Positions 1 through 64,000 of a stretch of 64,000 nucleotides of DNA are shown here, piece after piece. The notes below the pieces were generated by a model, which made no database searches, was not told the origin of the DNA, and was given only the letters and a program-made list of their open reading frames with translations. Position numbers and translations under genes: made by a program. The stretch comes from a virus. The stretch's first letter is position 1. Each line of letters starts with the position of its first letter. Location of the stretch: positions 35,865 to 99,864 of IMG/VR virus record IMGVR_UViG_3300017991_000072; one strand, written 5' to 3'.

Positions 1-328
1 CCGCCACCTGGCTGAAGGCCGAACAGGCCCCACAGCTTCCCTGTTGTTTGACGGAAGTCATCCACGGGGACCAGTCCCAGTAGGGAGGAAGAAGGGAGAA
101 GGCCGTGGCTGGCGGATCGTCTCCGGCTGACGTGTCATGGGGTGGTTCCGACGCCGGGAACATGGACTTCAGTTGGGCCGTTGACTTCTCTGACAGAGAT
201 GTGTGGCCCGCTGACCAGTTCAAGCCCTTGTCCTGGATCTCCTGTTGGATCGTGGTCATCTTGACCGCGTCCCCCAGAGCCCACACAGTCACCAAACACA
301 TCCACGTCCACAGGATGGACTTCTTCAT
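1..328 (-). CDS. Papain-like (C1A) cysteine protease, 3' end beyond window
   Basis: Leftward frame open from an ATG at 328 to the window edge (109 codons visible). It starts with a signal-peptide-like stretch (MKKSILWTWMCLVTVWALGD), then a short propeptide-like segment. From about residue 80 it matches the start of mature papain-family enzymes: LPPYWDWSPW, then SVKQQGSCGACSAFSQ. By that alignment Gln96 is the oxyanion-hole residue and Cys102 the nucleophile; the Trp that usually follows the catalytic Cys is Ser here. The ATG overlaps the stop of the upstream gene (ATGA). The catalytic His and Asn would lie outside the window. Probably a secreted or periplasmic protease; its role in the phage is unknown. 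Confidence 0.75.
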   Translation of the reverse strand, partial: MKKSILWTWMCLVTVWALGDAVKMTTIQQEIQDKGLNWSAGHTSLSEKSTAQLKSMFPASEPPHDTSAGDDPPATAFSLLPPYWDWSPWMTSVKQQGSCGACSAFSQVA

Positions 329-1095
329 CCGCTGTCCTCCGCTTCACCCCCTGGAACGGGGGTCTCTGGTTCGCTGGTTCCGTTCGTGTTCCCGCCTTCT
401 TCGTCCTCCCCCTCTTCTTCCTTTGGACGTTCCTTCCCGTTCAAGAGACAGTCAAAGGAAGTCCACAGCTCCGCGTTGATCTTGATGAACGCCTGTTCCT
501 CTTCCCTGGTGGTCTTCTCTTCCTCCACCAGCTCCGCCATCCTCCTGGACAGGATGGCGTTCTGGGCCGTCATGGTCTTGGCCGCGAAGGGAACACAGCC
601 GGTCAGAGTCAGCGCCAAGAGAAGGAGGCCCGTGGCCTGGGCCGCGAAGGCTGACGCCTTGGCCAGCTTCCTCTTCAGCCTTCTCTTCACCTTCGCCTCC
701 TCCTTCTTCTTCAGCTTCTTGACCATCTCCCTGGTCAAGTCTCTGTATTCGTCGGGGGTTGAAACGTAGACTTCCTCCGGCGGAGAGTGATATTCACACC
801 AGCCGTCTGACCCGTATTCTCTACAGATGTGGGTTCGTCGCTGTCTATGAATTGAACAGCGTCCCCGTTCAAGATACTGGCAAGGGATTCTGACGTAGAG
901 CGTCCAGGCTCCTTCTTCTGGTCTTCCTCCATCAGTCTCCGGAGTGAATCCAATGACTGTCTGTCCGTTTCTATACAGATACCAGAGGCCATATTCCCAT
1001 TCCTCCAAGGTGGTGGGCTTGTCCAGCTCCATTCCGAAATACTCACAACACCGTCCGCCACATTCAGGGGGACATCCACGGGGGTTCTGGGCCAT
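325..1095 (-). CDS. YkgJ-like cysteine-cluster protein with C-terminal membrane/lipoprotein-like segment
   Basis: 256 residues, start preceded by AAGGAGGAGACG. The N-terminal ~100 residues carry the CPPECGGRCC cluster plus later Cys residues (IPCQYLERGRC, HICREYGSDGWC), the pattern of the YkgJ/UPF0153 family, thought to bind Zn or Fe-S. After a basic linker comes a hydrophobic stretch with a lipobox-like LTLTGC near residue 165, then a charged, Glu/Pro-rich tail. A lipobox this far inside a protein is odd: either a fusion or a transmembrane anchor. It is co-transcribed with the protease. Family assignment is by motif; the function is unknown. Confidence 0.7.
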   Translation of the reverse strand: MAQNPRGCPPECGGRCCEYFGMELDKPTTLEEWEYGLWYLYRNGQTVIGFTPETDGGRPEEGAWTLYVRIPCQYLERGRCSIHRQRRTHICREYGSDGWCEYHSPPEEVYVSTPDEYRDLTREMVKKLKKKEEAKVKRRLKRKLAKASAFAAQATGLLLLALTLTGCVPFAAKTMTAQNAILSRRMAELVEEEKTTREEEQAFIKINAELWTSFDCLLNGKERPKEEEGEDEEGGNTNGTSEPETPVPGGEAEDSG

Positions 1096-1149
1096 CGTCT
1101 CCTCCTTGTCTTCGTGTAGGGATAGGTCTGGGGAAGTCTGTCAGGATCC

Positions 1150-1179
1150 ATAATACCCCAGAACAGTCCGGACCATCAA
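1150..1179 (-). promoter_or_regulatory. Leftward promoter for the protease/YkgJ genes
   Basis: On the minus strand TTGATG (1179-1174), an 18-base spacer and TATTAT (1155-1150). It lies about 55 bases upstream of the 1095 start and diverges from the rightward promoter at 1344. Inferred from sequence. Confidence 0.5.
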
Positions 1180-1224
1180 GCCGGGTTTGTCAAGGGGGTC
1201 CGGTTTCGCGTGTGGGATCCGGGG

Positions 1225-1263
1225 CCATGCTCCCCTCCCCTACCGTCCCGGACACACTATACT
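1225..1263 (+). repeat. Composite intergenic element, copy 1 (partial)
   Basis: Contains CCATGCTCC, then CCGTCCCGGA (1243-1252), then TATACT (1258-1263), in the same order and spacing as the fuller copies near 3.9, 6.9 and 8.25 kb. The TGTGG/CCACA dyad and GTCAAG part are missing. It lies between two divergent promoters, so an operator or activator role is possible. Confidence 0.5.
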
Positions 1264-1343
1264 GTAGGCCGCGCCCACGGACGCCCCCACATCTTGGGCC
1301 TGAAAAAAAGTTCTCCCTGGGTCATTTTTTCTTCATTTTTCTC

Positions 1344-1372
1344 TTGACAAATGGACGGGGATGGTTTAGACT
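1344..1372 (+). promoter_or_regulatory. Early rightward promoter P1
   Basis: TTGACA (1344-1349), 17-base spacer, TAGACT (1367-1372). Preceded by the T-rich block (CATTTTTTCTTCATTTTTCTC) shared by the early promoters, which resembles an UP element. An ATG lies 6 bases after the -10 box, in frame with the gene. Confidence 0.8.
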
Positions 1373-1420
1373 ATAGCCATGATGAACGAAGAAACAAACC
1401 CCAAACCCCAGGAGGCCAAG

Positions 1421-1672
1421 ATGATCACCCTGACAGACGAACAGATAGCCGTAGTGGCGGAAGCGGACAGCGTTCATGACTACGCCTGGTCCTACATCAC
1501 CATCAGGAAACAGACCGCGTCCTTCCAGCGGGCCTTCTACCTGGTGGAGACGATGGTTCACAAGGCTGAACACATGGAACTGGCGGAGGACCAGGTGTCA
1601 GGGCTCCAGGTGGCCACGGAATGGCTGAAACATGAGATCAAGAACGCGGGCCACCCAGTAGCCGGACTGTAG
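1421..1672 (+). CDS. Early small protein, unknown function
   Basis: 83 residues from the ATG behind CCCCAGGAGGCCAAG. The frame is also open upstream to ATG 1379, right at the predicted transcription start, which would add 14 residues (MMNEETNPKPQEAK). No recognised domain. The N-terminus (LTDEQIAVVAEAD) resembles that of the gene at 4517 (TEDQLAVIAEDD), so they may be distant paralogs. A GC-rich hairpin (about 1683-1709) separates it from the next gene. Confidence 0.75.
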   Translation: MITLTDEQIAVVAEADSVHDYAWSYITIRKQTASFQRAFYLVETMVHKAEHMELAEDQVSGLQVATEWLKHEIKNAGHPVAGL

Positions 1673-1731
1673 AACCCCACGGGCTCCCTGGGGATCACCC
1701 AGGGAGCCCAGAACCCCAGAAGGAGGACCCC

Positions 1732-1923
1732 ATGATACGGACGAAGAAAGCCAAGAAGGTTCTGACGAAGAAGGAACAGCGCCACCTGACAGAGTCCAAC
1801 ATACACACCATGGCCGCCATGGAGCGCCAGGTGGCCTTCCTGAAGACCTACGAAGGGAACCCCACCATCTATCCCTGTTGGGAGTGTAGGGCCATAGCCC
1901 GGAAGCTTGGTCTGATGGACTGA
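1732..1923 (+). CDS. Small basic protein with a CxxC
   Basis: 63 residues, start behind AGAAGGAGGACCCC. Lys/Arg-rich N-terminus and a single CWEC motif near the C-terminus. Second gene of the P1 transcript. Not recognised. Confidence 0.7.
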   Translation: MIRTKKAKKVLTKKEQRHLTESNIHTMAAMERQVAFLKTYEGNPTIYPCWECRAIARKLGLMD

Positions 1924-1939
1924 CGCCCAGGACCCCCGT

Positions 1940-1977
1940 GACCCCTGGAGAAAAAAATTCTCCAGGGGTCATTTTTT
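1940..1977 (+). terminator. Rho-independent terminator ending the P1 unit
   Basis: 13-bp stem (1940-1952 with 1958-1970) around an A-rich loop, followed by a T run at 1972-1977. It sits directly upstream of the next promoter's -35 box: the first of several near-identical terminator-promoter cassettes. Confidence 0.85.
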
Positions 1978-1990
1978 CTTCATTTTTCTC

Positions 1991-2019
1991 TTGACTTTTC
2001 TGGCTCCCTGGGTTACAAT
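1991..2019 (+). promoter_or_regulatory. Early rightward promoter P2
   Basis: TTGACT (1991-1996), 17-base spacer, TACAAT (2014-2019). An ATG at 2026 lies 6 bases downstream, in frame with the gene that follows. Confidence 0.85.
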
Positions 2020-2067
2020 AAGATCATGGAAACACAGAAAACACCCCAAACCCCCAAGGAGGAGACG

Positions 2068-2460
2068 ATGAACTGGACCAAAGAAATCAGCCAAGAGGCC
2101 GCTGACAAGGTGAAGAAGGCTGGCTACGTGGACCCCACAGCCAACCATCACCTGATCTCTGAAGCCGCCGCTGAAGCCCACACGATCCTGGGCCAGGAGA
2201 TCTTCCTGGCGAAGGACCACGCCTGTGAAGTCAGCGTCCAGATCCCCAAGACGATCACGGATGAATTCCAGGCCACCTATGACGCCTACAAGCTGATCAT
2301 GATGGAGATGGAAGCCATCCACCCGGCCAACAAACCAGAACTGACGCCCCAAGGCTATGACCGCCTGATGGCTGGCCTTCAGGAAAAGGCCGCGCCCCTT
2401 CGTTCCAAGCTTTACTCCCTGGAGATGGTCCTGGTGTCCATCGTCCAGGCCCAGATCTGA
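2068..2460 (+). CDS. Early protein, helical, unknown function
   Basis: 130 residues from the ATG behind AAGGAGGAGACG; the frame is open to ATG 2026 at the predicted +1 (14 extra residues, METQKTPQTPKEET). Mostly Ala/Glu/Lys-rich and probably helical. Not recognised. Confidence 0.75.
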   Translation: MNWTKEISQEAADKVKKAGYVDPTANHHLISEAAAEAHTILGQEIFLAKDHACEVSVQIPKTITDEFQATYDAYKLIMMEMEAIHPANKPELTPQGYDRLMAGLQEKAAPLRSKLYSLEMVLVSIVQAQI

Positions 2461-2527
2461 CGAACCACGGGGGAGGGACCACGGGGGTCCCTCCCCTTCC
2501 CCCAACCCCACAGAGGAGGACAAGAAG

Positions 2528-2962
2528 ATGAAAGCCACCAAGGACCAGATCAGAGGAATAGTAGGAGTCTTCCAGGACATCCTGGCCAAGGCGGAAGACA
2601 AGCTGAACACCAAGGAGATGGAGATGACAGAGCCCTACGCCCACTACACTCCCGCCAAGGACGGAGGGACCTACAGGGCTGTCTGTCTGAATGACCTTCC
2701 CAGTGAAGCCTTCCAGGCCATGGACTCCGCCACGGAGGCCGTCTCCCGCGCCAAGATGGTCATCAGGGAAGGACTCCGCTTCTGGGAATTGGGTCAGATC
2801 TCTGATGAAGACCTGGTCTTCAAGGCCGCCCAGGCCAACGTCAACCTGGCCATGGAGGCCGTGGACAAGGCCCTGGAAGCCCCCAACCCCAGGCCCAAGA
2901 CCAGGCCCAGGCCCATCAAGGCCAGGTTTGGGGAGACCAGGCCAGCGTTCCCCGTGTCATAG
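2528..2962 (+). CDS. Early protein with Pro/Arg-rich tail, unknown function
   Basis: 144 residues, start behind AGAGGAGGACAAG. Helical body, then a tail rich in Pro, Arg and Lys (NPRPKTRPRPIKARFG) that could bind nucleic acid. A stem-loop (GGGGAGGGACC pairing with GGTCCCTCCCC-like sequence, about 2468-2497) lies between it and the upstream gene. Confidence 0.75.
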   Translation: MKATKDQIRGIVGVFQDILAKAEDKLNTKEMEMTEPYAHYTPAKDGGTYRAVCLNDLPSEAFQAMDSATEAVSRAKMVIREGLRFWELGQISDEDLVFKAAQANVNLAMEAVDKALEAPNPRPKTRPRPIKARFGETRPAFPVS

Positions 2963-2971
2963 TTGACACAG

Positions 2972-3009
2972 CCCCCTGGTGAAAAAAAATTCGCCAGGGG
3001 GTCTTTTTT
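2972..3009 (+). terminator. Rho-independent terminator
   Basis: Stem 2972-2983 with 2990-3001 (one G-T pair), A-rich loop, T run 3004-3009, immediately before the next -35 box. Confidence 0.85.
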
Positions 3010-3022
3010 CTTCACTTTTCTC

Positions 3023-3051
3023 TTGACAAATGGGGGACCATGGTTTATAAT
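3023..3051 (+). promoter_or_regulatory. Early rightward promoter P3, full consensus
   Basis: TTGACA (3023-3028), 17-base spacer, TATAAT (3046-3051): a perfect sigma70-type match. In-frame ATGs at 3058 and 3061 begin 6 bases downstream. Confidence 0.9.
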
Positions 3052-3108
3052 AGAGCCATGATGAAGGAAGGAAACAAACCCCAAACCCCCCAAAAGGAGG
3101 AGGACCTG

Positions 3109-3519
3109 ATGATGACCCTTCAAGAAGCTACCGCTGGACTGATCGCTGGAACCGTGACCACGGATGACCTGAAGGTCCAAGGGTTCACGGCTGATGAACT
3201 GATCGCTGTGGTGGAGGCCATCCCGCCGTTCACAGGCTGTCCCTGTTGTTCGGATGAAGAGCCCGGCGCTGACTACGCGGACTTCAACATGTCCCTGTCC
3301 CGTCAGTTGGCCTTGGCTGACGTGAAGGTCTGTGGGTCCTGTGGAGCCATCCACGGAACCGTGGAGACCTGGGAAGCGGCCCACATGGTCTACCACCCCA
3401 CGATGGTGGCCAAGGCCACGGGGGAGGAGATCTACGTGGACCTGACGATCCGTTCAGAGAATGAACGGTTCCATGGCTGGATGGACTCCGCCACCAAGAA
3501 CCTGACCCAGGTTGGCTAG
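3109..3519 (+). CDS. Zinc-ribbon-like early protein
   Basis: 136 residues from the ATG behind AAAGGAGGAGGACCTG; the frame is open to ATG 3058 at +1. The two cysteine pairs TGCPCC and VCGSC, about 38 residues apart, look like a zinc ribbon. Function unknown. Confidence 0.75.
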   Translation: MMTLQEATAGLIAGTVTTDDLKVQGFTADELIAVVEAIPPFTGCPCCSDEEPGADYADFNMSLSRQLALADVKVCGSCGAIHGTVETWEAAHMVYHPTMVAKATGEEIYVDLTIRSENERFHGWMDSATKNLTQVG

Positions 3520-3593
3520 GACCTGGGAGGAAGCCAGGGAGGGACCCGTGGGTCCCTCCCTTCTTCGTTCAACCCCAAACCCAGGAGGAGACG

Positions 3594-3800
3594 ATGACCA
3601 GAGAAGAGGCCCAACGGATGGACCCAGAGGAGGCCAAGCTGAAGGCCAAGAGACTGGCCCAGGAAGCTGATGAACTGATCTCCAAGATGGAACTGGCCCA
3701 CCCCCATTCCCAACGCTACACTGAACTGTGGAACGAACTGACAGCCGTGGAACAGGAACAGCTAGTTCTGACCTGGGCTCCAGGCTACGGAGCCTGGTGA
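3594..3800 (+). CDS. Small helical early protein
   Basis: 68 residues, start behind CAGGAGGAGACG. Charged, predicted coiled or helical. Follows a GC-rich stem-loop (GGGAGGGACCC/GGGTCCCTCCC) at the cistron boundary. Not recognised. Confidence 0.7.
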   Translation: MTREEAQRMDPEEAKLKAKRLAQEADELISKMELAHPHSQRYTELWNELTAVEQEQLVLTWAPGYGAW

Positions 3801-3858
3801 CGGAATAGAGCCCAGGCCCTACCCCTGGCGAACGATCCAGGGGAGGGACCTGGGACGG

Positions 3859-3891
3859 GAGCCCCGGCGTTCAGACCGGGGCTCTTTTTTT
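3859..3891 (+). terminator. Rho-independent terminator
   Basis: 9-bp stem GAGCCCCGG/CCGGGGCTC (3859-3867 and 3876-3884) followed by seven T residues. Confidence 0.85.
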
Positions 3892-3907
3892 GTCTGGATC
3901 CCCTGGC

Positions 3908-3963
3908 CTATGCTCCGCCTCCGCACCGTCCCGGATGTGGTATTATCCCACCACAATGTCAAG
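3908..3963 (+). repeat. Composite intergenic element, copy 2
   Basis: Order: CTATGCTCC, CCGTCCCGGAT (3926-3936), TGTGG (3936-3940), 10-base spacer, CCACA (3951-3955), then GTCAAG (3958-3963). The TGTGG-N10-CCACA dyad and GTCAAG recur at the same spacing near 6.91 and 8.28 kb. Here the second half (CTTGAC) of the GTCAAG dyad is not preserved. Probably a binding site for a phage or host regulator. Confidence 0.65.
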
Positions 3964-4013
3964 AGAAGAGTGAAAAAAATTTCGTCTGGTGTCAAGATTT
4001 CTTCATTTTTCTC

Positions 4014-4043
4014 TTGACTTTTAGGATTGACCTGGGGTATAAT
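4014..4043 (+). promoter_or_regulatory. Early rightward promoter P4 with leader hairpin
   Basis: TTGACT (4014-4019), 18-base spacer, TATAAT (4038-4043). Unlike its neighbours it has a ~90-base leader with no ATG at +1. The leader begins with a perfect 7-bp hairpin (CAGTCAA/TTGACTG, 4051-4069) and ends in the C-rich ribosome-binding motif (4113-4130). Confidence 0.8.
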
Positions 4044-4137
4044 AGGGCCACAGTCAAGATAGTTGACTGGTTGAATTCGGATCTTTGACAACTGAATAAC
4101 GGACACAGAAACCCCCAAACCCCAAGGAGGGAAACCC

Positions 4138-4377
4138 ATGGACGTGTTCTCTGTTCTGATCATCGTGGCTGTGGTTCTGACCAAGGTGGAGGCCCTGGAG
4201 GACGCCCTGGAGGCTTCTGAAGCGGACTTCTTCCCCGCCCAGGTCCTTGTGGTCCTGGTGGCCAGGGACGCCCTGGTGGGAGCCCTGGCGGGCTTCCTGG
4301 AGACGGGAACGGGGCTCCAGGATCTCCTGGACGCGGCCCTGGACCTGGATGACGCCCTGGTCAAGCTGGCGAAGTAG
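4138..4377 (+). CDS. Small hydrophobic/acidic early protein
   Basis: 79 residues, start behind CCAAGGAGGGAAACCC. Starts with a hydrophobic stretch (VFSVLIIVAVVLT), then Leu/Ala/Asp-rich repeats; a membrane-associated helix is possible. Its leader matches the 6.65-kb candidate antisense RNA over 18 contiguous bases. Not recognised. Confidence 0.7.
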   Translation: MDVFSVLIIVAVVLTKVEALEDALEASEADFFPAQVLVVLVARDALVGALAGFLETGTGLQDLLDAALDLDDALVKLAK

Positions 4378-4382
4378 AAACA

Positions 4383-4420
4383 GACCCCCAGAGAAAAAAA
4401 TTCTCTGGGGGTCATTTTTT
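4383..4420 (+). terminator. Rho-independent terminator
   Basis: 13-bp stem (4383-4395 with 4401-4413), A loop, T run 4415-4420; nearly identical to those at 1940 and 5341. Confidence 0.85.
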
Positions 4421-4433
4421 CTTCATTTTTCCC

Positions 4434-4462
4434 TTGACTTTTAGGAATGGGTGGTTTATAAT
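4434..4462 (+). promoter_or_regulatory. Early rightward promoter P5
   Basis: TTGACT (4434-4439), 17-base spacer, TATAAT (4457-4462); in-frame ATG at 4469. Confidence 0.85.
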
Positions 4463-4516
4463 AGGGTCATGATGAACGAAGGAAACAAACCCCAAACCCC
4501 CAAGAAGGAGGAAACC

Positions 4517-4774
4517 ATGAACCAGATGACAACGAAGAAGAACGCGGGAAGAGACATGGTCCGGAAGGTGAAGGCGGAACAGATGTCCTTTGTGACGGAG
4601 GACCAGTTGGCCGTTATCGCGGAGGACGATGAAACCAGGATGACCCCCATCCTTGTCCGCTGTGGGAATGGACGCTTCACGTGTCCCGCCCAGAACGCGG
4701 CCTGGTTCATTGACATCATCACCAAGGAAGGGACGGACTACGTCAGGGACGCCTCCATCTACTCCAGCTACTAG
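4517..4774 (+). CDS. Early small protein, unknown function
   Basis: 85 residues from the ATG behind AAGAAGGAGGAAACC; the frame extends to ATG 4469 at +1 (16 more residues). The N-terminal half resembles the gene at 1421. Not recognised. Confidence 0.7.
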   Translation: MNQMTTKKNAGRDMVRKVKAEQMSFVTEDQLAVIAEDDETRMTPILVRCGNGRFTCPAQNAAWFIDIITKEGTDYVRDASIYSSY

Positions 4775-4788
4775 CCTGAACCCCTCCA

Positions 4789-4826
4789 GCCCCCCAGAGA
4801 AAAAAATTCTCTGGGGGGCCTTTTTT
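4789..4826 (+). terminator. Rho-independent terminator
   Basis: 14-bp stem (4789-4802 with 4807-4820) and T run 4821-4826, directly before promoter P6. Confidence 0.85.
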
Positions 4827-4839
4827 CTTCACTTTTCTC

Positions 4840-4868
4840 TTGACTTTCTTGACGGGGTGGGCTATAAT
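4840..4868 (+). promoter_or_regulatory. Early rightward promoter P6
   Basis: TTGACT (4840-4845), 17-base spacer, TATAAT (4863-4868); in-frame ATG at 4875, 6 bases downstream. Confidence 0.85.
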
Positions 4869-4922
4869 AAGATCATGGAAACAGCGAACAAACCCCAAAC
4901 CCCCAAACCCCAGGAGGACAGA

Positions 4923-5327
4923 ATGTCAGTCACACAGTTCAGCGCGGAAGCCGTTTCCCAGATGGCCCACAGCATAGCCGCCCACGCCCGTCTTGATGAA
5001 GAGTTGGCGGAGATCATCCTGGAGTCCAAGGCGGCCCACCACGCTGGCCGCGTGGAGTTCAACCTGGACACGGATGACGTTTCCTTCAAGCTGGTCCACT
5101 ACATGAGGCTGTCCAACCTGGTGGCCTACTCCATCCAATACCAGGAGCCCATGGTTCCCGTCTACACCATTGATGACTACTACGGGGAACCCCTGGTGGC
5201 CAAGGAGCTGGCGGAGGAAATTGACCACTGGATCTACAACGTCCAGACCAACGCGGGGACCGCCCTGGTGGACCCGCTCTGGTTTGAACTGTTCCAGGCT
5301 GTCAGGGACCACCTGGCCGCGAAGTAG
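4923..5327 (+). CDS. Early protein, unknown function
   Basis: 134 residues from the ATG behind CCAGGAGGACAGA; open upstream to ATG 4875 at +1. Mixed helical/strand composition and no recognised motif. Sole gene of its terminator-promoter cassette. Confidence 0.75.
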   Translation: MSVTQFSAEAVSQMAHSIAAHARLDEELAEIILESKAAHHAGRVEFNLDTDDVSFKLVHYMRLSNLVAYSIQYQEPMVPVYTIDDYYGEPLVAKELAEEIDHWIYNVQTNAGTALVDPLWFELFQAVRDHLAAK

Positions 5328-5340
5328 CCCACGGCCTCCA

Positions 5341-5378
5341 GACCCCCAGAGAAAAAAATTCTCTGGGGGTCATTTTTT
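5341..5378 (+). terminator. Rho-independent terminator
   Basis: 13-bp stem (5341-5353 with 5359-5371), T run 5373-5378. Confidence 0.85.
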
Positions 5379-5391
5379 CTTCATTTTTCTC

Positions 5392-5420
5392 TTGACTTTT
5401 CCCCGGGGATGGGTTACAAT
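5392..5420 (+). promoter_or_regulatory. Early rightward promoter P7
   Basis: TTGACT (5392-5397), 17-base spacer, TACAAT (5415-5420); in-frame ATG at 5427. Confidence 0.85.
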
Positions 5421-5468
5421 AAGATCATGGAAACAGGAAATCAACCCCAAACCCCGAAGGAGCCCAAG

Positions 5469-5699
5469 ATGAAGATGAACCCCAACGGATCAGTCAGTTT
5501 CAGCTATGAAGAGATCGTGGCGGCGGCGGAAGAGACCAAGAAGGCGGAAGCGGCCCGCGCCAACGCGCCCATGATGGCCGTCAGCTATGAAACCCCCGTA
5601 GGGACCTTCAAGGACTGGATCAAGGCGGCGGAGCGCGTGGAGGCTTTGGACATGGACCCCGTGGAGGTCATCAAGGTAGTCAGAACCCCTATCAGCTAA
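5469..5699 (+). CDS. Early small protein, unknown function
   Basis: 76 residues. The ribosome binding site is weaker than usual (GAAGGAGCCCAAG), and the frame is open to ATG 5427 at +1. Ala/Glu-rich; not recognised. First of three genes on the P7 transcript. Confidence 0.7.
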   Translation: MKMNPNGSVSFSYEEIVAAAEETKKAEAARANAPMMAVSYETPVGTFKDWIKAAERVEALDMDPVEVIKVVRTPIS

Positions 5700-5766
5700 G
5701 GACAGGAACCACGCCCCCCCAGGATCCCCTGGGGGGCCAACCCCAACCCCAACGAAGGAGGACACG

Positions 5767-6165
5767 ATGAACAGACAAGCCAAGATCCCCCAGGAGATGG
5801 CCACCTACCTGGTGGACGCGGAGGACAAAGGCTGGACCGGTGGCCAGGTGACCAGGTGGGTCCGGAACTGGATGAAGGACCTAGTCTGGGATGACAAGGA
5901 CCCCCTGGGGGAGTCCGTGGCCGTGACCGTCCCCTGTTCCCTGGTGGACCAATACGGGAAGCTGATGGCCAAGGAGGACGAAGTCAGGACCTTGATGGAG
6001 ACCAGAGCCCAGACCCTTGGCCTGGTGTCCTGTGACCCCAGGTCTGAAGAGTACAGGGAGACCAGGAGGAAACACCTGAACCTAGTCAACGCCCTGGACA
6101 TGGTCAGGGAGTCCAGGAGGAACCTGGAAGACGCCATGACCTGGGTCCTGTTGGCCCAACTGTAG
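5767..6165 (+). CDS. Early protein, helical, unknown function
   Basis: 132 residues, start behind GAAGGAGGACACG. Long charged helices in the second half. Preceded by a boundary hairpin (CCCCCCAGG/CCTGGGGGG-type, about 5714-5738). Confidence 0.75.
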   Translation: MNRQAKIPQEMATYLVDAEDKGWTGGQVTRWVRNWMKDLVWDDKDPLGESVAVTVPCSLVDQYGKLMAKEDEVRTLMETRAQTLGLVSCDPRSEEYRETRRKHLNLVNALDMVRESRRNLEDAMTWVLLAQL

Positions 6166-6216
6166 ACGAACCCAACGCGGCCCCCTGGGGAGACCTGGGG
6201 GGCCAAGGAGGACCCC

Positions 6217-6522
6217 ATGGAAGGACAAGAACCCAAGATGGTCTCCGTCATGGTGGCGGAGAAGCTTCTACAGGATTATGACACGGCCTTGATGGGAGCC
6301 AGGAACATGGAGGGACGCCTATTGAACGCTGAACAGTGTCTTCTCCAGTCCGTCCTGGACTGTGACCAGGAAGCCTATGAAGAGGCCCTGGCCCAGAGGG
6401 ACAGGGTCCAGGCTTCTCTGGACCTGGCCAAGAACCAGGCGGCGGCCCTGTCCGTCACGATAGCCAAGAAGGCCCTTCAAGACTGGATGACCCCAGGGAC
6501 TCCAGTCTTCCCAGAGGATTGA
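6217..6522 (+). CDS. Early protein, helical, unknown function
   Basis: 101 residues, start behind CCAAGGAGGACCCC. Predominantly helical, Ala/Gln-rich. Last gene of the P7 unit; its 3' untranslated region holds an anti-leader hairpin and a terminator. Confidence 0.7.
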   Translation: MEGQEPKMVSVMVAEKLLQDYDTALMGARNMEGRLLNAEQCLLQSVLDCDQEAYEEALAQRDRVQASLDLAKNQAAALSVTIAKKALQDWMTPGTPVFPED

Positions 6523-6523
6523 A

Positions 6524-6581
6524 CCACGGGTCCTCCCGTGGGTTTGGGGTGGGGCTCCCCCAGGGGTGGGGGAGCCCCTTT
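6524..6581 (+). promoter_or_regulatory. Operon 3' UTR: hairpin with TCCT loop, anti-leader G tract, terminator
   Basis: Hairpin CCACGGG-TCCT-CCCGTGG (6524-6541) is followed by GGTTTGGGGTGGGG and an 11-bp terminator stem (6551-6561 with 6568-6578) with a short T tract. The TCCTCC-plus-GGTTTGGGG part is the reverse complement of the early-gene ribosome-binding leader. A module of identical layout lies at 16263-16324. Confidence 0.7.
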
Positions 6582-6584
6582 CTA

Positions 6585-6613
6585 TTGACTTCAGGCGGAC
6601 CATGGTCTACACT
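6585..6613 (+). promoter_or_regulatory. Promoter of candidate small RNA 1
   Basis: TTGACT (6585-6590), 17-base spacer, TACACT (6608-6613), placing the start near 6620. No open reading frame with a ribosome binding site follows before the terminator. Confidence 0.75.
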
Positions 6614-6619
6614 GAAGCC

Positions 6620-6703
6620 TGATCCACAGGGAACGGCGGGGCTTCCCCGTCCTCCTTGGGGTTTGGGGTAGGGGTCCAGGAGGGGTCCTGGACCCCTCTT
6701 TAT
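6620..6703 (+). ncRNA. Candidate small RNA 1, antisense to the shared early leader
   Basis: About 84 nt from the predicted start to a terminator (stem 6671-6681 with 6686-6696, loop GGGG, then TCTTTAT). A small hairpin (6637-6649) is followed by GTCCTCCTTGGGGTTTGGGG (6649-6668), the exact reverse complement of the consensus early leader CCCCAAACCCCAAGGAGGAC. It pairs over 18 contiguous bases with the leader of the 4138 gene (4113-4130), and with a bulge or mismatch to most others. No protein is encoded. The likely job is to block ribosome access to early mRNAs or to trap them. The existence of the RNA is inferred from sequence only. Confidence 0.65.
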
Positions 6704-6716
6704 ATTGTGGTTCTTC

Positions 6717-6745
6717 TTGAACAGCTCCCCCACATGTGGTATGGT
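6717..6745 (+). promoter_or_regulatory. Promoter of candidate small RNA 2, palindrome in spacer
   Basis: TTGAAC (6717-6722), 17-base spacer, TATGGT (6740-6745). The spacer ends in the perfect palindrome CCACATGTGG (6730-6739), which also occurs at 7003-7012 and 8354-8363, so this promoter may be repressed by a protein binding there. Confidence 0.5.
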
Positions 6746-6751
6746 GGAACC

Positions 6752-6840
6752 TGCTAGGGCTGACTTGGTGTCCGTACCAGCGCCGGGTCACTCTGTTTCC
6801 TCCTTTGGGCTCCCCACGCGCCACGGGGAGCCCTTCCCTT
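6752..6840 (+). ncRNA. Candidate small RNA 2 with anti-Shine-Dalgarno segment
   Basis: From a predicted start near 6752 to a hairpin GGGCTCCCC/GGGGAGCCC (6807-6815 with 6825-6833) followed by TTCCCTT. Just before the hairpin is TTTCCTCCTTTGGG, complementary to AAAGGAGGAAA-type ribosome binding sites. No credible open reading frame. Weaker than RNA 1 because the terminator T tract is interrupted. Confidence 0.45.
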
Positions 6841-6880
6841 CTATGTTCCACGTGAAACCCTGACTCCCTGGACCCCCGGG

Positions 6881-7018
6881 CCATGCTCCGGCCGGAGACC
6901 GTCCCGGATGTGGTATTCATCCACCACAACGTCAAGTCCCCACTTGACACGCCCCCCTTCCTCCTCCCCCCTGGTTATGCTCCCCCCAGGAAATCCGGGA
7001 CACCACATGTGGTATACC
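6881..7018 (+). repeat. Composite intergenic element, copy 3 with second half
   Basis: CCATGCTCC, CCGTCCCGGAT, TGTGG (6909-6913)-N10-CCACA (6924-6928), then the perfect dyad GTCAAGT-CCCC-ACTTGAC (6931-6948). Downstream is a second TATGCTCC (from 6976), an inverted ATCCGGGAC and the palindrome CCACATGTGG (7003-7012). Gene-free; probably a regulator-binding region upstream of the 7.1-kb promoter. Confidence 0.65.
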
Positions 7019-7079
7019 CACGGCCACGGACCCCCTACATTTTGTGGTGTCATATAGCGAATTTTTCTACACTGAACCC

Positions 7080-7109
7080 TTGACAACAGGGGGTCCCCTG
7101 GTGTATATT
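7080..7109 (+). promoter_or_regulatory. Rightward promoter P8
   Basis: TTGACA (7080-7085), 18-base spacer, TATATT (7104-7109). Lacks the T-rich upstream block of P1-P7. In-frame GTG (7121) and ATG (7127) precede the ribosome-binding-site start at 7166. Confidence 0.7.
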
Positions 7110-7165
7110 AGGGGTAGATAGTGAGAATGAAACGGACCCCAGAACCCCAAACCAAGGAGGACAGG

Positions 7166-7552
7166 ATGAACGCAAGAACCAACGATGACTTCAGGAAGGA
7201 AGGAACCAGGAAGGCCACGCTGGCGTTCCTTTCCGCCCTGACAGAACAGGAGGAAAGCGGAGAACCCCCGGCCATGTTCATGATCTGTCAACAGAAGAAC
7301 CCCATCACGGGACGGAGGAATGAAGTCAGGTTGACGGCCGGTGTTCAGGCCATGGGAGCCATAGCGGCCGGTCACGTCCTGAAAGCCGTTCATGACTTTG
7401 ACACCTTCACAGAGGATAATGACCCCTACGGGGAACATGACTTTGGGATCGTCAGGATGGAAGGGGAAACCCTGAACTGGAAGATTGATGACTACCAGGG
7501 CTATGATGGGATTGAATTGGTCCTGACCATCATGACGGCCATGGAATACTAG
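7166..7552 (+). CDS. DUF3768 family protein
   Basis: 128 residues from the ATG behind CCAAGGAGGACAGG. The family's conserved blocks are visible in order: NDDFR near the start, VRLTAGVQA, HDFDTFTEDNDPYGEHDFG, NWKIDDY and the C-terminal VLTIMTAMEY. The family is mostly known from Proteobacteria and plasmids; no biochemical function is established. First gene of a three-gene unit. Confidence 0.85.
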   Translation: MNARTNDDFRKEGTRKATLAFLSALTEQEESGEPPAMFMICQQKNPITGRRNEVRLTAGVQAMGAIAAGHVLKAVHDFDTFTEDNDPYGEHDFGIVRMEGETLNWKIDDYQGYDGIELVLTIMTAMEY

Positions 7553-7613
7553 AAACCCCAGGGAGCCCGGCCACGGCCGGGCTCCCACCACCCCCCAAAC
7601 CAAGGAGGACAGA

Positions 7614-7877
7614 ATGGACCCCATCACGAACCCAAGACCCACCACCCACCAATGGAAGGAAGGGGACAGGGTAGCCTTTTCTAAAGCCTTCCTCCGCAAC
7701 ACTGGCCAGTGTGACTATGAAACGGCCAGAGGCCGGGGGACCATCATCAGCGTGGCCCCCGTGGGGGACCTGACCATAGCGTCTATCAGATGGGACGGGA
7801 TAGGTCTGGTCACTAACGTCAACGTGTTGAACCTGTCCCTGGTCACCAGGGACGGGGTAGTTCAGGACAGGGACTAG
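7614..7877 (+). CDS. SH3-like small protein
   Basis: 87 residues, start behind CCAAGGAGGACAGA. The body (GDRVAFSKAFLRNTGQ, then GRGTIISV, ASIRWDG, VNVLNLSLV) has the strand pattern of small phage/plasmid SH3-like proteins often annotated as hypothetical. Separated from the upstream gene by a strong stem-loop (GGGAGCCCGGCC/GGCCGGGCTCCC). Confidence 0.7.
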   Translation: MDPITNPRPTTHQWKEGDRVAFSKAFLRNTGQCDYETARGRGTIISVAPVGDLTIASIRWDGIGLVTNVNVLNLSLVTRDGVVQDRD

Positions 7878-7937
7878 GAAGTCACCAGGGAGCCCTGGCG
7901 CTGGCCGGGGCTCCCACCCCCACCCAAGGAGGACAGG

Positions 7938-8177
7938 ATGGATCTGGAACGCTACAGGGTCTTCACAGCCCAGAAATTCATGGCCATGACCACGGGGGAA
8001 CGCCAGAGGACAAAGCCCACCATGATGTTCAGCCGGGAATACCTGGCCCTGGCCCTGGCGCTGGCCTCTGAAAAGGTCATCATCTATGACGCCCAGGAAG
8101 ACCTGGCGTGGCATTGTGGGGACCTGGTCACGAAGGCGGGATGGTACGATGGGAGCGGACAGCTAGTCAACCCGTAG
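7938..8177 (+). CDS. Small protein, unknown function
   Basis: 79 residues, start behind CCAAGGAGGACAGG. Contains an Ala/Leu-rich helix (YLALALALASEK). Preceded by a boundary stem-loop. Not recognised. Confidence 0.7.
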   Translation: MDLERYRVFTAQKFMAMTTGERQRTKPTMMFSREYLALALALASEKVIIYDAQEDLAWHCGDLVTKAGWYDGSGQLVNP

Positions 8178-8248
8178 CCCTTCACCGGGGACCTGGTGAA
8201 GGGGTCCCCTTGGTTAGCCGGTCCCGGGGAAACCCGGGGCCGGTCTTT

Positions 8249-8400
8249 TTATGCTCCCCTCTGGCCCCGTCCCGGATTGTGGTATACTGTATCCACAATG
8301 TCAAGCCCTGGCTTGACGGGCCGTCTGCTAATCCACGAAAAGCCGGGACGGCCCCACATGTGGTAGGCCCCGTCCACCACCCCTATATTTTGTGGTGTCC
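8249..8400 (+). repeat. Composite intergenic element, copy 4 with inverted half
   Basis: TATGCTCC, CCGTCCCGGATTGTGG, TGTGG (8278-8282)-N10-CCACA (8293-8297), then a perfect 18-bp dyad GTCAAGCC-CT-GGCTTGAC (8300-8317). It is followed by TCTGCTAATC and an inverted CCGGGACGG, the palindrome CCACATGTGG (8354-8363) and TATTTTGTGGTGTC. The TCTGCTAATC...CCGGGACGG half is closely matched at 18088-18113 inside the 17.1-18.8 kb gene. Confidence 0.65.
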
Positions 8401-8427
8401 GTGGGCGTCTTTTTCTTCACTTTTCTC

Positions 8428-8457
8428 TTGACAAAAGGGGAACGCCGGGCGTATAAT
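8428..8457 (+). promoter_or_regulatory. Early rightward promoter P9 with leader hairpin
   Basis: TTGACA (8428-8433), 18-base spacer, TATAAT (8452-8457), behind the shared T-rich block. The leader has no ATG but starts with a perfect 7-bp hairpin GCTGAAC/GTTCAGC (8468-8486), like the P4 leader. Confidence 0.85.
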
Positions 8458-8518
8458 AGACCTGTAAGCTGAACAAAGGGTTCAGCGAAACCCCAACCCC
8501 CAACCAAGGGAGGACAGA

Positions 8519-8716
8519 ATGTTGGTAGCGTGTTACAAGACCAAGAAGGCTTTGAAGGAAGCCGTGGGACAGGCTCTTCTATATGAAGAGACTTCCTTGT
8601 TCGGGGAGGAATACCGCCCGGACGGGACGTTCCCAGTGGTAGGCCCCGGGGCCTATGAGCGTAAATGGTACGCGGAAGTTACCATGAAGGGAGGGAAGAT
8701 CCACAAGGTCAAGTAG
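8519..8716 (+). CDS. Conserved small protein of phage/plasmid type
   Basis: 65 residues, start behind CAAGGGAGGACAGA. The layout (YKTKKALKEAVGQ, EETSLFGEEY, GPGAYERKWYAEV) matches a small widespread protein I have seen in phages and plasmids without assigned function; recognition is from memory of the pattern. Confidence 0.75.
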   Translation: MLVACYKTKKALKEAVGQALLYEETSLFGEEYRPDGTFPVVGPGAYERKWYAEVTMKGGKIHKVK

Positions 8717-8775
8717 GAACCTGAACCGGCCCGGGGCTCCGGCCCCGGGCCATTCTTCCAACCAAGGGAGGAACC

Positions 8776-9060
8776 ATGAACACACAAGAGACCCTAGAAT
8801 TCACTGGACACCAGATGGCCCGGGCCAATACGGTCCTGTCAAGCCTTGACGGAGCTGGCCCTATGTCCGTCTGTAAAGCCGCCGCCGTGGCCCAGAAGGC
8901 CAACCAAATAGCGGAAAGCCTACCAGCCCTTGACAAGCTGGCCGGACACCTTGAAAGCCATCCTGATGACCCCGTGGCCCTTCTGGCCGTTCAAGCCTAT
9001 ACCGTGGCCGTGGGCGTCCACCTTGACCTTCTGGAACTGACCCTTCAAATGACCCTATAG
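8776..9060 (+). CDS. Small helical protein, unknown function
   Basis: 94 residues, start behind AAGGGAGGAACC. Helical, Ala/Leu-rich. Last gene of the P9 unit. Confidence 0.7.
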   Translation: MNTQETLEFTGHQMARANTVLSSLDGAGPMSVCKAAAVAQKANQIAESLPALDKLAGHLESHPDDPVALLAVQAYTVAVGVHLDLLELTLQMTL

Positions 9061-9094
9061 CCTCCCCCCAGGGGGGAGGAATTCCCCCTTGGTT

Positions 9095-9130
9095 GGCCCC
9101 GGTCCCTTCTGGGACCGGGGCCTTTCTTTT
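9095..9130 (+). terminator. Rho-independent terminator
   Basis: Perfect 12-bp stem GGCCCCGGTCCC/GGGACCGGGGCC (9095-9106 with 9111-9122) then TTTCTTTT. Confidence 0.9.
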
Positions 9131-9274
9131 GTCAACCCCAGACTTGACATAGTGGTGTGCAAATGTCATTTTCCGTCCCGGACGTTGACCGTTTCCCAGG
9201 GCTCCCAGAGCGGAGCGGAGCGGAGCGGGTCCCCGTAGGGGACCACGGCCCCCGTCCCATCCGGGACGGGGGCC
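9131..9274 (+). repeat. Composite element, divergent copy, with GAGCG tandem repeat and 12-bp dyad
   Basis: Imperfect dyad GTCAACC/ACTTGAC (9131-9148, 18 bp as in the other copies), CCGTCCCGGACG (about 9172-9183), a pentanucleotide run of GAGCG units (9208-9228) and a perfect 12-bp inverted repeat GGCCCCCGTCCC/GGGACGGGGGCC (9247-9258 with 9263-9274). Gene-free. No T tract follows the dyad, so it is more likely an operator than a terminator. Confidence 0.5.
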
Positions 9275-9367
9275 GGGAACCGCATAGAGAGAAGAGACCG
9301 GAACCGGACCCGGCCGGACCCACCTGAAAAAAAATTCGCGGGAGGACGTTTTTTCTTCACTTTTCCC

Positions 9368-9396
9368 TTGACTTTCGTTCTGGGATGGTTTAGAAT
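9368..9396 (+). promoter_or_regulatory. Early rightward promoter P10
   Basis: TTGACT (9368-9373), 17-base spacer, TAGAAT (9391-9396), behind the T-rich block; in-frame ATG at 9406. Confidence 0.85.
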
Positions 9397-9447
9397 AGGG
9401 GTGTAATGAGGAAACGAAACACACCCCAAACCCCGAAGGAGGCCAAG

Positions 9448-10362
9448 ATGGCAACACAGAGCGGACAGGACAAGGTTTTCCAGATCTTCACAGACCAGAT
9501 CATGGACATGTTGGAAGAGGGGACGGTCCCCTGGCGTCAACCTTGGAAGGGCGGGAAGATCCCCATGTCCTTCCAGACCAAGCGGCCCTACCGTGGGATG
9601 AACGTCTGGTTCCTGAACAGCGTGGCCATTCATCGCGGCTACACATCCAACTGGTGGGTGTCCCTGAAGTCAGTGAAGAAGGCCAAGGGCTGGATCAAGG
9701 ACGATGAATTCAAGAAGTCAGTGACCGTGATCTTCTGTAGGCCCAAGCGGTACGAAGTGGAGACGGACGAAGTGGACGAACAGGGCCAGCCGGTCAAGGA
9801 AGAGCGGATGTCCTTCATCTACTTCTACCACACGGTATGGAACATGGACCAGGTGGAAGGGATGACGGCCCCTGACGCGGACCAGGACGCGGAGGAGCGG
9901 ACCCCCAACCAGATCCTTGAAGAGGCCCAGGCCATCATTGACGGCTACCAGAACGGCCCAGAGATCAGCCACGGCGGGACCAGGGCTTTCTATCGTCCCT
10001 CTGATGACTCCGTGACGGTCCCAGAGATGGAACTGTTCCAGGACAGCGAGAACTACTACCACGTGATGTATCATGAACTGGCACACTCCACGGGTCACGG
10101 TTCCCGCCTTGGGCGGAAGGGAGTCATGGACCTGACCATGTTTGGATCCCATGACTACTCCAAGGAGGAACTGGTGGCGGAGATGGGAGCGGGCTTCCTG
10201 GGAGCCCTGGTGGGACTGACCCCCAGGACCATTGACAACACGGCGGCCTACATCCAGTCCTGGCTGAAGGCCCTGAACGATGACAAGCGGCTCCTGGTCT
10301 ACGCGGCCAGCAAAGGCCAGGCGGCGGCGGAACACATCCTGGGCGTGACCTGGGAAGGATAA
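9448..10362 (+). CDS. ardC: ArdC-like antirestriction protein
   Basis: 304 residues from the ATG behind CGAAGGAGGCCAAG; open upstream to ATG 9406 near +1. The N-terminal domain (VPWRQPW near 27-33, RPYRGMN, NWWVSLKSVKKAKGW) is the ssDNA-binding DUF1738 part of ArdC. The C-terminal part is a zincin-like metallopeptidase with HELAHSTGH (His209, Glu210, His213), followed by the usual YSKEELVAEMGA helix that should supply the third ligand. Known ArdC proteins protect incoming plasmid or phage DNA from type I or II restriction, so early expression makes sense. Family assignment is firm; activity is inferred. Confidence 0.92.
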   Translation: MATQSGQDKVFQIFTDQIMDMLEEGTVPWRQPWKGGKIPMSFQTKRPYRGMNVWFLNSVAIHRGYTSNWWVSLKSVKKAKGWIKDDEFKKSVTVIFCRPKRYEVETDEVDEQGQPVKEERMSFIYFYHTVWNMDQVEGMTAPDADQDAEERTPNQILEEAQAIIDGYQNGPEISHGGTRAFYRPSDDSVTVPEMELFQDSENYYHVMYHELAHSTGHGSRLGRKGVMDLTMFGSHDYSKEELVAEMGAGFLGALVGLTPRTIDNTAAYIQSWLKALNDDKRLLVYAASKGQAAAEHILGVTWEG

Positions 10363-10437
10363 CAGGGAGGAAGCCTGGGAGTCCCACAGTGGGGCTCCCA
10401 GGCCCTTCAAACCCCAAACCAGAAGGAGGACAGAACG

Positions 10438-10911
10438 ATGGAACAGACAGACTACACAGCGGACAGAGAACTGGCGGTCAAGGCCCTGGAACAGATGGAC
10501 TACATCCACCTGGAACGCGGACAGGTGGCGGCCCTGGTGGACACCTACCGGGTCATCACCACCCATAACCCTGGCGCGGTCCCAGGCCATGAAGAGGAAC
10601 TAGGGACCCTGGCCGGGCTCCTGGTCATGAGCGTAGGAACTGGCGTCAAGCTGATCCCAGAGGACGGACCCCCCAACGTCCGGGTGGGAGTCCCCAGGCT
10701 CCTGGTGGAAGCCATCAAGGACATCAACATCCAGAGGGACAAACTGGCGGCCTACAAGGAGGAACACAAGGACGGAGGAGGACCAATAGACCCCAAGTCC
10801 ATGGAAGTCCTGGAGGCCCAACAGGCTACCCACAGGGCGGCCCTTTCCACGGCCCTGGTCAACGTCATCATCACGGACTTGGCTGGAATGGCGGACGCTG
10901 GAAGCTACTAG
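10438..10911 (+). CDS. Helical protein, unknown function
   Basis: 157 residues, start behind GAAGGAGGACAGAACG, downstream of ardC on the same transcript after a boundary stem-loop (GCCTGGGAG/CTCCCAGGC). Mostly helical; not recognised. Confidence 0.75.
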   Translation: MEQTDYTADRELAVKALEQMDYIHLERGQVAALVDTYRVITTHNPGAVPGHEEELGTLAGLLVMSVGTGVKLIPEDGPPNVRVGVPRLLVEAIKDINIQRDKLAAYKEEHKDGGGPIDPKSMEVLEAQQATHRAALSTALVNVIITDLAGMADAGSY

Positions 10912-10928
10912 ACTGACCCTCCCCCACA

Positions 10929-10968
10929 GAGCCCCGGCCCGGTTCGTCCGGTCCGGGGCTCTTCTTTT
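10929..10968 (+). terminator. Rho-independent terminator
   Basis: Stem GAGCCCCGG/CCGGGGCTC (10929-10937 with 10953-10961), extended by an inner pairing, followed by TTCTTTT. Its T tract runs into a TATGC...CGTCCCGGAT composite motif (10968-10995). Confidence 0.85.
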
Positions 10969-11004
10969 ATGCGGGCCGGGACTAGCGTCCCGGATATACG
11001 CCAT

Positions 11005-11033
11005 TTCCCACGGTCCCCATCACGTGGTAGACT
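11005..11033 (+). promoter_or_regulatory. Probable rightward promoter P11
   Basis: TTCCCA (11005-11010), 17-base spacer, TAGACT (11028-11033), immediately downstream of a partial composite element (TATGC at 10968, CGTCCCGGATATAC at 10986-10999). Weak -35, so it may need an activator. In-frame ATG at 11038. Confidence 0.45.
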
Positions 11034-11052
11034 ATGGATGAAAGGAGATCCC

Positions 11053-11355
11053 ATGACCTACACTCTATCCCAGGCGGGGACGGCCTACGCTGAAGCGGCG
11101 GCCACGTGGGCCAGGGCTATGGAAGCGGAGGAGGCGGTCAGACAAGAAGGCCCTGACCTGAAGGTTGACAAGTTCCTCCACGTGACGGCCTTGTCCACAG
11201 TGATCCGCCAGGCTATGAACGGCCTGTCCCAGGCTGTCATGATCTTCATCTGGCGAAACAACGAAGGGAACCACGCGGTCCTGGAAGCGGCCATGGCGGA
11301 GACTATCCGCGTGACGGCGGACGCCAACGCCCTTATGGACTCCTACGGATACTGA
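11053..11355 (+). CDS. Helical small protein, unknown function
   Basis: 100 residues from the ATG behind AAAGGAGATCCC; ATG 11038 is in frame upstream. Ala-rich and helical. Single-gene unit between two terminators. Confidence 0.7.
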   Translation: MTYTLSQAGTAYAEAAATWARAMEAEEAVRQEGPDLKVDKFLHVTALSTVIRQAMNGLSQAVMIFIWRNNEGNHAVLEAAMAETIRVTADANALMDSYGY

Positions 11356-11363
11356 ACCCCCTG

Positions 11364-11448
11364 GACCCCTGGGCCACCAATGACTGTTTATTAACCCTGA
11401 ACTGTCATTCTGTTGTTACCGGTTATCAGGCCCAGGGGTCTTTTCTTT
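11364..11448 (+). terminator. Terminator with an unusually long loop
   Basis: Perfect 12-bp stem GACCCCTGGGCC/GGCCCAGGGGTC (11364-11375 with 11429-11440) then TTTTCTTT. The 53-base loop is AT-richer than its surroundings and contains its own AATGAC/GTCATT dyad, as if sequence was inserted into the loop. Confidence 0.7.
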
Positions 11449-11545
11449 CCCCCACGCGGGCGCGGGCGGGCGCGTGGGCGCGTATACGCGGGCGCGGGGC
11501 TCCTGAAAAAAGTTCTCCCAGGGCGTTTTTTTCTTCACTTTTCTC

Positions 11546-11574
11546 TTGACATCCGTGGACGGGTCCCCTATAAT
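11546..11574 (+). promoter_or_regulatory. Early rightward promoter P12, full consensus
   Basis: TTGACA (11546-11551), 17-base spacer, TATAAT (11569-11574); in-frame ATG at 11582, 7 bases downstream. The upstream sequence (11450-11500) is an alternating GC-rich run. Confidence 0.9.
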
Positions 11575-11626
11575 AAGGACCATGGACACAGCGACAAACC
11601 CCAAACCCCAAACCACGGAGGACAAC

Positions 11627-11965
11627 ATGTCCACACTGAACGCCCTTGGAACCCTTCTCTACAGCCTCCCCGTTCCCACCCGTCACGCCTACACCATCAC
11701 CATCTGTGACCAATACCAGGACACAGAGCCTACCACCTGTGTGGTCAACGCGGAGACCCAGGGCGCGGCCCTGGCCAAGGCTGTGGAGGTCTACTCCACA
11801 GAATTCTACGGCCACGCGGTCACCCTGGACCCCCAGGTCCTTCATGACGCTGTCACCGTCATCTTCCATCCTGACGGCGGCGTGAACCCCGTGGGGTTCT
11901 TCGCCAGTGACCCCCAACCCATCCGCCTTCAGCGCCTTGGGGACCCTGTCCCCTTGTCCGCGTAA
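11627..11965 (+). CDS. Early protein, unknown function
   Basis: 112 residues from the ATG behind CACGGAGGACAAC; open to ATG 11582 at +1 (MDTATNPKPQTTEDN). Mixed alpha/beta composition; not recognised. Confidence 0.75.
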   Translation: MSTLNALGTLLYSLPVPTRHAYTITICDQYQDTEPTTCVVNAETQGAALAKAVEVYSTEFYGHAVTLDPQVLHDAVTVIFHPDGGVNPVGFFASDPQPIRLQRLGDPVPLSA

Positions 11966-12031
11966 GCGGACCCCCTGGGGGGTGGGAATTCTCCCACCCC
12001 CCGGCTGGAACCCCAAACCCAGGAGGACATC

Positions 12032-12232
12032 ATGGACCAAGTCAAGAAGAGCCTGACCAAGAAAGCCCTGAAGGCCAAGCTGAACCAAGCCAGGGAAGAG
12101 CTGACCTACCTGGAGGACTTCCTGGCGGGACCCTGTTGTGTGTCCCACGCGGAGATTGACGCGGCCGGGGATGACACCTACAGGCTTCAGAAGGAGATCA
12201 GGGAGCTGAAGGAGGCCCTGGCGGCCCTGTGA
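12032..12232 (+). CDS. Small coiled-coil protein
   Basis: 66 residues, start behind CCCAGGAGGACATC, after a stem-loop boundary. Two helical segments around GPCCVSHAEID; could form a helical hairpin. Not recognised. Confidence 0.7.
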   Translation: MDQVKKSLTKKALKAKLNQAREELTYLEDFLAGPCCVSHAEIDAAGDDTYRLQKEIRELKEALAAL

Positions 12233-12272
12233 TCTTTTTTTCGTCAGGCGGCGTTTTTTCTTCACTTTTCTC

Positions 12273-12301
12273 TTGACAAAGCCTGAAGGATGGTTTACAC
12301 T
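12273..12301 (+). promoter_or_regulatory. Early rightward promoter P13
   Basis: TTGACA (12273-12278), 17-base spacer, TACACT (12296-12301), behind the T-rich block; in-frame ATG at 12308. No terminator stem precedes it, so the upstream unit may read through. Confidence 0.85.
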
Positions 12302-12346
12302 TACACCATGGACACAGACCGCAAACCCCAGACCCAGGAGGACACG

Positions 12347-12955
12347 ATGAACGAAGATCACATCACCCAAGAGGCCACGCGGCGGCTGGAAGCCCTTCAC
12401 CCCTACCTGACCAGGGAGATCAAGCTGGCTCCCCCGTCTCCCCCAGAGAAGACGGCTGAAGAGTACAGGGAAGAAGCGGCCCGTCACGCGGCGGAGCGCC
12501 TACGGTCCCAACAGGAGTCAGACACGGACGGGTTCCTGTCCCAGTGGGCCAGCGGCCTGAACAGTTCCCTGGCGTCCAGGCGGGCGGAGATCAAGGAGAA
12601 CGGCGGGAACTGGGAGTTCTGGGGACTCTACCGTAGGGCGGACGGGAAGCGGATCAGGGCCAAGATGATAGACGGGAAGTATGGCCTCTGTTGGGCCATC
12701 TGTGACGAACATTCCACCTTCACGGGTCAGTTCTTCTCCGTGGACGGGACGGGCTCCAAGAGGACCAAGCTGTGGAAGGCTGGCCTGGAAGAGCGGCGTG
12801 AAATGGCCCCGGCTTGGGCCAAGATGGACGGGAAGGGAACGGGCCTGTCAGGTCAGGCTTGGGTGTCCACCTACAGGATAGACGGCGGCTACCCCTTGGA
12901 CGCGGTCAACCTGGACTCCCCCGTGGAGGACCCTGACCCCACGCCGGACCCATAG
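12347..12955 (+). CDS. Protein of unknown function ending at a possibly leaky TAG
   Basis: 202 residues from the ATG behind CCAGGAGGACACG; open to ATG 12308 at +1. Helical N-terminal half, then a strand-rich part (GKYGLCWAICDEHSTFTGQF). The TAG stop at 12953-12955 is followed in the same frame by 63 open codons encoding a zinc ribbon. Not recognised. Confidence 0.75.
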   Translation: MNEDHITQEATRRLEALHPYLTREIKLAPPSPPEKTAEEYREEAARHAAERLRSQQESDTDGFLSQWASGLNSSLASRRAEIKENGGNWEFWGLYRRADGKRIRAKMIDGKYGLCWAICDEHSTFTGQFFSVDGTGSKRTKLWKAGLEERREMAPAWAKMDGKGTGLSGQAWVSTYRIDGGYPLDAVNLDSPVEDPDPTPDP

Positions 12956-13147
12956 CCTTCCCCCAAGAAGGCCAAGAGGACGGAAGCGGAACTACGGCGG
13001 GACCTTTCCGCCATCATGAGGGGTCACAGAGTATGTCAGGACTGTGGCCAGGTCAGGCCCACGGCTGAAGTCCACGTCCCTGGACGTGGGATGGCTAGGG
13101 TCTGTCAGGACTGCTATGACGTGGCTGTCTATGAACTGACGGCCTAA
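12956..13147 (+). other. In-frame zinc-ribbon extension downstream of a TAG (readthrough product or start-less ORF)
   Basis: Continuous with the preceding frame: basic helix (PKKAKRTEAELRRDLSAIM), then CQDCG and VCQDC about 20 residues apart, ending at TAA 13147. The only ATG (13016) lacks a ribosome binding site, unlike almost every other gene here. Either TAG readthrough, a stop mutation that split one gene, or a weakly started 43-residue protein. Confidence 0.45.
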
Positions 13148-13177
13148 CCCCAACCCCCAGGACAGGAGGAAGGAACG

Positions 13178-14479
13178 ATGGACAAGGAGAAGATCAAGGA
13201 GCTGTGTGACAAGGTGGAACACCTGACTGAATGGGCTGAAATAGGCGCGGCCTGGACAAGGGACCAGGCCACGTCAGAGTCCACGGAGAAGGACGCCAGG
13301 GTCAACCTGGAACTGGCCCACCAGGAGGAGAAGGAACTGTTGGACTTCCTGACGGGCCTGATCAAGGAGGAGGACACCAGGTCCCCGGAGATGGTGTCCC
13401 TGGATTGGATGTTTGACGCGGCGGAGGAACACCTTCTGGACGAAGACGGAGAAGTCACCTGTGAAGTGGAGGAACTACGGACCCACTACCAGGTAGTCCT
13501 GAACAACTTGAAGGAGCTGGCCCTTCTTCGTGAACGCTACCAGTCCTTGAAGATCAGGGCCTTCTCCGCCATGTATGGAACCTTCATTCCCGCCAGGGAG
13601 GACGGGCTGAACCACTACTTCCAGTCCATCACGGCGGAGCGGGAGGCCAAGGAAATGACGGAGGCCCTGGACGCCCTGGAACACCTGAACAAGGAGGCCA
13701 GGGAAGGGAACATAGCTGTCTACGATGGGGAAGAGAACTGTGAAGCCCTTCTTCAGGACATCAAGGACGCCTACAGGATCCTGTGGGACTTCATCACGGG
13801 CTCCAACACCAGGAACATTCAGAACCTTCCCAGGACGGTCACAGGACGGTTCACGGACTCCCCCAATTTCCAGGAGGTCCCCAAGACGGAGTCCACGGCG
13901 CGGCCCATCGTGAAGGCCCCTGGTCCCTCCCCCTACGCCCAGATCTTCCAGGTCATTGGGAACGTGGTTCCCCAGGAAGCGGCGGAAGCTGTGGACCTGG
14001 CCATCCGTCAGTATGACGGATCCTTCAGCGGGACTCCCCTGAAGGACCTAGTGATGAAGACCTGGGGAGCCCTGGACGGGGACGCCAGGATGGCCCATGA
14101 CAGGCTGTCAGGCCACATCCAGACCAGCGCGGACCCAGACATCAGGGAGGACAGGCTGAAGGACCTGGTGACCCTGGTGGGCTCCCTGAACGCTGAAGAG
14201 AAGGCCAGCTACTCCGTGGCTGTGGACATGTTCCTGAAGGCCAGGATCATCTCCACGTTTGAACGGGCCTTTGACATCAACCATACGGAAGCGGCGGAGA
14301 TCTTTGACAGGGTCCAGGACGGGGAGCCCTTGGAGGCCATCCTGGTGGACATCCTGACCGTGGCGGAACGCCATGACCCCAACCAGTTCAGGGCGGGGAT
14401 CTTGGCCATCCTGAAGAAGGGACATGGGATCTCCAACGCCCAGAACAAGATTGGGGGTGATCCCAGTGATAAAGAGTGA
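13178..14479 (+). CDS. Large helical protein, unknown function
   Basis: 433 residues, start behind ACAGGAGGAAGGAACG. Helical and charged throughout, with a less ordered linker near residues 210-250. No catalytic motif recognised. The next gene starts inside its end. Confidence 0.75.
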   Translation: MDKEKIKELCDKVEHLTEWAEIGAAWTRDQATSESTEKDARVNLELAHQEEKELLDFLTGLIKEEDTRSPEMVSLDWMFDAAEEHLLDEDGEVTCEVEELRTHYQVVLNNLKELALLRERYQSLKIRAFSAMYGTFIPAREDGLNHYFQSITAEREAKEMTEALDALEHLNKEAREGNIAVYDGEENCEALLQDIKDAYRILWDFITGSNTRNIQNLPRTVTGRFTDSPNFQEVPKTESTARPIVKAPGPSPYAQIFQVIGNVVPQEAAEAVDLAIRQYDGSFSGTPLKDLVMKTWGALDGDARMAHDRLSGHIQTSADPDIREDRLKDLVTLVGSLNAEEKASYSVAVDMFLKARIISTFERAFDINHTEAAEIFDRVQDGEPLEAILVDILTVAERHDPNQFRAGILAILKKGHGISNAQNKIGGDPSDKE

Positions 14480-15398
14480 CATCCTGGACATGGTGGACAA
14501 GATGGTCCAGGCGGGCCAGCTACACACGGAAGTCCTGGAGGCCCTGGGACACCTGGCGGACGAACACACGGACCACATCCTGAAGGAGAAGCTGGACCAC
14601 CAGGCGGCGGAACACGCCCGGCGCTGTGACCAGTTTGTTGACCAGATCGTTCAGACAGATCAGCGGTTCATGGACTTCCTGAAGATGGCCTACGCCATGG
14701 ACGCGGACACGGCCAAGGAGACCCTGAAGCTGATCAAGCGGGGACTGTTCCCAAGCCAGATCCTACGGGACGCCCTGTCTGAAGGAGAACGCCAGAAGGC
14801 GGCCCTGGAACACGCGGGCCTGGGGGACGCCATGAAGGCGGCCGGGGATGTCTTCAGGGAGCTGGAAAGTGAGAAGCCCAAGCTGAAGGTCACCCTTCCT
14901 GACGGGTCCACGCGGGAGTCCGTCCCAGACAAACCCTGGGACCCTGACGGCTCCAGGCCAAACCACCAGCCCAAGTCTCCGTTCCCTCTGGTGGTGGATG
15001 TCAAGGTGGACCCAGAGAACGAAGAACACAGGGACTATGTGATGGGCCTGATCTGTGAACATCTCCCTGACGGCCAGCTACAGGTCAGATGTGACCTGGA
15101 CCCGGACACGGAGGACCTGGCCTTCATCTGGAGGATTGAATGGTCCTTCCAGGAGAAGCGGACGGACGGGGAGATCCCTGTGACCCGTGGCGTGGCCCTG
15201 GAAATAGGCCACAAGGAAGGGACCCTGGTCAAGGATCTCCCTGGGGTAGCCATGGGACTGGCCAGGACCCTGAAGGCCAAGAGGAAGCGGGCCTATGGAG
15301 ACATAGAAGCCCCCTGTCTGGAATGTGAAGGAGCCTACGCGGACGGAAACCCATGTCAAGACTGTGACGAAGGAGAAGGAAATGGCCATCAAGGATAG
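14466..15398 (+). CDS. Helical protein with C-terminal zinc-finger-like cysteines
   Basis: 310 residues if it starts at GTG 14466 behind GGGGGTGATCCCA; GTG 14457 and ATG 14490 are alternatives. Helical N-terminal half, a middle beta-rich domain and a C-terminal CLECEGAYADGNPCQDC motif similar to the DnaJ-type Cys-rich repeat. Overlaps its neighbours at both ends. Function unknown. Confidence 0.7.
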   Translation: MIKSDILDMVDKMVQAGQLHTEVLEALGHLADEHTDHILKEKLDHQAAEHARRCDQFVDQIVQTDQRFMDFLKMAYAMDADTAKETLKLIKRGLFPSQILRDALSEGERQKAALEHAGLGDAMKAAGDVFRELESEKPKLKVTLPDGSTRESVPDKPWDPDGSRPNHQPKSPFPLVVDVKVDPENEEHRDYVMGLICEHLPDGQLQVRCDLDPDTEDLAFIWRIEWSFQEKRTDGEIPVTRGVALEIGHKEGTLVKDLPGVAMGLARTLKAKRKRAYGDIEAPCLECEGAYADGNPCQDCDEGEGNGHQG

Positions 15399-15606
15399 AG
15401 GAGAACTGGAAGAGCGCGGGATTGAAATTGATCTGTCAGGTCCCCAGGGGAACGGGTTTGTCCTGATTGGGTACGCCAGGAAATGGGCCAAACAGTTGGG
15501 GAAGGACGCGGACGCCATCACCAAGGACATGGAGTCAGGAGACTATGACCACCTGGTTGAAGTCCTGGAACGGGAGTTTGGGGACTACGTCACCATCTAC
15601 AGGTAG
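15382..15606 (+). CDS. Small acidic protein, unknown function
   Basis: 74 residues, start behind GAAGGAGAAGGAA, overlapping the upstream stop. Not recognised. Confidence 0.65.
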   Translation: MAIKDRGELEERGIEIDLSGPQGNGFVLIGYARKWAKQLGKDADAITKDMESGDYDHLVEVLEREFGDYVTIYR

Positions 15607-15615
15607 GAGCCCAAG

Positions 15616-15825
15616 ATGAAACACATCAGACTGGGAAGACCCCAGGTCTTCAACGTCCAGACAGGTGACGAAAGATGCTACTTCTGTGACAAGCCACCCA
15701 CGGGGGCCTGTAGGAGCTGTGGAGCCCACGTCTGTGACGATCATGACGAACACCAGGGACAGGACGGGAAGCCCTGTCCCACGGGGAGCGTCCACGGAGC
15801 CCCGAAGGAGGACGCTGATGGCTAA
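15616..15825 (+). CDS. Small zinc-finger protein (paralog of the next gene)
   Basis: 69 residues, start behind TAGGAGCCCAAG. CYFCDKPPTGACRSCGAHVC then DDHDEH: a CxxC...CxxCxxxVCxxH pattern typical of treble-clef/B-box-like zinc fingers. The next gene has the same block. Confidence 0.75.
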   Translation: MKHIRLGRPQVFNVQTGDERCYFCDKPPTGACRSCGAHVCDDHDEHQGQDGKPCPTGSVHGAPKEDADG

Positions 15826-16246
15826 GTTCACACGGCCACGGATCCATTGGGAGAAGTCAGGGGTGGAAGTGTGCTACTTTTGCCTGACTGAACTACCTGA
15901 ACACGTCTGTCCACGATGTAGAGCCCACGTGTGTGACCTACACTGGAAGAAGCGGCCCAAGATGTGTTCCCAGTGTCACCTTGGACACTACCCTGACCAA
16001 TACACCAAGGAAAGGCTTCTGAAGAACCTGGACACCCTGGTGGCGGTCACGGCCAAGACGTGGGCGGAACAGACCCCCAACTGGCAAACCATACAGAGGA
16101 AGGAACGGATCACGGATGTCAGGCTGATGGGGGAGGCCATCCGCCACTACATCCTGTCAAGTGAAAAATGTTCCCAGGAAGAGGCCCAGAAGCCCCCAGA
16201 AGAAGAGCGGAGCGGGGGAAGGATACTACGGAGCCCGAAGAACTGA
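15818..16246 (+). CDS. Zinc-finger protein (paralog of the previous gene)
   Basis: 142 residues, start behind CGAAGGAGGACGCTG, overlapping the previous gene by 8 bases. CYFC...CPRCRAHVCDLHW...CSQC near residues 19-54, then a helical tail. With the previous gene and the 22-28 kb genes it forms a family sharing CxxC-x-xVC-xxH. Probable zinc-binding adaptor or nucleic-acid binder; target unknown. Confidence 0.75.
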   Translation: MAKFTRPRIHWEKSGVEVCYFCLTELPEHVCPRCRAHVCDLHWKKRPKMCSQCHLGHYPDQYTKERLLKNLDTLVAVTAKTWAEQTPNWQTIQRKERITDVRLMGEAIRHYILSSEKCSQEEAQKPPEEERSGGRILRSPKN

Positions 16247-16262
16247 AGAGTCTACATGAAGC

Positions 16263-16324
16263 CCACAGGTCCTCCTGTGGGGTTTGGGGTGGGGAGCCCG
16301 GAGGGGTCCGGGCTCCCCTTTTCT
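16263..16324 (+). promoter_or_regulatory. Operon 3' UTR: hairpin with TCCT loop, anti-leader G tract, terminator
   Basis: Hairpin CCACAGG-TCCT-CCTGTGG (16263-16280), then GGTTTGGGGTGGGG, then a 12-bp terminator stem (16291-16302 with 16307-16318) and TTTTCT. Same stem length and loop as 6524-6541, with an A-T pair replacing a G-C pair. TCCTCCTGTGGGGTTTGGGG (16270-16289) is nearly the reverse complement of the early leader. Confidence 0.75.
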
Positions 16325-16439
16325 ATGGGGGCGGGGGTCTTGACGCTGGTGGCGTGAAGTGGATAGGCTGTCAACATTGGCGGGAAGACTGGGCCTGGCG
16401 GGGACATACTACCTGTGGGGGGTAGTGAAGGAGGACAGG

Positions 16440-16850
16440 ATGAAGAAGATCCTGACTCTGGCCCTGTTGGCTGTCTTGGTGTGGAGCCTTGGCGGCTGTT
16501 CAACCATTGGCCAGGCTATGGTCCAGAAGAGCATGAACGGCGCGGAGATAGCCAAAGCCTACTATGACCAAGGGAAGGACGGGAGGACCTACAACCCCGT
16601 CATCCTGGAGGCGGCGGAAGGGGAAACCATGTCCATCACCATCAACGGGTTGGCCAAGGTGGCCCTGACTACGCCACATGAACCCCTTAGCGTATACCCA
16701 AGGGATCCTTCCACCCTGGGCCAACTGTTGGACGGTCTGTGGAAGATAGGGACCGTCATTGGGTCCACCATCGTAGGGGAGAAGATGGTGGAAGGTCTGT
16801 CACGCGGGCCTACCATCGTGGAGCCCAAGGTGGTCACCGTCCCCAGATAG
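16440..16850 (+). CDS. Predicted lipoprotein
   Basis: 136 residues, start behind GAAGGAGGACAGG. Signal sequence MKKILTLALLAVLVWSLGGC with a type II lipobox (LGGC, Cys20), then a short mature domain with no known family. Last rightward gene before the convergence zone. Possibly a surface-exclusion or lysis accessory protein, but nothing in the sequence proves it. Confidence 0.75.
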   Translation: MKKILTLALLAVLVWSLGGCSTIGQAMVQKSMNGAEIAKAYYDQGKDGRTYNPVILEAAEGETMSITINGLAKVALTTPHEPLSVYPRDPSTLGQLLDGLWKIGTVIGSTIVGEKMVEGLSRGPTIVEPKVVTVPR

Positions 16851-16961
16851 AAAAGAGGAGCCCCTGGGGACATGTGCGAAACCCCAGGGACTCTACCATG
16901 GCTGGCGTGATGGGAAAAGAAATGGAGCCTCATGTCAGAGCCCCTAAAGAAACCCATCACA
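16851..16961 (-). ncRNA. Candidate leftward small RNA in the convergence zone
   Basis: About 110 nt from a predicted start near 16961 to a terminator: stem GAGTCCCTGGGG/CCCCAGGGGCTC (16893-16882 with 16869-16858 on the minus strand, one mismatch) then CTCTTTTCT. It ends one base after the lipoprotein stop, so it is not antisense to that gene. An open frame starting near +1 runs through the terminator and antisense to the lipoprotein and looks non-coding. Existence inferred only. Confidence 0.5.
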
Positions 16962-16967
16962 GGACCT

Positions 16968-16997
16968 ATGATACGCGGCCCCTGGGGCTCCTGTCAA
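16968..16997 (-). promoter_or_regulatory. Leftward promoter of the convergence-zone RNA
   Basis: On the minus strand TTGACA (16997-16992), 18-base spacer, TATCAT (16973-16968), preceded by the ACATTTTTCTC block seen at the other strong promoters. Confidence 0.65.
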
Positions 16998-17064
16998 GAG
17001 AAAAATGTTCCCTGTGTTTCTTCCTGGGGACCCCCGGGCGCGGCGTAGCCAGGCGAACAGGCCA

Positions 17065-17084
17065 ACGGGGGTCCAGACCCCCGT
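17065..17084. repeat. Perfect 20-bp palindrome in the convergence zone
   Basis: ACGGGGGTC-CA-GACCCCCGT. No T tract on either strand, so a terminator is unlikely; lies between the leftward small-RNA promoter and the end of the 17.1-kb gene. The rest of 16998-17110 shows nothing recognisable. Confidence 0.5.
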
Positions 17085-17110
17085 GGTCTACGTCTGTTCC
17101 TACCGTGCTA

Positions 17111-18808
17111 CTACTCCCAGAACGATTGAAGGTCAACTTCATCCTGTGGCTCCTGTTCCTGTGGGGTAGCTGTCTTCAGATCCGTCAGCCCATCGTTCCC
17201 ATCACTACCGTCCGTCAAGTCTTCATTGTCAAGTGAAGAATGTTCTTGGTCACCTTGGTCACTCACCAGTCCTCCAGAGGTCATTTCAGAGCCAGCGCCA
17301 AGATGTGAACGGTATGAGTCTTCGTGAAGTCTCCGTGAAGCCTCCTGGGGAGACATCCCTGGAAGGACTGACATGGAAGGTAGGAGGCCCCGCTTGGCCT
17401 TCTCTATCAGGACGGCCACCTGGCCGGTCCCATCTGATAGGGTCAGGCTCCTCTTGACTTCCCCGCTGTCAGGGTCCAACAATTTCACCAGGTCCTTCAG
17501 CCTTTTGTGGACTTCCCCTACTAGAATGTCTGTTCTCTCTTCTGGAACCCCAGTGATAGCCTCCCTCAATAGGGCTTCTTCTATCCTGGCCAGATCCTTG
17601 GTAGCCAGGCCAGCCATGGCGGCCAGGGCGTCAAGGTGTGAGCCTATGACATGTCTGTCCAGTAGCCCCTGGTGTTTACAGTCATGGCCCTGGTCATAGT
17701 CTGGACACTTCCCCTTCAGAGGACACCTGTCACAGGTACGCTTCACAGCCCCACCAAATAGGCCACCCTCCAGTTGGATAGGCCCCATCTGTGTCCCTGG
17801 TGACCCACAGGTTCCGATAATATCAGTTATGTTAACTTTTCCAGGGACCCCTGACCCCACAGGGACCCCTTCCTGACCCCCTTCTGTCAAGGTCCCACAT
17901 GACAGGGGGTCCCCAGGAGCCCCCTGGCTATGCTCTTCTCCATCTCCGTCCCGGATCTCGCTTATATCTAGCCCATTCGTCAAGTTATTACTTGACAAAG
18001 TCTCCTTCACAACATCTTGTGGCGCTCCATCTTGTGGTACATTCCCTTGTGGTACTACATCTTGTGGCCCTAGATCTTGTGGCCCCTCTGCTAATCGTCG
18101 AAGATCCGGGACGGGAGAATGCGGCGGGACAGGAGAAACAGCCCCAATATCTTGTAGCACTACATCTTGTGGTACTACATCTGGCCCCCTACCGCTTGTA
18201 CCACTAGATCTTGTACTACTAGATGTGGTGGCGTCCAGAAAACGCTCCAAGAGGGACCGGCGGACAGGAGGCCCTTGGGGTTCTTCCTTATTGACCCCTG
18301 TTTTCACCTGGGGTCCTTCCTCTGTAGGGTCCAATGTATCCCTGGCTTTCCCCTTTGTATTCTGGGGAACTTCCTTCTCTGTGTTCTGTTCTTCCGCTTT
18401 GGCTGACCCTCCACCCCGCGCCCTGGGTTTCCCCGTTCCCTGTTCTTGTCTGGACTCCAGTTCCTCCATCCCCTTCTTGGCTCTGTCCAATGGATCGTCT
18501 GACTGGTCTTCCTTGTAGCCTGTCAGGGCCTTCATCATAGCTGTAGCCATGTCTGGACCCTTGGCTGGACCCTTCCCCGCCGCCTGGGGTTCCCCCTTCT
18601 CCGCCTTCTGACCCTGTACTGTGGGGACCTTCAGGAGCCTCTTCTTCTTGGCTCCCCCCTTTGTCCGCCGTGAAGTCCCATTTTCTGGGGTCTTTCCGCT
18701 GAAATCTTCGTTTTTGGGTGGGGGTGTTTCCGCTTTCAGCTTTCTTTTCTTGACAACAGGGGGTTCCCCACGCCCTGTCTTTTCCGCTGAATTCCGCTTC
18801 TTGGCCAT
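17111..18808 (-). CDS. Low-complexity DNA-binding-like protein carrying an internal iteron array
   Basis: 565 residues from ATG 18808 behind AAGGAGGCCACC; an upstream in-frame ATG (18829) lacks a ribosome binding site. The first ~190 residues are basic and low-complexity (Lys, Glu, Pro, Gly). The middle has pentapeptide repeats (PQDVV-type) that come from 15-bp DNA iterons. The C-terminal third has a cysteine cluster CDRCPLKGKCPDYDQGHDC followed by a helical domain (HLDALAAMAGLATKDLARIEEALL) and an acidic tail. Cys clusters like this occur in some phage terminase-associated proteins, and an internal site array would suit either a replication initiator or a small-terminase gene. Not recognised with confidence. 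Confidence 0.7.
   Translation of the reverse strand: MAKKRNSAEKTGRGEPPVVKKRKLKAETPPPKNEDFSGKTPENGTSRRTKGGAKKKRLLKVPTVQGQKAEKGEPQAAGKGPAKGPDMATAMMKALTGYKEDQSDDPLDRAKKGMEELESRQEQGTGKPRARGGGSAKAEEQNTEKEVPQNTKGKARDTLDPTEEGPQVKTGVNKEEPQGPPVRRSLLERFLDATTSSSTRSSGTSGRGPDVVPQDVVLQDIGAVSPVPPHSPVPDLRRLAEGPQDLGPQDVVPQGNVPQDGAPQDVVKETLSSNNLTNGLDISEIRDGDGEEHSQGAPGDPLSCGTLTEGGQEGVPVGSGVPGKVNITDIIGTCGSPGTQMGPIQLEGGLFGGAVKRTCDRCPLKGKCPDYDQGHDCKHQGLLDRHVIGSHLDALAAMAGLATKDLARIEEALLREAITGVPEERTDILVGEVHKRLKDLVKLLDPDSGEVKRSLTLSDGTGQVAVLIEKAKRGLLPSMSVLPGMSPQEASRRLHEDSYRSHLGAGSEMTSGGLVSDQGDQEHSSLDNEDLTDGSDGNDGLTDLKTATPQEQEPQDEVDLQSFWE
17930..17996. repeat. Composite element inside the 17.1-18.8 kb gene, with perfect dyad
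   Basis: CTATGCTC, then CCGTCCCGGAT (about 17946-17956), then GTCAAGT-TATT-ACTTGAC (17979-17996), the same parts in the same order as the intergenic copies at 6.9 and 8.25 kb, here embedded in coding sequence. Confidence 0.6.
18016..18235. repeat. Array of 15-bp iterons
   Basis: Units beginning CTTGT start at 18016, 18031, 18046, 18061, 18076, 18151, 18166, 18195 and 18210; typical unit CTTGTGGTACTACAT. The period is exactly 15 bp except for one 14-bp unit at 18181. The gap 18091-18150 holds TCTGCTAATC and an inverted composite motif (ATCCGGGACGGGAGAATGCG). Candidate replication origin, partition or packaging site. Confidence 0.75.
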
Positions 18809-18889
18809 GGTGGCCTCCTTCCTTGACATTCAGTGAAGAGCCCCTTCTGGAGCCCGCGCCGTTTCTTGACTACCCCTCCATCATAGACC

Positions 18890-18936
18890 AAAAAAGAAGG
18901 GCTGACCAGGGGAGGACAGGAGCCCCCAGTCAGCCC
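18890..18936 (-). terminator. Leftward Rho-independent terminator
   Basis: On the minus strand GGGCTGAC...GTCAGCCC followed by TTCTTTTTT. It ends the long leftward operon after the 18965 gene, so the 17.1-18.8 kb gene is probably expressed separately. I see no convincing promoter for it at 18829-18889. Confidence 0.8.
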
Positions 18937-18964
18937 ATGGACGGACCAGACAGGAATTGGTCCG

Positions 18965-19414
18965 CTATATGTTCAGGGTCCCTCCTTCAACCTTTTCTCC
19001 GGCGTCAATCATGGACTCCACGCCAAGGTTCAGGTCCTCCACGTCAAAGGGCTCCACCTTCTCCAAGGCGCTTTCTGGGATGGCCAGGTTTTCCTTGTGG
19101 GACAGGATGTAGACCTTCCCGTCATTATGGGTTCTGAAGGCCAGACAAGGGACGAAGGCCGCCCCCATGGGATCAGTCATGAAATGGATGACCCCATAGT
19201 AGGAAACCCGCCGTCCAGTCTCCTTCTCCCAGGAGCGTAGGAACTCCGCCGCCAGTTCCGTCACTGTGGCCGCGTCTTCATAGAAGCCGCCCAGTTCGTG
19301 GTCTGGATTGTTGTTCTTCGCCATTCTACGTCCAAAACACAGGTCAGGTTCAAGGCCGCCGAAGAAGGCTACCTTGACTTTCAGAGCGTACAAATACAGG
19401 GTCTTGATCATCAT
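18965..19414 (-). CDS. Protein of unknown function
   Basis: 149 residues from ATG 19414 (TTGGAGAAC in front); an internal ATG at 19324 is an alternative start. Mixed alpha/beta sequence with no known motif. Last gene of the leftward operon. Confidence 0.6.
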   Translation of the reverse strand: MMIKTLYLYALKVKVAFFGGLEPDLCFGRRMAKNNNPDHELGGFYEDAATVTELAAEFLRSWEKETGRRVSYYGVIHFMTDPMGAAFVPCLAFRTHNDGKVYILSHKENLAIPESALEKVEPFDVEDLNLGVESMIDAGEKVEGGTLNI

Positions 19415-19466
19415 GTTCTCCAATTCAGGTTCCAGGTTTCAGTTCTTGGTCACAGTCCGCCGTGTG

Positions 19467-19559
19467 TCAACTCCTCCTTCCGCCAAACATCCAGACCAAG
19501 AACTGGGTGATCAGGGCCGTGAAGGCCACCATCAGGACCGCTTGTAGCCTCCAATCCAT
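19467..19559 (-). CDS. Tiny membrane protein
   Basis: 30 residues, start behind GGAAGGAGTCAGGG, ending at TGA 19467. One hydrophobic helix (LQAVLMVAFTALITQFLVW) and a basic tail (GGRRS), the topology of small holin-like or regulatory membrane peptides. Function unknown. Confidence 0.5.
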   Translation of the reverse strand: MDWRLQAVLMVAFTALITQFLVWMFGGRRS

Positions 19560-19572
19560 CCCTGACTCCTTC

Positions 19573-19713
19573 CTAGTCATCCTTCCTTGGTTTCGCCTTC
19601 GCTTCCTCCGGTCCTTCTTCTCTCCAGCGCCGCCACCATGTTCTGATCATGTCCAGGGCCAGGAGGACCAGGATGATGATCTTGATGATGATGGCCAGGA
19701 GAAGGTTCTTCAC
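19573..19713 (-). CDS. Small membrane protein
   Basis: 46 residues from a GTG overlapping the upstream stop (GTGA). Hydrophobic helix (LLLAIIIKIIILVLLALDMI) followed by a charged tail rich in Arg, Glu and Lys. Fills the gap between its neighbours in the operon. Confidence 0.55.
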   Translation of the reverse strand: MKNLLLAIIIKIIILVLLALDMIRTWWRRWREEGPEEAKAKPRKDD

Positions 19714-19910
19714 TGATCCAGCCCCTTGAACTTGGTGGGGGAGATCTCCAGGTCCAATTCTTCAGGGCTCTGTTCGTTCTTGGTGACCAGGATGGCCTCC
19801 AGGGCCTTCAGCCGTTCTTCATGATCGGAGATGACCTCTTCCGCCTTGGTCAGCCTGGCCACGTATTCCTTGGCCTTTTCCATCAAGGCCGCCTTCACTC
19901 CGTTCAACAT
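19710..19910 (-). CDS. Small coiled-coil protein
   Basis: 66 residues, ATG 19910 behind GAGGGGACTGAC. Heptad-like AEEVISDHEERLKALEAIL. Not recognised. Confidence 0.65.
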   Translation of the reverse strand: MLNGVKAALMEKAKEYVARLTKAEEVISDHEERLKALEAILVTKNEQSPEELDLEISPTKFKGLDQ

Positions 19911-20173
19911 GTCAGTCCCCTCTGTTCCGCTATGGCCTCCAGGACCATGATGGCGTCTTTGGCCGTCTGGGCCGGGGCTCTGTTGATGGGGGCCAGGAGG
20001 ACGGACACAGACGCCCTTTTCACGGAGGGGTTCCCTTTGGGGGTCTTCCACCCGCTGATGGTGACGTAGATCTTGGGGACCTTCGTCTTGGGTGGGTCCA
20101 ATTCGTGGAACTCCACCCTGTCATCCCCAAAATGGTCCATGATCCTGTTCTTGAAGATCCCTAGCCTGTCCAT
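19904..20173 (-). CDS. Small protein, possibly virion-associated
   Basis: 89 residues. Pattern of short strands (KIYVTISGW, KRASVSVLLAPIN) then a helix. Similar in layout to small phage tail or connector proteins, but I do not recognise the family. Confidence 0.65.
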   Translation of the reverse strand: MDRLGIFKNRIMDHFGDDRVEFHELDPPKTKVPKIYVTISGWKTPKGNPSVKRASVSVLLAPINRAPAQTAKDAIMVLEAIAEQRGLTC

Positions 20174-20183
20174 GTCCTACATT

Positions 20184-20303
20184 CTACCTTAATTTCACAG
20201 GGAACCTGACCGCTATGACCAGCCTGATGAAGGTTATGGCCGCCAGGGCCACCAGGAGAACCAGCTTCAGGTTGGGTCCCACATCCAAGGTGACGTTCAT
20301 CAT
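20184..20303 (-). CDS. Small membrane protein
   Basis: 39 residues; ATG 20303 overlaps the upstream stop (ATGA). Hydrophobic helix LKLVLLVALAAITFIRLVIA with a basic C-terminus. Not recognised. Confidence 0.55.
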   Translation of the reverse strand: MMNVTLDVGPNLKLVLLVALAAITFIRLVIAVRFPVKLR

Positions 20304-20560
20304 GTCTTCCTCTTTTCTAGCCTTCTTCTGACCCGCCTGGTCAGCCATTTCCTGGCCGCCGCCATGGAGATCAGGGCCTCCATCTTGGCCTTGGCTTCAT
20401 TGGCCTCCGCTACCGTGGGGAACCTGTCAAACAGGGGAGGGATAGGCTTCATCCTCTTGGCCGCCTCTTCCAGGGCCTCCCAGGAAGGCTCCTCCAGATG
20501 GCCTCCAGCTTCACCCAAGATCCACCCCATGTCCTTGGTGTTCCACACATGGTCAGCCAT
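20300..20560 (-). CDS. Small helical protein
   Basis: 86 residues with a strongly basic C-terminus (WLTRRVRRRLEKRKT). Overlaps the upstream gene by 8 bases. Not recognised. Confidence 0.65.
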   Translation of the reverse strand: MADHVWNTKDMGWILGEAGGHLEEPSWEALEEAAKRMKPIPPLFDRFPTVAEANEAKAKMEALISMAAARKWLTRRVRRRLEKRKT

Positions 20561-20891
20561 TCATCATCCTCCCAAAGGAGTCCCTGACGATCCTGGCCGC
20601 TTCATAGGCCGCTTCCATGACTCCAGAGCATAGTGGGCCGTATCTGGGGTCATCTTCAGTCATCCCTTGGAGACAGGTGGCGTGAACCGCTATGTCCACT
20701 GACATCCCATATCCTTCCCCATCCGTTTCAGGATAGCCCACGGAGACCTTGACCTTGGCCTTGTCCCGAAGAACCCGCCCCCCACACAGGGGACAGTTCA
20801 GGATAGACCCGGCCAGGGCCTCCGCTTCTTCCATGATGATCTGGGGATCCCTGGGGGTGACTTCTGGGAAATCCTGGCTTTCCATCTTCAC
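20553..20891 (-). CDS. Zinc-ribbon-like protein
   Basis: 112 residues from GTG 20891 (GTGA overlap); ATG 20885 is an alternative. CPLCGG near residue 33 and later HATC and LCSG, a possible split zinc site. Function unknown. Confidence 0.65.
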   Translation of the reverse strand: MKMESQDFPEVTPRDPQIIMEEAEALAGSILNCPLCGGRVLRDKAKVKVSVGYPETDGEGYGMSVDIAVHATCLQGMTEDDPRYGPLCSGVMEAAYEAARIVRDSFGRMMNG

Positions 20892-21181
20892 CTGTTGTCC
20901 CTCCTCCAGTCACAGTGAAGATAGTGTGACAGTTGGTCCAGTTTGTTGTGTAGCTCCTCTACACTGACCGCCAGCTCCGCCAGAGCCTCCCTGTCAGACA
21001 GGGGATCCTGTAGCCTACGGATCCAGTCCTTCTTGATGGCTTCCCGCTGTTCGTCCGTGAAGATACGCCTTCCTGGCTGACCATATCTAGGGTGAATTGG
21101 AAGCGTGACCACCCCGTTGGTCCAGTTCTGTCCTGTGAATTGGTGTTTCCTCAGTTTCTCCGCCTGGTCCGTTTCCGCCAT
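20888..21181 (-). CDS. Small helical protein, long overlap with upstream gene
   Basis: 97 residues, ATG 21181 behind GAGGAGGAAACGG. Overlaps the gene at 21087 by 95 bases in another frame. Both frames look coding, so this may be genuine out-of-frame overlap. Confidence 0.6.
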   Translation of the reverse strand: MAETDQAEKLRKHQFTGQNWTNGVVTLPIHPRYGQPGRRIFTDEQREAIKKDWIRRLQDPLSDREALAELAVSVEELHNKLDQLSHYLHCDWRRDNR

Positions 21182-21452
21182 CCGTTTCCTCCTCTTCTTC
21201 TATCCATTCCTGTTCACGCCACTTCCCATCAGGCCCCTTTTCATACCAGACCCCTTCCACCCAGATCATGGATGGGCCAGGGCCAGGGGATGGCTTGGTC
21301 AACTCTTCCACCATGTCCTTCAACATGTCCGTGGTGATCCCTTCAGCCTCCAGGTCCTCCTGGGTCATCTGTTTCACGTCAATCCTGTGTTCCTTCCCTT
21401 CGTGTTCAAAGGTGAAGAAGGAATGATGGCCGTGGGACCCTATCTTCTTCAT
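21087..21452 (-). CDS. Acidic protein of unknown function
   Basis: 121 residues, ATGA overlap with the upstream gene. Small beta-type N-terminal part, then WIEEEEETD acidic stretch and a tail that overlaps the next gene. Not recognised. Confidence 0.65.
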   Translation of the reverse strand: MKKIGSHGHHSFFTFEHEGKEHRIDVKQMTQEDLEAEGITTDMLKDMVEELTKPSPGPGPSMIWVEGVWYEKGPDGKWREQEWIEEEEETDGGNGPGGETEETPIHRTELDQRGGHASNSP

Positions 21453-21874
21453 GACTTCTCCCTGGCCTTCTTGTAGTCCTTGTAGGAGTCCCAGGAGGCT
21501 TGAATTGGGGCCTCTGGTTTCAGCCCCCTGTCCATAGGGAGACATCCCAAAATGGGGACAGGAACGGGCTTGGAAGTAGGCCAGAAACAGACCATGGCCA
21601 CGGGGACCGTGTTCTTGACCTCCATGTAGCCAGGGTCATAGTCATAGCCTGACCCTGTGGACATGTGGCTGAAGCCTTCCTGGAGCCACCTGACCCCACA
21701 GAACCAGCCCACCCTGGGACGATACTTCCCGCCCCATCCCTTCAGATCTACCTGTTCCCAGGTGACCCTGTGACCCCGTTTCCCGGAGTCCCAGACCTGT
21801 TTCCTCTTCAGGATGAACTCCACCTTGACCTTCCGCCCCATGAACGGAAGTAGCGCCTTCAGATCAATCTTCAT
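21449..21874 (-). CDS. Protein of unknown function
   Basis: 141 residues, start behind AAGGAGGACAGGACAG. Trp/Gly-rich beta-type sequence (GKYRPRVGWFCGVRWLQEG). Not recognised. Confidence 0.65.
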   Translation of the reverse strand: MKIDLKALLPFMGRKVKVEFILKRKQVWDSGKRGHRVTWEQVDLKGWGGKYRPRVGWFCGVRWLQEGFSHMSTGSGYDYDPGYMEVKNTVPVAMVCFWPTSKPVPVPILGCLPMDRGLKPEAPIQASWDSYKDYKKAREKS

Positions 21875-22256
21875 CTGTCCTGTCCTCCTTGAAGGCCCGT
21901 CTCCCGTGTTCTTGGGCTCCCCACCTACAACCGGCCCAGGACTCCCTTGGGTTCTGAACGTAGATCCCACAGGTCTCCCAGGACCCACATTCACATGGGG
22001 GCTCCTTCAGGGGTTTCTGGTAGCCTCCGTCAGCGTGATAGTAGCAGGGCCGCCGGGGGAATAGGACCACGCCAAAGGTGGAACTTCCAATGGTCCCTGA
22101 CTCCAGGTGGGCCTTCAGGTCTATGTCCCTGGCGTCAATCCAGACAGCCTTGGCCTTCTTCAGCCTGACCCTGGCTATGGCCAGGGCTTCATCCAGGTCA
22201 TTGGTGACCCCCTGGTCCATGATGTCATTAGCCAGTTCATGTTCCTGGAACGTCAT
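21864..22256 (-). CDS. Protein of unknown function with Cys cluster
   Basis: 130 residues; ATG 22256 overlaps the upstream stop (ATGA). Contains CECGSWETC near the C-terminus. Not recognised. Confidence 0.65.
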   Translation of the reverse strand: MTFQEHELANDIMDQGVTNDLDEALAIARVRLKKAKAVWIDARDIDLKAHLESGTIGSSTFGVVLFPRRPCYYHADGGYQKPLKEPPCECGSWETCGIYVQNPRESWAGCRWGAQEHGRRAFKEDRTDED

Positions 22257-22522
22257 AGACCGCCCGCTTCTGACCACCTTGATGGATCCAGCTTGTCCTG
22301 AAGCCTCTTGATCAGGTCCTTGACCTCCGCCCTGGCTTCAGGAGTCCTGACGCTGTCCAGGGCCTCCACAGCCTCCTGAAGGGTACAGACAGAACAGACC
22401 ATGAAGCATTCATGGCCAACTATGTGTTCTTCACAGGTTGGCCTCCCACAGCGCCCTTCACAGTTTCCGTCTCCGTAGCCTTCGCCTTCCTTCCCACAGA
22501 TCCAACAGGTGACCTTCTTCAT
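22253..22522 (-). CDS. Zinc-finger protein of the phage family
   Basis: 89 residues. CWICGKEG...CEGRCGRPTCEEHIV...CSVCTLQEAVEAL: CxxC, CxxC-x-xxCxxH, CxxC then a helix, the layout shared with genes at 24003, 27042, 27377 and 27738. Confidence 0.75.
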   Translation of the reverse strand: MKKVTCWICGKEGEGYGDGNCEGRCGRPTCEEHIVGHECFMVCSVCTLQEAVEALDSVRTPEARAEVKDLIKRLQDKLDPSRWSEAGGL

Positions 22523-22728
22523 GTCCCGTGTTTCCCTTCTTCCTCCGCCATCCACTTCTGTTCCTGGTAGTAGTCATTGACCGCCTGACAGATGTCCTCT
22601 TCTGGGCCAAGAGTCAGGAACAGCTCTTCATCCATCAGAGCCCGCTGACAGTTGGCCTTCTCTGGACATCCTGGCCTACAGGATTTCATGGCCTCCTTGA
22701 CAGCCGCCTCCATCTCCACTCTGTTCAC
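22519..22728 (-). CDS. Small Cys-containing protein
   Basis: 69 residues from GTG 22728 behind GGAGGGAAGAA (GTGA overlap); ATG 22713 is an alternative. CRPGCPEKANC, a compact Cys cluster, then an acidic helical tail. Not recognised. Confidence 0.55.
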   Translation of the reverse strand: MNRVEMEAAVKEAMKSCRPGCPEKANCQRALMDEELFLTLGPEEDICQAVNDYYQEQKWMAEEEGKHGT

Positions 22729-23036
22729 TTCTTCCCTCCGTGGGTGTTCTTGGGGAACGGGATGATCCACAGCCAGCCGTTTGGGGCCTTGTGGCGTCTG
22801 TTCTTCCAAGCCTTGATCATGTCTTGGGCCGTCTTTGCCAGGGCGTCTTGGTCCTTGGTGTCCCAGGCCGCCCTGTAGCTGTCCAAGAGCGCCTTGAACT
22901 TGGGGTCCCAGGTAGTAGCCCACATGAAATGTATTTCCCCGTATAGGGGACCGTTGAAACACAGTTCCCCACGTTCCTGGTGAATACACTTCTCTATGTG
23001 GTCCCTGTTGACGCCCTGGCAAGGAACAAACCGCAT
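22725..23036 (-). CDS. Small protein of unknown function
   Basis: 103 residues. Aromatic-rich (FMWATTWDPKFKALLDSYRAAW, GWLWIIPFP). Starts just after the upstream stop. Not recognised. Confidence 0.65.
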   Translation of the reverse strand: MRFVPCQGVNRDHIEKCIHQERGELCFNGPLYGEIHFMWATTWDPKFKALLDSYRAAWDTKDQDALAKTAQDMIKAWKNRRHKAPNGWLWIIPFPKNTHGGKK

Positions 23037-23037
23037 A

Positions 23038-23967
23038 TCAGGCCCCCGCCTCCTTCTTCTTCTTCCGCCTCTTGTTCTCCATGGATTTCTTGTAGCTGGC
23101 CTCCAACTCCGCCAACATCTGTCCTTCCATCCTTGCTCTGGTTTCTTCGTCAGGCCACTGGACGGGGGGCCAGTCCTCTTCCTCCAACTGTTTCTTGAAC
23201 TGTTCTATCCCTGACTTGATGAATAGCCGCCCCATTTCACCCTGGTAGAGCGTTCTGGGAAAGTCTCCTTCATCCAGGTAGGCTTGGAGGATGTTGAAGT
23301 CCAGCATATCAGAGACCCCTACCCTGGCCGTGATAGTACAGAACTCCGTGGGGGCCTTTTCTGATGTGTCCACGGGAAACCCGTTGACGTGGCCAGGTCT
23401 AGGTGGGGCCTCCTTCGTCTCCTTGGGCCGCCTGGGAAGCAAGGATACAGGGTTCTCCTCCAGCGTGGTGATCCTGGCTTCCAGCCTGTTCAGGGCTCCA
23501 AGGATCTGGGCCAGGGCTCCTTCTTCTTGTTCTCCTGGATCGTCCAGTTCGTCCTCCTGTGTGTCAAGGTCCCCGTGTTCGTGTTCCATCGTGTTCTCCT
23601 TTCGTGGTTTCAGTGTGTCCATGAACCTATCAAAGGCCGCTTCTAGGTCTTCTTCTTCGTTCTGTTCGTCAAAGAAGACCTGTCTGAACCTGTCTATCAT
23701 GTCATCTTCCACCATATACAAGGTCCTGTCCCCGTCATATTCCACGGAAATGAAGCCGCGTTCCTTGTTCAATTCTTCGTAGGGAATGGCTTCTGTTCTC
23801 TCCAGGAAGTCCCCGTAGGCCAGCTCATACTTCATGATCTCCTTGATGACCGCGTCAGACCCCAGACGGGTCAAGGTCATGTCTGGGATCCACCTGGCTA
23901 TGGCCCTGAAGATCTTGTGACAGTGAATAGGGATCCGGATGGACAAGGATGTGTGTGTTCTTGGCAT
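23038..23967 (-). CDS. Protein of unknown function with acidic coiled middle
   Basis: 309 residues, ATG 23967 behind AAAGGAGCCTATACA. The N-terminal part (SLSIRIPIHCHKIFRAIARWI) has the look of a ribbon-helix-helix-type DNA-binding start. The middle is Glu/Asp-rich with a coiled coil, and the basic C-terminus ends in ENKRRKKKKEAGA. Possible DNA-binding protein; family not recognised. Confidence 0.65.
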   Translation of the reverse strand: MPRTHTSLSIRIPIHCHKIFRAIARWIPDMTLTRLGSDAVIKEIMKYELAYGDFLERTEAIPYEELNKERGFISVEYDGDRTLYMVEDDMIDRFRQVFFDEQNEEEDLEAAFDRFMDTLKPRKENTMEHEHGDLDTQEDELDDPGEQEEGALAQILGALNRLEARITTLEENPVSLLPRRPKETKEAPPRPGHVNGFPVDTSEKAPTEFCTITARVGVSDMLDFNILQAYLDEGDFPRTLYQGEMGRLFIKSGIEQFKKQLEEEDWPPVQWPDEETRARMEGQMLAELEASYKKSMENKRRKKKKEAGA

Positions 23968-24002
23968 TGTATAGGCTCCTTTCGTGTGTTCGTGTTTTCG
24001 TG

Positions 24003-24575
24003 TCAGGGAGTCATAGCCTGGGCCTTGTCCCTCCACTTCTTGGCTTCGTCTTCCCTGAAGAAATTGTAGTCTTCGTCTGGATCCAAGGTCAGGACAGCCA
24101 CCACCAGCTTGGCCAAACAGGACGGACACAGCCCCATGGGATGGTGTCTGTCCTGGATGTTCCAGTGTGCCACTGGATGGTAGGAACAGTGTTCTCTACA
24201 GACAGCCGTGTAGCAGACCTGACAGGCCCGGATGGCCTTCTGGTTACAGTAGACCGTGGGAGACCCTATGGAAGGCTTTCTGGCGTATTGACAGTTGGTC
24301 CCGCCGCTGTTGACCATCTGGCTCTTCACCATCCAGGGCTCCAACTGGCCTTCCCCAAGACGGACGGAGCCTGGCCTGGGTTGGGGTGACAGCTCCATGG
24401 TGGACATCCTGGTCAGGGCCGCTATCCGCTGGATCTGGCTGTTGAACTCCCTGGTGGTCCTGGCCGCCTCTACCAGAGCGCCAGTCATGGTCTTTCCAAT
24501 CTCCACCAGACCACCACCCTTCTTCTTCATGTTGGCCCTTCCTCCTCTGATGATCCCATTCCTGGCCCGCGCCAT
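24003..24575 (-). CDS. Zinc-finger protein of the phage family
   Basis: 190 residues. Basic N-terminus, helical middle, then CNQKAIRACQVCYTAVCREHC...GLCPSCLAKLVVAVL: the family's CxxC-x-xVCxxH...CxxC-helix arrangement. Function unknown. Confidence 0.7.
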   Translation of the reverse strand: MARARNGIIRGGRANMKKKGGGLVEIGKTMTGALVEAARTTREFNSQIQRIAALTRMSTMELSPQPRPGSVRLGEGQLEPWMVKSQMVNSGGTNCQYARKPSIGSPTVYCNQKAIRACQVCYTAVCREHCSYHPVAHWNIQDRHHPMGLCPSCLAKLVVAVLTLDPDEDYNFFREDEAKKWRDKAQAMTP

Positions 24576-24576
24576 T

Positions 24577-25137
24577 TTAGCCCCTTAGATATGGATAGAT
24601 CTTCTCCAGCCTGGACATGGCCTCCTGGGCCACCTGGAACTCCCTGGCCTCCTTCTCCGCCTTCTTGGTCCAGGCCCCTATCTCCTCCATGACCCTCTTG
24701 TCCAAGACCCCTTCAATGGCCCTGATCAAGATCAGCCGCCAGAACTCCTTCAACCAACAGTCCCTACAGACGATCCACCAGAGCGTGATTTCAGGATCCA
24801 TGACCTGGTAGGCCGGGTGTTCAACCTTGTGGAAGGACATCATCTGGCAGAATTCACAGACTGGCTTCTGACAGGTCACACAAAGCTTGAAGGACCTGGC
24901 CTTCCCACAGCCCTGACACAGACCACGATCCTGGCCGCCCAGAACGGAGTCCATAGCGTAGACTCCGTTCTTGGGCTTGATGGCGTTCTTGGACAGGAAG
25001 TAGATGGCGTCCTTGATCTCCTTGGCCAACAGGTTGGCGTTGGACTTCCCCGCCTGTCTGGGGGCCAGGGTCTTGAACGTCACTGGCTTGTGGCCAGGGC
25101 CGTGGATCTGGATGGTGATGGGATCCTTGGGGCTCAC
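24577..25137 (-). CDS. Zinc-finger protein of the phage family
   Basis: 186 residues from a GTG (GTGA overlap). CQGCGKARSFKLCVTCQKPVC, then CRDCWLKEFW followed by helices. The N-terminal 45 residues form a separate strand/helix segment. Function unknown. Confidence 0.7.
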   Translation of the reverse strand: MSPKDPITIQIHGPGHKPVTFKTLAPRQAGKSNANLLAKEIKDAIYFLSKNAIKPKNGVYAMDSVLGGQDRGLCQGCGKARSFKLCVTCQKPVCEFCQMMSFHKVEHPAYQVMDPEITLWWIVCRDCWLKEFWRLILIRAIEGVLDKRVMEEIGAWTKKAEKEAREFQVAQEAMSRLEKIYPYLRG

Positions 25138-25394
25138 AAGGAAACGTCCTTCAGCTTACCTTCACAGGCCGGACACAGGCCATCTTCTTCCACACAGTCT
25201 TCACAGAAGAACATCCGACAGGACAAACACAGGAAATGATAGTCATCTACCCCACAGGTGAAACAGGGAAGATGTGGTCTTTCCCCCGTGTCCATCATCT
25301 CTTCCAGCTCTTCATCCTCCAGCGTGTCAGCCAGGGCGTCAGGATCTACCCATTCATCTTCATAGGAGGAGTCATCATCATAGAACTCTTCCAT
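25134..25394 (-). CDS. Small acidic zinc-finger protein
   Basis: 86 residues (ATG 25394; GTG 25409 possible). The very acidic N-terminal half (Asp/Glu) is followed by CFTCG...CLSCRMFFCEDC...LCPAC. A cut-down member of the same zinc-finger family. Confidence 0.7.
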   Translation of the reverse strand: MEEFYDDDSSYEDEWVDPDALADTLEDEELEEMMDTGERPHLPCFTCGVDDYHFLCLSCRMFFCEDCVEEDGLCPACEGKLKDVSL

Positions 25395-25395
25395 G

Positions 25396-25713
25396 TCAGT
25401 CCCTTTCACTGACTTCCAGGGCGTGGTCCTTCCGCCACGCCAAGTCAGCCTCCACTTCTTCCAGTTTCCGCTTCAGCTCCTTGATCTCCAGCTTCAGCTC
25501 CCCGTTGACCCGCTCCTGGTGATGTAGGGCTGACTCCAGCTCTTGGATCCGCCGGGCCTGTTGTTTGGTCCCGCCGTCCCCTCCCAGGAAGTCAAAGGTG
25601 GCCTTCTTCAGGTCCTTGATCTGGCCTACCACCAACTGGCCGCTGGACGCCAGGTCTTCCGCCTGGTCCCAGAGGACATCCAGGTGGCCGTCATTGATGG
25701 CTTCATCCATCAT
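25396..25713 (-). CDS. Coiled-coil protein, paralog of the upstream gene
   Basis: 105 residues, start behind GAGGAGGAAGATGAAG. Shares the block FLGGDGGTK and the following coiled coil with the 25703 gene. Helices of Leu/Glu/Lys heptads to the end. Possibly a scaffold or tether. Confidence 0.7.
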   Translation of the reverse strand: MMDEAINDGHLDVLWDQAEDLASSGQLVVGQIKDLKKATFDFLGGDGGTKQQARRIQELESALHHQERVNGELKLEIKELKRKLEEVEADLAWRKDHALEVSERD

Positions 25714-26119
25714 CTTCATCTTCCTCCTCTGGATCCTCCCCCAATTCCTCCTCCAGTTCTGCCACTTTGGCCACCAGCTCCCCGGAGACCTTCTCCAGCT
25801 CTGAAGCCCTGGCGTCCGCTTCGTTGGCCTTGGTGACCTGTTGTTCAAGGGCTCCCTCCAGGTTCTCTACCCTTTCCTTCAGGGTCTTGTTCTCTTCCAT
25901 GACCTTCTCCAGGGCCTCCTGGCCTTCCTCCAGCTTGGCCGTCAGGTCCACGATCTGGTCAGACTGGGCCTTGGTTCCGCCGTCTCCGCCAAGGAACTCC
26001 ACAGTCTCCGCTTTCAGGGCTCCCAATTCAGCCGCCACGGAAGCCCCGCCTCCCTTGGCTACCTTCTTCACGATGGCCGCCCACTTCCCTTCCAGTGTTG
26101 CGTCAGTGATCTCTACCAT
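25703..26119 (-). CDS. Coiled-coil protein, paralog of the downstream gene
   Basis: 138 residues, start behind AAAGGAGAAGGAA. ETVEFLGGDGGTK then about 85 residues of heptads ending in an acidic run (EDPEEEDEDD). Duplicate of the gene at 25396. Confidence 0.75.
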   Translation of the reverse strand: MVEITDATLEGKWAAIVKKVAKGGGASVAAELGALKAETVEFLGGDGGTKAQSDQIVDLTAKLEEGQEALEKVMEENKTLKERVENLEGALEQQVTKANEADARASELEKVSGELVAKVAELEEELGEDPEEEDEDDG

Positions 26120-26142
26120 TTCCTTCTCCTTTCATGGGTCTC

Positions 26143-27045
26143 CTACGGACGTTCAATGTCCATCCCACCATAGCCGTCAGGCTTGATGATCTGGACGGTT
26201 CTTCCTTCCTGGGTGATGTGAACCGTCTTTCCCTTGGCCACTTCCCGCCGGACTCTGGCCATGATGTCCATCATGGGGTCACCAGCGTCCTTCAGGCCCT
26301 TCAATAGCTCTGTGTCTGGTAGTTTGTACTGTTCCAGCTCTGGCGTCCCCTGGGGGCCGTCAGGGGGCTCTGGTGGCGTTTCTCCAAGGGCCAGGGCCTC
26401 CAGCCGCTTCTTCTCCTCTTCTTCCTTCCTGAAGATCTCCAGAAGCGTCTTGTCCCGCTCCTTGGCCATGTGTTGTCCCAGTTCCGCCGCCTTGTTCAGA
26501 AGGTCAGCCTCTTCTGGTGTGACCGTCCGCCCACCAGGGAACAGGGGAAGCCTCTTCAGCCCGCCAGCCCCGTCCTGTTGGATGGGGATTGACATCTGTT
26601 TGATCATGTTGGCCATGGCCGTCTGTTTCAGGACCTCCATGATCATGTCATTCAATTCCTGAAGGTCCTGGCTGGTCTGGATGGCCGCCCTGGCCGTCTG
26701 GATCGTGGACAACATCTGAAGGACTTCAATGGACAGCTCCTCCCCGTCCAGAAGCCCCTTCAGTTGGAGCATGAAACAGTCAGGACAGACCCTAGCTTCC
26801 CATTCATTGGGCTGACGGTAGCTCACCAAGGAGCCAAAGGAGCAATCATGACAGAAGGACTGAAGACAGCCAGGACAGACTTCACCGTAGGCCCATTCAC
26901 GGTCCATAGGGCTGGTTCCCGCTACCTGAATGACTCCGCCCTTCCTCTTGTCTACGCTGAACCCACAGCTCCTACAATGGGCCGCCTTCTTCGTCTGTCT
27001 CCACTTCTCTTCTGGGGTTTGGACGTTGGCCGCTGTCCCATTCAT
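26143..27045 (-). CDS. Zinc-finger protein with long helical C-terminus
   Basis: 300 residues, ATGA overlap upstream. CRSCGFSVDKR...CPGCLQSFCHDC...VCPDCFMLQLKGLL in the first 100 residues, then helices, a coiled Lys/Glu stretch, a Pro-rich linker and a conserved-looking C-terminus. Largest member of the zinc-finger family here. Confidence 0.7.
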   Translation of the reverse strand: MNGTAANVQTPEEKWRQTKKAAHCRSCGFSVDKRKGGVIQVAGTSPMDREWAYGEVCPGCLQSFCHDCSFGSLVSYRQPNEWEARVCPDCFMLQLKGLLDGEELSIEVLQMLSTIQTARAAIQTSQDLQELNDMIMEVLKQTAMANMIKQMSIPIQQDGAGGLKRLPLFPGGRTVTPEEADLLNKAAELGQHMAKERDKTLLEIFRKEEEEKKRLEALALGETPPEPPDGPQGTPELEQYKLPDTELLKGLKDAGDPMMDIMARVRREVAKGKTVHITQEGRTVQIIKPDGYGGMDIERP

Positions 27046-27380
27046 CCCAGGGTCCTCCTTAGTATCCCCGTGTCCTTGGGTTCACTCCTGGCCAGCTTCC
27101 GCTGGATCCGAACAAACCAGCCATTCAGGGCTGACAGGGCGTCAGGGTCTCCGTTCAGGGCCAACATGACCTCCCCGCACCAACAGGAGGAACAAATATA
27201 CTGACTAGACCACAGGGAATTCATCCTGTGGGCCGGACACACCTTCTTCCCACAGGCTCCACAGGATGTCATGTCTGACTGTCTGAACTCCCCGCAAACT
27301 ACACAGCCTCCCCAAGGATCTCCCCTGGTAGCCGTGGCCGTGTAGCGCGTAGATGGTCCGCGTGGTGTTCGTGTTCTCAT
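27042..27380 (-). CDS. Zinc-finger protein of the phage family
   Basis: 112 residues from ATG 27380 (ATGA overlap). GCVVCGEF...SCGACGKKVCPAHR...ICSSCWCGEVMLALNG. Very close in layout to the next gene upstream. Confidence 0.75.
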   Translation of the reverse strand: MRTRTPRGPSTRYTATATRGDPWGGCVVCGEFRQSDMTSCGACGKKVCPAHRMNSLWSSQYICSSCWCGEVMLALNGDPDALSALNGWFVRIQRKLARSEPKDTGILRRTLG

Positions 27381-27751
27381 TTGAACCGCTCCAGATCCGT
27401 GAAGTAGGTGTAGGTGACCAAGGGCTCCCCTGTGGCCCAGTCCACGCCCTGGGTGACTGTGACCTCCGCTATTTCTCCCTTCAGGATGGAGACCACTTCT
27501 TCCACCAGACAGGCTTGACACTGGGAGTGAATGATGTCAACCATGGGCCTGAAGAGAACTGGCCCCCTGTGTTCAGGACAGGTCAGCTTCCCACAGAAGT
27601 CACAGGTCATCATCAGTGACTTGGGTTCGTCAGGGCCTTTCCGGCCGTAGCCCACGCCACAGAAGTCACAGGGGTAGTTCTTCTGAACCATTTCCGCCTT
27701 GGCCAGGACCTTCTGTAGGCCCGTGGCTCTTCTTGGCCTAACTGGTGACAT
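27377..27751 (-). CDS. Zinc-finger protein of the phage family
   Basis: 124 residues. CDFCGVGYG...CDFCGKLTCPEHR...QCQACLVEEVVSILKG: the clearest example of the family pattern. The ribosome binding site is weak for the first ATG; later in-frame starts are possible. Confidence 0.7.
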   Translation of the reverse strand: MSPVRPRRATGLQKVLAKAEMVQKNYPCDFCGVGYGRKGPDEPKSLMMTCDFCGKLTCPEHRGPVLFRPMVDIIHSQCQACLVEEVVSILKGEIAEVTVTQGVDWATGEPLVTYTYFTDLERFK

Positions 27752-28286
27752 TGGCCTGTCTTTTCATCTTGTTCAACATTTGTCTGGTCAGCGTGTAGCT
27801 TCTAGCCTGGACCATCTCTTCTCCCGTGATCTCCACAGACCCGTTCATCAGAATGACCTTGATCTCCAAGACCAAACAGTCAGGACAGATCCTCTTCATG
27901 ACGCTGAACTGGGCCAGAGACGGGGCCACGTGGCTCCCACAGACTACCCTATGACACCTGGGACAGTTGGCCGTCCTGGGGTTCTTGTAGTAAACGTCAG
28001 CCCCACAGAAACAACAGGAGCCCTTCCCTGGGCCTGGTGGGTTCTGTAGCTGTGTCTTTAGGTTCTGGAGCCGTGGTGTCATCATAGCCGCGTCCGTGAC
28101 GTGGTAGTCCGCCGTCATCATGATGGGGGTGTTGATCGTGTCTCCTGTAGCCAAGATCCTGGACGCCAGCTCCCGGACCTCCGCCTGGGCCTCTTCAGCT
28201 TCCTGTTTGGCCTTGGCCTCCCTTCTGTCTTCAAAGGCCCTTCCTGACAGGACCTTCCAAACACTATTCAGCCACTTGATGTCCAT
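27738..28286 (-). CDS. Zinc-finger protein of the phage family
   Basis: 182 residues from ATG 28286 (23-base overlap with the upstream gene). Helical N-terminal half, then CCFCGADVY...CPRCHRVVCGSHV...ICPDCLVLEIKVILMNG and a basic tail. Confidence 0.7.
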   Translation of the reverse strand: MDIKWLNSVWKVLSGRAFEDRREAKAKQEAEEAQAEVRELASRILATGDTINTPIMMTADYHVTDAAMMTPRLQNLKTQLQNPPGPGKGSCCFCGADVYYKNPRTANCPRCHRVVCGSHVAPSLAQFSVMKRICPDCLVLEIKVILMNGSVEITGEEMVQARSYTLTRQMLNKMKRQANVTS

Positions 28287-28722
28287 GGTTCGCCAATACC
28301 TTGACCAGCTCCTTGATGTCCTGGATGGCCCTGAAGCGTTCATCAGCCTGGGTCCTGGTCTCCACGCCCTGGGCTCTGGCTGTCTCCAGCTCCTTGGTCA
28401 GGTAGCCTATTCTGTCCTTCAGCTCCCGCTTCTCCCTGGCGTTGTTCTCCGCCTGGGACTTCAGCGTGTCAATCTGGACTTCCTTTTCATGGGCCACGTT
28501 GACCATCTGTTGTTCTGTCTTCTTGGCCTGGTCCTCCACCTTCTCCAGATCCTTGATCCTGGCCCTGTAGCGTTCGTTCTCCTCCACAATGGACTCCAAC
28601 TGGGCCTTGGTGGAGTCCAACTGATCCTGGACCGCTTTTCTGGTCTCCTCCGCCCTGATGGCCCGCTGGTCCAGTTCAAACTTCGTCTGTTCATCCTTCG
28701 TCTTTGGTTTCTCTGACTCCAT
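28264..28722 (-). CDS. Coiled-coil protein
   Basis: 152 residues, start behind GGAGGCGGGCT. Almost entirely predicted coiled coil (QDQLDSTKAQLESIVEENER). Overlaps its neighbours on both sides. Confidence 0.7.
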   Translation of the reverse strand: MESEKPKTKDEQTKFELDQRAIRAEETRKAVQDQLDSTKAQLESIVEENERYRARIKDLEKVEDQAKKTEQQMVNVAHEKEVQIDTLKSQAENNAREKRELKDRIGYLTKELETARAQGVETRTQADERFRAIQDIKELVKVLANHGHQVAE

Positions 28723-29176
28723 AGCCCGCCTCCGCCAAGATCTCCGTCCTGACTTCTTCGTCAGGTTCCGTGAACGCCCTGGTCAGCTCCAGAAGCCTGG
28801 GGTCAGCGTCCTTGTCAAGAGCCTGAAGGAAGACCTCCATGACGTACTGACCAAACCTGTCCCCTTCCGCTTCGTCCGTGATCCCCAGGAAGACAGCGCC
28901 AAGGGAGGCCGCGCCGAAGATACACCCTACCTTCATCAGGGCGTCCGCCTTGGTACTGACCCCCGTGGTGTTGATCACGTCAGCAAAATTGACCACATGG
29001 ATCTCTATGGCCTCTATGACCCTTTCCTTCCACTCTTCCCCCTCCCTGATGTCCACAGGGATGGGCCTGGTCTGGGCCTTCTTCTTCGTGGCTTTCTTCG
29101 TGGCCTTCTTCGTGGGGGGCTTGGCCGGTCCGTTGACTTTTCCCGCTGTCTTCCGCCTGGGGGCTTTCTTCGCCAT
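28691..29176 (-). CDS. Unknown protein, possible paralog trio member C
   Basis: 161 residues with a Lys-rich N-terminus (TKKATKKATKKKAQ), then a helical domain with GCIFGAASLGAVF. Its layout resembles the two upstream genes (29188, 29636). Confidence 0.65.
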   Translation of the reverse strand: MAKKAPRRKTAGKVNGPAKPPTKKATKKATKKKAQTRPIPVDIREGEEWKERVIEAIEIHVVNFADVINTTGVSTKADALMKVGCIFGAASLGAVFLGITDEAEGDRFGQYVMEVFLQALDKDADPRLLELTRAFTEPDEEVRTEILAEAGYGVRETKDEG

Positions 29177-29187
29177 GACTGTTCCTT

Positions 29188-29622
29188 TCAGTTGGGTGGT
29201 CCCGTTGGGATCGTGATGGGGACAGGGATCAGATCACTGACCGTGTGTCCCGTCAGCCTCTTGACCTGGCTTTCCACAGCCCGCTCCAGGTGGACCTCCG
29301 CTTCCTCTGGAGTCTCCGCCATGTAGGCCCTGGAGTAGTGGACCAGGGGTTCATGTTTCACTGGGTCAAGGTGTTCCAGGAAGATCCTGTAGGCGAACAG
29401 AACCAGCCCGTCCAGCTCCTCCGCCGTCTTCAGGTCCAATCTGAAGGCCATGAACTTGACCACGCCCATCAGTTGGCCGGAGACCCTTGGGTAGTCCAGG
29501 GGAGCGTCTATCCCGTTCAGGGCCGTGGCCTCCATCTTCGCAAAGTCCGCCAACATCTGAAGAAGGATCTCCTTCAGGGCCTTCCGCGTGGCTTCCTTGT
29601 CCTGGTCTTTCATACTGAACAT
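29188..29622 (-). CDS. Unknown protein, possible paralog trio member B
   Basis: 144 residues, start behind AAGGAGGACAGG. Helical with SGQLMGVVKFMAF, comparable to GTLIGAAIFLAF of the upstream gene. Function unknown. Confidence 0.65.
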   Translation of the reverse strand: MFSMKDQDKEATRKALKEILLQMLADFAKMEATALNGIDAPLDYPRVSGQLMGVVKFMAFRLDLKTAEELDGLVLFAYRIFLEHLDPVKHEPLVHYSRAYMAETPEEAEVHLERAVESQVKRLTGHTVSDLIPVPITIPTGPPN

Positions 29623-29635
29623 CCTGTCCTCCTTT

Positions 29636-30115
29636 TCAGTTCAGGCTTGGCTCCAAGACCCGCCTGATGATCTCTTGTGTGACTTTCTGTGTGGGCTCTG
29701 ATGGCTTGGGGTAGTCCGTCTGTTCTTTGATGGCTCCAGCTTCGTTCATCAGATACCAGATAGCGTCCTGGATGGCTATCTGGCTGTCCTTTGGGTTTCC
29801 CTTGAACATGGAGTCAGCGTATTGAAACAGGATGGGGACCAGCTCATGAACAGGGGGTCCCTCCCCCGCGTAGCCGTCACAGGCCACCCTGACCAAGTCT
29901 CCAGGGTCACCGTTCTTCTGGTCTGACTGGTCCTCCTTCCACCTGATGAAGGCCAGGAAGATGGCCGCGCCAATAAGCGTCCCAACTTCGTAGAACCAGG
30001 TGGCGGGGTGGACAGACTCCCCTGGCCCCGCGCTGTCTACATACTGGTGGTGGCTCTTGGCGACAGCCGCGCCAAAATTCTCCAGCTCTTGGGTCAAGTA
30101 TTCAATCATGGTCAT
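29636..30115 (-). CDS. Unknown protein, possible paralog trio member A
   Basis: 159 residues, start behind GGAGGAACGGGAAG with a 14-base overlap. Helical; VGTLIGAAIFLAFI may be a buried core helix. Function unknown. Confidence 0.65.
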   Translation of the reverse strand: MTMIEYLTQELENFGAAVAKSHHQYVDSAGPGESVHPATWFYEVGTLIGAAIFLAFIRWKEDQSDQKNGDPGDLVRVACDGYAGEGPPVHELVPILFQYADSMFKGNPKDSQIAIQDAIWYLMNEAGAIKEQTDYPKPSEPTQKVTQEIIRRVLEPSLN

Positions 30116-30572
30116 CTTCCCGTTCCTCCGCCAAACAGTTCAGACAGATCAGCTTTCCGTCCGTTGGAGCGTGGCCGCCCCTGGGTTCCTTCCTGAAGAG
30201 CGCGTTGAACCGTAGCGCCCGTCCGTTGGGAAGCTTCACCTTCAGGGCCTTCTCTGTCCCATCGTATCCGCAAACACTACAGGCCCCGCCCAACATGTCC
30301 ACCAGCGCCATCCATCTCCTGGTCTTGGCGTCCTTGATGGACTTGACATGACAGGACCTACATTCAGAGAAGAACCGTTTTCCCCTCTTGAACAGTTGGA
30401 GCGCCTTGGTCTCCCCACAGACAGCGCATACTCTGACCGTTTCCCCCATTCTGGGGTCCTTCTCCCCTCTGACGTTGGGGGAGTAGGGTTTACAGTCAAA
30501 ACAGACCTTCCTTGGGTAGCCTACCAGGTCAAACTCCTGGCCACAGCGTTCACAGACGCCCTTCTTCTTCAT
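30102..30572 (-). CDS. Multi-zinc-ribbon protein, degenerate HNH-like
   Basis: 156 residues. Three Cys modules: CERCGQEF...CFDC, CAVCGETK...CRSC and CSVCGYDG...CLNC. The last, with ALRFNALF between the pairs, recalls the HNH-nuclease fold, but the catalytic DH pair is absent, so nuclease activity is unlikely. Confidence 0.65.
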   Translation of the reverse strand: MKKKGVCERCGQEFDLVGYPRKVCFDCKPYSPNVRGEKDPRMGETVRVCAVCGETKALQLFKRGKRFFSECRSCHVKSIKDAKTRRWMALVDMLGGACSVCGYDGTEKALKVKLPNGRALRFNALFRKEPRGGHAPTDGKLICLNCLAEEREDDHD

Positions 30573-30935
30573 CTAGTCCTCCTCTACCATCTCTGGCTCC
30601 TGGTCCTCCTCTTCATCGTCATCCTCTTCCAGGGGGACGTAGGCCGTCTCCACCCTGGAGTCAGACGGAAGGAACCAGACACCTGGGTAGTCCTGGCTGT
30701 GTGTGATGTCCTCCGGAAGACACCCAAAGACCAACAGGATCTTCTCCTTGGGCTCCAGCTCTACCGCTTCACCGTCCTGGTTCACAAACAGCTCCCCAAC
30801 TTCCAGTTCCACCTTCCTGGGCTGTGGCCGCTGGAAGAGAACCGCTATCATGACCATGATCAGGACGATCCCCAGGACCGCTATGGCCACTACCGCCGGG
30901 GTCAGGGCTCCGTTGATGACCTCCATCAGTTCCAT
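30573..30935 (-). CDS. Single-pass membrane protein with acidic tail
   Basis: 120 residues, start behind ACGGAAGGAGAAACGG. Transmembrane helix (PAVVAIAVLGIVLIMVMIAV), a strand-rich cytoplasmic or periplasmic domain, and a C-terminal run of Asp/Glu. Not recognised. Confidence 0.7.
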   Translation of the reverse strand: MELMEVINGALTPAVVAIAVLGIVLIMVMIAVLFQRPQPRKVELEVGELFVNQDGEAVELEPKEKILLVFGCLPEDITHSQDYPGVWFLPSDSRVETAYVPLEEDDDEEEDQEPEMVEED

Positions 30936-30971
30936 CCGTTTCTCCTTCCGTGTGTTGGGCCGTGGCCCGTG

Positions 30972-31070
30972 TCAGTGTTTGCGTGTGAAGTCAATGTGTA
31001 TCAGCCATCCTGTGAAAACCGCCAGCGCCAGTAGCGCCAGAATTAGGGGTAGATCTCCAAGGTTGAACAT
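30972..31070 (-). CDS. Tiny membrane protein next to the tRNA
   Basis: 32 residues (MFNLGDLPLILALLALAVFT... ending in FTRKH). One hydrophobic helix. It starts 3 bases after the tRNA 3' end with only a poor ribosome binding site, so it is tentative. Confidence 0.4.
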   Translation of the reverse strand: MFNLGDLPLILALLALAVFTGWLIHIDFTRKH

Positions 31071-31072
31071 AA

Positions 31073-31145
31073 TGACCCTGGGGGGAATTGAACCCTCCGC
31101 CGCTGGTGTGAAAGACCAGTGTCCTGACCATTAGACCACAGGGCC
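31073..31145 (-). tRNA. tRNA-Glu (UUC anticodon)
   Basis: 73 bases. Acceptor stem GGCCCTG/CAGGGTC, D-arm GGTCTAATGGTCAGGAC, anticodon stem CTGGT/ACCAG with loop CTTTCAC (anticodon TTC, reads GAA), T-arm GAGGGTTCAATTCCCCC, discriminator A; CCA is not encoded. It lies inside a protein operon on the same strand, so it is probably released by processing. Confidence 0.92.
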
Positions 31146-31158
31146 GCCGCTTCATATT

Positions 31159-31701
31159 CTAGCTCCTGACCTCTACATCCACAAAGGATCCAGGAGTCCC
31201 GCCAAACCAGACAGCCCCTTCTTCTATACAGGGGGAATAGATCATGAACTTCCGCCGCTTTTCATCGTAGGTGAAAACCTGGACCCGTCCGTCAGCCGCC
31301 TGTTCCCAGACGCCCACGTCTCCCGCCAGATCGTTCACTTCCCTGACAGCCGTGGAGCCGTCATGGTAGACCAGTAGGAACCATGTTTCTCCCATAGCCT
31401 TCTCCTTCTCTGGTTGGCCCCCTTCAAACCAGTCAATCCAAGACTGGTCCCCGGAGTCCGCCGCTTCCAGACGCCGTAGCTCCCCCGTCAGAACCATGAC
31501 CTGGGCCGTGGTCCCCCCAATATCAGCCTGGACCTGGGCCATCTCCCGTTCCAGCTTGGCTTCAGCTTCCTTGATCTCCGCCCTGGAAACCGCCAGGGAA
31601 CCCAACTTCTCCTCCAGGCCAGCCGCCGTCAGCCGCTTGGCCAGGATTTCATCTTCAACTTCCCTGATCCGCTCCCTGATGTCCGTCCTGTCCTTTGTCA
31701 T
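31159..31701 (-). CDS. Coiled-coil protein with C-terminal beta domain
   Basis: 180 residues. About 95 residues of coiled coil (REVEDEILAKRLTAAGLEEK), then a strand-rich domain (TWFLLVYHDGSTAVREVNDL). Not recognised. Confidence 0.7.
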   Translation of the reverse strand: MTKDRTDIRERIREVEDEILAKRLTAAGLEEKLGSLAVSRAEIKEAEAKLEREMAQVQADIGGTTAQVMVLTGELRRLEAADSGDQSWIDWFEGGQPEKEKAMGETWFLLVYHDGSTAVREVNDLAGDVGVWEQAADGRVQVFTYDEKRRKFMIYSPCIEEGAVWFGGTPGSFVDVEVRS

Positions 31702-31855
31702 GTTTCCTGTCCTTCACCCTGGGGGTCCTGTAGTCCCCTGGGTAGATCTTGCCCTGTGTGTCTCTGGCCACCATGGTCAGGAAGATCAGGGCCAGGAGCC
31801 CGAAGGCTCCAAGCCCCAATCCGACCTTGACCAATATGATGATCCAGTTAGCCAT
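31655..31855 (-). CDS. Small membrane protein
   Basis: 66 residues. N-terminal helix WIIILVKVGLGLGAFGLLAL, basic tail. Start overlaps the upstream stop by one base (TAATG); the 3' end overlaps the next gene by 47 bases. Confidence 0.6.
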   Translation of the reverse strand: MANWIIILVKVGLGLGAFGLLALIFLTMVARDTQGKIYPGDYRTPRVKDRKHDKGQDGHQGADQGS

Positions 31856-32160
31856 TATCTAGCGTTGATCTCCAGGTCCTTCTTCTTGTTCACGTCCTGA
31901 ATGGGCTTCAGATGGAAGGGGAATTCTCCGCCCGCCAACATCCGCGCCAGCCACCTGTATTCCTGAATGACCCTTTCAGCCGCCGTCTTCTGGGCCTCCA
32001 GGATCTTGGCGTTCTGGTTCTCTGACTTCAGAACATTCATGACCGCCTGGTTGGCTTCCATAGCCTTGTCCGCGCCGTCTTCCAGCGCGTCCACCTGGCT
32101 CTTCAGGTCTTCAATCTCCTGAAGTAGGTCCGCCTTCGTCCGCCTGTCCTTGTTCGCCAT
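31855..32160 (-). CDS. Coiled-coil protein
   Basis: 101 residues (ATG 32160). Coiled coil (LLQEIEDLKSQVDALEDGAD) followed by a short C-terminal domain. Not recognised. Confidence 0.65.
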   Translation of the reverse strand: MANKDRRTKADLLQEIEDLKSQVDALEDGADKAMEANQAVMNVLKSENQNAKILEAQKTAAERVIQEYRWLARMLAGGEFPFHLKPIQDVNKKKDLEINAR

Positions 32161-32338
32161 CTTTGTCCTCCATGTGTTGGGCCGCCTCCGCCATCTTGGC
32201 CAACCTGGCCATCCAGAGACGGGCCTTCGTTTCATCGTGGAACTCCACTGTCCGTTCAGCCTTGTCTATGGGGTCCTTCCCGTGAAGGACCCTGGCTGTG
32301 AACTGGAGTCTATACGTCTTCTTGGGGTTCTCCTCCAT
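32111..32338 (-). CDS. Small protein of unknown function
   Basis: 75 residues; overlaps both neighbours. Short strands then a helix (TKARLWMARLAKMAEAAQHM) and an acidic, Gly-rich tail. Confidence 0.6.
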   Translation of the reverse strand: MEENPKKTYRLQFTARVLHGKDPIDKAERTVEFHDETKARLWMARLAKMAEAAQHMEDKDGEQGQADEGGPTSGD

Positions 32339-32762
32339 CCGTCAGCTCCTCCTGACTCTGGGCCGTGGCCGCCCCTTGGAAGTCATCCTGAAGGGGTCCC
32401 TCCACCCTGGCGTTGGCCTTTGGAACCTCCGTGGGCTCCCCCAACTCCGCGTCCTTGTCCAGCCATTCCTGGATCACGCCAATGATGAACTCCAGGATGT
32501 CCTTCAGGACTTCAATGTCCAGAACGTCCCCGATAGACAGGGACAACATCTTGGCTTCCAATGGCGTAGCGTTGGGAAGGTCCCGAACGTCCACAGAGAT
32601 GTGGCCAGCGTCCGCTGGTAGCGTGACGTTCAGTTGAAGGTTCTTGGTGGGGGACTCCGCCATGATCTGGGCTTTGATAGGGCCGCCTCTTCCAACAGCC
32701 TCAAATTCAAAGACCACATCCCGGCCGCCAACAGTCCGCTTGAATGATACCAGTTCCGCCAT
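32310..32762 (-). CDS. Beta-rich protein of unknown function
   Basis: 150 residues, start behind GGAAAGGATGGAAC. The N-terminal half alternates strands (VVFEFEAVGRGG, NLQLNVTLPADAG), then an amphipathic helix and an acidic tail. Not recognised. Confidence 0.65.
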   Translation of the reverse strand: MAELVSFKRTVGGRDVVFEFEAVGRGGPIKAQIMAESPTKNLQLNVTLPADAGHISVDVRDLPNATPLEAKMLSLSIGDVLDIEVLKDILEFIIGVIQEWLDKDAELGEPTEVPKANARVEGPLQDDFQGAATAQSQEELTDGGEPQEDV

Positions 32763-32815
32763 GTTCCATCCTTTCCGTGTAGGGTTTCAGTGACTTGGAC
32801 TATGTGTTCAGAACT

Positions 32816-32980
32816 CTATTCTGTTTCCTGGTGTGGATCCAGTTCTTTCAGCGCCTCCTGGAGTATGTCACTAATTTCTGGGTTTGGGACCTTCTCTCCG
32901 TTGAAGTCAATCCCATAGTCATCCCAGATCGTTCCGGCCACCCACGAAGCCTTGACCTCTTCAACCGTTGGTAGCGCCAA
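32816..32980 (-). CDS. Small protein with TTG start (tentative)
   Basis: 54 residues from TTG 32980 behind AAAGGGGCTGTC, ending at TAG 32816. Sequence is protein-like (ALPTVEEVKASWVAGTIWDD, ...SDILQEALKELD). Overlaps the previous gene by 21 bases in another frame, so it could instead be the rest of that gene after a frameshift. Confidence 0.4.
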   Translation of the reverse strand: MALPTVEEVKASWVAGTIWDDYGIDFNGEKVPNPEISDILQEALKELDPHQETE

Positions 32981-33179
32981 GACAGCCCCTTTCAGTTCTC
33001 TGGTCTACAGGTAGATCACATCTTTCATCATACCTCTTGACCTTGACGAAGGGAAGACAGGATGGGTCCGTCCACGCCAGGACTTCTTGGATGTGTTGGT
33101 GGCGTGTGGGGACGTTGGCGTTGACCTTCGCCACACAGAGCCCTTCAGCCGTCCTACATCCAGCGCGTTCACACATCAT
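32961..33179 (-). CDS. Small Cys-containing protein
   Basis: 72 residues. CERAGCRTAEGLC at the N-terminus. The start follows the repressor-like gene by a few bases, so translation may be coupled. Confidence 0.5.
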   Translation of the reverse strand: MMCERAGCRTAEGLCVAKVNANVPTRHQHIQEVLAWTDPSCLPFVKVKRYDERCDLPVDQRTERGCLGATNG

Positions 33180-33180
33180 C

Positions 33181-33552
33181 CTACTCCTTGGGTGGTTTCA
33201 ACAGCCGCCTCCGCGTTGGGGGCTTCTCCTTCTTAGCCTTCAACATCTGAGCCCTTGAAATGGTCCTGGAGAACTTCTTGGGTGGGGTCACTTCAGGGGC
33301 CTGGTCTACGGGTATTCCAAACAGGTCATCCAGTGAGATCTCCAGGGCGTCCGCTATCCGGAGCGCCGTGTGGATGTTCATCAGGGACCCAGTCTTCATT
33401 CCCTTGGTGATGGCTTCGTAGCTGACGCCCGCTATCCTGGCCAGGTCCACCTTCTTCCTGATCCCCACGTCCAACATGGCCTCTTCCAGCCTGTTGGTGT
33501 AGCGTCCGTTCAGTTCCGCCCTGATCTCCTTGAAGCTTGGTGTGTCAGCCAT
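33181..33552 (-). CDS. XRE/Cro-type helix-turn-helix regulator
   Basis: 123 residues. Helix-turn-helix near residues 30-75: VDLARIAGVSYEAITKGM, then IHTALRIADALEISLDDLFG, the classic end of XRE domains. Basic tail follows. First gene behind its own promoter (33591-33619), so it is well placed to regulate the 19-33.5 kb operon or itself. Confidence 0.85.
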   Translation of the reverse strand: MADTPSFKEIRAELNGRYTNRLEEAMLDVGIRKKVDLARIAGVSYEAITKGMKTGSLMNIHTALRIADALEISLDDLFGIPVDQAPEVTPPKKFSRTISRAQMLKAKKEKPPTRRRLLKPPKE

Positions 33553-33590
33553 GAATGTTCCTTCAGTATATTTTTTCGTGTTATGTCACT

Positions 33591-33619
33591 ACTATAGCCC
33601 GTCCGCCGGTTCTTGTCAA
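33591..33619 (-). promoter_or_regulatory. Leftward promoter for the 33.5-19 kb operon
   Basis: Minus strand TTGACA (33619-33614), 17-base spacer, TATAGT (33596-33591). Upstream is TTTTCACTTGACA, the block shared with promoters at 43.9 and 53.4 kb. Confidence 0.85.
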
Positions 33620-33648
33620 GTGAAAACACAACATTAGGGTCACTTTTT

Positions 33649-34935
33649 TCACATTTTTCTGGCTACCAGGACCAGCTCTGTGGGGTAGGCTGTCTTGACT
33701 CCTGGCCCCGCCTTGGAGAACCGCCCTGTCTTGGGATCCCTGGTTGACGGGAGAAGCTTGGAAGGGATCTCCCGCTTGAAGACCTTGTGAAGGTTGAACT
33801 TCAGGTCCTCCAACATCTCACAGAAGACCCCTCCGTTCTCTATGGGGACTCCCTTCAACTGGGTGTCCCCTATCACTATGACCATGTAGCCGCCCTTGGC
33901 CAGGACCCGCTTCATCTCCCCCCACGTCCGCTCCATGTCCGCGTAGTAGGCGTTCACAGCGCCCGCCGTCTTGACTGACTTCTCCTTCAACCTGGCCACT
34001 GTCTGGAGCGCCAGTTGGCTGGTGGGCTTCTCATGAAACCCCGCCCGACAGTTGGACCCAATGTAGAAGGACTTGACCTTGGCGTCCACGCCGCCCAGGT
34101 TCAGCCAGCCAATGGACAGTTGGTGGATTGACAGGTATTCGTAGGACGTACAGTAGGGAGGAGATGTGACGATCATTCCCGCCTTCCCCGCCCCAAGCTT
34201 GGTCAGCCAGGGGTGTCTTGGGATCGTCTGATAGGGAATGTGGCTCCGCCGAAGGATCAGAGGGACAGCGTCCCAGTAGGCCGCGTTCCCGTCCGCCATG
34301 ACATCCAGGTGGGCCAGGAACAGCTCTTCAGCGTTCCGTGGCTTCTTGTCCTTCTGTTTCTGTGGCTTGGTGGACTGATCATTCCACCAGGACGATGGCT
34401 TCAGGATGTGGCTGAAGGCCACCTTCAGGAACATCTGGATCTCCGGATCCTGGACCGCCATGATGTGACCCAGGATGTGGCCTAGCCTGTAGATGTTCTC
34501 TTGGGGAAACCACTTCAGGATCAGATCTTCATGGACCTCTGGGATAATGGGGGACGGGGACGGACTCCCCACAAGTCCTCTGACAGACTTCAACCTATGT
34601 TCCAGTTTTTCAGGATCTATTGGCCGCGCCTTGACTTCCGTGATCAGCGTGGCCAAGGGGTTGATGTCCGCCCCCGCCGCCCTATGGCCCCGGAGGAGAC
34701 TACAGACCAAGGTGGTTCCAGACCCACAGAATGGGTCCAGAACAAGGGCCTCCTGACTTGGCCCGTAGTCTTCCAGGGCTTTGTCCACCAGTTGGGGAAT
34801 GAACTTGGCCGGGTATCTATGATAGCCGTGGGTGTAGGCCGCCCGCTCCGCCCTTGACACGTCCGCAAAGGACCAGTCAGGATCCACGAAGGCCCGGGCC
34901 GCCAGGTCAGAATAAAAGGCCGCCTTATTCCCCAT
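33649..34935 (-). CDS. DNA methyltransferase (N4-cytosine or N6-adenine type)
   Basis: 428 residues from ATG 34935 (11-base overlap upstream). SAM-binding motif DPFCGSGTT (67-75) and catalytic motif TSPPY (257-261); SPPY more often goes with N4-cytosine enzymes than the DPPY of adenine enzymes. The order, motif I before IV, resembles beta/alpha-type phage methyltransferases. No cognate endonuclease is seen, so it is probably a solitary enzyme protecting phage DNA from restriction. Confidence 0.85.
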   Translation of the reverse strand: MGNKAAFYSDLAARAFVDPDWSFADVSRAERAAYTHGYHRYPAKFIPQLVDKALEDYGPSQEALVLDPFCGSGTTLVCSLLRGHRAAGADINPLATLITEVKARPIDPEKLEHRLKSVRGLVGSPSPSPIIPEVHEDLILKWFPQENIYRLGHILGHIMAVQDPEIQMFLKVAFSHILKPSSWWNDQSTKPQKQKDKKPRNAEELFLAHLDVMADGNAAYWDAVPLILRRSHIPYQTIPRHPWLTKLGAGKAGMIVTSPPYCTSYEYLSIHQLSIGWLNLGGVDAKVKSFYIGSNCRAGFHEKPTSQLALQTVARLKEKSVKTAGAVNAYYADMERTWGEMKRVLAKGGYMVIVIGDTQLKGVPIENGGVFCEMLEDLKFNLHKVFKREIPSKLLPSTRDPKTGRFSKAGPGVKTAYPTELVLVARKM

Positions 34936-35269
34936 TGGTGTCTCCACGTGTTGGTGTTGGCCCTGTCCCTTCCAGCTCCGCCGGATAGGTGATGTCATCC
35001 AGCTCTTCATCCAGAAGGTCCTGGGCCGTGTATTGGTCTTTGATCTGGATTTCACAGCCTCCGCCCTTGACCGCGTTGACCAAGAGCGCCGTGGACAGTT
35101 GGACCTGGTCCCAGGGCTCCAGCTCCCAGGGGAGTAGGATCTGGGTGTGTAGGGCCTTCCTGGCCGCGTATTTCGTCCCACAATAGAACCCCATGGAGAA
35201 GATGGCCACCAGCGTCAGCGTGATGGCCACCCCTAGCCACAGCCCTGGGGGCCGCCTGTCCTCTGTCAT
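34925..35269 (-). CDS. Single-pass membrane protein
   Basis: 114 residues. Helix WLGVAITLTLVAIFSMGFYCG near the N-terminus, then a soluble domain and an acidic tail. Not recognised. Confidence 0.65.
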   Translation of the reverse strand: MTEDRRPPGLWLGVAITLTLVAIFSMGFYCGTKYAARKALHTQILLPWELEPWDQVQLSTALLVNAVKGGGCEIQIKDQYTAQDLLDEELDDITYPAELEGTGPTPTRGDTNGE

Positions 35270-35280
35270 CCTGTCCTCCT

Positions 35281-35469
35281 TCAGTTTCTCCGTTTTTGGA
35301 TGTAGTCTTCCACGTCTTCTTGTGACACCCGGAGGGACTTCTGGCCTATGCGGAAGGAAGGGATGTCCCCCCGCTGGACCATTCTGTAGACGGTCATCCT
35401 GTGGACTCCCATCTGGTCCGCCGCCTCCTTCAGCTTTATCAGCTTGGGTCCTTTGGGTTCGTTTTCCAT
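35281..35469 (-). CDS. Excisionase/MerR-like HTH protein
   Basis: 62 residues, a complete HTH_17-type domain: LKEAADQMGVHRMTVYRMVQ, IPSFRIGQKSLRVSQEDVEDYI. Such proteins act as excisionases or small regulators. No integrase is nearby, so a regulatory role is more likely. Confidence 0.85.
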   Translation of the reverse strand: MENEPKGPKLIKLKEAADQMGVHRMTVYRMVQRGDIPSFRIGQKSLRVSQEDVEDYIQKRRN

Positions 35470-35479
35470 GGTAGCCTTC

Positions 35480-36289
35480 CTATACCGTCACAGCTTCCTG
35501 TAGCTGTTTTGTATCTTCAAAGGTCAGCGTCCTCCGGAACTCATTTGTGGGCGTGACCACGTCAGGTCCCGTGAACCTGTAGACCTGGTCCGTGTCAACG
35601 TCCACGAAGTAACAGCGTTCCGCCGTCCAGGACCCTGGGTTCATCATCCTCTGACCCTGGGGGAACACGAAGTCCCAGACATCATGTGTGTGGCCGCAGA
35701 TGTAACCAAAGTAGTCCTGGTTGAACTTGTCCATGGCCACCTTGGCGTAGTGTTTCCACCCTAGCCGCTTCCCTTCAGGGAAGACCTTGTCCACCATCCA
35801 GTTGGCCACCTGGACAGCCCGTTGGTCCAACTGTGGGAACAGCTTTTCCAAAGTCACCGCCGTAGCCAAGAACGTCTGGGCCGCCTTCAGGCCCTTGGGG
35901 GAGGAGACATCAAAGACGCCTCCTTCCCCCCAAACTGGGTCCTGTTCGTGGCCGTGTTCCCTCCACCATCTCCGCCCCTGGGAGTCAATGAACTCCCCTG
36001 GTTTGAAGATGTCCCAGGTGAACATGTGGTTCAGGTAGGTGATCCCATAGTCATGGTTCCCCGGTATGAATTGGATGTCCTGGGTGGACAGGCGTGAAAA
36101 GGTCTCTTCATAGACCTGTAGCGTCTTGACGTAGGTGTGGGGGTAAAGGTCAAATGTGTCCCCCAAAAGGGACAGCGTGTGTTCATCACCATGAACATAG
36201 AACCACTGACAGAATTCCAGGGCCACGGGGTTCTGGTCATTGGCCCGCTTGAAGCCCTGGAAATGAAAGTCAGCGCCGTGAATGTTCAT
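35480..36289 (-). CDS. Calcineurin-like metallophosphoesterase
   Basis: 269 residues. Metal-binding motifs in order: ADFHF near the N-terminus, LLGDTFDLY, IPGNHDYG, REHGHE and ICGHTHDVW, as in the UDP-diacylglucosamine hydrolase/serine-threonine phosphatase superfamily. The substrate cannot be told; phage members include phosphatases and phosphodiesterases acting on RNA ends or nucleotides. Confidence 0.85.
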   Translation of the reverse strand: MNIHGADFHFQGFKRANDQNPVALEFCQWFYVHGDEHTLSLLGDTFDLYPHTYVKTLQVYEETFSRLSTQDIQFIPGNHDYGITYLNHMFTWDIFKPGEFIDSQGRRWWREHGHEQDPVWGEGGVFDVSSPKGLKAAQTFLATAVTLEKLFPQLDQRAVQVANWMVDKVFPEGKRLGWKHYAKVAMDKFNQDYFGYICGHTHDVWDFVFPQGQRMMNPGSWTAERCYFVDVDTDQVYRFTGPDVVTPTNEFRRTLTFEDTKQLQEAVTV

Positions 36290-36298
36290 GTGTTCTCC

Positions 36299-37039
36299 TT
36301 AGCTGTTGAAAGTGAAGGTCCCCAGTTGGATCTCCGGGGAAGCCCCCGTGTCTCCGCGTTGGTTCCACTTCCAGACCTTGACCTTCAGCGTTCCGCCTTC
36401 CTTGTAGACGATACAGGGGAAGGCCGTTCCTCTGTTGTTCGTGGCCCGCCACTTGATGTAGACGTTCCAGGAACCAGCGTGGGGTAGGGGAGCCCAGACG
36501 AACCCGCGCCTGGTCCCGTCCGCGCCAGTTTCCTTCTCTGGGTAGCCCGTGGCGTACAGATAGGGCTTGGCGTTGGGGTTCCCGTGGTCATCCGCCCGCG
36601 TCCAGTTCCTAGCGTCCCCAGGACAGTCACAGTAGGGAAGACTGGGGTCCTTTGGTTCGTTCCTGGGCTCCAGGTCTCCGTAGGAATACTTGACCTCCTG
36701 GCCCGTCTCCGCGTTCACAAACCTGACATGGATGAAACAGATACAGGATCCCCTGTCCTGGCCTCCAATGTATTGGGCCACATAGTTCTCCGTGGCCAGG
36801 ACAAACCCCGTATGGGCTCCGCTGGCCGCCGCGCCGTCATAGACAGGTCCTTCAGGAAGCCTGAACTCTATGGGGTCAGGTGGGTGGTCTTTCGTCTTGT
36901 GGTCATAGGACCCACAGACTTCACAAGGTTCATACTTCTCCATCTGTTTGTCCAGGATCTTCTGGAGCCAAGATGGGAGACTTTCCCTGATTGACTGGTA
37001 GATCTTGTAGAACCACTTCTTCTCATTTGATCCAGGCAT
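36299..37039 (-). CDS. Protein of unknown function
   Basis: 246 residues. A short CEVCGSYDHKTKDH motif near residue 40, then a beta-rich domain with scattered Cys (GSCICFIHVRF, YCDCPGDARNW). Lies between DpdA and the phosphoesterase. Not recognised. Confidence 0.7.
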   Translation of the reverse strand: MPGSNEKKWFYKIYQSIRESLPSWLQKILDKQMEKYEPCEVCGSYDHKTKDHPPDPIEFRLPEGPVYDGAAASGAHTGFVLATENYVAQYIGGQDRGSCICFIHVRFVNAETGQEVKYSYGDLEPRNEPKDPSLPYCDCPGDARNWTRADDHGNPNAKPYLYATGYPEKETGADGTRRGFVWAPLPHAGSWNVYIKWRATNNRGTAFPCIVYKEGGTLKVKVWKWNQRGDTGASPEIQLGTFTFNS

Positions 37040-37041
37040 GA

Positions 37042-38217
37042 TCAGCCCTCCAATTCGTCCCAGGTGGTCATGGTGACCTCCCTGGTCTCTGGCTCCTTGT
37101 CCTTGATCGTTGGGACCAGAAGCCGCTTCCGTAGTTTGGGCATTAAAGCCGCGTTCATTCTCATGATCACCCCAGGGGTGACCTCCTCTATGACCTCCTC
37201 TTGTAGGATCCAGGCCACTACAGAACAGACATCAGAGTCATCCCACTCCCGTAGCTTCCGCCCATTCTGTAGCGCCTGGATGATTTCCACGTAAGCCCGC
37301 CGCTGTTCCAAGTCCTTGACCGCGTACCATCTGAACTTCTTGACCCAGTCATTGACATCTTGATCAGACAGGGGTCCAGGGGGAACTCTGAAATCCCAGT
37401 AGGGGGTGGTGGTCTTCCGTTCATCCAGCCAATGTTGAAGCCGCGTGTAGGCTATCAGCGCCGTTCTGGACAGCTCCGCCTTCTCCCTCTTGGCTATCTT
37501 GGACCAGTCAAGCCCCTCCGCTTCAAAGTCCTCCTTCATCTGGACCCAGTCATCTTGTCTGTGGCGTGACAGCGTCTTCACCTTCTCTTCAGCGTCATCC
37601 CAGTAGTATAGACAGCCCCACCTTTCCGTGGTCTTCCAGGTGGTGGAGTCCGTGGTGTAGTAGATCCCCTTCTTCATGGACCAGTCATCAGTTATTCCAA
37701 AGCCGTGGACCCGGCACAGATAGGCCCTGGCCAGTGTTGTCAGATCCTCTACCACTTCCCTGTTCAGCCCCTTGGTGATCCCCACGTAGGGAAACCGCTG
37801 ACACATGGTCTCCCACACCTGTGGCCCCATCTCTGGGTGGAAGACCCTGATCACAGGGACCCGTAGCTGGTCAAACAGGTCCCACCATTCCATGACCTGT
37901 TCCAGCCCAACCCATTCATCCACGTCCAGCTCCACAGCCGCCCAGATGTAGTCCTGGTAGATCTCCAGCCAGGACAGGTATTCATCCAGGTAGGCTTTGA
38001 AGTCATCCGTGTCCAGCTCCCGCCCCTTCTTCTGGAACGTGTAGGCTCCACTGTCAACCATGAAGTCCACGTCTGGGTTGGCCTCCTTCCTCTGGATGAT
38101 TATGTCCGGTCTTTCCCTCATTTTCCAATAGGATACCAGGACCGCGTCCACCTTGTATTCCGTGGCCAGGTTGAAGTAGAACCGTTCGTCACATCCGCCA
38201 AAGAAGATCCTAGTCAC
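37042..38217 (-). CDS. dpdA: DpdA-like DNA (deaza)guanine transglycosylase
   Basis: 391 residues with the tRNA-guanine-transglycosylase fold as adapted in phage/bacterial DpdA: MVDSGAYTF (Asp55, base recognition or acid), long barrel segments, VHGFGIT near 170, and YYTTDSTTW (Asp190, likely nucleophile) matching the DSTSW motif of DpdA. TGT Zn ligands are not evident. With QueC and QueD downstream it suggests that a 7-deazaguanine derivative replaces guanine in phage DNA, blocking restriction enzymes. Confidence 0.8.
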   Translation of the reverse strand: MTRIFFGGCDERFYFNLATEYKVDAVLVSYWKMRERPDIIIQRKEANPDVDFMVDSGAYTFQKKGRELDTDDFKAYLDEYLSWLEIYQDYIWAAVELDVDEWVGLEQVMEWWDLFDQLRVPVIRVFHPEMGPQVWETMCQRFPYVGITKGLNREVVEDLTTLARAYLCRVHGFGITDDWSMKKGIYYTTDSTTWKTTERWGCLYYWDDAEEKVKTLSRHRQDDWVQMKEDFEAEGLDWSKIAKREKAELSRTALIAYTRLQHWLDERKTTTPYWDFRVPPGPLSDQDVNDWVKKFRWYAVKDLEQRRAYVEIIQALQNGRKLREWDDSDVCSVVAWILQEEVIEEVTPGVIMRMNAALMPKLRKRLLVPTIKDKEPETREVTMTTWDELEG

Positions 38218-38405
38218 TTCTTCTTCCTATCTGACCAGGACTCCTTCCAGCCCTGTTCTTCAGGTGGGGTGTCTATGTCTATGTCCGCCATCTTCGCCAG
38301 AAGCTTGACCAGCCCCACAGCTCCAGTCAGACAGAACAAGATCACCAGCCCCGTGATGGAGATGGCCGCCGCACATTTACAAACCAACAGGATAGTCTCC
38401 GCCAT
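38214..38405 (-). CDS. Small membrane protein
   Basis: 63 residues. Long hydrophobic helix (AAAISITGLVILFCLTGAVG), then a charged tail. ATGA-type overlap with dpdA, so co-translated. Confidence 0.65.
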   Translation of the reverse strand: MAETILLVCKCAAAISITGLVILFCLTGAVGLVKLLAKMADIDIDTPPEEQGWKESWSDRKKK

Positions 38406-38519
38406 TCAGTCCTCCTTGAAATGGTAGGTCACTAGCCCCAACCCACGCCTTGATGTGACCCGTGGCCAGGCTGTCATCCTCCTTGACACCGGTGTCATCC
38501 TGGCCGCCCTGGATTTCAC
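38406..38519 (-). CDS. Tiny basic protein (tentative)
   Basis: 37 residues from GTG 38519 (GTGA overlap with the upstream small gene), Arg-rich (RVTSRRGLGLVTYHFKED). Its stop abuts the next ATG, as in the rest of this operon. Supported only by context. Confidence 0.35.
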   Translation of the reverse strand: MKSRAARMTPVSRRMTAWPRVTSRRGLGLVTYHFKED

Positions 38520-38668
38520 TTCCTCTTCCTCCGCTTCTCCGTGAACCAGTCAAAGATAGCCCAGGTCAGCCACCCTGACGCCAGAACCAACAGAATGGTC
38601 AGGGTCAGGAAGAAGAAGAACCCACAGACCAAAAACATGGTCATGGTGACCTCTTCCAAAAACGTCAT
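38516..38668 (-). CDS. Small membrane protein
   Basis: 50 residues, ATG 38668 overlapping the upstream stop (TGATG). Helix MFLVCGFFFFLTLTILLVLA, then WAIFDWFTEKRRKRK. Tight overlaps at both ends support it. Confidence 0.55.
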   Translation of the reverse strand: MTFLEEVTMTMFLVCGFFFFLTLTILLVLASGWLTWAIFDWFTEKRRKRK

Positions 38669-39027
38669 CAGTCATCATCTCCTTCATCCAGGTAGCCGCC
38701 CATCTTCTCCAGACGCCTGGCACACCTGGCCCGACAGACCAAGAAATGGGTGGGCTTCCAATCCACGCCCGCCCTTTCCAGCCTCTTCTCCTTGATGTTC
38801 CACGTGTTGACCCAGATCCGCTCCTGGGGTGTGGTAGGAACTCCGCACAGCTCACAGGCTATGATGGGTCCTTCTCCCTTGGTGGTCTTCTTCTGGGTCT
38901 TGATGGCCCAGGGGAAGGTCCGCCCGTAGGTCTCCGCCGCCCTGGCTGGCCCCGTCCTCTTGGGGGGCTCCTTCGCCTTGGTGGCCGCCTTCTCCTTGAC
39001 CTTGTCCATCCACAACAGAGCCGTCAT
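38668..39027 (-). CDS. Zinc-finger-like protein
   Basis: 119 residues. Lys-rich N-terminus, then CELCGVPTTPQERIWVNT...CRARCARRLEKMG: two Cys pairs about 40 residues apart with a helix after the second. Not recognised. Confidence 0.65.
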   Translation of the reverse strand: MTALLWMDKVKEKAATKAKEPPKRTGPARAAETYGRTFPWAIKTQKKTTKGEGPIIACELCGVPTTPQERIWVNTWNIKEKRLERAGVDWKPTHFLVCRARCARRLEKMGGYLDEGDDD

Positions 39028-39986
39028 GACTTTCTAGCCTCCCTGACTTCTGTTCCTGTCTTGTGTAGGACTTCCCTGAATTCATTGAACTCCTGGGGGG
39101 TCAGCCCGCGTGTCAGCTTGACCAGTTCCTCCTCCTTGTCCTTGGACTGTCCGTCCACTACCAGGGAGATGGCCGCCTCCATGACCTCCTTGACCTTGGG
39201 TGACATCTTCATCCCGTTCAAGGTGGATGTCCTGATGTCTGGTGGCGTGGCCGCTTTCCCCGCTGGTCCCGCGTTCTTCTTCTCCTTCTTGGGTGGGGGC
39301 TTTGGCTTCTCCTTCTCTACCTTGGGCCGTTCCTTGATCTGACCAGGTCTCCGTCTCCTCCGCCTGGACGGGAAAGCGTGGGCCTGGGTGACCCCCTCCA
39401 CTGTCTTCCAGTAGAAGGCCGCCAGCTCTTCAGGGCTGTCAAAGACTTCAGAAGGAGCCTCTGACAAGACATACATGAAGGAGTCAAAGTCCACATCAGT
39501 GTCCAGGTTGAACAGCGTGGTGGCCGTGAACTCCTTGGCTTCTGGGACCCCGTCCAAGATCATCCGCCGCCTGTTGGGGTTGTAGAAATCCAGGACCAGC
39601 CCGTTGGTGTCCACGATCTTGACCAGGGCCTCCCCGCTTTCTTCGTCCTTCCCTAGCCAGTTCTTCCCCGCGTTGGTCCTTCGCCAGTTCTTGTCAATCT
39701 TCCACCCTTTGGCCATCCCGCCCAGGGACAGCGTGTCTCCCATAGCCATCAGAAGGTCCCGTTCACAGAAGATCAGATCCACCATGAACAGCCTGTCATC
39801 CATGGCCGCGTTCTTCCCTGGGTAGAAGACGTGGGTCCCTGTCTTGGAGTAGGAGGCCCAGACTTCCGTCAAGCCCGTGGCCACCACAGCCCGCCTGACT
39901 TCCTTCTTGTCAGCCAGGTAGGCCGCCGCCACACAGAAGAGCGCCGCGCCCTGGTCAGTCCTGATCTTGGACAGCGTGAACAACAT
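39024..39986 (-). CDS. Protein of unknown function, next to MoxR/VWA pair
   Basis: 320 residues. N-terminal mixed domain, a Lys/Pro-rich linker (KEKPKPPPKKEKKNAGPAGK) around residues 210-245, then a helical C-terminal domain. Directly downstream of the VWA gene, so possibly a partner or target. Confidence 0.65.
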   Translation of the reverse strand: MLFTLSKIRTDQGAALFCVAAAYLADKKEVRRAVVATGLTEVWASYSKTGTHVFYPGKNAAMDDRLFMVDLIFCERDLLMAMGDTLSLGGMAKGWKIDKNWRRTNAGKNWLGKDEESGEALVKIVDTNGLVLDFYNPNRRRMILDGVPEAKEFTATTLFNLDTDVDFDSFMYVLSEAPSEVFDSPEELAAFYWKTVEGVTQAHAFPSRRRRRRPGQIKERPKVEKEKPKPPPKKEKKNAGPAGKAATPPDIRTSTLNGMKMSPKVKEVMEAAISLVVDGQSKDKEEELVKLTRGLTPQEFNEFREVLHKTGTEVREARKS

Positions 39987-39987
39987 G

Positions 39988-41592
39988 TCAGTCCCTCCCC
40001 TTCACCGTGGTCACGATGTCCGCCAGGTCAGCCGTGGCTGAATTCATGATGGAGTAGCTGGTGGCCGCGTTGTAGAGCGTGTCATCAGTCCAGTCCTCCG
40101 TGTTCATGTAGTAGGTGGCGTCAGACATCTGGATCACGTGTAGCTCCGTGTCCTGGAAATTGGGAAGGTGTTCTGGCTTTAGGCCCTGTTCAGCGTCCGT
40201 CAGGAGAAGGATCTTGGCCCGCCCAAGATCAGAGTCCTGGGCCGCCCTGGCTTTCCTGATGTCCTTGACCGCCTGTTTCAGCGCCACGTCTATGGCCGTG
40301 GAGCCTCCGTTGAAGTCCGCCAGCCCTATGATCCGCCCAATGTGGGCAAAGCCCGCGTCAGTCTTCGCCGTGTATAGCTTCCCCGGCCTCCCCGCGAAGG
40401 AACGGAAGTAGGCCACCCCGTTCTTGGCGTTGATGTCATTCAGGAAGGCCAGGGAGAAGGCGGAAGCAAAGCCGCCCTTAGACAGCGTCCATCCGCCCCT
40501 CTTCTGGGCCGCCCTGACGGAGATCTGGTCCATCATGGACCCTGACACGTCCACCAGGATGTAGAGTAGGGGCCGCCCCACGTGTTCCTGGTGTTCGTTC
40601 ACCATCAGCGTCCCGTCAGCTATCTTCTGGAAGAAGACATCATCATCCATAGCCTGTTCCCTGGGGAGCGCGTCCACAGCCTGGGAAATATCGTGGATGG
40701 TGGTGACATCTTCGTCATCCGCTGGCGTAGGGGTCCTGTTCTTCTGGCTGTCTTCGTGGGTGTTCAAGGCCCCTTCAATGAAGGTGACGATGTCCAGAAT
40801 GGTCAAGATCCTGGGGTCCAGCCGTCCCGCTACCTGTTCCACAGCGCCCAGGAAGGCGGATCCTGTGAACGTGGACTGGGACTTCCCCTTTCCACCGGGG
40901 CCTCCGCCGCCGAAGACCCGCCCGCCTCCGCCGTCTTCATCGTTCTCTCCATCTGTCCCGCCAGCGCCAAGGATCTTCTTCAGCTCTTCCTCCACCTGGG
41001 GGTCTATGGGAACATTGATCCCCTGGGGAAGGATGGCCTCCAGGAACTTCCCTTCTGGAAGCTTGGCCGCGCCGCCCAGGAACCCTCCCTGGACCACGTT
41101 GGAGAACAGCTTGTTCAGGTAGTCAGCGCCGTAGCCCACCAAGGAGATCAGCCCGCTGGACGGGGGGTCAGGACAGTCTTCATGAACCAGCTTGTCCGGA
41201 TAGGTAGTGTCATCCAGCCGCGCCACAGCTATGTGGGCTCCGAACAGACAGTGATGTTGAAGATTGCACTTCTGACAGGTCTGGATCCGCCTGATCTTGG
41301 ACAAGGTCAGGAGGACTCCCACCAACTGTTCAGCCTCCTCCATGAAGGAGTCCGCCTTGACCTGTCCCCAGTAGGGCGTCTGTTCCAAGGAGGAGATCAG
41401 CTCCCGCCTCTGACAGTATTCCGTGAACTGGGGTCCCATGAAGATCCCCAATTCCTGGCTTGACTTGACCCGCCCGCCGCGCCTGTACTTCAGAAGGTCA
41501 AGAAACAAAGAACCTTCCACGCCGTACTGAACGCCGTGTTCTTCCGCCGCCTTTTGTTCTTCCTGTGTGGTCTGTCCGTCCACTATCTCCAT
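39988..41592 (-). CDS. VWA-domain protein, partner of the MoxR ATPase
   Basis: 534 residues. The C-terminal von Willebrand A domain has an intact MIDAS start ILVDVSGSMMD (Asp348) and FNGGSTAID, LLLTDAEQG later. The N-terminal half holds CQKCNLQHHC (106-115), a possible zinc site, and a Gly-rich linker. The start overlaps the ATPase gene by 95 bases. The pair resembles RavA-ViaA/CoxD-CoxE systems, which remodel or load metal into partner proteins. Confidence 0.8.
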   Translation of the reverse strand: MEIVDGQTTQEEQKAAEEHGVQYGVEGSLFLDLLKYRRGGRVKSSQELGIFMGPQFTEYCQRRELISSLEQTPYWGQVKADSFMEEAEQLVGVLLTLSKIRRIQTCQKCNLQHHCLFGAHIAVARLDDTTYPDKLVHEDCPDPPSSGLISLVGYGADYLNKLFSNVVQGGFLGGAAKLPEGKFLEAILPQGINVPIDPQVEEELKKILGAGGTDGENDEDGGGGRVFGGGGPGGKGKSQSTFTGSAFLGAVEQVAGRLDPRILTILDIVTFIEGALNTHEDSQKNRTPTPADDEDVTTIHDISQAVDALPREQAMDDDVFFQKIADGTLMVNEHQEHVGRPLLYILVDVSGSMMDQISVRAAQKRGGWTLSKGGFASAFSLAFLNDINAKNGVAYFRSFAGRPGKLYTAKTDAGFAHIGRIIGLADFNGGSTAIDVALKQAVKDIRKARAAQDSDLGRAKILLLTDAEQGLKPEHLPNFQDTELHVIQMSDATYYMNTEDWTDDTLYNAATSYSIMNSATADLADIVTTVKGRD

Positions 41593-42718
41593 CTGTAGCC
41601 CTTTCCCGGAGCGCGTCCGTGGCCTGGCCCCGGAGCGTTTCTATGGTGTCCGCTATTCCCTTGACCCGTTCGTCCAGCTCTGGTCCCAGGGACTTGGTGG
41701 CCAGGCCCGTGTAGTAGGCGTCAAGACGTAGAAGGTTCTGGCTGACCTCCGTCAGCCACCTGGGGTCAGCCTTCTTCCGCGTGAACGCCCGCCTGAACTT
41801 CCCCAGAAGGTTCTCCGCCGCCCTGACATTGTTGTAGATGGCGTCTTCCGCGCCCATCTTCTTGGACACGTTCTCCAGCTTCTTCCAGAAGTCCGCCGGG
41901 TTTCCGCCCATGGGGACGATGGCCCAACACAGGGCCGCCAGATCTATGGCCGTGACCACGTTGTCCCCGCGTAGCCAAGCGTGGGCCTTCATCAGGTCCA
42001 GACACCAGACCCGCCTCCTGGGGGAGATCACGGAGTAGGCGTCCTGACAACTGTCCAAGAACTCCGCCACGTAGGACAGCGTGAACGTGGACACGTGGAC
42101 CTTCTTGACGGAGTCCCGCGCCGCCCTGAACTGTTTGAAGGACATCCGCTTCATGGGCTTCTTGTCCATGGACTGTTGGAACATCTTGACCTGGTCCGCC
42201 TGGGACATCTGGCCGTTCACTTCCATCCTGACCAAGAACCTGTCCATGACCGCGTCCGTGGCCAGCTCTGGCTTGTAGTAGTTCGTGGTGGCCAGGACAG
42301 AGATCAGAGGACAGCGTTGAACGTGGCCCGTGTTCCTGGAGAAGGTCCGTTCATTCAGGACTTCCAGGATGGACCGAAGGAGCCCAGGATGGGCGTCAAA
42401 CAGTTCATCCAAGAACCCAAAATGACAGTCCACCAGGGAGCCTTGGGTGTTATGCTCCACTATCGCCTGGGTCCTGTACTTCTGAAGGTTCATGGGTCCA
42501 AAGATGTAGTCAGGGGACATGTCCCTGGCCAACTGGATCTTGAAGACGCTGGCCCCCTTGATCCCCCCAAGGAGAAGGGACGCCAACATGGACTTCCCTA
42601 TCCCTGGGGGGCCTTTCAAGAGGACGTGTTGGCCAGCCAGCATAGCCAGCCCTGTCTGGTTGACTATTTCCTGTCTGTTGACCAGCCTATTGGATACTTC
42701 CGCCAGTAGCCTCTTCAT
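41498..42718 (-). CDS. MoxR-family AAA+ ATPase
   Basis: 406 residues. Walker A GPPGIGKS (36-43), Walker B-like CHFGFLDELFDAHPG, sensor 1 SVLATTNYY and a MoxR-type insert order (ILEVLNERTFSR). C-terminal helical region. Translated just before the VWA gene. In phages such pairs are uncommon; they might act in assembly or against host defences. Confidence 0.85.
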   Translation of the reverse strand: MKRLLAEVSNRLVNRQEIVNQTGLAMLAGQHVLLKGPPGIGKSMLASLLLGGIKGASVFKIQLARDMSPDYIFGPMNLQKYRTQAIVEHNTQGSLVDCHFGFLDELFDAHPGLLRSILEVLNERTFSRNTGHVQRCPLISVLATTNYYKPELATDAVMDRFLVRMEVNGQMSQADQVKMFQQSMDKKPMKRMSFKQFRAARDSVKKVHVSTFTLSYVAEFLDSCQDAYSVISPRRRVWCLDLMKAHAWLRGDNVVTAIDLAALCWAIVPMGGNPADFWKKLENVSKKMGAEDAIYNNVRAAENLLGKFRRAFTRKKADPRWLTEVSQNLLRLDAYYTGLATKSLGPELDERVKGIADTIETLRGQATDALRERATDGDSGRTDHTGRTKGGGRTRRSVRRGRFFVS

Positions 42719-42721
42719 TCT

Positions 42722-43834
42722 CTACTCCGCCTTGATGACCTCTACCACGTCCCCGTTGGGGAAGATCATGAAATACTGGACCCCGTCAGGTCCCTCCGTC
42801 TGTCCCACAAACTCCGTGTCCACGGGGCCTTCCTCCGCGCCGTCCTTCCAGGTGAAGGTGTCATCCCCTTCATAGGTGTCCAGGGGGAGCCCGTTGGCGA
42901 ACCCACAGCCGTTGTGAAGGTATCCTTCACCCCAGTCATGACGGAGCCCGCTGTCATCGTAGAAGGCCGCTTCAAACCTGATGACCACGTCCTTGTCAGA
43001 CATCCCGTTCAGCTCTTCCTGAACCACAGCCGGAAGCTTGGGGACCCACCATTCCCTGGCCTCTTCCAGGGAGTCCTTGTAGTCATCCCCCACCATGGCC
43101 TTGGCCAGGTCCAGGAAGGAGGACCAGTCAAAGGCTAGTCTGACATCGTCCTCTTCATCATCCTCTTCTTCCTCTTCTTCAGGGTCCTCTTCTTCATCGG
43201 ACTGGTCATCCCCTGACCCCGCTTTTTCCGGATCTTCCTCTTCTTCGTCATCCTGGCCTGGATCTCCGTCTTCTTCGTCATCCTGACCATCCGCTTCCGG
43301 TTCCCCGTCTTCTTCGTCCTCCTGGTCTTCTTCCTCTTCTTCTGACCCGGCTGGAACGTCTCCGCTATCCTGTCCAGTAGGCTCTTCCTCTTCATCATCC
43401 TGGTCATCCTCCTCTTCTGGCTTCTCCACTACGCGCCCGTCAGCCAGGATCTCCCCCACCCTGGCGGAGATTTCGGAAAGAAGGAACGTCAGGTCAGCGT
43501 TCTCCAGCTCCACGCCAATCAGCTTCCCCGCTTCCTCCGCTTCTTCCAGCGTGGGGTCATAGTCCAGATCCGCTTCATAGGCCCCGATCAAGACGCCCAA
43601 CATCTTCCGCATCATGGGGACCCTGGTCTTGGGCTCAAACTTGAACCCTAGCGCCGCCGCCTGTTCCAACAGCTCCGCCTTCTTCATCTTGTTCAGCTCT
43701 GACAGAAGGGGGAGGACCCGTAGCTTGTCCCCTATAGCCTTTTCAGGGGAGACCGCCTCCCCAGTCAGGAGCGCCTGGGCCTTCTTCAACATCCCCATGG
43801 CGTCTTCAATCAGTCCAACAGCTTCCTGGCTCAT
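42722..43834 (-). CDS. Very acidic protein, first gene behind the 43.9-kb promoter
   Basis: 370 residues, start behind AAGGAGGAAAC. N-terminal helical domain (about 130 residues), then roughly 110 residues almost wholly Asp/Glu, then a compact C-terminal domain with GCGFANGLPLDTY and a closing beta segment. The acidic block suggests DNA mimicry or a charged linker. Immediately upstream of the MoxR gene. Confidence 0.75.
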   Translation of the reverse strand: MSQEAVGLIEDAMGMLKKAQALLTGEAVSPEKAIGDKLRVLPLLSELNKMKKAELLEQAAALGFKFEPKTRVPMMRKMLGVLIGAYEADLDYDPTLEEAEEAGKLIGVELENADLTFLLSEISARVGEILADGRVVEKPEEEDDQDDEEEEPTGQDSGDVPAGSEEEEEDQEDEEDGEPEADGQDDEEDGDPGQDDEEEEDPEKAGSGDDQSDEEEDPEEEEEEDDEEDDVRLAFDWSSFLDLAKAMVGDDYKDSLEEAREWWVPKLPAVVQEELNGMSDKDVVIRFEAAFYDDSGLRHDWGEGYLHNGCGFANGLPLDTYEGDDTFTWKDGAEEGPVDTEFVGQTEGPDGVQYFMIFPNGDVVEVIKAE

Positions 43835-43883
43835 GTTTCCTCCTTGTCTCTTGGAGACCTCCATTTTGGAACTTTTGTCCCAT

Positions 43884-43912
43884 ACGTTAACACGTGACTA
43901 CAAACCTGTCAA
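43884..43912 (-). promoter_or_regulatory. Leftward promoter for the 43.8-33.6 kb genes
   Basis: Minus strand TTGACA (43912-43907), 17-base spacer, TAACGT (43889-43884), preceded by GAGCATTTTTTTC. GTTAAC and CACGTG palindromes overlap the spacer. Confidence 0.75.
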
Positions 43913-43951
43913 GAAAAAAATGCTCATAGGGACCCACCCCGGGAGAAAAAT

Positions 43952-44452
43952 TCAGTCTGGGGGGTCCTCTGGATGGAACCAAGAACGGAACCCGTGGACC
44001 ATCCCTTCCGCCTCCTCCCTGAACTTCTGGTCCTCTGGATCCTGTCCGCTGAAGACCGCCCCCGCGCCTGGTGACTCTGTGATCTGGACCGTGTGGCCCA
44101 GGGCGTCATGAAGCCCCAGAGCCCTGAAAGCGTACCAGAAGAACCTGGCCAGGTTCTCCACAGTAGGAGGACCAGGGATCAGGAACAGGTCATACTCCTC
44201 CCCGTCCAAGGCTGTCTCCAGCTTCTCCACGATGGGATCCGCGTAGTCCAGGACCAGCCTGTGGTCCATGGCCCACTGGGAGAACCTGTCAAAGTCCCTG
44301 AAGTCAGAGAAGTCCATGACCATCTCCGTGTCAGGGTCCCCGTAGACCGTGACGTTGATCTGGTAGGTGTGGCCGTGGATCATCTGACAGCTCCGGACAT
44401 CCTTCAGCCTGTGGGCCGCCGCCAGGGGTTTCAGGTGTCTGAAGATCTTCAT
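43952..44452 (-). CDS. queD: QueD-like 6-carboxy-5,6,7,8-tetrahydropterin synthase
   Basis: 166 residues. AAHRL (His14), catalytic SCQMIHGHTY (Cys22, Zn ligands His26 and His28), VMDFSDFRD, MDHRLVLD and PTVEN: all QueD/PTPS signatures in order. Converts dihydroneopterin triphosphate to the carboxy-tetrahydropterin on the way to preQ0. Overlaps queC (ATGA). The C-terminal tail is longer than in bacterial QueD. Confidence 0.88.
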   Translation of the reverse strand: MKIFRHLKPLAAAHRLKDVRSCQMIHGHTYQINVTVYGDPDTEMVMDFSDFRDFDRFSQWAMDHRLVLDYADPIVEKLETALDGEEYDLFLIPGPPTVENLARFFWYAFRALGLHDALGHTVQITESPGAGAVFSGQDPEDQKFREEAEGMVHGFRSWFHPEDPPD

Positions 44453-45162
44453 AGGTCCCTCCGCTTGTCATCTTCCAACATCCCCTGAAAGACCCGCCAT
44501 CCCTCCGCCCTGACTTCACAGGACGAACAAGCCCCACAGCCCCGTCCCCAGTCATGTTTCTTCAGGTCCAACTTCCTCTTCCTGAAGTAGGTCATACAGG
44601 AGACCGTCTCCAGGGCCAGGTCCAGGATGTCCATCTTGTGGGCCGCGTAGAACAGCTCCGCCTCCGAACAGCCCCAGATGGGTGTGGTGACGTTGACGTT
44701 CATCCCTATCCCCTGGCTGATGGCCTTGTGGGCCGCCATGATGAACTCCTCTGACTGATCAGGGTAGACCGCGCCTGGTTCATCTCCGTCCTCCATGTGG
44801 ACGGAGAAGGCTATGTCCGTGGCCTGGTATCTGGCCGCGAAGGTGGCCGCTATTGACAGGTAGACCAGGTTCCTACCAAACATCACGTCAGGAGCCTGGC
44901 CCAACATCCGCCCCGCCCGCTTCCACAGATCAGAGATCCTGACCGTCTCCAGCTTCACCAGCCTGGTCTTCCACATGGCCTCTGACAGCTTCTTAGCTTC
45001 CCTGACCAGCTTGGTGGAGATCTTCCTGAATTCCCCCATGGCTTGGCCGTGTTCAATGTAGACACAGACCACGCCATGACCAGAGACCACCAGTTCAAAC
45101 AGCGTGACCGCGCTGTCTAGCCCCCCAGATAGAAGTAGAACCGTGTCCGCCTGTTTCTTCAT
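44449..45162 (-). CDS. queC: QueC-like 7-cyano-7-deazaguanine (preQ0) synthase
   Basis: 237 residues from ATG 45162 (GGAAGGACAGGACG). PP-loop SGGLDS (12-17), GRNLVYLSIA, and the C-terminal zinc site GCGACSSCEVRAEG. ATP-dependent formation of preQ0 from 7-carboxy-7-deazaguanine. QueE and FolE are not in the window; they may lie outside or come from the host. A GC-rich inverted repeat occupies the short gap upstream (45190-45225). Confidence 0.9.
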   Translation of the reverse strand: MKKQADTVLLLSGGLDSAVTLFELVVSGHGVVCVYIEHGQAMGEFRKISTKLVREAKKLSEAMWKTRLVKLETVRISDLWKRAGRMLGQAPDVMFGRNLVYLSIAATFAARYQATDIAFSVHMEDGDEPGAVYPDQSEEFIMAAHKAISQGIGMNVNVTTPIWGCSEAELFYAAHKMDILDLALETVSCMTYFRKRKLDLKKHDWGRGCGACSSCEVRAEGWRVFQGMLEDDKRRDL

Positions 45163-45245
45163 CGTCCTGTCCTTCCGTGACTTCGTGTGGTGGAAGGGGA
45201 GGGACGCCGGGAACGCCCCTCCCCGCCCTGTTGGAGTGAACACTG

Positions 45246-45749
45246 TTAGGACTTCTTAGCCTTGGCCCGCCTTTCCCGCTGTAGCCTCATTTTCCGCCGC
45301 TTGGCTGGTTCCTTCTTAGGGTTGGCCTTGTAGTAGCTGTCCCATCTCTTGACAGCCGCTTTCCTGGCCTGGGACTTCCGCTGTTTCGCTGACTTCTTCT
45401 TGGCCTTCTGTTTCCTGATCTGTTCTCTGACAGCCCGCTTGACCGCCGCCTGTCTGGCCCTGGCCGCCACGTTCCCAACAGGTGGAAGGCCCCTGACCGC
45501 TCTGGCCTTGTTCTCCCGCCTGATGGCCCAAGCGTGTTTCCCGCGCTGACTTGGAGTCATGTGGCCCATGGCCATGACTGTGACCAGCCTGGCCTTCTCC
45601 ACTTTCTTGATCACGTCCAGCGCCGCCCGTGTCACGTCTTCAGGGTAGATAGCGTCCCCCATTCCTGACGCTATCTTGGCCGCCTGTATCGCGCCCACCA
45701 TCCCTCTGAAGAGCGTGGACGGGAGGAACTTCTTCTTCCCTCTACCCAT
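45246..45749 (-). CDS. Highly basic protein, histone-H1-like tail
   Basis: 167 residues. Helical N-terminal domain (about 80 residues), then a Lys/Arg/Ala-rich tail (QKAKKKSAKQRKSQARKAAV) similar in composition to H1/HU-type tails. Likely nucleic-acid binding. Overlaps spoVS by 8 bases. Confidence 0.7.
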   Translation of the reverse strand: MGRGKKKFLPSTLFRGMVGAIQAAKIASGMGDAIYPEDVTRAALDVIKKVEKARLVTVMAMGHMTPSQRGKHAWAIRRENKARAVRGLPPVGNVAARARQAAVKRAVREQIRKQKAKKKSAKQRKSQARKAAVKRWDSYYKANPKKEPAKRRKMRLQRERRAKAKKS

Positions 45750-46101
45750 CGTCCACTCCTTCCTTTAGCGGAATAGCCCGCCAGACAAAAGCGTCCTTGA
45801 TGTGGGTCTTCCCGTTTTCGTCTGGCTCCGTCTTGACCATAACCCGCATAGGGACAAACCCCACTATGATGTTGAAAAGCTTGGCCAGCTCCATCATCAT
45901 GGCGTGGGCCGCCTTGTCCGCCTGTTGGCCAGCGTTCCCTCCCAAATACACAAAGTCCACAGGCCGCTTCCCTGACCTCCAAAGGTTGGCCGCGTAGCGT
46001 CCCGCTGAATGTGACTTGGTCTTCCCGCTGATCTTGAGGGATCCTGGGTGGAACTGATACAGTTCATCATCCGTCACGTTGGCTTCCTGGTCCTGGGTCA
46101 T
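45742..46101 (-). CDS. SpoVS-like (Alba-fold) protein
   Basis: 119 residues, start behind GAGGAGGCGAACCACC. LKISGKTKSHSAGRYAANLW, GNAGQQADKAAHAMM and the closing VMVKTEPDENGKTHIK match stage V sporulation protein S, a small Alba-like DNA/RNA-binding protein of Firmicutes, Thermus/Deinococcus and Chloroflexi. In a phage it may coat nucleic acid or influence host development. Confidence 0.7.
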   Translation of the reverse strand: MTQDQEANVTDDELYQFHPGSLKISGKTKSHSAGRYAANLWRSGKRPVDFVYLGGNAGQQADKAAHAMMMELAKLFNIIVGFVPMRVMVKTEPDENGKTHIKDAFVWRAIPLKEGVDDG

Positions 46102-46498
46102 GGTGGTTCGCCTCCTCTTCCGTGTCTTCGTCCTGAAGGAAGGTCTCCTGGTCAGAGATCAGAGAAGACAGCCGCGCCAGCCGTAGTTCTATGACCTTCT
46201 TGATCAGGATGTCCAAGTCCTTCTGGCGGAGTACCAGGAAGAAGCCGGGTTTGTTCTTTTCCACCAGCGCCAGAACAGGAAGCTTCTTCTCCTTCTTCGC
46301 CTTCCGTATAACATCGTGGAACAGCGTCAGGACGCTGAACCTTTGTCTGTATTTTACTTCAATATAGAATTCTTCGCTATCCGTGTCAGAACTTGTCTGG
46401 GCCTGTTGGTTATTGGACCCTGACAGACTGATCCTGATGGCGTCAAAGTAGGCCGCCACCCTACGCTCCGCCGCCTTCCACGTGGACCTATGTGTCAT
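46067..46498 (-). CDS. Hjc/VRR-like PD-(D/E)XK nuclease, probable resolvase
   Basis: 143 residues, ATGA overlap upstream. WKAAERRVAAYF with the first Glu, LSGSNN, then SDTDSEEFYIEVKYR, which supplies Asp and the E-x-K pair. Size and motif order fit archaeal/phage Holliday-junction resolvases. Acidic tail. Confidence 0.75.
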   Translation of the reverse strand: MTHRSTWKAAERRVAAYFDAIRISLSGSNNQQAQTSSDTDSEEFYIEVKYRQRFSVLTLFHDVIRKAKKEKKLPVLALVEKNKPGFFLVLRQKDLDILIKKVIELRLARLSSLISDQETFLQDEDTEEEANHHDPGPGSQRDG

Positions 46499-46869
46499 CT
46501 TGAACTCCAGAAGACCCGGGGGCCTGGCCTGATGTCCACGTGGGTGTGGGTCAGGTAGTATCCCAGGCCCGTGAACCTGGGTTCCAGAAGACAGATCCGC
46601 CAGGTGGTGACCACGTCCAGACCCTCTATGGTGATGTCCGCCGCCTTGGCGTTCAAGTGTTGGGAGCGTGGGGACGATAGCCGGAGGGAAGCGTTATAGA
46701 CAGAACACCTGACCCCGCCCCCTTCAGAGATGTAGATGGGCCTCCCCACCTGGTCCCGTAGGTCCTGAAGGACCATGACCAGGTCTATGGAGATCATCCC
46801 GCCCCCACAGTCCCCACAGGGACACAGGAACTCTTCCACTGTGAAATTGGGTGTCAGGTAAGTAGCCAT
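46495..46869 (-). CDS. Peptidase M15-type peptidoglycan hydrolase (candidate endolysin)
   Basis: 124 residues, a bare domain. FTVEEFLCP at the N-terminus, the metal-binding SQHLNAKAADI (His and Asp), and THVDIRPG near the end (second His pair): the peptidase_M15_3 layout of D-Ala-D-Ala carboxypeptidases and phage endolysins. CPCGDC near residue 16 is an extra Cys cluster. No signal peptide, so it would need a holin. Confidence 0.85.
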   Translation of the reverse strand: MATYLTPNFTVEEFLCPCGDCGGGMISIDLVMVLQDLRDQVGRPIYISEGGGVRCSVYNASLRLSSPRSQHLNAKAADITIEGLDVVTTWRICLLEPRFTGLGYYLTHTHVDIRPGPRVFWSSR

Positions 46870-47381
46870 CAGTCTCCCGGTGTTCCAGTATAGACCGCTT
46901 TGGACCTCCGTGTCATCTCCCTGGAGATGGCCCCGTAGCCCTTTTCAAACTTCTTCAACATCCTGGTGGTCATGGCCAAGTAGGCTTCCGCCACGTCCAG
47001 GTTGAACTTCCTGGCCGCCCAGACTTTGTCATTGGGGAGAAGCCGGTCAAACTTCCATTTGTCCTTGGCGTCCGCCTCTTCCAGTAGGGACGCCTCCCTT
47101 TCCTTCAGGGCCTTGGTGGCGTCCGTGACCTTCAGCTCCGCTACGCCCACCCTGGACTCCGCGAATTCCAGCCAGCCAGTGATGTAGGCCATCCTGTCCC
47201 CCAGTTCCTTGTAGGAGATGTCCGTCAGGTCCATGGGGGTATCTTGCCAAGCGTCATTTCCGCTTGGCTTTGTTGGCAAACAGAAGCCGTCTTTTCCTAC
47301 CAGGTCCAGAACCTTTTCCTGAACTGGGCCGCTTGGGGGTGGCGTGTCTTTTCCGCTGACTGGTCTTTTCAGGTAGGCCAT
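46869..47381 (-). CDS. Helical protein of unknown function
   Basis: 170 residues from ATG 47381 behind AAGGAGTTCATGG; this start lies 128 bases inside the nuclease gene in another frame. ATG 47234 is a shorter alternative with a poor site. Long helices with a coiled middle (ATKALKEREASLLEEADAKD). Confidence 0.6.
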   Translation of the reverse strand: MAYLKRPVSGKDTPPPSGPVQEKVLDLVGKDGFCLPTKPSGNDAWQDTPMDLTDISYKELGDRMAYITGWLEFAESRVGVAELKVTDATKALKEREASLLEEADAKDKWKFDRLLPNDKVWAARKFNLDVAEAYLAMTTRMLKKFEKGYGAISREMTRRSKAVYTGTPGD

Positions 47382-48222
47382 CCATGAACTCCTTCAGCCT
47401 GGCTCCACCTTTACACAGGGACTCGTATTCACAGGTGTAGCAGTAGGCTTTCTTGGGTTTGTCTGGGAACCGCCGCTTCCCTATCATCCTGTTGAACCGC
47501 CTGGCCAGCTCCACGCCAGCCTCCAGCTCCACGGGGTCATAGGTGATCAGTTCATCATGGGGGTTCTGGTTGTCCTTGTTTTCGTATAGAAGGATGGCCT
47601 CTTCCAGGCCAAGGATGTGAAGGTAGATCTGGATCTGAAGCCTGTGGAATTCGTCAGGGGTCCCGCCAGCCTTCAAACAGAAATTCTTGTTATTCGCTGA
47701 CTTGATCTCCAGAAGATACCGCTTCCCGTGTTCTCCCCTGAAGGATGGCCAGGTTCCCTTCCTGACCCTGATGATCCCATCGTAGCGCCCGGAGAAGGCC
47801 ACGTCATCCACATAGCCCTGGGCTCTGTCTTCAAAGGACTCCAAGATCCCCATCCTATACATGATGGACTGGAGCCTGATGTGGGTGAACGTCCCGTTCT
47901 CCATCCTCATAAGCCCAAGCCCCGCCTGTTTTGACCTCTTCAGCTTCTCCACGTCTATGGGAGCGTTGAAAGCGTCAAAGAAGATAGCTCTTGGACAGCC
48001 TCCCAACCTGGAAGGATGGAAGCCGTCCACTGTCTTCTTGGACATGTTCTCTTCAGCCTCCAAGATGGCCCTGATGGCCGCCAGCTTCTCCTGTTCGTTC
48101 TGGTGTCTGGAGATCTCCCCAGTCTTGACCGCTATGTCATTGTCCACCATGAACTGAAGGATGACAGGTGACAGTAGGCTTTCTGGGGCCGTGGCCACAG
48201 CCAGCTTTTCCCGTAGTGACAT
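47254..48222 (-). CDS. Cas4/RecB-like PD-(D/E)XK nuclease
   Basis: 322 residues, start behind AAGGAGAAACG. FHPSRLGGCPRAIFFD (first Cys), GRYDGIIRV and YLLEIKSAN (Asp and E-x-K catalytic residues), LQIQIYLHILG, then the C-terminal cysteines YCYTCEYESLC: a possible 4Fe-4S site as in Cas4/AddB. Basic tail overlapping the next gene. Probably a 5'-3' exonuclease feeding RecA recombination; not evidence of CRISPR. Confidence 0.85.
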   Translation of the reverse strand: MSLREKLAVATAPESLLSPVILQFMVDNDIAVKTGEISRHQNEQEKLAAIRAILEAEENMSKKTVDGFHPSRLGGCPRAIFFDAFNAPIDVEKLKRSKQAGLGLMRMENGTFTHIRLQSIMYRMGILESFEDRAQGYVDDVAFSGRYDGIIRVRKGTWPSFRGEHGKRYLLEIKSANNKNFCLKAGGTPDEFHRLQIQIYLHILGLEEAILLYENKDNQNPHDELITYDPVELEAGVELARRFNRMIGKRRFPDKPKKAYCYTCEYESLCKGGARLKEFMDGLPEKTSQRKRHATPKRPSSGKGSGPGRKRRLLFANKAKRK

Positions 48223-48231
48223 CGTTTCTCC

Positions 48232-48486
48232 TTACATCTTGACAGGGAAGAGGGGTTTGGCCTTGGTGGGCGTAACCACAGCCGCCACTATCCGCCGCCT
48301 GATCAGTGACTTGGTTTGACCATGATGGTCTACCCATATCTTCCCCGCTTTGTCTTCGTATACGGAGACCTTCCGCCTGACCGTCCTGGCGGATCCAGCC
48401 TTCCCTTTCACGCCCTTCTTCTTGTATGTGATGGTGACCTGTTTCCCTTGTCTAGCCGCTTTTCTGATTTCACGAATTCCCGCCAT
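48232..48486 (-). CDS. Small beta-type protein
   Basis: 84 residues. Alternating basic strands (QVTITYKKKG, RTVRRKVSVYED, KIWVDHHGQTKSL), similar to WYL/SH3-like small domains. Not assigned. Confidence 0.6.
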   Translation of the reverse strand: MAGIREIRKAARQGKQVTITYKKKGVKGKAGSARTVRRKVSVYEDKAGKIWVDHHGQTKSLIRRRIVAAVVTPTKAKPLFPVKM

Positions 48487-48784
48487 CTCTCAACTCCAGG
48501 AAATCCCCTTCAGGGATGATGATGTAGGTGAACTCCCGCTTCCCATCGTAGAAGGTCAGCGCCAGGGCTGGATCCTTCTTGTGGGCCAGGGCCTCCTTCT
48601 CCAGCTTCCGAAGGGTAGCCAACTTCAGGATGAACTGTCCTTTGTCAGTATACTTGATTTCATACAGGTGGTCTTCCGTCTGGCCGTCTCCCTTCCACCC
48701 TGGGATGGACCCGCTGGCCGGGTTCCTCCGGCCTCCGTGGCGTTTCATGGTCTTGTGTTCGTGGATGGTTGATCTGGCTTTCAT
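48470..48784 (-). CDS. Second Hjc-like PD-(D/E)XK protein
   Basis: 104 residues, ATGA overlap with recA. RRNPASGSIPGWKGDGQTED followed by LYEIKYTD: Ser-Gly, Asp and E-x-K in the order of Hjc-type resolvases or VRR nucleases. ALTFYDG and FTYIIIPEGDF complete the fold. Distinct from the gene at 46067. Confidence 0.7.
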   Translation of the reverse strand: MKARSTIHEHKTMKRHGGRRNPASGSIPGWKGDGQTEDHLYEIKYTDKGQFILKLATLRKLEKEALAHKKDPALALTFYDGKREFTYIIIPEGDFLELRDGGNS

Positions 48785-49857
48785 GACTGAAACCTGTCAA
48801 TGGCTATCTTGACCAGAGCGTCCCTGACCGCCTGGAACAGCTTGGGGTCCGTCCGTAGCCCTTCCTTGAACGCCTTCTGGGTGAACTTCTTCCCGCCCCA
48901 CTCCAGGCTGGAGCCCACCTTGGTCAGAACTCCGTAGTGAAGGCCGTAGTCCACCAGGTCCGTGACGTTATCTATGGACCCGCTTGGGTTCCCGTCCTTT
49001 GGCTTGGTGTGGAACCTGAAGGATCCCTGTTCATCCTGGGGTCCGCCCGCTTTGTTCTTCTGGACCCTGAACTTGATCTTCAGACCAATGGTCTCCTGGA
49101 TGTCCTTTCCCTGGGGGGTCTTCACCTTCTTCCTGACGAAGGACTCCCGCGACAGACGGACCTGTTGGCTGACAAAGAACTCCCGCGCCCTTCCGCCCGT
49201 CCCTGTCTCCGGGTTTCCAAACATGATCCCCACCTTCTCCCTGATCTGGTTGATCAGGATCAGCGTGAACTGGGGGGACTCCTCCAGGAGATCCTGGCGT
49301 AGCTCCACCAGGACCTTCCGTAGGAACTTGGTGACCAGCTTGGCGTGGAGCCCTGGCTGGTTCCAGTCCATGTCCTCCTCCGTCTCCTTCGTTGGGATCA
49401 TGGCCGCTATGGAGTCAAGGACCACCAACACAGGGACATCCGTCTGGCGTAGCTGGCGTAGGTTTTCAATCAGCGCGTCCCCCGCCTCCTCCCCGCCTGT
49501 GGGCCTGGACAGGACGAACCGCCGAAGGTCCCCGCCCAACCGCTTGATCCACTGTTTGTCACAGGACCCTTCCAGGTCCAGGTAGAGCGCGAACCCGTCA
49601 GGATGGGCCTTCATGAACTCCACACAGGCCAGCGTGGCCAGCGTGGACTTACAGGCTGAAAACTGGCCTATCAGCTCTATCATCCGCCCTTCAGCCCATC
49701 CGCCACACAGCGCAAAGTCCAGCGCCACACAGCCGGAGGAGAACCGCCTGATCTCCAGGTTCTTGGCCTCTGAAGCTTGGACCAGAACGCCCTTCCCGTA
49801 TTTCTTCTCCGTGGCCGCCAGAAGGCTGGCTATGGCGTCTTCAGTTGACTTTTTCAT
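48781..49857 (-). CDS. recA: RecA-like recombinase with altered Walker A
   Basis: 358 residues from ATG 49857; earlier in-frame starts (ATG 49866, TTG 49881) have no better ribosome site. The core order is as in RecA: SSGCVALDFALCGG, Walker A, DLEGS, LVVLDSIAAM (Walker B), LILINQIREKVG (L2-type region). Walker A reads GQFSACKST, with Cys69 in place of the glycine before the lysine; T4 UvsX also departs from Gly there. Likely strand exchange in phage recombination and repair. Confidence 0.9.
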   Translation of the reverse strand: MKKSTEDAIASLLAATEKKYGKGVLVQASEAKNLEIRRFSSGCVALDFALCGGWAEGRMIELIGQFSACKSTLATLACVEFMKAHPDGFALYLDLEGSCDKQWIKRLGGDLRRFVLSRPTGGEEAGDALIENLRQLRQTDVPVLVVLDSIAAMIPTKETEEDMDWNQPGLHAKLVTKFLRKVLVELRQDLLEESPQFTLILINQIREKVGIMFGNPETGTGGRAREFFVSQQVRLSRESFVRKKVKTPQGKDIQETIGLKIKFRVQKNKAGGPQDEQGSFRFHTKPKDGNPSGSIDNVTDLVDYGLHYGVLTKVGSSLEWGGKKFTQKAFKEGLRTDPKLFQAVRDALVKIAIDRFQS

Positions 49858-50179
49858 ACAGGTCATCCAGTGAACAGCCAAAGATTTCAGACAGGATCAA
49901 GGCCATGGGGGAGGACAGGAAGGTCTGTTGTTCCTCCAACTGGTGGATGAACTGACGCCGGACTCCTACCATCCTGGCCAGGTCCACCTGTTTCATGATC
50001 CCCGCCTTCTCCCGCTCTTCCCTGACTCTGGACCTGTAGCGTTCCTTGACTTCCGTGGTGGGCCTGGAGTCTATGGAGACTCCCTGACGCTGGCCAGTCA
50101 CCCGCCTGGTCCTCTTCTTGTCAGGCCGCTTCAGAGCCCTCTTCTTCTTGCCCTTCTTCACGTCCTTCAGCTTCAACAT
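49841..50179 (-). CDS. XRE-type HTH protein with basic N-terminus
   Basis: 112 residues, start behind AAGGAGCTGAAAGACG, 59 bases inside the polymerase gene. Very basic first 30 residues, then VDLARMVGVRRQFIHQLEEQ and LILSEIFGCSLDDLYEKVN, a standard XRE domain. The same fold as the 33181 regulator, oddly placed between polymerase and recA. Confidence 0.8.
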   Translation of the reverse strand: MLKLKDVKKGKKKRALKRPDKKRTRRVTGQRQGVSIDSRPTTEVKERYRSRVREEREKAGIMKQVDLARMVGVRRQFIHQLEEQQTFLSSPMALILSEIFGCSLDDLYEKVN

Positions 50180-52145
50180 CGTCTTTCAGCTCCTTCCAGT
50201 TAGGTCCTATGACCGCGTTCACCCTGATGGGGACCACCAGCTCTTGTGTCAGGCCGTCAGGTGGCTGGATCATCAGGTCCGTGATGATGTCTTTGGCCTC
50301 CACAGCCAGGGGTTCAGGTACTTCAAACAGTAGTTCATCATGGACCTGTAGAAGTAGGTGGGCGTCCATCTTCCGTAGCCGCCTATCATGGTGACAGCGG
50401 ATCATGGCCTGTTTGATCCAGTCTCCAACAGAGCCCTGGATGGTATTGTTGATCAGCTCCCGCTCCGCGCCAAGCCTCTTCTCCTTGGAGCCTGATATGA
50501 TGTCAGGAATACACCTGATCCTTCCCGTGATAAGCTTGACACCAAAGCCCCAAGGCTTGGGCCTCTTGTGTTCCGCTATCCACTTCCCGCGCCAGTCACG
50601 GACGCCGCTGTAGGTGTTGAAGAAGGCTTCTATGTATTGCTTGGCCACCATCTCTTCCGTGGGCTCCCCCTCCACAGTCAACGTCATGGCCAGGTTGGAG
50701 GGACCAAGGCCGTAGAGGAGACCAAAATTCAGAGTCTTGGCCACTGACCTGGTGACGTGACATTCATCCGCCGTCATCTGGTGAACGTCCCCGTCAGTCT
50801 GGTAGACCTCCATCAGCCTCCTGTCCTTGGAGAAGATGGCCATCATCCGTAGTTCAAATTGGGAATAGTCCACGTCTATAAGGACGTATCCTGGCCGCGC
50901 CCTGAAACAGGACCGGATGGAGACCGCCCCCACGTCCGCCCGCTTGGGGATGTTCTGTAGGTTTGGCTGACTGGAACTGAACCGCCCAGTCACCGTCCCC
51001 ACAGGGTTGAAGGACGTGTGGAGAATGTTGGCTTCATCCGTGTAGGACAGGAGCCCTGTCTTGGTGTTCACATAGGTGTCATAAAGCTTCGTCAAGGACG
51101 AATGGCGGAGGACCAGGGGAACTATGGGGTGGTAGTGTTGAACCAGCGCCAGCGTCTTCTTGTCTACGGACGCCTGGCCCGTCTTCGTCCTACTGGTACA
51201 GGGGATCCCCAGGCCAACCTTCAGCCCCTCCACGGGCTCCCACGGCTTCCTGAAGTCCCCGAACAGGACCCGCCCCAACTGTTTGTTGGACGCCACGTTG
51301 AAATGACCGCCCGCCGTGACCAGGATCTCCCCGTGGATCTTCTCCAGCTCTTGTTCAATACTCCACGCCGCCCGCCTGATCTTGACTTCGTCCAACATGA
51401 TCCCACGCCGTTCCATGGCCAGGACCACGTCAAGCATAGACTGTTCCTGTGTCCTGAAGAACTTTTCCCGCCTGGACATAGTTGGGTCCCACCCGTAGTC
51501 AGGCTTCTCTGGCTTTCCGTCTTCGTCCGTGGACAGGATTTCAGGCTGGAACTTGGCCGGTGTCAGCCTCATGTGTTCCACTGGCTTGACAGGGGACTTC
51601 CCTTCTTCCAGGGCCAGGTATAGCTCCCAGGTGACCACAGCGTCCCGCTCCGCGTATTCAGACAGGACATCCACGTTCTTGAAGTCCACAGCCCGCGTCT
51701 GGGTCTGGTAGCGCCCAATCAAGGGGGCCATGGCCTTCAGACCCTTGGGTCTGTTTTCGTCCTGGCACCAACAGGCCACCATGGTGTCATACACTCTCAC
51801 CATGGGGACCCTGTGGTTCTCCAGGACATACCGGTCATAGTTGGAGTTATGAAGGACTTTCAGAACCGTGGGGTCTTCAAGGAACGGCTGAAGGACGCGG
51901 ACCACATCAGGGGTAGAAAGGAACCCTGGAAACTTGACAGCTAGGGGGATGGCGTAGCTGTCATAGTCTGGTGGTTCTCCCCAACACAGGGACACCATCT
52001 GAAGCCTGGCCCGTGGAAGCATTCTGGCGTCAGTCCGCTTCCCTGGGATCAGGATGGCGTAGGTCTCCGTGTCAATGGAGAAGGCCCGCTGTTCCTCCAG
52101 CCGCCCTTGGAGATCTTCTAGTTCATCAAGGGTCTTGATGATCAT
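50121..52145 (-). CDS. polA: Family A DNA polymerase with 3'-5' exonuclease
   Basis: 674 residues. Exo I DTE (Asp25, Glu27), Exo II LHNSNYD (Asp104), Exo III YAERDA (near 164-169); polymerase motif A DVDYSQFELR (424-433), motif B RSVAKTLNFGLLYG (466-479) and motif C LLQVHDELLFEVP near 620. Phe474 corresponds to E. coli Phe762. The 5'-3' exonuclease domain of bacterial Pol I is absent, as usual for phage replicative enzymes. The acidic C-terminal tail overlaps the HTH gene. Confidence 0.95.
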   Translation of the reverse strand: MIIKTLDELEDLQGRLEEQRAFSIDTETYAILIPGKRTDARMLPRARLQMVSLCWGEPPDYDSYAIPLAVKFPGFLSTPDVVRVLQPFLEDPTVLKVLHNSNYDRYVLENHRVPMVRVYDTMVACWCQDENRPKGLKAMAPLIGRYQTQTRAVDFKNVDVLSEYAERDAVVTWELYLALEEGKSPVKPVEHMRLTPAKFQPEILSTDEDGKPEKPDYGWDPTMSRREKFFRTQEQSMLDVVLAMERRGIMLDEVKIRRAAWSIEQELEKIHGEILVTAGGHFNVASNKQLGRVLFGDFRKPWEPVEGLKVGLGIPCTSRTKTGQASVDKKTLALVQHYHPIVPLVLRHSSLTKLYDTYVNTKTGLLSYTDEANILHTSFNPVGTVTGRFSSSQPNLQNIPKRADVGAVSIRSCFRARPGYVLIDVDYSQFELRMMAIFSKDRRLMEVYQTDGDVHQMTADECHVTRSVAKTLNFGLLYGLGPSNLAMTLTVEGEPTEEMVAKQYIEAFFNTYSGVRDWRGKWIAEHKRPKPWGFGVKLITGRIRCIPDIISGSKEKRLGAERELINNTIQGSVGDWIKQAMIRCHHDRRLRKMDAHLLLQVHDELLFEVPEPLAVEAKDIITDLMIQPPDGLTQELVVPIRVNAVIGPNWKELKDDVEAEGREEGQEEEGSEAA

Positions 52146-52420
52146 GGCTTCCCTTTGTGAACCTTCAGGCCAGGAATGGCCCCTGTCACAGGGATGACCT
52201 TTGAAGGCTTCTGGGCTTGTCCCTCCCCTTTGGCCTTCTGGATGACCATCATGTCCTTCCCAAGGTCCAGGAGGAGGCCAAGGTGGCCCAGGTCTCCAAT
52301 GTTGGACCTGAACCCTGTCCCGCCTTTGTTGTCCTGGAAGGCTACCACGAAGGCTTCCGCGCCCTTCGCTATGACCTCCACCTGGCCGTGGTCATGAACT
52401 ATCTGGATGGTGAACGCCAT
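52142..52420 (-). CDS. Small protein between polymerase and SSB
   Basis: 92 residues, overlaps polA (ATGA). Strand-rich N-terminal half (FTIQIVHDHGQVEVIAKGAE), flexible C-terminus. Not recognised; the position suggests a replication role. Confidence 0.65.
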   Translation of the reverse strand: MAFTIQIVHDHGQVEVIAKGAEAFVVAFQDNKGGTGFRSNIGDLGHLGLLLDLGKDMMVIQKAKGEGQAQKPSKVIPVTGAIPGLKVHKGKP

Positions 52421-52422
52421 GG

Positions 52423-53343
52423 CTAGACATCCTCCTGTTCCGCCACATTCCCATTCACGCCTGACTGGGCTATGGCCGCCTGTTGTTCCGCCTTCGACAG
52501 CGGAGTGTAGAAGTCAGCCAGCTTGTCACGGAGCCGTGGGGGAACGTCTACCCCGTTGGGAACCTCTGGCGTGGGCTCCGGGTCAGGGAGGACGATATAC
52601 TGGGCCTGTTGAACGCCGTTCCTGGTGATCTCCACGTCACGATCCGTCAACATCCCCTTCTTGGCTATGTGTTGGATGTTGGCGTGAAGCTTCTGGGTGA
52701 CTTCAAACAGCCTGGGGGTGTGGCTGTGGGTGACCCCCTGTTTGTCCGTCCACTCTTCCCTGTCAATGACTTCATAGACAGCCCTGACAGAGCGCCCGAT
52801 ACCAGCCGCACAGAACGCACAGTTGACGGGCCTGTCTTCAGGGATCTCCGTTCCCTCTGAACAGACGAAGTAGCGCCAGCGCCCTTCAATCTTCAAGCTG
52901 TGGTAGTAGATCCCAGTGATCTGGGTGTTGTCCCTGAACCTGACCAGCTTGGTCTGGCCGTCCTTGATGAAGAGCCTGGGAACATTTCCAGTAGACTGGG
53001 CCGCCGCCTGGTTGTCCAAAGCCCTCTTCAGGTCCGCCGCGTTCAGGAGATGGCGTGGAAGTCCAGAAGGGGCCGCCGCGCTTCCAGGGGCCTCCCCGTC
53101 CACTTCATCGTCATCTTCCTCTTCCTCCAGGACTTCAAACCCGATAGCTTCAGCCAGCTCCTTCAGGTCTTCAGACAGCCCTTCGTAGGCCCCCGCGTCC
53201 TCCGCCATGGCCTTCAGAACAGCCTCCGCCAACATGGTGGCGTCCTGGCTCTTGTAGACCGTCAGCCCCAGAGACTTGGCCAGCCTTTTGATCTGACCGC
53301 GTGTCTTCCCCTGGAACGTGGTCTGGGTGACATCCTGTGACAT
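52423..53343 (-). CDS. Single-stranded DNA-binding-like protein
   Basis: 306 residues, start behind AAAGGAGAACACG. N-terminal helical part, an acidic linker (EEEEDDDEVDGE), then an OB-like core (KLVRFRDNTQITGIYYHSLK, RYFVCSEG) with CAFC, and an acidic C-terminal tip (VAEQEDV) like SSB/gp32 tails. First gene behind the 53.4-kb promoter and next to polymerase, which fits an SSB. Assignment rests on layout rather than a strong motif. Confidence 0.6.
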   Translation of the reverse strand: MSQDVTQTTFQGKTRGQIKRLAKSLGLTVYKSQDATMLAEAVLKAMAEDAGAYEGLSEDLKELAEAIGFEVLEEEEDDDEVDGEAPGSAAAPSGLPRHLLNAADLKRALDNQAAAQSTGNVPRLFIKDGQTKLVRFRDNTQITGIYYHSLKIEGRWRYFVCSEGTEIPEDRPVNCAFCAAGIGRSVRAVYEVIDREEWTDKQGVTHSHTPRLFEVTQKLHANIQHIAKKGMLTDRDVEITRNGVQQAQYIVLPDPEPTPEVPNGVDVPPRLRDKLADFYTPLSKAEQQAAIAQSGVNGNVAEQEDV

Positions 53344-53389
53344 CGTGTTCTCCTTTCGTGTAGGAACGTGTGATGGGACAGTTTCCTAC

Positions 53390-53418
53390 AGTGTAAACCT
53401 ATCCCTTGACGCTGTCAA
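53390..53418 (-). promoter_or_regulatory. Leftward promoter for the 53.3-44 kb operon
   Basis: Minus strand TTGACA (53418-53413), 17-base spacer, TACACT (53395-53390). CTTGAC-GCT-GTCAAG, an inverted repeat, straddles the -35 box, so a repressor could bind here. Preceded by GAGCATTTTTCAC. Confidence 0.85.
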
Positions 53419-53429
53419 GTGAAAAATGC

Positions 53430-54353
53430 TCATAGACCCACCAGCCGGACGGATTTCAGGGACGTGTGGAATTCGTCCTTGGTCATGTCCGCCGGGTCCT
53501 TCTTTCCGCCGTAGTAGTCCACCCTGAACAGCCGTGTCCTCCTTCCTATCCAGCCGTCCACTGTGGAGATCATCTGTTCTCCTCCTTCGTCATTGTCAAA
53601 CATCAGGATGATCCGCTGGCCGTATTCAACCAACAGCTCCGCCTGTCTCCTACTGGGAGCCCCGCCCGTGGAAACCACGTTGGGGTAGCCGTGGGCCGCC
53701 GCCGCCAGGGCGTCCAGCTCCCCTTCCACTACCACCAGGGGCTCCTTGGATCGTGGCTCACAGGTCAGGGGCCTGAAGAGCGCCAGCCCCCGCTTGAAGC
53801 CAAAGTAGGGAAGCGTCTTGGGGCCGTAGCCTGACCGGAGTCTCCCCGTCATCCCATAAAGCTTCTTCCCGCCTTCCGCCCACCAGGGAAAGATGACCCT
53901 GTTCTGTTTCGGATCGTAACCCAACCCACAGTCCTCCGCCACAGACAAAGGGATCCCCCGCTTGACCAGCCAAAGGGCCACCCTTTTCCTGTTGACTTCA
54001 AATGGCTTGAAGAGGGACGGGGGTGTGACCTGGATCTCTTCATTCTTCCAGCGCCGTTCAAACTCTGGGACTTCCCCGTTGAACTCCGGAACCCTACAAG
54101 ACCCAAACTTCCCAATGAACTCCAGCGCCCTGTCCTTGGTGACCGCCATGACCTTCTGAACCAGCCAGGGGAGCGTCCCCTTGGCTCCACAGGAATAACA
54201 GTTCCATGGGTGGTATTCCTTCGTGAAGGAAATCCCCCAGGATGGCCTCCGCTCCATGTGGACAGGACACAGGCCCGTGATGTTGGTGGTCCGCTGGTGT
54301 AGCCCTTCAATTCCCAGGGCTTCACACAGGTTCATCAGTTGGGCCGCCGTCAT
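53430..54353 (-). CDS. DnaG-type DNA primase
   Basis: 307 residues. Zinc ribbon CPVH (29-32) with CYSC (52-55), RVIFPWW and a TOPRIM domain with VVVEGELDALA, VVSTGGAPS and LMFDNDEGG. Shorter than cellular DnaG and lacking a clear helicase-binding C-terminus. ATGA overlap with the helicase gene. Confidence 0.92.
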   Translation of the reverse strand: MTAAQLMNLCEALGIEGLHQRTTNITGLCPVHMERRPSWGISFTKEYHPWNCYSCGAKGTLPWLVQKVMAVTKDRALEFIGKFGSCRVPEFNGEVPEFERRWKNEEIQVTPPSLFKPFEVNRKRVALWLVKRGIPLSVAEDCGLGYDPKQNRVIFPWWAEGGKKLYGMTGRLRSGYGPKTLPYFGFKRGLALFRPLTCEPRSKEPLVVVEGELDALAAAAHGYPNVVSTGGAPSRRQAELLVEYGQRIILMFDNDEGGEQMISTVDGWIGRRTRLFRVDYYGGKKDPADMTKDEFHTSLKSVRLVGL

Positions 54354-55672
54354 GCCTTCTCCCGTAGCTTCTTGAATTGGTTCTCTATCTGGACCTCTAC
54401 TTTGTCCGTCCTCCGCTTCTCTTCTGGCTTGATCTCCCCTGGCGGGATTTCGTCAAAACATGGGGGATCAAACAGGAACCTGATGTGGAACTCCCCCAGT
54501 CCACTGTTCCGCGCCTTCTCCACCTTGAAGACCCTGGCTGGATCCTTCCTGACTCCGCCCAGTTCAAAGATCCAGTCTGAATGGTGGGTGATGGCGTCAG
54601 CGTAGTAGACTGTCCCCAGTCCTCCTCCTGTCTTCCCGTCCTCCTTCTCCCCGCCTTCCCTCCGCTCCTGGAAGGTCTGGAAGATGAAGATGTTCATGGC
54701 CTTGGCCACCCGCTTCATCATCCTGGCTACCTTGACGCCCGTCTCCGCCAGCCCCGCCTTGTCCGCCCCAATCAGGAGATCAGCGCCGTCAATGATGACC
54801 ACGTCTGGCCTGTATTCCTGGATCTTGGCTATGACAGACTGGACCCCAACTGACTCCTCCAGGTCTTCGTCATCCACGATGATGAAGTCAGGCTTGTTCC
54901 CGCTCTTCAGCCTCCTGATCCCCGCCTTGAACTTCCGTTCCTCCTCCGCCGTCAGAGTCCCCCTGGTGTAGCGCGTGTAGGACAGGCCGAACATCATACA
55001 GTCCGCCCGTTGGGCTATCTCCTCCGCGCCCATCTCCTTGGAGATGTAGACCACCTTGGCCCCCTGGTTCCACCAGTGAAGACCGAAGACCAGAGTCATC
55101 CAGGTCTTCCCCACTGATGTCCTGGCTATGATCGTGGCCAACTGTTTGGGCCTGAACCTGGGGATCAGCTTTTCCAGGGTCTTCCAAGGAGCCGTCAGCC
55201 CGTCCCGCTTCAGCTCCTCCTGAAGCCGCGTGTAGCTGTCCCATTTCTCCGCCTCCTGGTCTGACCAGTTCACGTCACGCCTCTGGTCCCAGACGTGTTG
55301 AAGGCTGGCCACAGCGTCAAAGACTTTCTGGGTGGCGTTGGTGGCCGCGTTTTCATCCAAGGACTCCAGGTCCGTCCTGACCTCCCCTATCAGGTCCTTC
55401 AGCCTGTTGAACTTCTCCCGTTCAAACAGCCGTTCAGCCCAGTAGGACAGGGGGTCAGTCTCCGCCGGGAACTTGATGGAAGGGAAGCTATTCAGGAAGA
55501 GCCGCCTGGAAGGGATCGTCCCGTGGTCCTTGAAGAAGTTACTGATCCAGGTCCATTCCGTGATCCGTCCCTTGAACAGGTCCATCCCCTGGGACATCTT
55601 CAGGAAGTCAGCCCGCTCCGCCTGTGAACTGTCATAGAAACTAGCTAGGGCTTCCACTTCCATGTCAGCCAT
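54350..55672 (-). CDS. dnaB: DnaB-type replicative helicase
   Basis: 440 residues from ATG 55672 behind AAAGGAGGCGTCCA. N-terminal helical part, then a RecA-like ATPase: Walker A ARTSVGKT (Lys189), VVYISKEMGAEEIAQR, Walker B VVIIDGADLL and IFQTFQERR near the end (H4-type). Overlaps the uracil-DNA glycosylase gene by 8 bases. Confidence 0.9.
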   Translation of the reverse strand: MADMEVEALASFYDSSQAERADFLKMSQGMDLFKGRITEWTWISNFFKDHGTIPSRRLFLNSFPSIKFPAETDPLSYWAERLFEREKFNRLKDLIGEVRTDLESLDENAATNATQKVFDAVASLQHVWDQRRDVNWSDQEAEKWDSYTRLQEELKRDGLTAPWKTLEKLIPRFRPKQLATIIARTSVGKTWMTLVFGLHWWNQGAKVVYISKEMGAEEIAQRADCMMFGLSYTRYTRGTLTAEEERKFKAGIRRLKSGNKPDFIIVDDEDLEESVGVQSVIAKIQEYRPDVVIIDGADLLIGADKAGLAETGVKVARMMKRVAKAMNIFIFQTFQERREGGEKEDGKTGGGLGTVYYADAITHHSDWIFELGGVRKDPARVFKVEKARNSGLGEFHIRFLFDPPCFDEIPPGEIKPEEKRRTDKVEVQIENQFKKLREKA

Positions 55673-56285
55673 TGGACGCCTCCTTTCTTGCGTGAAGAAG
55701 TAGTGGAAGCGTGTAGGTTGACCTGGGCCTCTTGGCTCCAGCCGCCACACAGTCCGTCAGATCCTTGGCTATCTGTGTCCACAGCTCCAGGTCTTTGTCC
55801 ATGGACTTGGTGTTCCGAAGGTAGGCCGCCGGGTGGGTCACTTCGTAGACCACCAGGTTCCCCATGACCATGGGGTAGGCGAACCCACGCCGCCCAATGA
55901 TGGCCGCTTCAGAGATCCGCCCAATCATGACCAGGATGTTGGGATTGATCATCCGTAGGGTCTCTTCAAGCCATGGCCTACAGGCTAGGATTTCGTCAGG
56001 CTTTGGGGCTCTGTTCCTCTGTCCGTCCCGTGGCCTACATCTGACCACGTTGGTCAGGAAGACCCGCCTGTCCTCTGGGACGTTCTTTCCCTTGTACTTC
56101 AGCCCAAGCCCCTTCAGGATCTTGTCCAGGACCACACCTGAAGGACCCACGAAGGGAAGACCGGCCGCGTCTTCATGGGCTCCAGGAGCCTCCCCCACCA
56201 GGACCATCCTGGCGTCCGTGAAGCCCTTTCCCATGACCACGTTGGTCCTACTCCCGCATAGAACGCAGTTGGAGCATGTAGACAT
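55665..56285 (-). CDS. Family 4-type uracil-DNA glycosylase
   Basis: 206 residues from ATG 56285 behind TAAAGGAGCGG. CSNCVLCG at the N-terminus (Fe-S cysteines), then VLVGEAPGAHEDAAGLPFVGPSG (motif A), TNVVRCRPR with the third Cys, CRPWLEETL (fourth) and the C-terminal VTHPAAYLR. Family 4 enzymes remove uracil from DNA; thermophiles and some phages carry them. Confidence 0.9.
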   Translation of the reverse strand: MSTCSNCVLCGSRTNVVMGKGFTDARMVLVGEAPGAHEDAAGLPFVGPSGVVLDKILKGLGLKYKGKNVPEDRRVFLTNVVRCRPRDGQRNRAPKPDEILACRPWLEETLRMINPNILVMIGRISEAAIIGRRGFAYPMVMGNLVVYEVTHPAAYLRNTKSMDKDLELWTQIAKDLTDCVAAGAKRPRSTYTLPLLLHARKEASNG

Positions 56286-56706
56286 CCGCTCCTTTAACTG
56301 TGGCCAACTTGTCCGCTGTCTTGATGGCGTCTTCAGTATCGCCATAGGTGTTCACTCCTTTCACAGAAACGCCCCACTTCACGGGAAGGTTGGAGATGAC
56401 CAAACAGCCCCGGAACGTGGTCATCCATCTCTTCAGATCCTCCTGGTCTTTCACCACCAGGAAGTCCGTGAAGAAGACCGCTGGCCGTTGGCTCCCCTGG
56501 AGCCTGGCCTTCATCTTATCACTGTCCACCAACAGGTAGACGTAGTAGTAGCTGGTCACGTCAAACAGCCATTGACGGACGAACATGGGAACGTCATAGG
56601 TCACCTTCCGAAGGATCCGCGTCTTCCTTGGCGTGTAGACCACGCCAATGGCGTCCACCAGGATCACAGGTCTGGGGTGTATGGCGTCCCAAGGATCGTC
56701 AAACAT
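56248..56706 (-). CDS. Protein of unknown function
   Basis: 152 residues. PVILVDAIGVVY near the start and YLLVDSDKMK, VFFTDFLVVKD later: hydrophobic strands ending in Asp, reminiscent of Rossmann or HAD-like folds. Overlaps both neighbours. Not assigned. Confidence 0.65.
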   Translation of the reverse strand: MFDDPWDAIHPRPVILVDAIGVVYTPRKTRILRKVTYDVPMFVRQWLFDVTSYYYVYLLVDSDKMKARLQGSQRPAVFFTDFLVVKDQEDLKRWMTTFRGCLVISNLPVKWGVSVKGVNTYGDTEDAIKTADKLATVKGADVYMLQLRSMRE

Positions 56707-57343
56707 TGGAGCCCTCCATGTTCTTGACCAGCCTGTCCCTGTAGCCCTTGGCGTCAGGACATTTGACGATCTTGAACAGGTCAGCTATGGCTGTCCCAAT
56801 TCTCTGGCCCATGTAGTCAGCCAGGGAAGGCTTGGCGTGTTCTAGGGCTACTGGGTCCAGATGGGACAGAATAGCCGTTGACCTCCCGTCTTCTATCCTA
56901 CGGAGGACCACCCTGTCCAAGACGTTCCAGCGCCAGTCCTTAGTTGAACCCGTGATCTCTATCAGGTCAAAGACCACCAGGTCCACGTCTTCGTAGTGTT
57001 TGACCACCATGTCATTGGGGACGAACTCTGAAGCCGTCACGTTCCCGAATACGTCCGACATCATGGACATGGGGGAGACGAACTTGGCCGTCAAACCAAA
57101 GGACAGGACAGCCTTGACCATGGTGGCTCCCAAGAGCCTGGTCTGGGCCAACAGTCCGCCCTTGAAGTAGATGTGTTGACCAACAGACGCCTCTGGCTCT
57201 TTCTGGAAGAGACCAACAAAGTCTCCCGCCGCCTTCTTGGCCTTCACCCCACCAGAAAAACTTTGCAATGACGCCGTGTAGAACTCCGCCGGAATTCCCG
57301 CTTCCCTTAGTTCAGCGAAGGTCACTACTCTGGCTTCCTCCAC
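56699..57343 (-). CDS. DnaC/DnaI-like helicase-loader homolog with degenerate ATPase motifs
   Basis: 214 residues from GTG 57343 behind AAAGGAGGAAACCAA. Overall plan of DnaC-type AAA+ loaders: GLLAQTRLLGATMVKAVL where Walker A should be (no GKT), KFVSPMSMMSDVF, and DLVVFDLIEITG in the Walker B position (Glu after Asp missing). Between initiator-like and helicase genes. Probably an ATP-independent loader or adaptor; inference from layout and context. Confidence 0.5.
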   Translation of the reverse strand: MEEARVVTFAELREAGIPAEFYTASLQSFSGGVKAKKAAGDFVGLFQKEPEASVGQHIYFKGGLLAQTRLLGATMVKAVLSFGLTAKFVSPMSMMSDVFGNVTASEFVPNDMVVKHYEDVDLVVFDLIEITGSTKDWRWNVLDRVVLRRIEDGRSTAILSHLDPVALEHAKPSLADYMGQRIGTAIADLFKIVKCPDAKGYRDRLVKNMEGSNV

Positions 57344-57382
57344 TTGGTTTCCTCCTTTGCATTTTTTACTTGACAAGGCTGA

Positions 57383-57571
57383 CTATAAACCCCATTCCCT
57401 CTTCCCCCTACTTCGTAGGGGGGAGTGAATGGGACTTGTATTAAAGTATGTCTGTGATGTGTTCTTTTCTTTTCCTTTCAAAGAAGTAGAGTCCTGATCA
57501 GGACCTATAGGTTCAGTATGTTCTATCGCGCCCGCGCCCGTGCGCGTACATATAGGGGGCCAGTTATCCAT
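57383..57571 (-). CDS. Small protein with no hits (tentative) over an intergenic hairpin
   Basis: 62 residues from ATG 57571, which overlaps the upstream stop. Composition is unlike its neighbours (Thr, Ser, Pro), and the region is AT-richer. It contains a perfect stem-loop CCCCCTAC-GA-GTAGGGGG-type (about 57407-57424) that may be an attenuator instead. The 57344-57563 stretch may therefore be non-coding. Confidence 0.25.
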   Translation of the reverse strand: MDNWPPICTRTGAGAIEHTEPIGPDQDSTSLKGKEKNTSQTYFNTSPIHSPLRSRGKREWGL

Positions 57572-58223
57572 GGGGGTAGATCCTCTGTTCGTAGTGGTCA
57601 TCCAGACCGTGGAATAGACCCTGATGGTTCTTGAACATGTTCCACACCGTCAGGTCCACGATCTTCAGAACGTCCCTGTCCACGATGAAGGATCTGATCC
57701 CCTGGTAGACGATGAAGGGACTGAACTGGCGTGTCAGCGCCTTGATCCTGTTGTAGTCCCTTGGGTCCCCCTTGTAGGGCTCCCCTATCTCCTTGGAGTA
57801 CAGGGAGTAGAAGAACCCCAACAGCTCCCTGGGGGTCATCTTATTGGCTGGTTTCAGATAGGGCTTCTTCTTGTTCTGTGGGGGCTTCGTGGTCCCCGCG
57901 CCCTTCAGCTTCTCCAGGTCCACGTGATGGATCCCAGGGAACCCGTGGGCCGTGGCCAGCCCGTCTTCATGAAAACTGTAGGACAGCTTCTTCTTGGCCC
58001 CGTTGGTTGGGACCCTGACCAAGATGTTGGCCCTGACCAGTTCATTCATGTGGCTCTTGATCGTGTCCGCGTCCAGCTCCCGTAGGGTAGACAGCTCTGA
58101 CGTGGACGGGAGCCGCCCGTCAGTGAAATGGGGGACCAGCTCCAACAGCGTGACCTTGGCCCCGTCTGACAGCTCTGGGTTCCTGGCTATCAGGAGGAAG
58201 GCCGTGTAGGTTTCTGTGTTCAT
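57564..58223 (-). CDS. Winged-helix replication-initiator-like protein
   Basis: 219 residues. N-terminal winged helix (GAKVTLLELVPHF, PSTSELSTLRELDADTIKSHMNELV, ILVRVP) and a DnaD-like helical C-terminal part. Next to the putative loader and near helicase and primase, it fits a lambda-O/DnaD-type initiator. Confidence 0.6.
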   Translation of the reverse strand: MNTETYTAFLLIARNPELSDGAKVTLLELVPHFTDGRLPSTSELSTLRELDADTIKSHMNELVRANILVRVPTNGAKKKLSYSFHEDGLATAHGFPGIHHVDLEKLKGAGTTKPPQNKKKPYLKPANKMTPRELLGFFYSLYSKEIGEPYKGDPRDYNRIKALTRQFSPFIVYQGIRSFIVDRDVLKIVDLTVWNMFKNHQGLFHGLDDHYEQRIYPHG

Positions 58224-58227
58224 GTGA

Positions 58228-58506
58228 TCACCTGACCTGTAGTGTCTGGGCCAGTTCAGCCACTTCCTTCATCTTGGGGGCCAGCTCCCGTTCAACGTGT
58301 TCCCACGCCTGGGAGAAGGTGTCCGTGATTTCGTTCATTTCACAGGGGATCTGACAGGCCGCCGCCACCCCCGTTCCATACAACATCACGGAGATCTTCA
58401 CTTCAACAAACCCAAGATCTTGTTTCCCTTGTCCCGCCTTCATCTGGGTGTTCTTCGTCTTCTTCTGACCACTAGATTGGGGACGCAAGAGCCGCCGTTT
58501 TGCCAT
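58228..58506 (-). CDS. Small protein of unknown function
   Basis: 92 residues. Basic N-terminus, then a strand-turn-helix domain (VEVKISVMLYGTG, TFSQAWEHVERELA). Not recognised. Confidence 0.6.
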   Translation of the reverse strand: MAKRRLLRPQSSGQKKTKNTQMKAGQGKQDLGFVEVKISVMLYGTGVAAACQIPCEMNEITDTFSQAWEHVERELAPKMKEVAELAQTLQVR

Positions 58507-58885
58507 CTCTGACCTCCTTCTTCAACCGCTTAACTTCCAGGGACGCCCGCTTCTTGAAATTGGTACTGTCAATGGGCTTCCCCGCCTTCTTCAACCTACC
58601 GTCCGCGCCAAGACGGTTCAGTCCTTCCTGTTCCAGTAACATCTTGAAGATCCTGATTTCCTGGGCCGAATACCAGCGCCTCCCATCCCGTAGCTTGAAG
58701 ATGGGTTCAGGAAGGATCCCATTCTTGTCCCAAGCCCTGATGGTCCTGACCGTCCTTCCAAGGGCCTGGGCCACCATGAACCTGGAGAACACCTTGATCT
58801 GGGTCCCGTCAGGGAGCCTGACCAGCTTCTCCTTTCTTTTGTCTATCTTGCTTTCTGTGGGATCTCCATGGGAAGCGTTTTCCAT
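58472..58885 (-). CDS. MerR-like HTH protein
   Basis: 137 residues. Near residues 37-80: VAQALGRTVRTIRAWDKNGILPEPIFKL, RRWYSAQEIRIFKMLLEQ, a MerR/HTH_17-type domain. Basic C-terminus. Overlaps both neighbours. Probable DNA-binding regulator or replication accessory factor. Confidence 0.75.
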   Translation of the reverse strand: MENASHGDPTESKIDKRKEKLVRLPDGTQIKVFSRFMVAQALGRTVRTIRAWDKNGILPEPIFKLRDGRRWYSAQEIRIFKMLLEQEGLNRLGADGRLKKAGKPIDSTNFKKRASLEVKRLKKEVRDGKTAALASPI

Positions 58886-59403
58886 AGTTCCTCCGTCCTC
58901 TGTAGGTGGTCCGCGAACAGTTCAGCCGCCGCCGCGTCATCCCCGAATTCCAGGATGAAGGACGGACTCCTGATCACCATGAAGGGGGTCAGGTATCCGT
59001 CCACAGCGAAGTCATCAGGAAGGATGAACTGTCCCGCCAGTGTTCTGATGTCTGGAGGGGAAACCCCGTGGCCCAGTAGGGACTTGGCCGCGTCCTTCCC
59101 CACCACCACCACCAGCTTGGGCTTCATCGTGTTCAGGATGTCCATGAAGACAGGCTGACAGCTCCGAAGGTTCGCCACACGTGGGGGGTGGGGAAAGTCA
59201 CACAGAGGATAGGTGAAGGCCACCACATCCTTCCAGAACTCCCAGTCCATCTCCTCCTGGAGATGGTGGAAGAACCCGTAGTCATCCTTGAACACCATGG
59301 GGTCAAACACCATGAAGGTCTCCGGTTCGTCCGTGTGCCATTCTGGGACTGGGGCCGCCTTCTCCTCTGGACACAGACCACACGTTCCAGCTCCTTGGAT
59401 CAA
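58843..59403 (-). CDS. Second uracil-DNA-glycosylase-like protein
   Basis: 186 residues from TTG 59403; longer in-frame readings run back into the previous gene. CGLCPEE at the start, TYPLCDFPHP, then LRSCQPVFMDILNTMKPKLVVVVGKDAAKSLLG, the CxxxLxxEI-type segment of UDG superfamily, and IRSPSFILE near the end. Motif A is atypical (FMVFDPM), so activity is uncertain. Confidence 0.6.
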   Translation of the reverse strand: MIQGAGTCGLCPEEKAAPVPEWHTDEPETFMVFDPMVFKDDYGFFHHLQEEMDWEFWKDVVAFTYPLCDFPHPPRVANLRSCQPVFMDILNTMKPKLVVVVGKDAAKSLLGHGVSPPDIRTLAGQFILPDDFAVDGYLTPFMVIRSPSFILEFGDDAAAAELFADHLQRTEELWKTLPMEIPQKAR

Positions 59404-59407
59404 GAAT

Positions 59408-59896
59408 TTACTTCTTTTTTTCTGACGGATCCTTGACGTAAAGAGCATAGTTGATCTCCTTCTGGAGAAGCTTGGCCAGGTCCGCGTCAGAGATCTTCCC
59501 CAACTCGTGAAGGGCTTCAATCTTGGCGTCATCTATGACCCGCGTGGTGGCTTCCTTCCAGACACCAATGGACTTCAGGATGTCCTCCGCTTCCTCCACG
59601 TAGGAGATGGACGTTCTGGCCGTGTAGTCCACCTGGAAGCCGTCTCCAGTGACGTGAAAGGACCCCTTTTCATCCTTGGTCCCTTCCGCCATGACCCGCT
59701 CCACCAGCGCCTTCTTCAGGGAGGAGACACCGTCATTCAGGGCCTTGATCTGTTTCTTCAGGTCCATGTAGCGCCTGGCCATGAACCCCGTGGTGTCCTT
59801 CTCCTGGGGGGTCTCCGCTTCCTCCACTACTTCCTCCGCCGCCGCCGTAACCTCCGCCGCTTCAGCTTTCCTGTCCTTCAACCTTGACTTGGCCAC
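59408..59896 (-). CDS. Coiled-coil protein of unknown function
   Basis: 162 residues. Ala/Glu-rich start, coiled coil (MDLKKQIKALNDGVSSLKKA), then a small beta domain and helices. Layout recalls Gam-like or Gp157-like phage proteins, but I cannot assign it. Confidence 0.65.
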   Translation of the reverse strand: MAKSRLKDRKAEAAEVTAAAEEVVEEAETPQEKDTTGFMARRYMDLKKQIKALNDGVSSLKKALVERVMAEGTKDEKGSFHVTGDGFQVDYTARTSISYVEEAEDILKSIGVWKEATTRVIDDAKIEALHELGKISDADLAKLLQKEINYALYVKDPSEKKK

Positions 59897-59907
59897 TTCT
59901 TCCTCCT

Positions 59908-61353
59908 TTACGTCAGAAACATGTTCTTGAACCTGTCCAACCCAAAGGAAGCATAGACCCGCCTCCTCCGCTTGAAATGGTTCCAGAGAACTGGGTTGGA
60001 GTCTACATAGTCATAGATCACCGCGTCCGTCTTTCCAGGGGCCGCCCTTCTGATCCGGCCAGCTATCTGTTCTGTGTCCTTCTTGTTTCCTACGGAGCCC
60101 GCCAGGAACAGCCGGTCCAGGGGGTTGATGGAAGCCCCAACCTTGGTCAGTTGGATGGTTCCTACCGCCACCTTGACGCGCCTGTCTATCAGGGCTTGTT
60201 CCGTAGCCGCTATCTGTTTCTTTGACCTCCTTCCCTCCAAGGGTTCAGCGTAGACGAAGGCCCGCCGAAGAAGGTCTATCAGCGTGTAGACATGGTCCCT
60301 CCGCTTACAGACCACCAGACAGGAATGACCCGCCATGGCCTCCCGCTTCACATCGTCCACTATCATCAGGTTCCGTTTCAGGTTCTTCTGGAGCGCCGCG
60401 TCAATGTCAGACATCTGGATCAGCGTGGCTCCGTATTTGTCCTCCAGCTCTATCCCCGTGTTCGTGACCACTACGTCCGTAATGGGTTGGGCCGTGTCAG
60501 ACTTGACGTTCCCCTTGATCTCCACGAAGGGATCCCCAAAGGTCAGGAAGATCACGCCGTCCAGGCCGTCCCCCCGCTCCGGTGTGGCCGTCAGTCCCAC
60601 CCTGAACTTGGCTGGCCAAGCGTCCACCACCTGATGGAAGGTCCGCGCCGGGGCCAGGTGACATTCATCAAAGATGACCGTCCCAAACTCCTCCTTCAGA
60701 TCGTCCAGAAGGGAAACCTTCTTCTTGAACATGGTCTGAAGGTAGGCCACAGTGAACTGTTCCCCTATCGTGGCCTTGGACCCCTGGATCAGCCCAATGT
60801 CAGCCTCCTTGAACCCGTAGGTCTTCACCAAGTCCCGCTTCCAGGAATTGGCCACCAGTTGACGATGGGTCAGGACAAGGGTCTTCTGGCCCATCAGGGA
60901 GGCCGCCATAGCCGCCAGGACCGTCTTTCCTGTGGCCGTGGGTAGAACAAGGAGGAAATTCTGGAAGGGCCGTGTGGGCCGCTGTAGCTCCTCCTGGAGC
61001 CTGTCAAGGACGGGGATCTGGAGATCATTGGGGGAGATCTTCCAGGAAGGGAACTCCACGGGAGCCGTGACCGTGTTGTCCACGATCTGGAAGCCGTGGG
61101 TCTGAAGCCCGCCCAGGCCGCCCAGGGCTCCAAAGCCGTAGCCTCTGGGGATGGTGATGGACCCGTCTTTCAGGACTTTGGACATCTGGATCTTGGGCTT
61201 GACCCAGAAGGGGATTTCATAGGGGGAATACTTCTTCAGGTCACGGTAGACGGGGTTCTTGACAGACGTTTCTTCAAGGATCCGCCGCGCCAATGGGGAG
61301 GAGACAGGCGTCAGCGTCAGCCTGTTCCTGACCGTGATCCTCTTGTCCGCCAT
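59908..61353 (-). CDS. SF2 helicase (UvsW/XPB-like)
   Basis: 481 residues, start behind CACGGAGGAAACCCAGG. Walker A PTATGKT (Lys143), Ia LTHRQLVANSW, DECH box FDECHLAP, motif III GLTATPERGDGLDG, and C-terminal motif VI QIAGRIRRAAPG. Phage relatives such as UvsW remodel branched DNA and move replication from origin- to recombination-dependent mode. Confidence 0.9.
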   Translation of the reverse strand: MADKRITVRNRLTLTPVSSPLARRILEETSVKNPVYRDLKKYSPYEIPFWVKPKIQMSKVLKDGSITIPRGYGFGALGGLGGLQTHGFQIVDNTVTAPVEFPSWKISPNDLQIPVLDRLQEELQRPTRPFQNFLLVLPTATGKTVLAAMAASLMGQKTLVLTHRQLVANSWKRDLVKTYGFKEADIGLIQGSKATIGEQFTVAYLQTMFKKKVSLLDDLKEEFGTVIFDECHLAPARTFHQVVDAWPAKFRVGLTATPERGDGLDGVIFLTFGDPFVEIKGNVKSDTAQPITDVVVTNTGIELEDKYGATLIQMSDIDAALQKNLKRNLMIVDDVKREAMAGHSCLVVCKRRDHVYTLIDLLRRAFVYAEPLEGRRSKKQIAATEQALIDRRVKVAVGTIQLTKVGASINPLDRLFLAGSVGNKKDTEQIAGRIRRAAPGKTDAVIYDYVDSNPVLWNHFKRRRRVYASFGLDRFKNMFLT

Positions 61354-61516
61354 CCTGGGTTTCCTCCGTGATCTGTAGTTTGGGAAGAGCCGTTTTTAGA
61401 TCGTAGTCAACCCTGTCTCTGAACTCCGCCTGTTTTCCAGTGTTCCACTGTTGGACGGGCCTGTAGTAACCCACTACCCTGGAATAGACCTCTGTCTTCT
61501 GCCCACATTTGTTCAT
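61274..61516 (-). CDS. Stand-alone NrdD C-terminal-like peptide
   Basis: 80 residues from ATG 61516 behind GGGAGGACGATGG. MNKCGQKTEVYSRVVGYYRP followed by WNTGKQAEF matches the C-terminal tail of anaerobic ribonucleotide reductase NrdD, without the catalytic barrel. The 3' part overlaps the helicase gene by 80 bases. First gene behind the 61.5-kb promoter. Function unknown. Confidence 0.65.
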   Translation of the reverse strand: MNKCGQKTEVYSRVVGYYRPVQQWNTGKQAEFRDRVDYDLKTALPKLQITEETQDGGQEDHGQEQADADACLLPIGAADP

Positions 61517-61529
61517 CCATCGTCCTCCC

Positions 61530-61559
61530 ATATTACCATGGAAATTCCTAGCCCGTCAA
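61530..61559 (-). promoter_or_regulatory. Leftward promoter for the 61.5-53.4 kb operon
   Basis: Minus strand TTGACG (61559-61554), 18-base spacer, TAATAT (61535-61530), preceded by TTCATTTTTTCC. Confidence 0.7.
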
Positions 61560-61579
61560 GGAAAAAATGAAGGCCCGTT

Positions 61580-62506
61580 TCACAGCTTCCTGATCCACTT
61601 CACGATCCCAACCGTTCCCCCCGCATCAAAGGCCGGAGCGTCCAACAGCTCCCAACCTGACGGAACAGGTTCAGCGTTCTGGATGAAGACTATGGCCATG
61701 GATGGAACCACCTGGCTGGCCTGTTCCGCGCCGCCAGCGTAGACCACAGGCCGCCTGTCAAAGATCTTGTCATCCTGAACTGGAAGGATGGTCCCCGCCG
61801 CGCCTGACCCGTCATCCTGAACGTGGATCTCCGCCAGAATGATGTGGTCATAGTATTGACCTTCAAAGCCTTCCGTGAAGACAAAGTCCTGTTCTGTGGC
61901 CGTCTGGGCTCCCTCCACCAGGACGAAGTCTCCAGCCTGGTTCATCATGACCAGAACCGCCATCCAATACGTGGGGGTGATGGCTGACAGAAGGTAGGGG
62001 AAGGCCGTGAAGTCCATGGCCGTGGGGGTCACGTCCACGGGGATCTTGGGCCTGATGTAGACCGCGCCTCCCTTGATCAGGACTCCCGCTGAAGGGGGAT
62101 CCGTCTGGGTGACGGAGCCCGCCAGCGTAGCCAGGGCCTTCAGGTCCCAGAACTGGGTCCGCTCTATGCTATCGTAGATCTGGTTGAAGTCATAAGCCCG
62201 AAGGGCTGACCCCAGGCCCAAGTAGGAGATGTTGACCGTTTTCCCCGTGTCCCCCGTGTAGAAATTGACCTGTCCCGTGTTGTAGTTCACGTAGAACTCC
62301 CCTCCCGTGACGGGGTCATAGTCCACTTCTGTGAACGTGATGGAGCCTGTGACCGCCACAGAGCCGGGTTCAGGGGCCTCTTCCAGGTAGACTTCTGGGT
62401 TCCCTCCCTCCCCCGCTGGAATGACGTGTTCCTCTACCTTGGAAACCGGGGAAGGCCGCTTGTCCACCTTGTCAATGAATTCATCTACGCTATCTGGAAA
62501 CGCCAT
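61580..62506 (-). CDS. Virion structural-like protein (tail fibre/baseplate type)
   Basis: 308 residues. Beta-rich with GGEFYVNYNTGQVNFYTGD, typical of phage tail or baseplate proteins (the 'x-VNYxTGxVxF' repeat is common in them), and a C-terminal IVKWIRKL as in receptor-binding fibre ends. Overlaps the upstream gene. Family not named. Confidence 0.6.
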   Translation of the reverse strand: MAFPDSVDEFIDKVDKRPSPVSKVEEHVIPAGEGGNPEVYLEEAPEPGSVAVTGSITFTEVDYDPVTGGEFYVNYNTGQVNFYTGDTGKTVNISYLGLGSALRAYDFNQIYDSIERTQFWDLKALATLAGSVTQTDPPSAGVLIKGGAVYIRPKIPVDVTPTAMDFTAFPYLLSAITPTYWMAVLVMMNQAGDFVLVEGAQTATEQDFVFTEGFEGQYYDHIILAEIHVQDDGSGAAGTILPVQDDKIFDRRPVVYAGGAEQASQVVPSMAIVFIQNAEPVPSGWELLDAPAFDAGGTVGIVKWIRKL

Positions 62507-63320
62507 CGTCTAAACTCTCCCTCCATTCAATACGCCCCGCTTCCGTGGTCTCCTCCACGCCCGGGGGAACGTCATCTGGGTGGACCACGAACACAGGGAC
62601 CAGAAGGTCAAACCCGTTCAAGATCCGCTCCAGAGGAGAAACTGTCCATCCAAAATTGGCCCCTGTCCCAAGGAAGGCCCCGCCTATCATCGTGGGTCCA
62701 GCGTCAGCCGTGAAGGTCAGGACCAACATGGCCTGGCCCCTGGTCTCCGCCGTGACTGGAGCGTGGAAGCCTATGGTCACGTCCAGGTAGCTGTCCGCGT
62801 CCATGTAGCCAAGAGCCAGCCCCGTGGGGATGAAGTCCGTGGGTCCCACTCCCGCTATGAAATACTGGGCCATCTCTGACCCCTCTGGGGGTGTGGCCCC
62901 AGTTGGTTCACAGGCCATTGACAGGCCGTATAGGTCCTCCCCGTCTGGGAACCCCTTGTTCCACCACAGCCTGACCGTCAGCTCCCTCCGCGTTCCCAGG
63001 ATGTAGTAGTAGAACGGGATGGTAGGGACTATCGTGTTCCCGTTGTAAACTCCAAGGACCAAGGAGGAGTCATCAGGTTCAGGGAACAGGATGACCTCCA
63101 GCTCTTCCTCCTCCAACATCTGGAAGTAGCCGAATTCAAAGATGGGTTCAGTGTTGTGGCCGCCGCCCAATTCTGGGGGGTAGAGGACGAACTGGCCGAA
63201 CTTGAAGATGGGTTCCGCGTCAAACAGGCCAGGGGTCTCTGTCCATACGTTGAAGGACTCCCTGACGTGGACCTGGTAGGACCTGGCCACGTCAAAGGTG
63301 GATCTGATGGCCTTGATCAT
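62490..63320 (-). CDS. Beta-rich virion-like protein
   Basis: 276 residues. Two similar segments (AEPIFKFGQFVLYPPEL and TEPIFEFGYFQML) point to an internal repeat; the rest is strand-rich. Probably structural, from context. Confidence 0.55.
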   Translation of the reverse strand: MIKAIRSTFDVARSYQVHVRESFNVWTETPGLFDAEPIFKFGQFVLYPPELGGGHNTEPIFEFGYFQMLEEEELEVILFPEPDDSSLVLGVYNGNTIVPTIPFYYYILGTRRELTVRLWWNKGFPDGEDLYGLSMACEPTGATPPEGSEMAQYFIAGVGPTDFIPTGLALGYMDADSYLDVTIGFHAPVTAETRGQAMLVLTFTADAGPTMIGGAFLGTGANFGWTVSPLERILNGFDLLVPVFVVHPDDVPPGVEETTEAGRIEWRESLDDGVSR

Positions 63321-64000
63321 AGGGCCTCCGCTACCATGTCAAAGTGTAGCTGGTTCGTTTGGGGGAACCCCGCCCAGATGTTCCGTCTGATCCAGATGGT
63401 GGCCACCTGGGTGTCAATGTCCACCACCAGCTCCAAGGGCTCCGCCTCCGTTGGGTGGAACAGATTGACGCCCAAGGGGGCCTGGTCCTCCGCTGGTATG
63501 GTGGACGCCGGGTAGCCTTCTGTCCCAAGGTCCACAGGGACATCATAGCCTATGACATCTGTCTTCATCCCGCCTCCTGGGGAGCCGCCAGGAACGTAGA
63601 ACCAGGTGTCTGACTTCTTGGTGTAGACCATCCTGTGGTTCCGCGTGATGTTCTTGATGATCCCCTTGGGTGGGTAGCCTTCTGTGGAGTCCACGTAGAC
63701 GTAGAAAGGACCCACTATAGGGTAGCCTTCCGTGTTATTGACTACCGTCTCTGGGACGTTGTGTTCAAACCAGATCCGGGCTTCCGTGATGTCCGTGTCT
63801 CCCACGTTCTTCAGGAAGAAACACCGATAGTCAAAGACGCCTTCTGTGGCCTCTATGGCCGTCACGTCATCAAAGATCACGTTAGTGGCCGAATGAAGAA
63901 GGATGGGGTAGTTCTGGCCAGCCGCCACAGGAAGAATGTCATGTCTGACTATCACCTTGACGTATTTGTTCAGGTCCTCCCCGTCCTCCAGCCGTAGGTG
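63317..64000 (-). CDS. Virion-like protein, 5' end beyond window
   Basis: The frame is open to the right edge; the first visible residues are HLRLEDGEDLNKYVKVIVRH, so the GTG at 63955 is not the real start. The motif TEGYP occurs three times (NNTEGYPIV, DSTEGYPPK, LGTEGYPAS). Beta-rich; overlaps the next gene (ATGA). Structural role inferred from context. Confidence 0.6.
   Translation of the reverse strand, partial: HLRLEDGEDLNKYVKVIVRHDILPVAAGQNYPILLHSATNVIFDDVTAIEATEGVFDYRCFFLKNVGDTDITEARIWFEHNVPETVVNNTEGYPIVGPFYVYVDSTEGYPPKGIIKNITRNHRMVYTKKSDTWFYVPGGSPGGGMKTDVIGYDVPVDLGTEGYPASTIPAEDQAPLGVNLFHPTEAEPLELVVDIDTQVATIWIRRNIWAGFPQTNQLHFDMVAEAL

Follow-up and report, generated by a model that had tools for sequence, protein, structure and literature searches.

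The window analysed here is a 64,000-nucleotide stretch, bases 35865-99864 of the 99,864-base record of an uncultivated phage. Its first 16,500 or so bases carry about 27 small genes on the plus strand, grouped into roughly a dozen units that have strong sigma-70-like promoters, and the minus strand carries nearly all other genes. Over positions 1-17200, both strands included, 23 promoter-like sites were found versus 3.4 expected. We refer to the plus-strand block as early, a label taken from this layout. The record also contains terminase, portal and tail genes, a UvsX/RecA-like gene and a family A polymerase. Because one contig (G002) joins the right end of the window (64000) to the left end of the record (the start of L057), the genome, about 100 kb in size, is probably a circle or a circularly permuted molecule. 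When the window was searched with Rfam at the gathering score, only a tRNA matched; a single tRNA-Glu gene (TTC) lies at 31073-31145 on the minus strand. Several repeated elements punctuate the early region. Near-identical terminators (CCCCAGAGAAAAAAATTCTCTGGGG) at 1938-1972, 4383-4413, 4789-4819 and 5341-5371 are directly followed by the next promoter (TTTTTTCTTCAYTTTTCTCTTGAC), forming a terminator-promoter cassette repeated between early genes. Imperfect palindromes of the forms GTCCCGGATGTGGTAT..CCACAA.GTCAAG and ACATGTGGTA recur at 3926-3960, 6898-6932 and 8270-8305, as well as at 6733, 7006 and 8357; they sit upstream of the plus-strand promoters at 4014, 7080 and 8428 and are candidate operators for a phage repressor.

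Three modules built to one plan, all on the plus strand, occupy 6524-6585 (S1), 6649-6705 (S2) and 16262-16326 (S3); this is the strand of the early genes, and the U tails lie on it. In each module the anti-Shine-Dalgarno (anti-SD) stretch GTCCTCC and a linker UUUGGGGU precede a terminator, whose 12-bp stem is capped by a GGGG loop and followed by a short U-rich tail; after GUCCUCC the modules continue with CGUGGGUUU, UUGGGGUUU or UGUGGGGUUU. S1 starts directly 3′ of the TGA stop of the gene at 6217-6522, and the preliminary description of this operon end as a hairpin CCACGGG-TCCT-CCCGTGG followed by a linker and a terminator agrees with the sequence. The hairpin (CCACGGG-UCCU-CCCGUGG in RNA) spans 6524-6541, with its arms at 6524-6530 (CCACGGG) and 6535-6541 (CCCGTGG) and its TCCT loop at 6531-6534; the anti-SD stretch is at 6530-6536, the linker GTTTGGGGT (GUUUGGGGU in RNA; 6542-6550) is complementary to ACCCCAAAC of the early leaders, and the terminator covers 6551-6585, with the stem-loop at 6551-6578, the GGGG loop at 6563-6566 and then the U-rich tail. 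The operon ending in S1 has its promoter at 5392-5420 on the plus strand (TTGACT-N17-TACAAT), and between it and 6585 there is no further plus-strand promoter-like site. In S3, the hairpin CCCACAGG-UCCU-CCUGUGGG (16262-16281) is followed by the linker GUUUGGGGU (16282-16290) and by a terminator at 16291-16326 (12-bp stem, GGGG loop at 16303-16306, tail) that forms the 3′ end of the last early operon.

S2 differs in having a plus-strand promoter-like site of its own at 6585-6613 (TTGACT-N17-TACACT), a consensus match only (9/12), with a predicted start near 6620. Its core GTCCTCCTTGGGGTTTGGGGT (6649-6669), 18 nt of which are perfectly antisense to the leader at 4113-4130, is followed by the terminator at 6670-6705 (12-bp stem, GGGG loop at 6682-6685, tail), and from this arrangement S2 could be a stand-alone RNA of ~85 nt. 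S1 and S3 end operons and have no internal promoter-like site; they would therefore have to be processed from the mRNA or else act while still joined to it, and the earlier idea of a small RNA derived from the 3′ UTR is plausible for both. The presentation of TCCT in a loop, proposed from S1, applies to S1 and S3, where UCCU forms the loop, and does not extend to S2: in the predicted full-length fold the first hairpin of S2 is shifted and weaker, and the anti-SD stretch lies largely inside a stem. Beside S2, at 6844-6859, TGTTCCACGTGAAACC differs by 1 mismatch from the ParB site parS (TGTTNCACGTGAAACA) and could point to partitioning or to a decoy. The stretch 6743-6840, where CTGTTTCCTCCTTT precedes a terminator-like hairpin, was considered as a possible fourth RNA and rejected for its poor leader pairing (-18.8).

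The modules were more stably folded than 200 shuffles of each (z of -3.2 for S1, -4.3 for S2 and -5.2 for S3), and in the whole record GGGG-tetraloop hairpins (≥8 bp, ≤1 G-U pair) were confined to these three places. The pattern GTCCTCCNNNGGGTTTGGGGT has 2 exact forward matches in the 99,864-base record, and its reversed control has 0. In the three-way alignment the invariant elements are GTCCTCC, GGGTTTGGGGT and AGGGGT, the last being the terminator loop with its closing pair; in the terminator stem, by comparison, 6 of the 12 pairs show compensatory changes and 0 are broken. Constant loops and linker together with varying stems are the pattern of an RNA that works through its loops and linker rather than through its stems. 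This comparison rests on three copies in one record, and since the modules probably descend from a single ancestral copy, their agreement weighs less than three independent cases would.

Read antisense, the module sequence GTCCTCC-GGGUUUGGGGU matches ACCCCAAACCC-GGAGGAC, the leader sequence that precedes nearly every early gene from 1421 to 13178. Across this span 14 leaders have CCCCAAAC upstream of the SD, and most of the rest have a close variant such as CCCCAACCCC; the genes at 11053, 14424, 15616 and 16440 have no match to the modules. The matched leaders, all on the plus strand and given here with the gene start that each precedes, are 1391-1420 (1421), 2038-2067 (2068), 3079-3108 (3109), 4108-4137 (4138; the 18-nt perfect match to S2), 4487-4516 (4517), 4893-4922 (4923; best duplex energy with the S1 and S2 cores), 5439-5468 (5469; leader of S1's own operon), 7136-7165 (7166), 8489-8518 (8519), 9418-9447 (9448), 11597-11626 (11627), 12317-12346 (12347) and 13148-13177 (13178), together with a weak one at 8746-8775 (8776). 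Intercistronic leaders are found at 1702-1731 (1732), 2498-2527 (2528), 3564-3593 (3594), 5737-5766 (5767), 7584-7613 (7614), 7908-7937 (7938), 10408-10437 (10438) and 12002-12031 (12032), with a weak one at 6187-6216 (6217). The gene at 9448-10362 in this set is ArdC-like (phrog_7245, 2e-65), an anti-restriction function. Three internal operon genes that bear the motif (3594, 10438 and 12032) lack promoters, which ties the motif to the initiation of translation and not to promoters. Conservation of the leader as a peptide alone was considered and rejected: the C4A3C motif occurs in two frames (1421 and 11627 versus the others) and also precedes genes without an upstream start.

The G tracts might be conserved for a reason other than leader pairing, namely as an RNA G-quadruplex (G3-4 UUU G4 U(A) G4 N7-8 G4) or as a 3′-terminal site for protein binding, and four G runs with similar spacing do occur in all three modules; yet folding with quadruplexes allowed still yields the hairpins, the quadruplex falling short in stability, and such a role leaves unexplained both GTCCTCC and a UUU spacer that is the exact complement of the leader AAA. 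We regard this explanation as very improbable.

We measured the complementarity without reference to the motif by scanning plus-strand positions 1-17000 in 30-nt windows (2,834 in total) for mean pairing with 24 early leaders. The top three sites were S2 (-43.3 kcal/mol), S3 (-41.1) and S1 (-40.5), against a background over the same strand and range of -15.9 (sd 4.2) kcal/mol; stretches upstream of 12 other terminators gave means of -12.5 to -24.4 over the same leaders, and elsewhere in the record the top score among 15,052 windows on both strands was -32.1. As partners of the module cores, early leaders far surpassed 61 putative minus-strand gene starts (Mann-Whitney p about 2e-10 to 4e-10), whereas a host-type anti-SD alone did not separate early from minus-strand leaders (p 0.10). 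Leaders and modules are G/C-rich, which generally inflates duplex energies and is controlled in part by dinucleotide shuffles, of which 0 of 400 for each module core matched the observed mean pairing. When the modules are folded on their own, weak pairing joins the linker G's to the U tail; the early leaders are mostly weakly structured by prediction. Net of self-structure, the medians were -12.4 to -13.4 kcal/mol for early leaders and -1.8 to -2.8 for minus-strand ones (p 4e-7 to 1e-6), a comparison made with a smaller, cleaner control set than the 61-start test and with the same result. Despite self-structure, leader pairing is favoured by 7-22 kcal/mol for most targets, and the spacing from the anti-SD stretch to G4U3G in the modules is within the range of that from GGAG to C4A3C in the leaders.

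The preliminary description had matched the G tract of S1 to the C-rich leader at 5432-5465; the pairing itself holds, but this leader is not the sole match, as almost every early leader matches. It had also proposed that the 3′ hairpin and G tract might pair in cis with that leader on the same mRNA, which would close the transcript and silence its first gene. S1's own leader contains ACCCCAAACCCC and is predicted to pair (-28.9 kcal/mol, -15.7 net); ranked by duplex energy, though, this leader (start 5469) is the weakest of S1's 23 matched partners, the best reaching -43.7, and after subtraction of self-structure it is about average (-15.7 within a range of -3.7 to -18.8). Moreover, the short predicted unit of S2 holds neither an early gene nor a leader, and the leader of the S3 operon (12347) matches S3 well but not uniquely. 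Trans action on the leader set explains more than cis action does, and we do not favour the latter, which appears highly unlikely. Three modules in place of one, the promoter-like site of S2 and complementarity to the whole early gene set extend the preliminary description.

A different question is how the complementarity arose. Reverse-complemented, each module shows a hairpin, then ACCCCAAACCC, then GGAGGAC, an order also seen in intercistronic units such as those at 3536-3594 and 11975-12032, and when the modules were compared with the window by BLAST, minus-strand leader matches were among the main ones. Origin of the modules by inversion of an intercistronic unit (hairpin, C-rich leader, SD) is likely, and such an origin is compatible with antisense function. 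The modules might then be terminators that now only terminate, with the complementarity as a relic. A relic should decay, however, and loop and linker are identical in the three copies while the stems vary; beyond the leader/SD motif, BLAST within the window found no longer stretch common to the modules and any present intercistronic unit, and no module heads a minus-strand gene. Because the bases that are kept are those that pair, we consider mere relics the less likely account, and an unlikely one overall.

Our preferred reading, with a probability of roughly 60%, takes S1, S2 and S3 as one family of antisense (anti-SD) small RNAs, encoded by the phage and directed in trans against its own early mRNAs. 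What computation on the sequence shows is how the modules are built, that compensatory changes alter the stems while loop and linker stay invariant, and that the complementarity exists and is confined to early leaders. Beyond this, the RNAs may exist as such, S1 and S3 may be released, and all three may act in trans, probably repressing translation as early transcripts build up. S1 and S3 would be formed as early-operon 3′ ends, each module ending in a terminator, and S2 would probably be transcribed from its own promoter. Pairing with the ACCCCAAACC..GGAGGA leader that about 20 early genes share would involve the anti-SD loop UCCU(CC) and the linker UUUGGGGU, perhaps also the GGGG loop of the terminator, and would cover the ribosome-binding site and block initiation. 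S1 and S3 would in this way report early transcription and then damp or end early translation, and S2 could give a steady level; as S1 and S3 would be produced with each pass through the early operons, the outcome would be negative feedback on early translation. More tentatively, and at somewhat less than even odds, we suggest an early riboregulon, in which early transcription yields, as by-products, a small family of the phage's own anti-SD RNAs, a common leader marks nearly all early genes as their targets, and RNA feedback lets the early programme bring itself to an end.

The leaders themselves have a further feature. After the -10 box of nine early promoters there is an in-frame ATG (at 1379, 2026, 3058, 4469, 4875, 5427, 9406, 11582 and 12308), located 6 nt past the box in seven cases and otherwise 7 nt or 9 nt past it, which is the expected transcription start. 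The frame is open from this ATG to the internal, SD-driven ATG and encodes peptides like METANKPQTPKPQEDRM, so that leaderless starts are predicted to give N-terminally extended early proteins. Such an AUG is present in 9 of 12 promoter-proximal leaders. The antisense RNAs could be imagined to pair with early mRNAs and yet protect or activate them, for example by opening leader structure, or to choose between the 5′-terminal in-frame AUG and the internal AUG. The open frames, beginning 6-9 nt past the -10 box in those 9 of 12 leaders, suit a choice of start, and a duplex over the SD would spare the 5′-terminal one; as to activation, there is little to open because the leaders are mostly weakly structured, and the SD itself is covered by the pairing, which is normally repressive. 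Taken as a replacement for repression this reading is quite unlikely. Within the riboregulon reading, pairing may also shift initiation from the internal SD start to the 5′-terminal in-frame AUG and so alter the N-terminus of early proteins.

In searches for relatives, the module pattern retrieved 52 stretches from IMG/VR, of which 0 were module-like and 0 had repeated leaders, and 3 matches from GTDB, all unrelated. Three early proteins used as queries found no relatives, and the ArdC-like protein found distant relatives only. Relatives of the polymerase were found in G001, G002, G003 and G007 (93% identical), all of which end before the early region, and none was found in GTDB. Among covariance model hits, Guanidine-II on the minus strand of S3 scored 26.2 bits against a gathering score of 32; the loops of this motif read ACGR, those of the hit AGGA, and it was rejected.

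Several described RNAs act by means comparable to those proposed here. The sX13 RNA of Xanthomonas uses C-rich loops that act on G-rich sites near starts (PMC3771888). The sX12 family (RF02231) resembles the modules in having a UCCUC hairpin followed by a linker and a terminator, and S3 aligns to it at 32.6 bits; this is far below the gathering score of 106, and S1 and S2 have no sX12 match. SisA-D of Caulobacter are sibling RNAs with a common 10-mer carrying an anti-SD signature and probably overlapping targets (PMC12559287); they are bacterial and directed at host genes, whereas the modules are predicted to target the phage's own early genes. Among phages, the P1 c4 RNA blocks the ant ribosome-binding site, with a complement that is probably borne on a loop (PMC12197685), and the modules are likewise complementary to the ribosome-binding site of their targets. 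The c4 RNAs of P1 and P7, sar of P22 and OOP of lambda are also phage antisense RNAs on phage mRNAs; each is described as acting on one gene, whereas here three RNAs match the leader of about 20 genes. In the open-access literature and the accessible part of a phage-RNA review, we found no phage RNA set aimed at an early-gene-wide leader; known phage antisense RNAs mostly serve single genes, and early shut-off is usually credited to proteins. If the present reading is true, a common leader and matched phage RNAs would form a programme-wide RNA switch with no need of a repressor protein, and other phages can be searched likewise for terminator-proximal sequence antisense to a repeated leader.

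A further parallel is with the alpha-r14/NfeR1 ("cuckoo") RNAs of rhizobia, whose hairpins carry an identical unpaired anti-SD motif on differing stems and which repress at the translation initiation region (PMC10746234). The modules have the same combination of an identical unpaired motif and divergent stems, the first hairpin of S2 being the shifted and weaker one. In contrast, alpha-r14/NfeR1 are host chromosomal stress RNAs with the motif CCUCCUCCC, which the modules lack, and alpha-r14 has three hairpins with an anti-SD motif in each, where the modules have one anti-SD hairpin and a GGGG-loop terminator; the modules are also phage-encoded, with an added G-rich linker specific for the phage leader. 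Given what is described for NfeR1, sX13 and P1 c4 RNA, a block of initiation is to be expected from an RNA that covers the leader motif and the SD. By analogy, the modules would work like alpha-r14/NfeR1, SisA-D, sX13 and P1 c4 RNA, while being members of none of these groups.

Follow-up and report, generated by a model that had tools for sequence, protein, structure and literature searches.

In Listeria, LhrC1-5 are multi-copy small RNAs whose unpaired UCCC motifs pair with the Shine-Dalgarno (SD) regions of several mRNAs, and the small RNAs RsaE and RNAIII of Staphylococcus carry C-rich loops. Multi-copy anti-SD small RNAs are known in bacteria, LhrC being an example (PMC4132741). In Staphylococcus aureus an anti-SD motif in the 3' UTR of icaR pairs with the SD sequence and blocks ribosomes, and this pairing, in cis or in trans, yields a substrate for RNase III (PMC3868564). 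Among phages, the c4 RNA of P1/P7 and the sar RNA of P22 are antisense RNAs that block translation initiation of phage genes, with c4 presenting its antisense sequences in loops against the ribosome-binding-site region (PMC12197685). Cluster K mycobacteriophages carry a conserved start-associated sequence (SAS) of unknown function before 11-19 genes, together with one inverted copy per K1 genome that lies away from any gene start; its discoverers left open whether the binding partner is RNA or protein (PMC3203893).

An initial annotation of the locus described here had proposed a small RNA antisense to a leader common to many early phage genes, and had stated that no phage system of this kind was described. 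This was too strong, since c4 and sar were known (PMC12197685), as was the inverted copy of the start sequence in cluster K1 (PMC3203893). A search of open-access papers turned up no antisense family whose target is a leader that a set of early phage genes have in common. A multi-copy antisense family directed against the leader of ~20 genes thus appears to be new, no precedent having been found.

We analysed a window of 64,000 nucleotides, which forms the last part of a virus record of 99,864 bases. The early genes at ~1.4-16.2 kb run rightward, most of them in short units of transcription that have strong promoters of the sigma-70 type as well as intrinsic terminators; they include a DUF3768 gene (7166-7549) and an ArdC-like antirestriction/metallopeptidase gene (9448-10359). 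In the interval 1.4-13.2 kb a common leader precedes 20 rightward genes, where at least 15 had been claimed. Its C-rich element (typically ACCCCAAACCCC) lies a few nucleotides upstream of a GGAGG-type SD sequence, giving the pattern CCCCAAACCCC...GGAGG. The leaders, all on the + strand, belong to the genes starting at 1421 (leader 1391-1420), 1732 (1702-1731), 2068 (2038-2067), 2528 (2498-2527), 3109 (3073-3108), 3594 (3564-3593), 4138 (4108-4137), 4517 (4487-4516), 4923 (4888-4922), 5469 (5439-5468), 5767 (5737-5766), 7166 (7136-7165), 7614 (7584-7613), 8519 (8489-8518), 9448, the ArdC-like gene (9418-9447), 10438 (10408-10437), 11627 (11597-11626), 12032 (12002-12031), 12347 (12317-12346) and 13178 (13148-13177). 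The exact consensus CCCCAAACCCCAAGGAGGAC is absent from every leader. When up to three mismatches were allowed, the leader consensus occurred six times in the window (both strands), compared with 0.03 occurrences expected from shuffles. Apart from the 20 leaders, with their C-rich element and SD sequence, the contig contained only three weak look-alikes, on the other strand. The leader sequence is present in 20 forward copies and in three inverted copies that lie away from gene starts.

Other repeated features mark the early intergenic regions. At the 1.4-13.2 kb junctions between co-transcribed early genes a strong hairpin lies just upstream of the leader and may serve as a partial terminator or an RNA insulator. 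Near-identical terminators with an A-rich loop (1938-1972, 2971-3002, 4383-4413, 4789-4819 and 5341-5371) are each followed by TTTTTTCTTCATTTTTCTCTTGAC, the terminator, T-rich stretch and next early promoter making up one repeated module. A further intergenic repeat, ATGCTCC-N~12-CCGTCCCGGATGTGGTAT, often accompanied by CCACATGTGG palindromes, is found at ~1227, 3907, 6883, 6975, 8251 and 17932 and resembles an operator or a second class of promoter.

The inverted copies, c1, c2 and c3, all read antisense to the leader on the + strand. Only c2 has its own promoter and an intrinsic terminator with no coding sequence between them. Both signals were found as the initial annotation had reported them: an early-type promoter, TTGACT-17-TACACT (6585-6613), and a terminator with a 12-bp stem and an A[GGGG]U loop (6670-6697), which delimit a predicted anti-leader RNA of ~85 nt (6620-6703). 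Its 20-nt antisense core, GTCCTCCTTGGGGTTTGGGG (6649-6668), is indeed the exact reverse complement of the leader consensus, and the anti-leader parts of the RNA are GUCCUCC and GGGGUUUGGGG. The longest match to c2, 18 nt, is in the leader of the gene starting at 4138; the 18 contiguous bases claimed there form a single run within 4113-4132, the leader stretch nearest to the consensus, which has two mismatches overall. In a promoter model trained on the 12 other early promoters, with 6585 left out, the c2 promoter ranked 13th in the contig and was the best match after the training set (22.3 bits; the next matches scored 19.9, 19.5 and then 13.7). It includes a ATGGTTTA-type sequence ahead of the -10 element. 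The T-rich upstream stretch present at most early promoters is missing, and the c2 promoter may therefore be weaker. The minimum-energy fold predicted for c2 pairs part of the antisense core with sequence upstream, leaving the core only partly open.

The other two copies, c1 (6524-6578) and c3 (16262-16318), each lie directly before a terminator. c1 lies in the 3' UTR of an early operon: a hairpin, CCACGGG[TCCT]CCCGTGG (6524-6541), directly follows the stop codon of gene 6217-6522, overlaps the antisense core GTCCTCCCGTGGGTTTGGGGT (6530-6550) and is followed by a terminator (6551-6578). c3, which closes the last early operon, is built in the same way: the hairpin CCCACAGG[TCCT]CCTGTGGG (16262-16281) comes straight after the stop codon of the final gene in the early array, the core is GTCCTCCTGTGGGGTTTGGGGT (16269-16290) and the terminator occupies 16291-16318; both terminators have the 12-bp stem and A[GGGG]U loop of c2. 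The earlier reading of one antisense RNA serving the whole gene set is thus modified: an antisense small RNA is still the best-supported interpretation, but it concerns three elements, of which two lie in 3' UTRs.

All three elements follow one plan. In the DNA, GTCCTCC comes first, then a short spacer, GGGTTTGGGGT and a terminator in which a 12-bp stem carries a loop with a closing A-U pair; in the RNA this reads as GUCCUCC, GGGUUUGGGGU and a GGGG-loop terminator hairpin. No other hairpin in the contig combines the A[GGGG]U loop, the 12-bp stem and a T tail. The terminator stems diverge among the three elements yet retain 12 pairs and the identical loop. The antisense bases are invariant (18 of 18, versus 20 of 50 other columns; p = 3e-6). 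In c1 and c3 a perfect hairpin of 7-8 bp has UCCU as its tetraloop and shows one compensatory change, from G-C to A-U. The motif GTCCTCC-N1-5-GGGTTTGGGG occurs three times on the + strand of 1301-16400 and never in 300 dinucleotide shuffles; in unrelated viral and bacterial contigs it turned up by chance 124 times, never with a terminator after it. No fourth true copy emerged, in the contig or in its relatives, from a covariance model built on the three elements. One candidate at 6745-6845, in which GTTTCCTCCTTTGGG stands directly before a terminator-like hairpin, was not counted because its RNA lacked a preference for early over late gene starts; it contains an 11-nt perfect complement to the leader of gene 4517.

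The elements share features with each of the described systems. Like c4 and sar they are phage-encoded and antisense to a ribosome-binding site, here as predicted from sequence, and an antisense presented in a loop is found in c1 and c3, with c2 only partly open. In contrast to c4 and sar, which target one mRNA (ant), the three copies face the leader of ~20 genes; among the Rfam families of known phage antisense RNAs none matched the window at gathering score, the matches being at chance level. The resemblance to LhrC, RsaE and RNAIII lies in an unpaired anti-SD motif directed at several mRNAs and in the existence of a multi-copy family, here with three homologous copies. However, those RNAs are chromosomal and stress-induced and their complementarity is confined to the SD sequence, whereas the phage elements extend through the leader-specific C-rich element; LhrC itself is not homologous to them, as judged by the lack of an Rfam match. 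As in icaR, an anti-SD motif is located in the 3' UTR directly after the stop codon in c1 and c3, though not in c2. The icaR motif is 7 nt long and belongs to one mRNA, compared with 18-21 nt in three phage elements of which one is free-standing.

The copies, promoter, terminators and complementarity are read directly from the DNA, and folds and binding energies were computed. The longest perfect complementary run, averaged over the 20 leaders, was 10.0-11.2 nt for the three elements; ~2000 random 63-mers from the same strand gave a mean of 5.3 nt and a maximum of 8.1. Binding energies were calculated as dimer partition functions, plain RNAduplex energies with opening costs having been dropped because unrealistically long duplexes were chosen. 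Median predicted energies of the three elements for early versus late gene starts were -11.9 and -2.7, -13.8 and -1.6, and -14.9 and -5.3 kcal/mol (p below 2e-9). Of three control terminators, two unrelated ones displayed no such preference and the third, at 3857, a smaller early preference. When the antisense part was shuffled 60 times, the energy of the element was reached by none of the shuffles for c3, two for c2 and 14 for c1. A comparison with shuffled controls, as outlined in the initial annotation for c2, thus set c2 and c3 apart but not c1, because a G-rich RNA binds C-rich leaders anyway. Part of the predicted binding signal is thus composition. By these models the complementarity of the elements appears to be beyond chance and leader-specific, with the energy of c1 taken alone not exceeding that of its shuffles.

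The only relatives found were contigs of 39, 68 and 23 kb with 74-91% protein identity, all of which end short of the early region. A DNA search of a phage collection, searches of viral contigs with three early-region and flanking proteins, and searches with the DNA polymerase, alone and as an alignment, yielded no relative covering that region; DNA-pattern scans of viral and genome contigs returned matches that were unrelated or due to chance. One relative (G002) spans the end of the record (window position 64000) into its start, and the genome is therefore circular or circularly permuted.

The next-best covariance-model matches point to the origin of the family. Most of them were hairpin-plus-leader cassettes from the junctions between co-transcribed genes, read as reverse complements (1673-1737, 7880-7942, 7548-7615, 5702-5769, 11981-12037, 10362-10439 and 8719-8781). 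The most probable origin of c1, c2 and c3 is therefore inversion of cassettes of this kind. Inversion would provide a simple route to an antisense regulator; equally, it could leave complementarity as a relic. The three inverted cassettes might now be only terminators, the antisense stretch being a passive remnant, and both the predominance of cassettes among the next-best matches and the alignment by eye of elements with reverse-complemented cassettes would fit such a history. We nevertheless consider it unlikely, if the most serious of the alternatives, as it leaves unexplained the dedicated early promoter of c2, which has nothing else downstream, the unchanged antisense bases in elements whose stems diverge, and the UCCU-loop hairpins, which are missing from the cassettes. 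These three features argue for function.

A function of c1 and c3 could instead be confined to their own mRNA, whose translation and decay would be controlled by pairing between 5' and 3' UTR with little action in trans. icaR is a proven precedent (PMC3868564), each of the two elements immediately follows a stop codon, in a 3' UTR, and good binding is predicted within their own operons (-16.2 kcal/mol for c1 with the 5469 leader and -20.5 kcal/mol for c3 with the 12347 leader). However, the c2 transcript contains no gene, other operons have different terminators, and predicted binding is equally strong to the leaders of other operons, which makes this arrangement quite improbable. It is more improbable still that the four G tracts serve as an RNA G-quadruplex or a phage-protein site with the leader complement being secondary: all three elements match a four-tract G motif, but the motif is also present elsewhere in the region, tracts three and four belong to the 12-bp terminator stem and loop, which would need breaking, and the invariant GTCCTCC is not accounted for. 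On the minus strand the elements do read as leader sequences with an SD, as though they preceded leftward genes. This we regard as scarcely credible, given that none of the three is followed by a sensible reading frame, the T tails of the terminators belong to the + strand and the genes at 1.4-16.2 kb run rightward.

We put at slightly better than even the chance that c1, c2 and c3 are a family of trans-acting anti-SD RNAs that repress the ~20 genes with the shared leader. For this family we infer, from the arrangement of the sequence, transcription of the anti-leader RNAs, their action in trans, the resulting repression, a role for RNase III and the timing of events. The UCCU(CC) of an element would pair with the SD sequence and GUUUGGGGU with the C-rich part upstream, a pairing that would exclude the ribosome and probably expose the double strand to RNase III, as in icaR. 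All genes with the shared leader could in this way be turned down together. Since the c2 promoter is of the early class, c2 would be made alongside its targets and may act as a stoichiometric brake; it may also clear leftover early mRNA after early transcription stops. Action in cis or in trans is conceivable for c1 and c3, as is action once processing has released them.

The cluster K mycobacteriophages offer a parallel that is suggestive only, by analogy. There too a ribosome-binding leader is repeated in a single orientation, and the rare inverted copies are not at gene starts. The sequence and host are unrelated, and the 13-bp SAS GGGATAGGAGCCC is not matched by the leader described here; moreover, no recognised terminator follows the inverted SAS, its match extends over ~10 nt, and it has been lost in some subclusters that keep the SAS. 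We located it in Adephagia, Anaya, Angelica and CrimD, in an intergenic gap that in Angelica and a few others overlaps a small annotated hypothetical gene. The copy occupies the 10-nt loop in GCGCGG[CCTCCTATCC]CCGCGC, which sits atop a longer stem (fold z-score -5.2), and the region around the copy is present in 177 records. Among 17 aligned phages the exact loop is found in eight, Amgine and Hammy have altered pyrimidine-rich loops and the others have lost the loop; TBond007 retains 18 SAS copies though its loop is lost. A universal role for the loop is disfavoured because some subclusters are without it. Covariation of the stem is modest, with two pairs changed on both sides and a covariation score reached by 36 of 500 shuffles, and Rfam contained nothing beyond chance for the region. 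In the Microbacterium cluster EF phage AnnaSerena we detected a SAS-like leader and no inverted copy above chance. The segment L041:33450-33830 and its homologues in the 177 mycobacteriophage records are conserved, mostly unannotated intergenic DNA with a TTTTAGACT box and several conserved hairpins, and are likely to represent an unrecognised structured RNA.

The anti-leader RNAs, with their early-class promoter at c2, invariant antisense bases and UCCU loops, would if real place ~20 scattered phage genes under post-transcriptional control by one RNA sequence. The genes would have been given a common leader, and the same leader inverted would be their regulator. Such control would also offer a reason for the strongly conserved repeated start sequences of some phages, open since the SAS was reported in 2011, and would point to an RNA that can be tested in mycobacteriophages that are in culture and genetically tractable. 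Whether phages repeatedly evolve such an address tag for a regulon, with an early-gene leader matched by an inverted-leader antisense RNA whose loop in K1 is the inverted SAS, is a speculation that we think rather doubtful. If true, it would also explain what the SAS is for.
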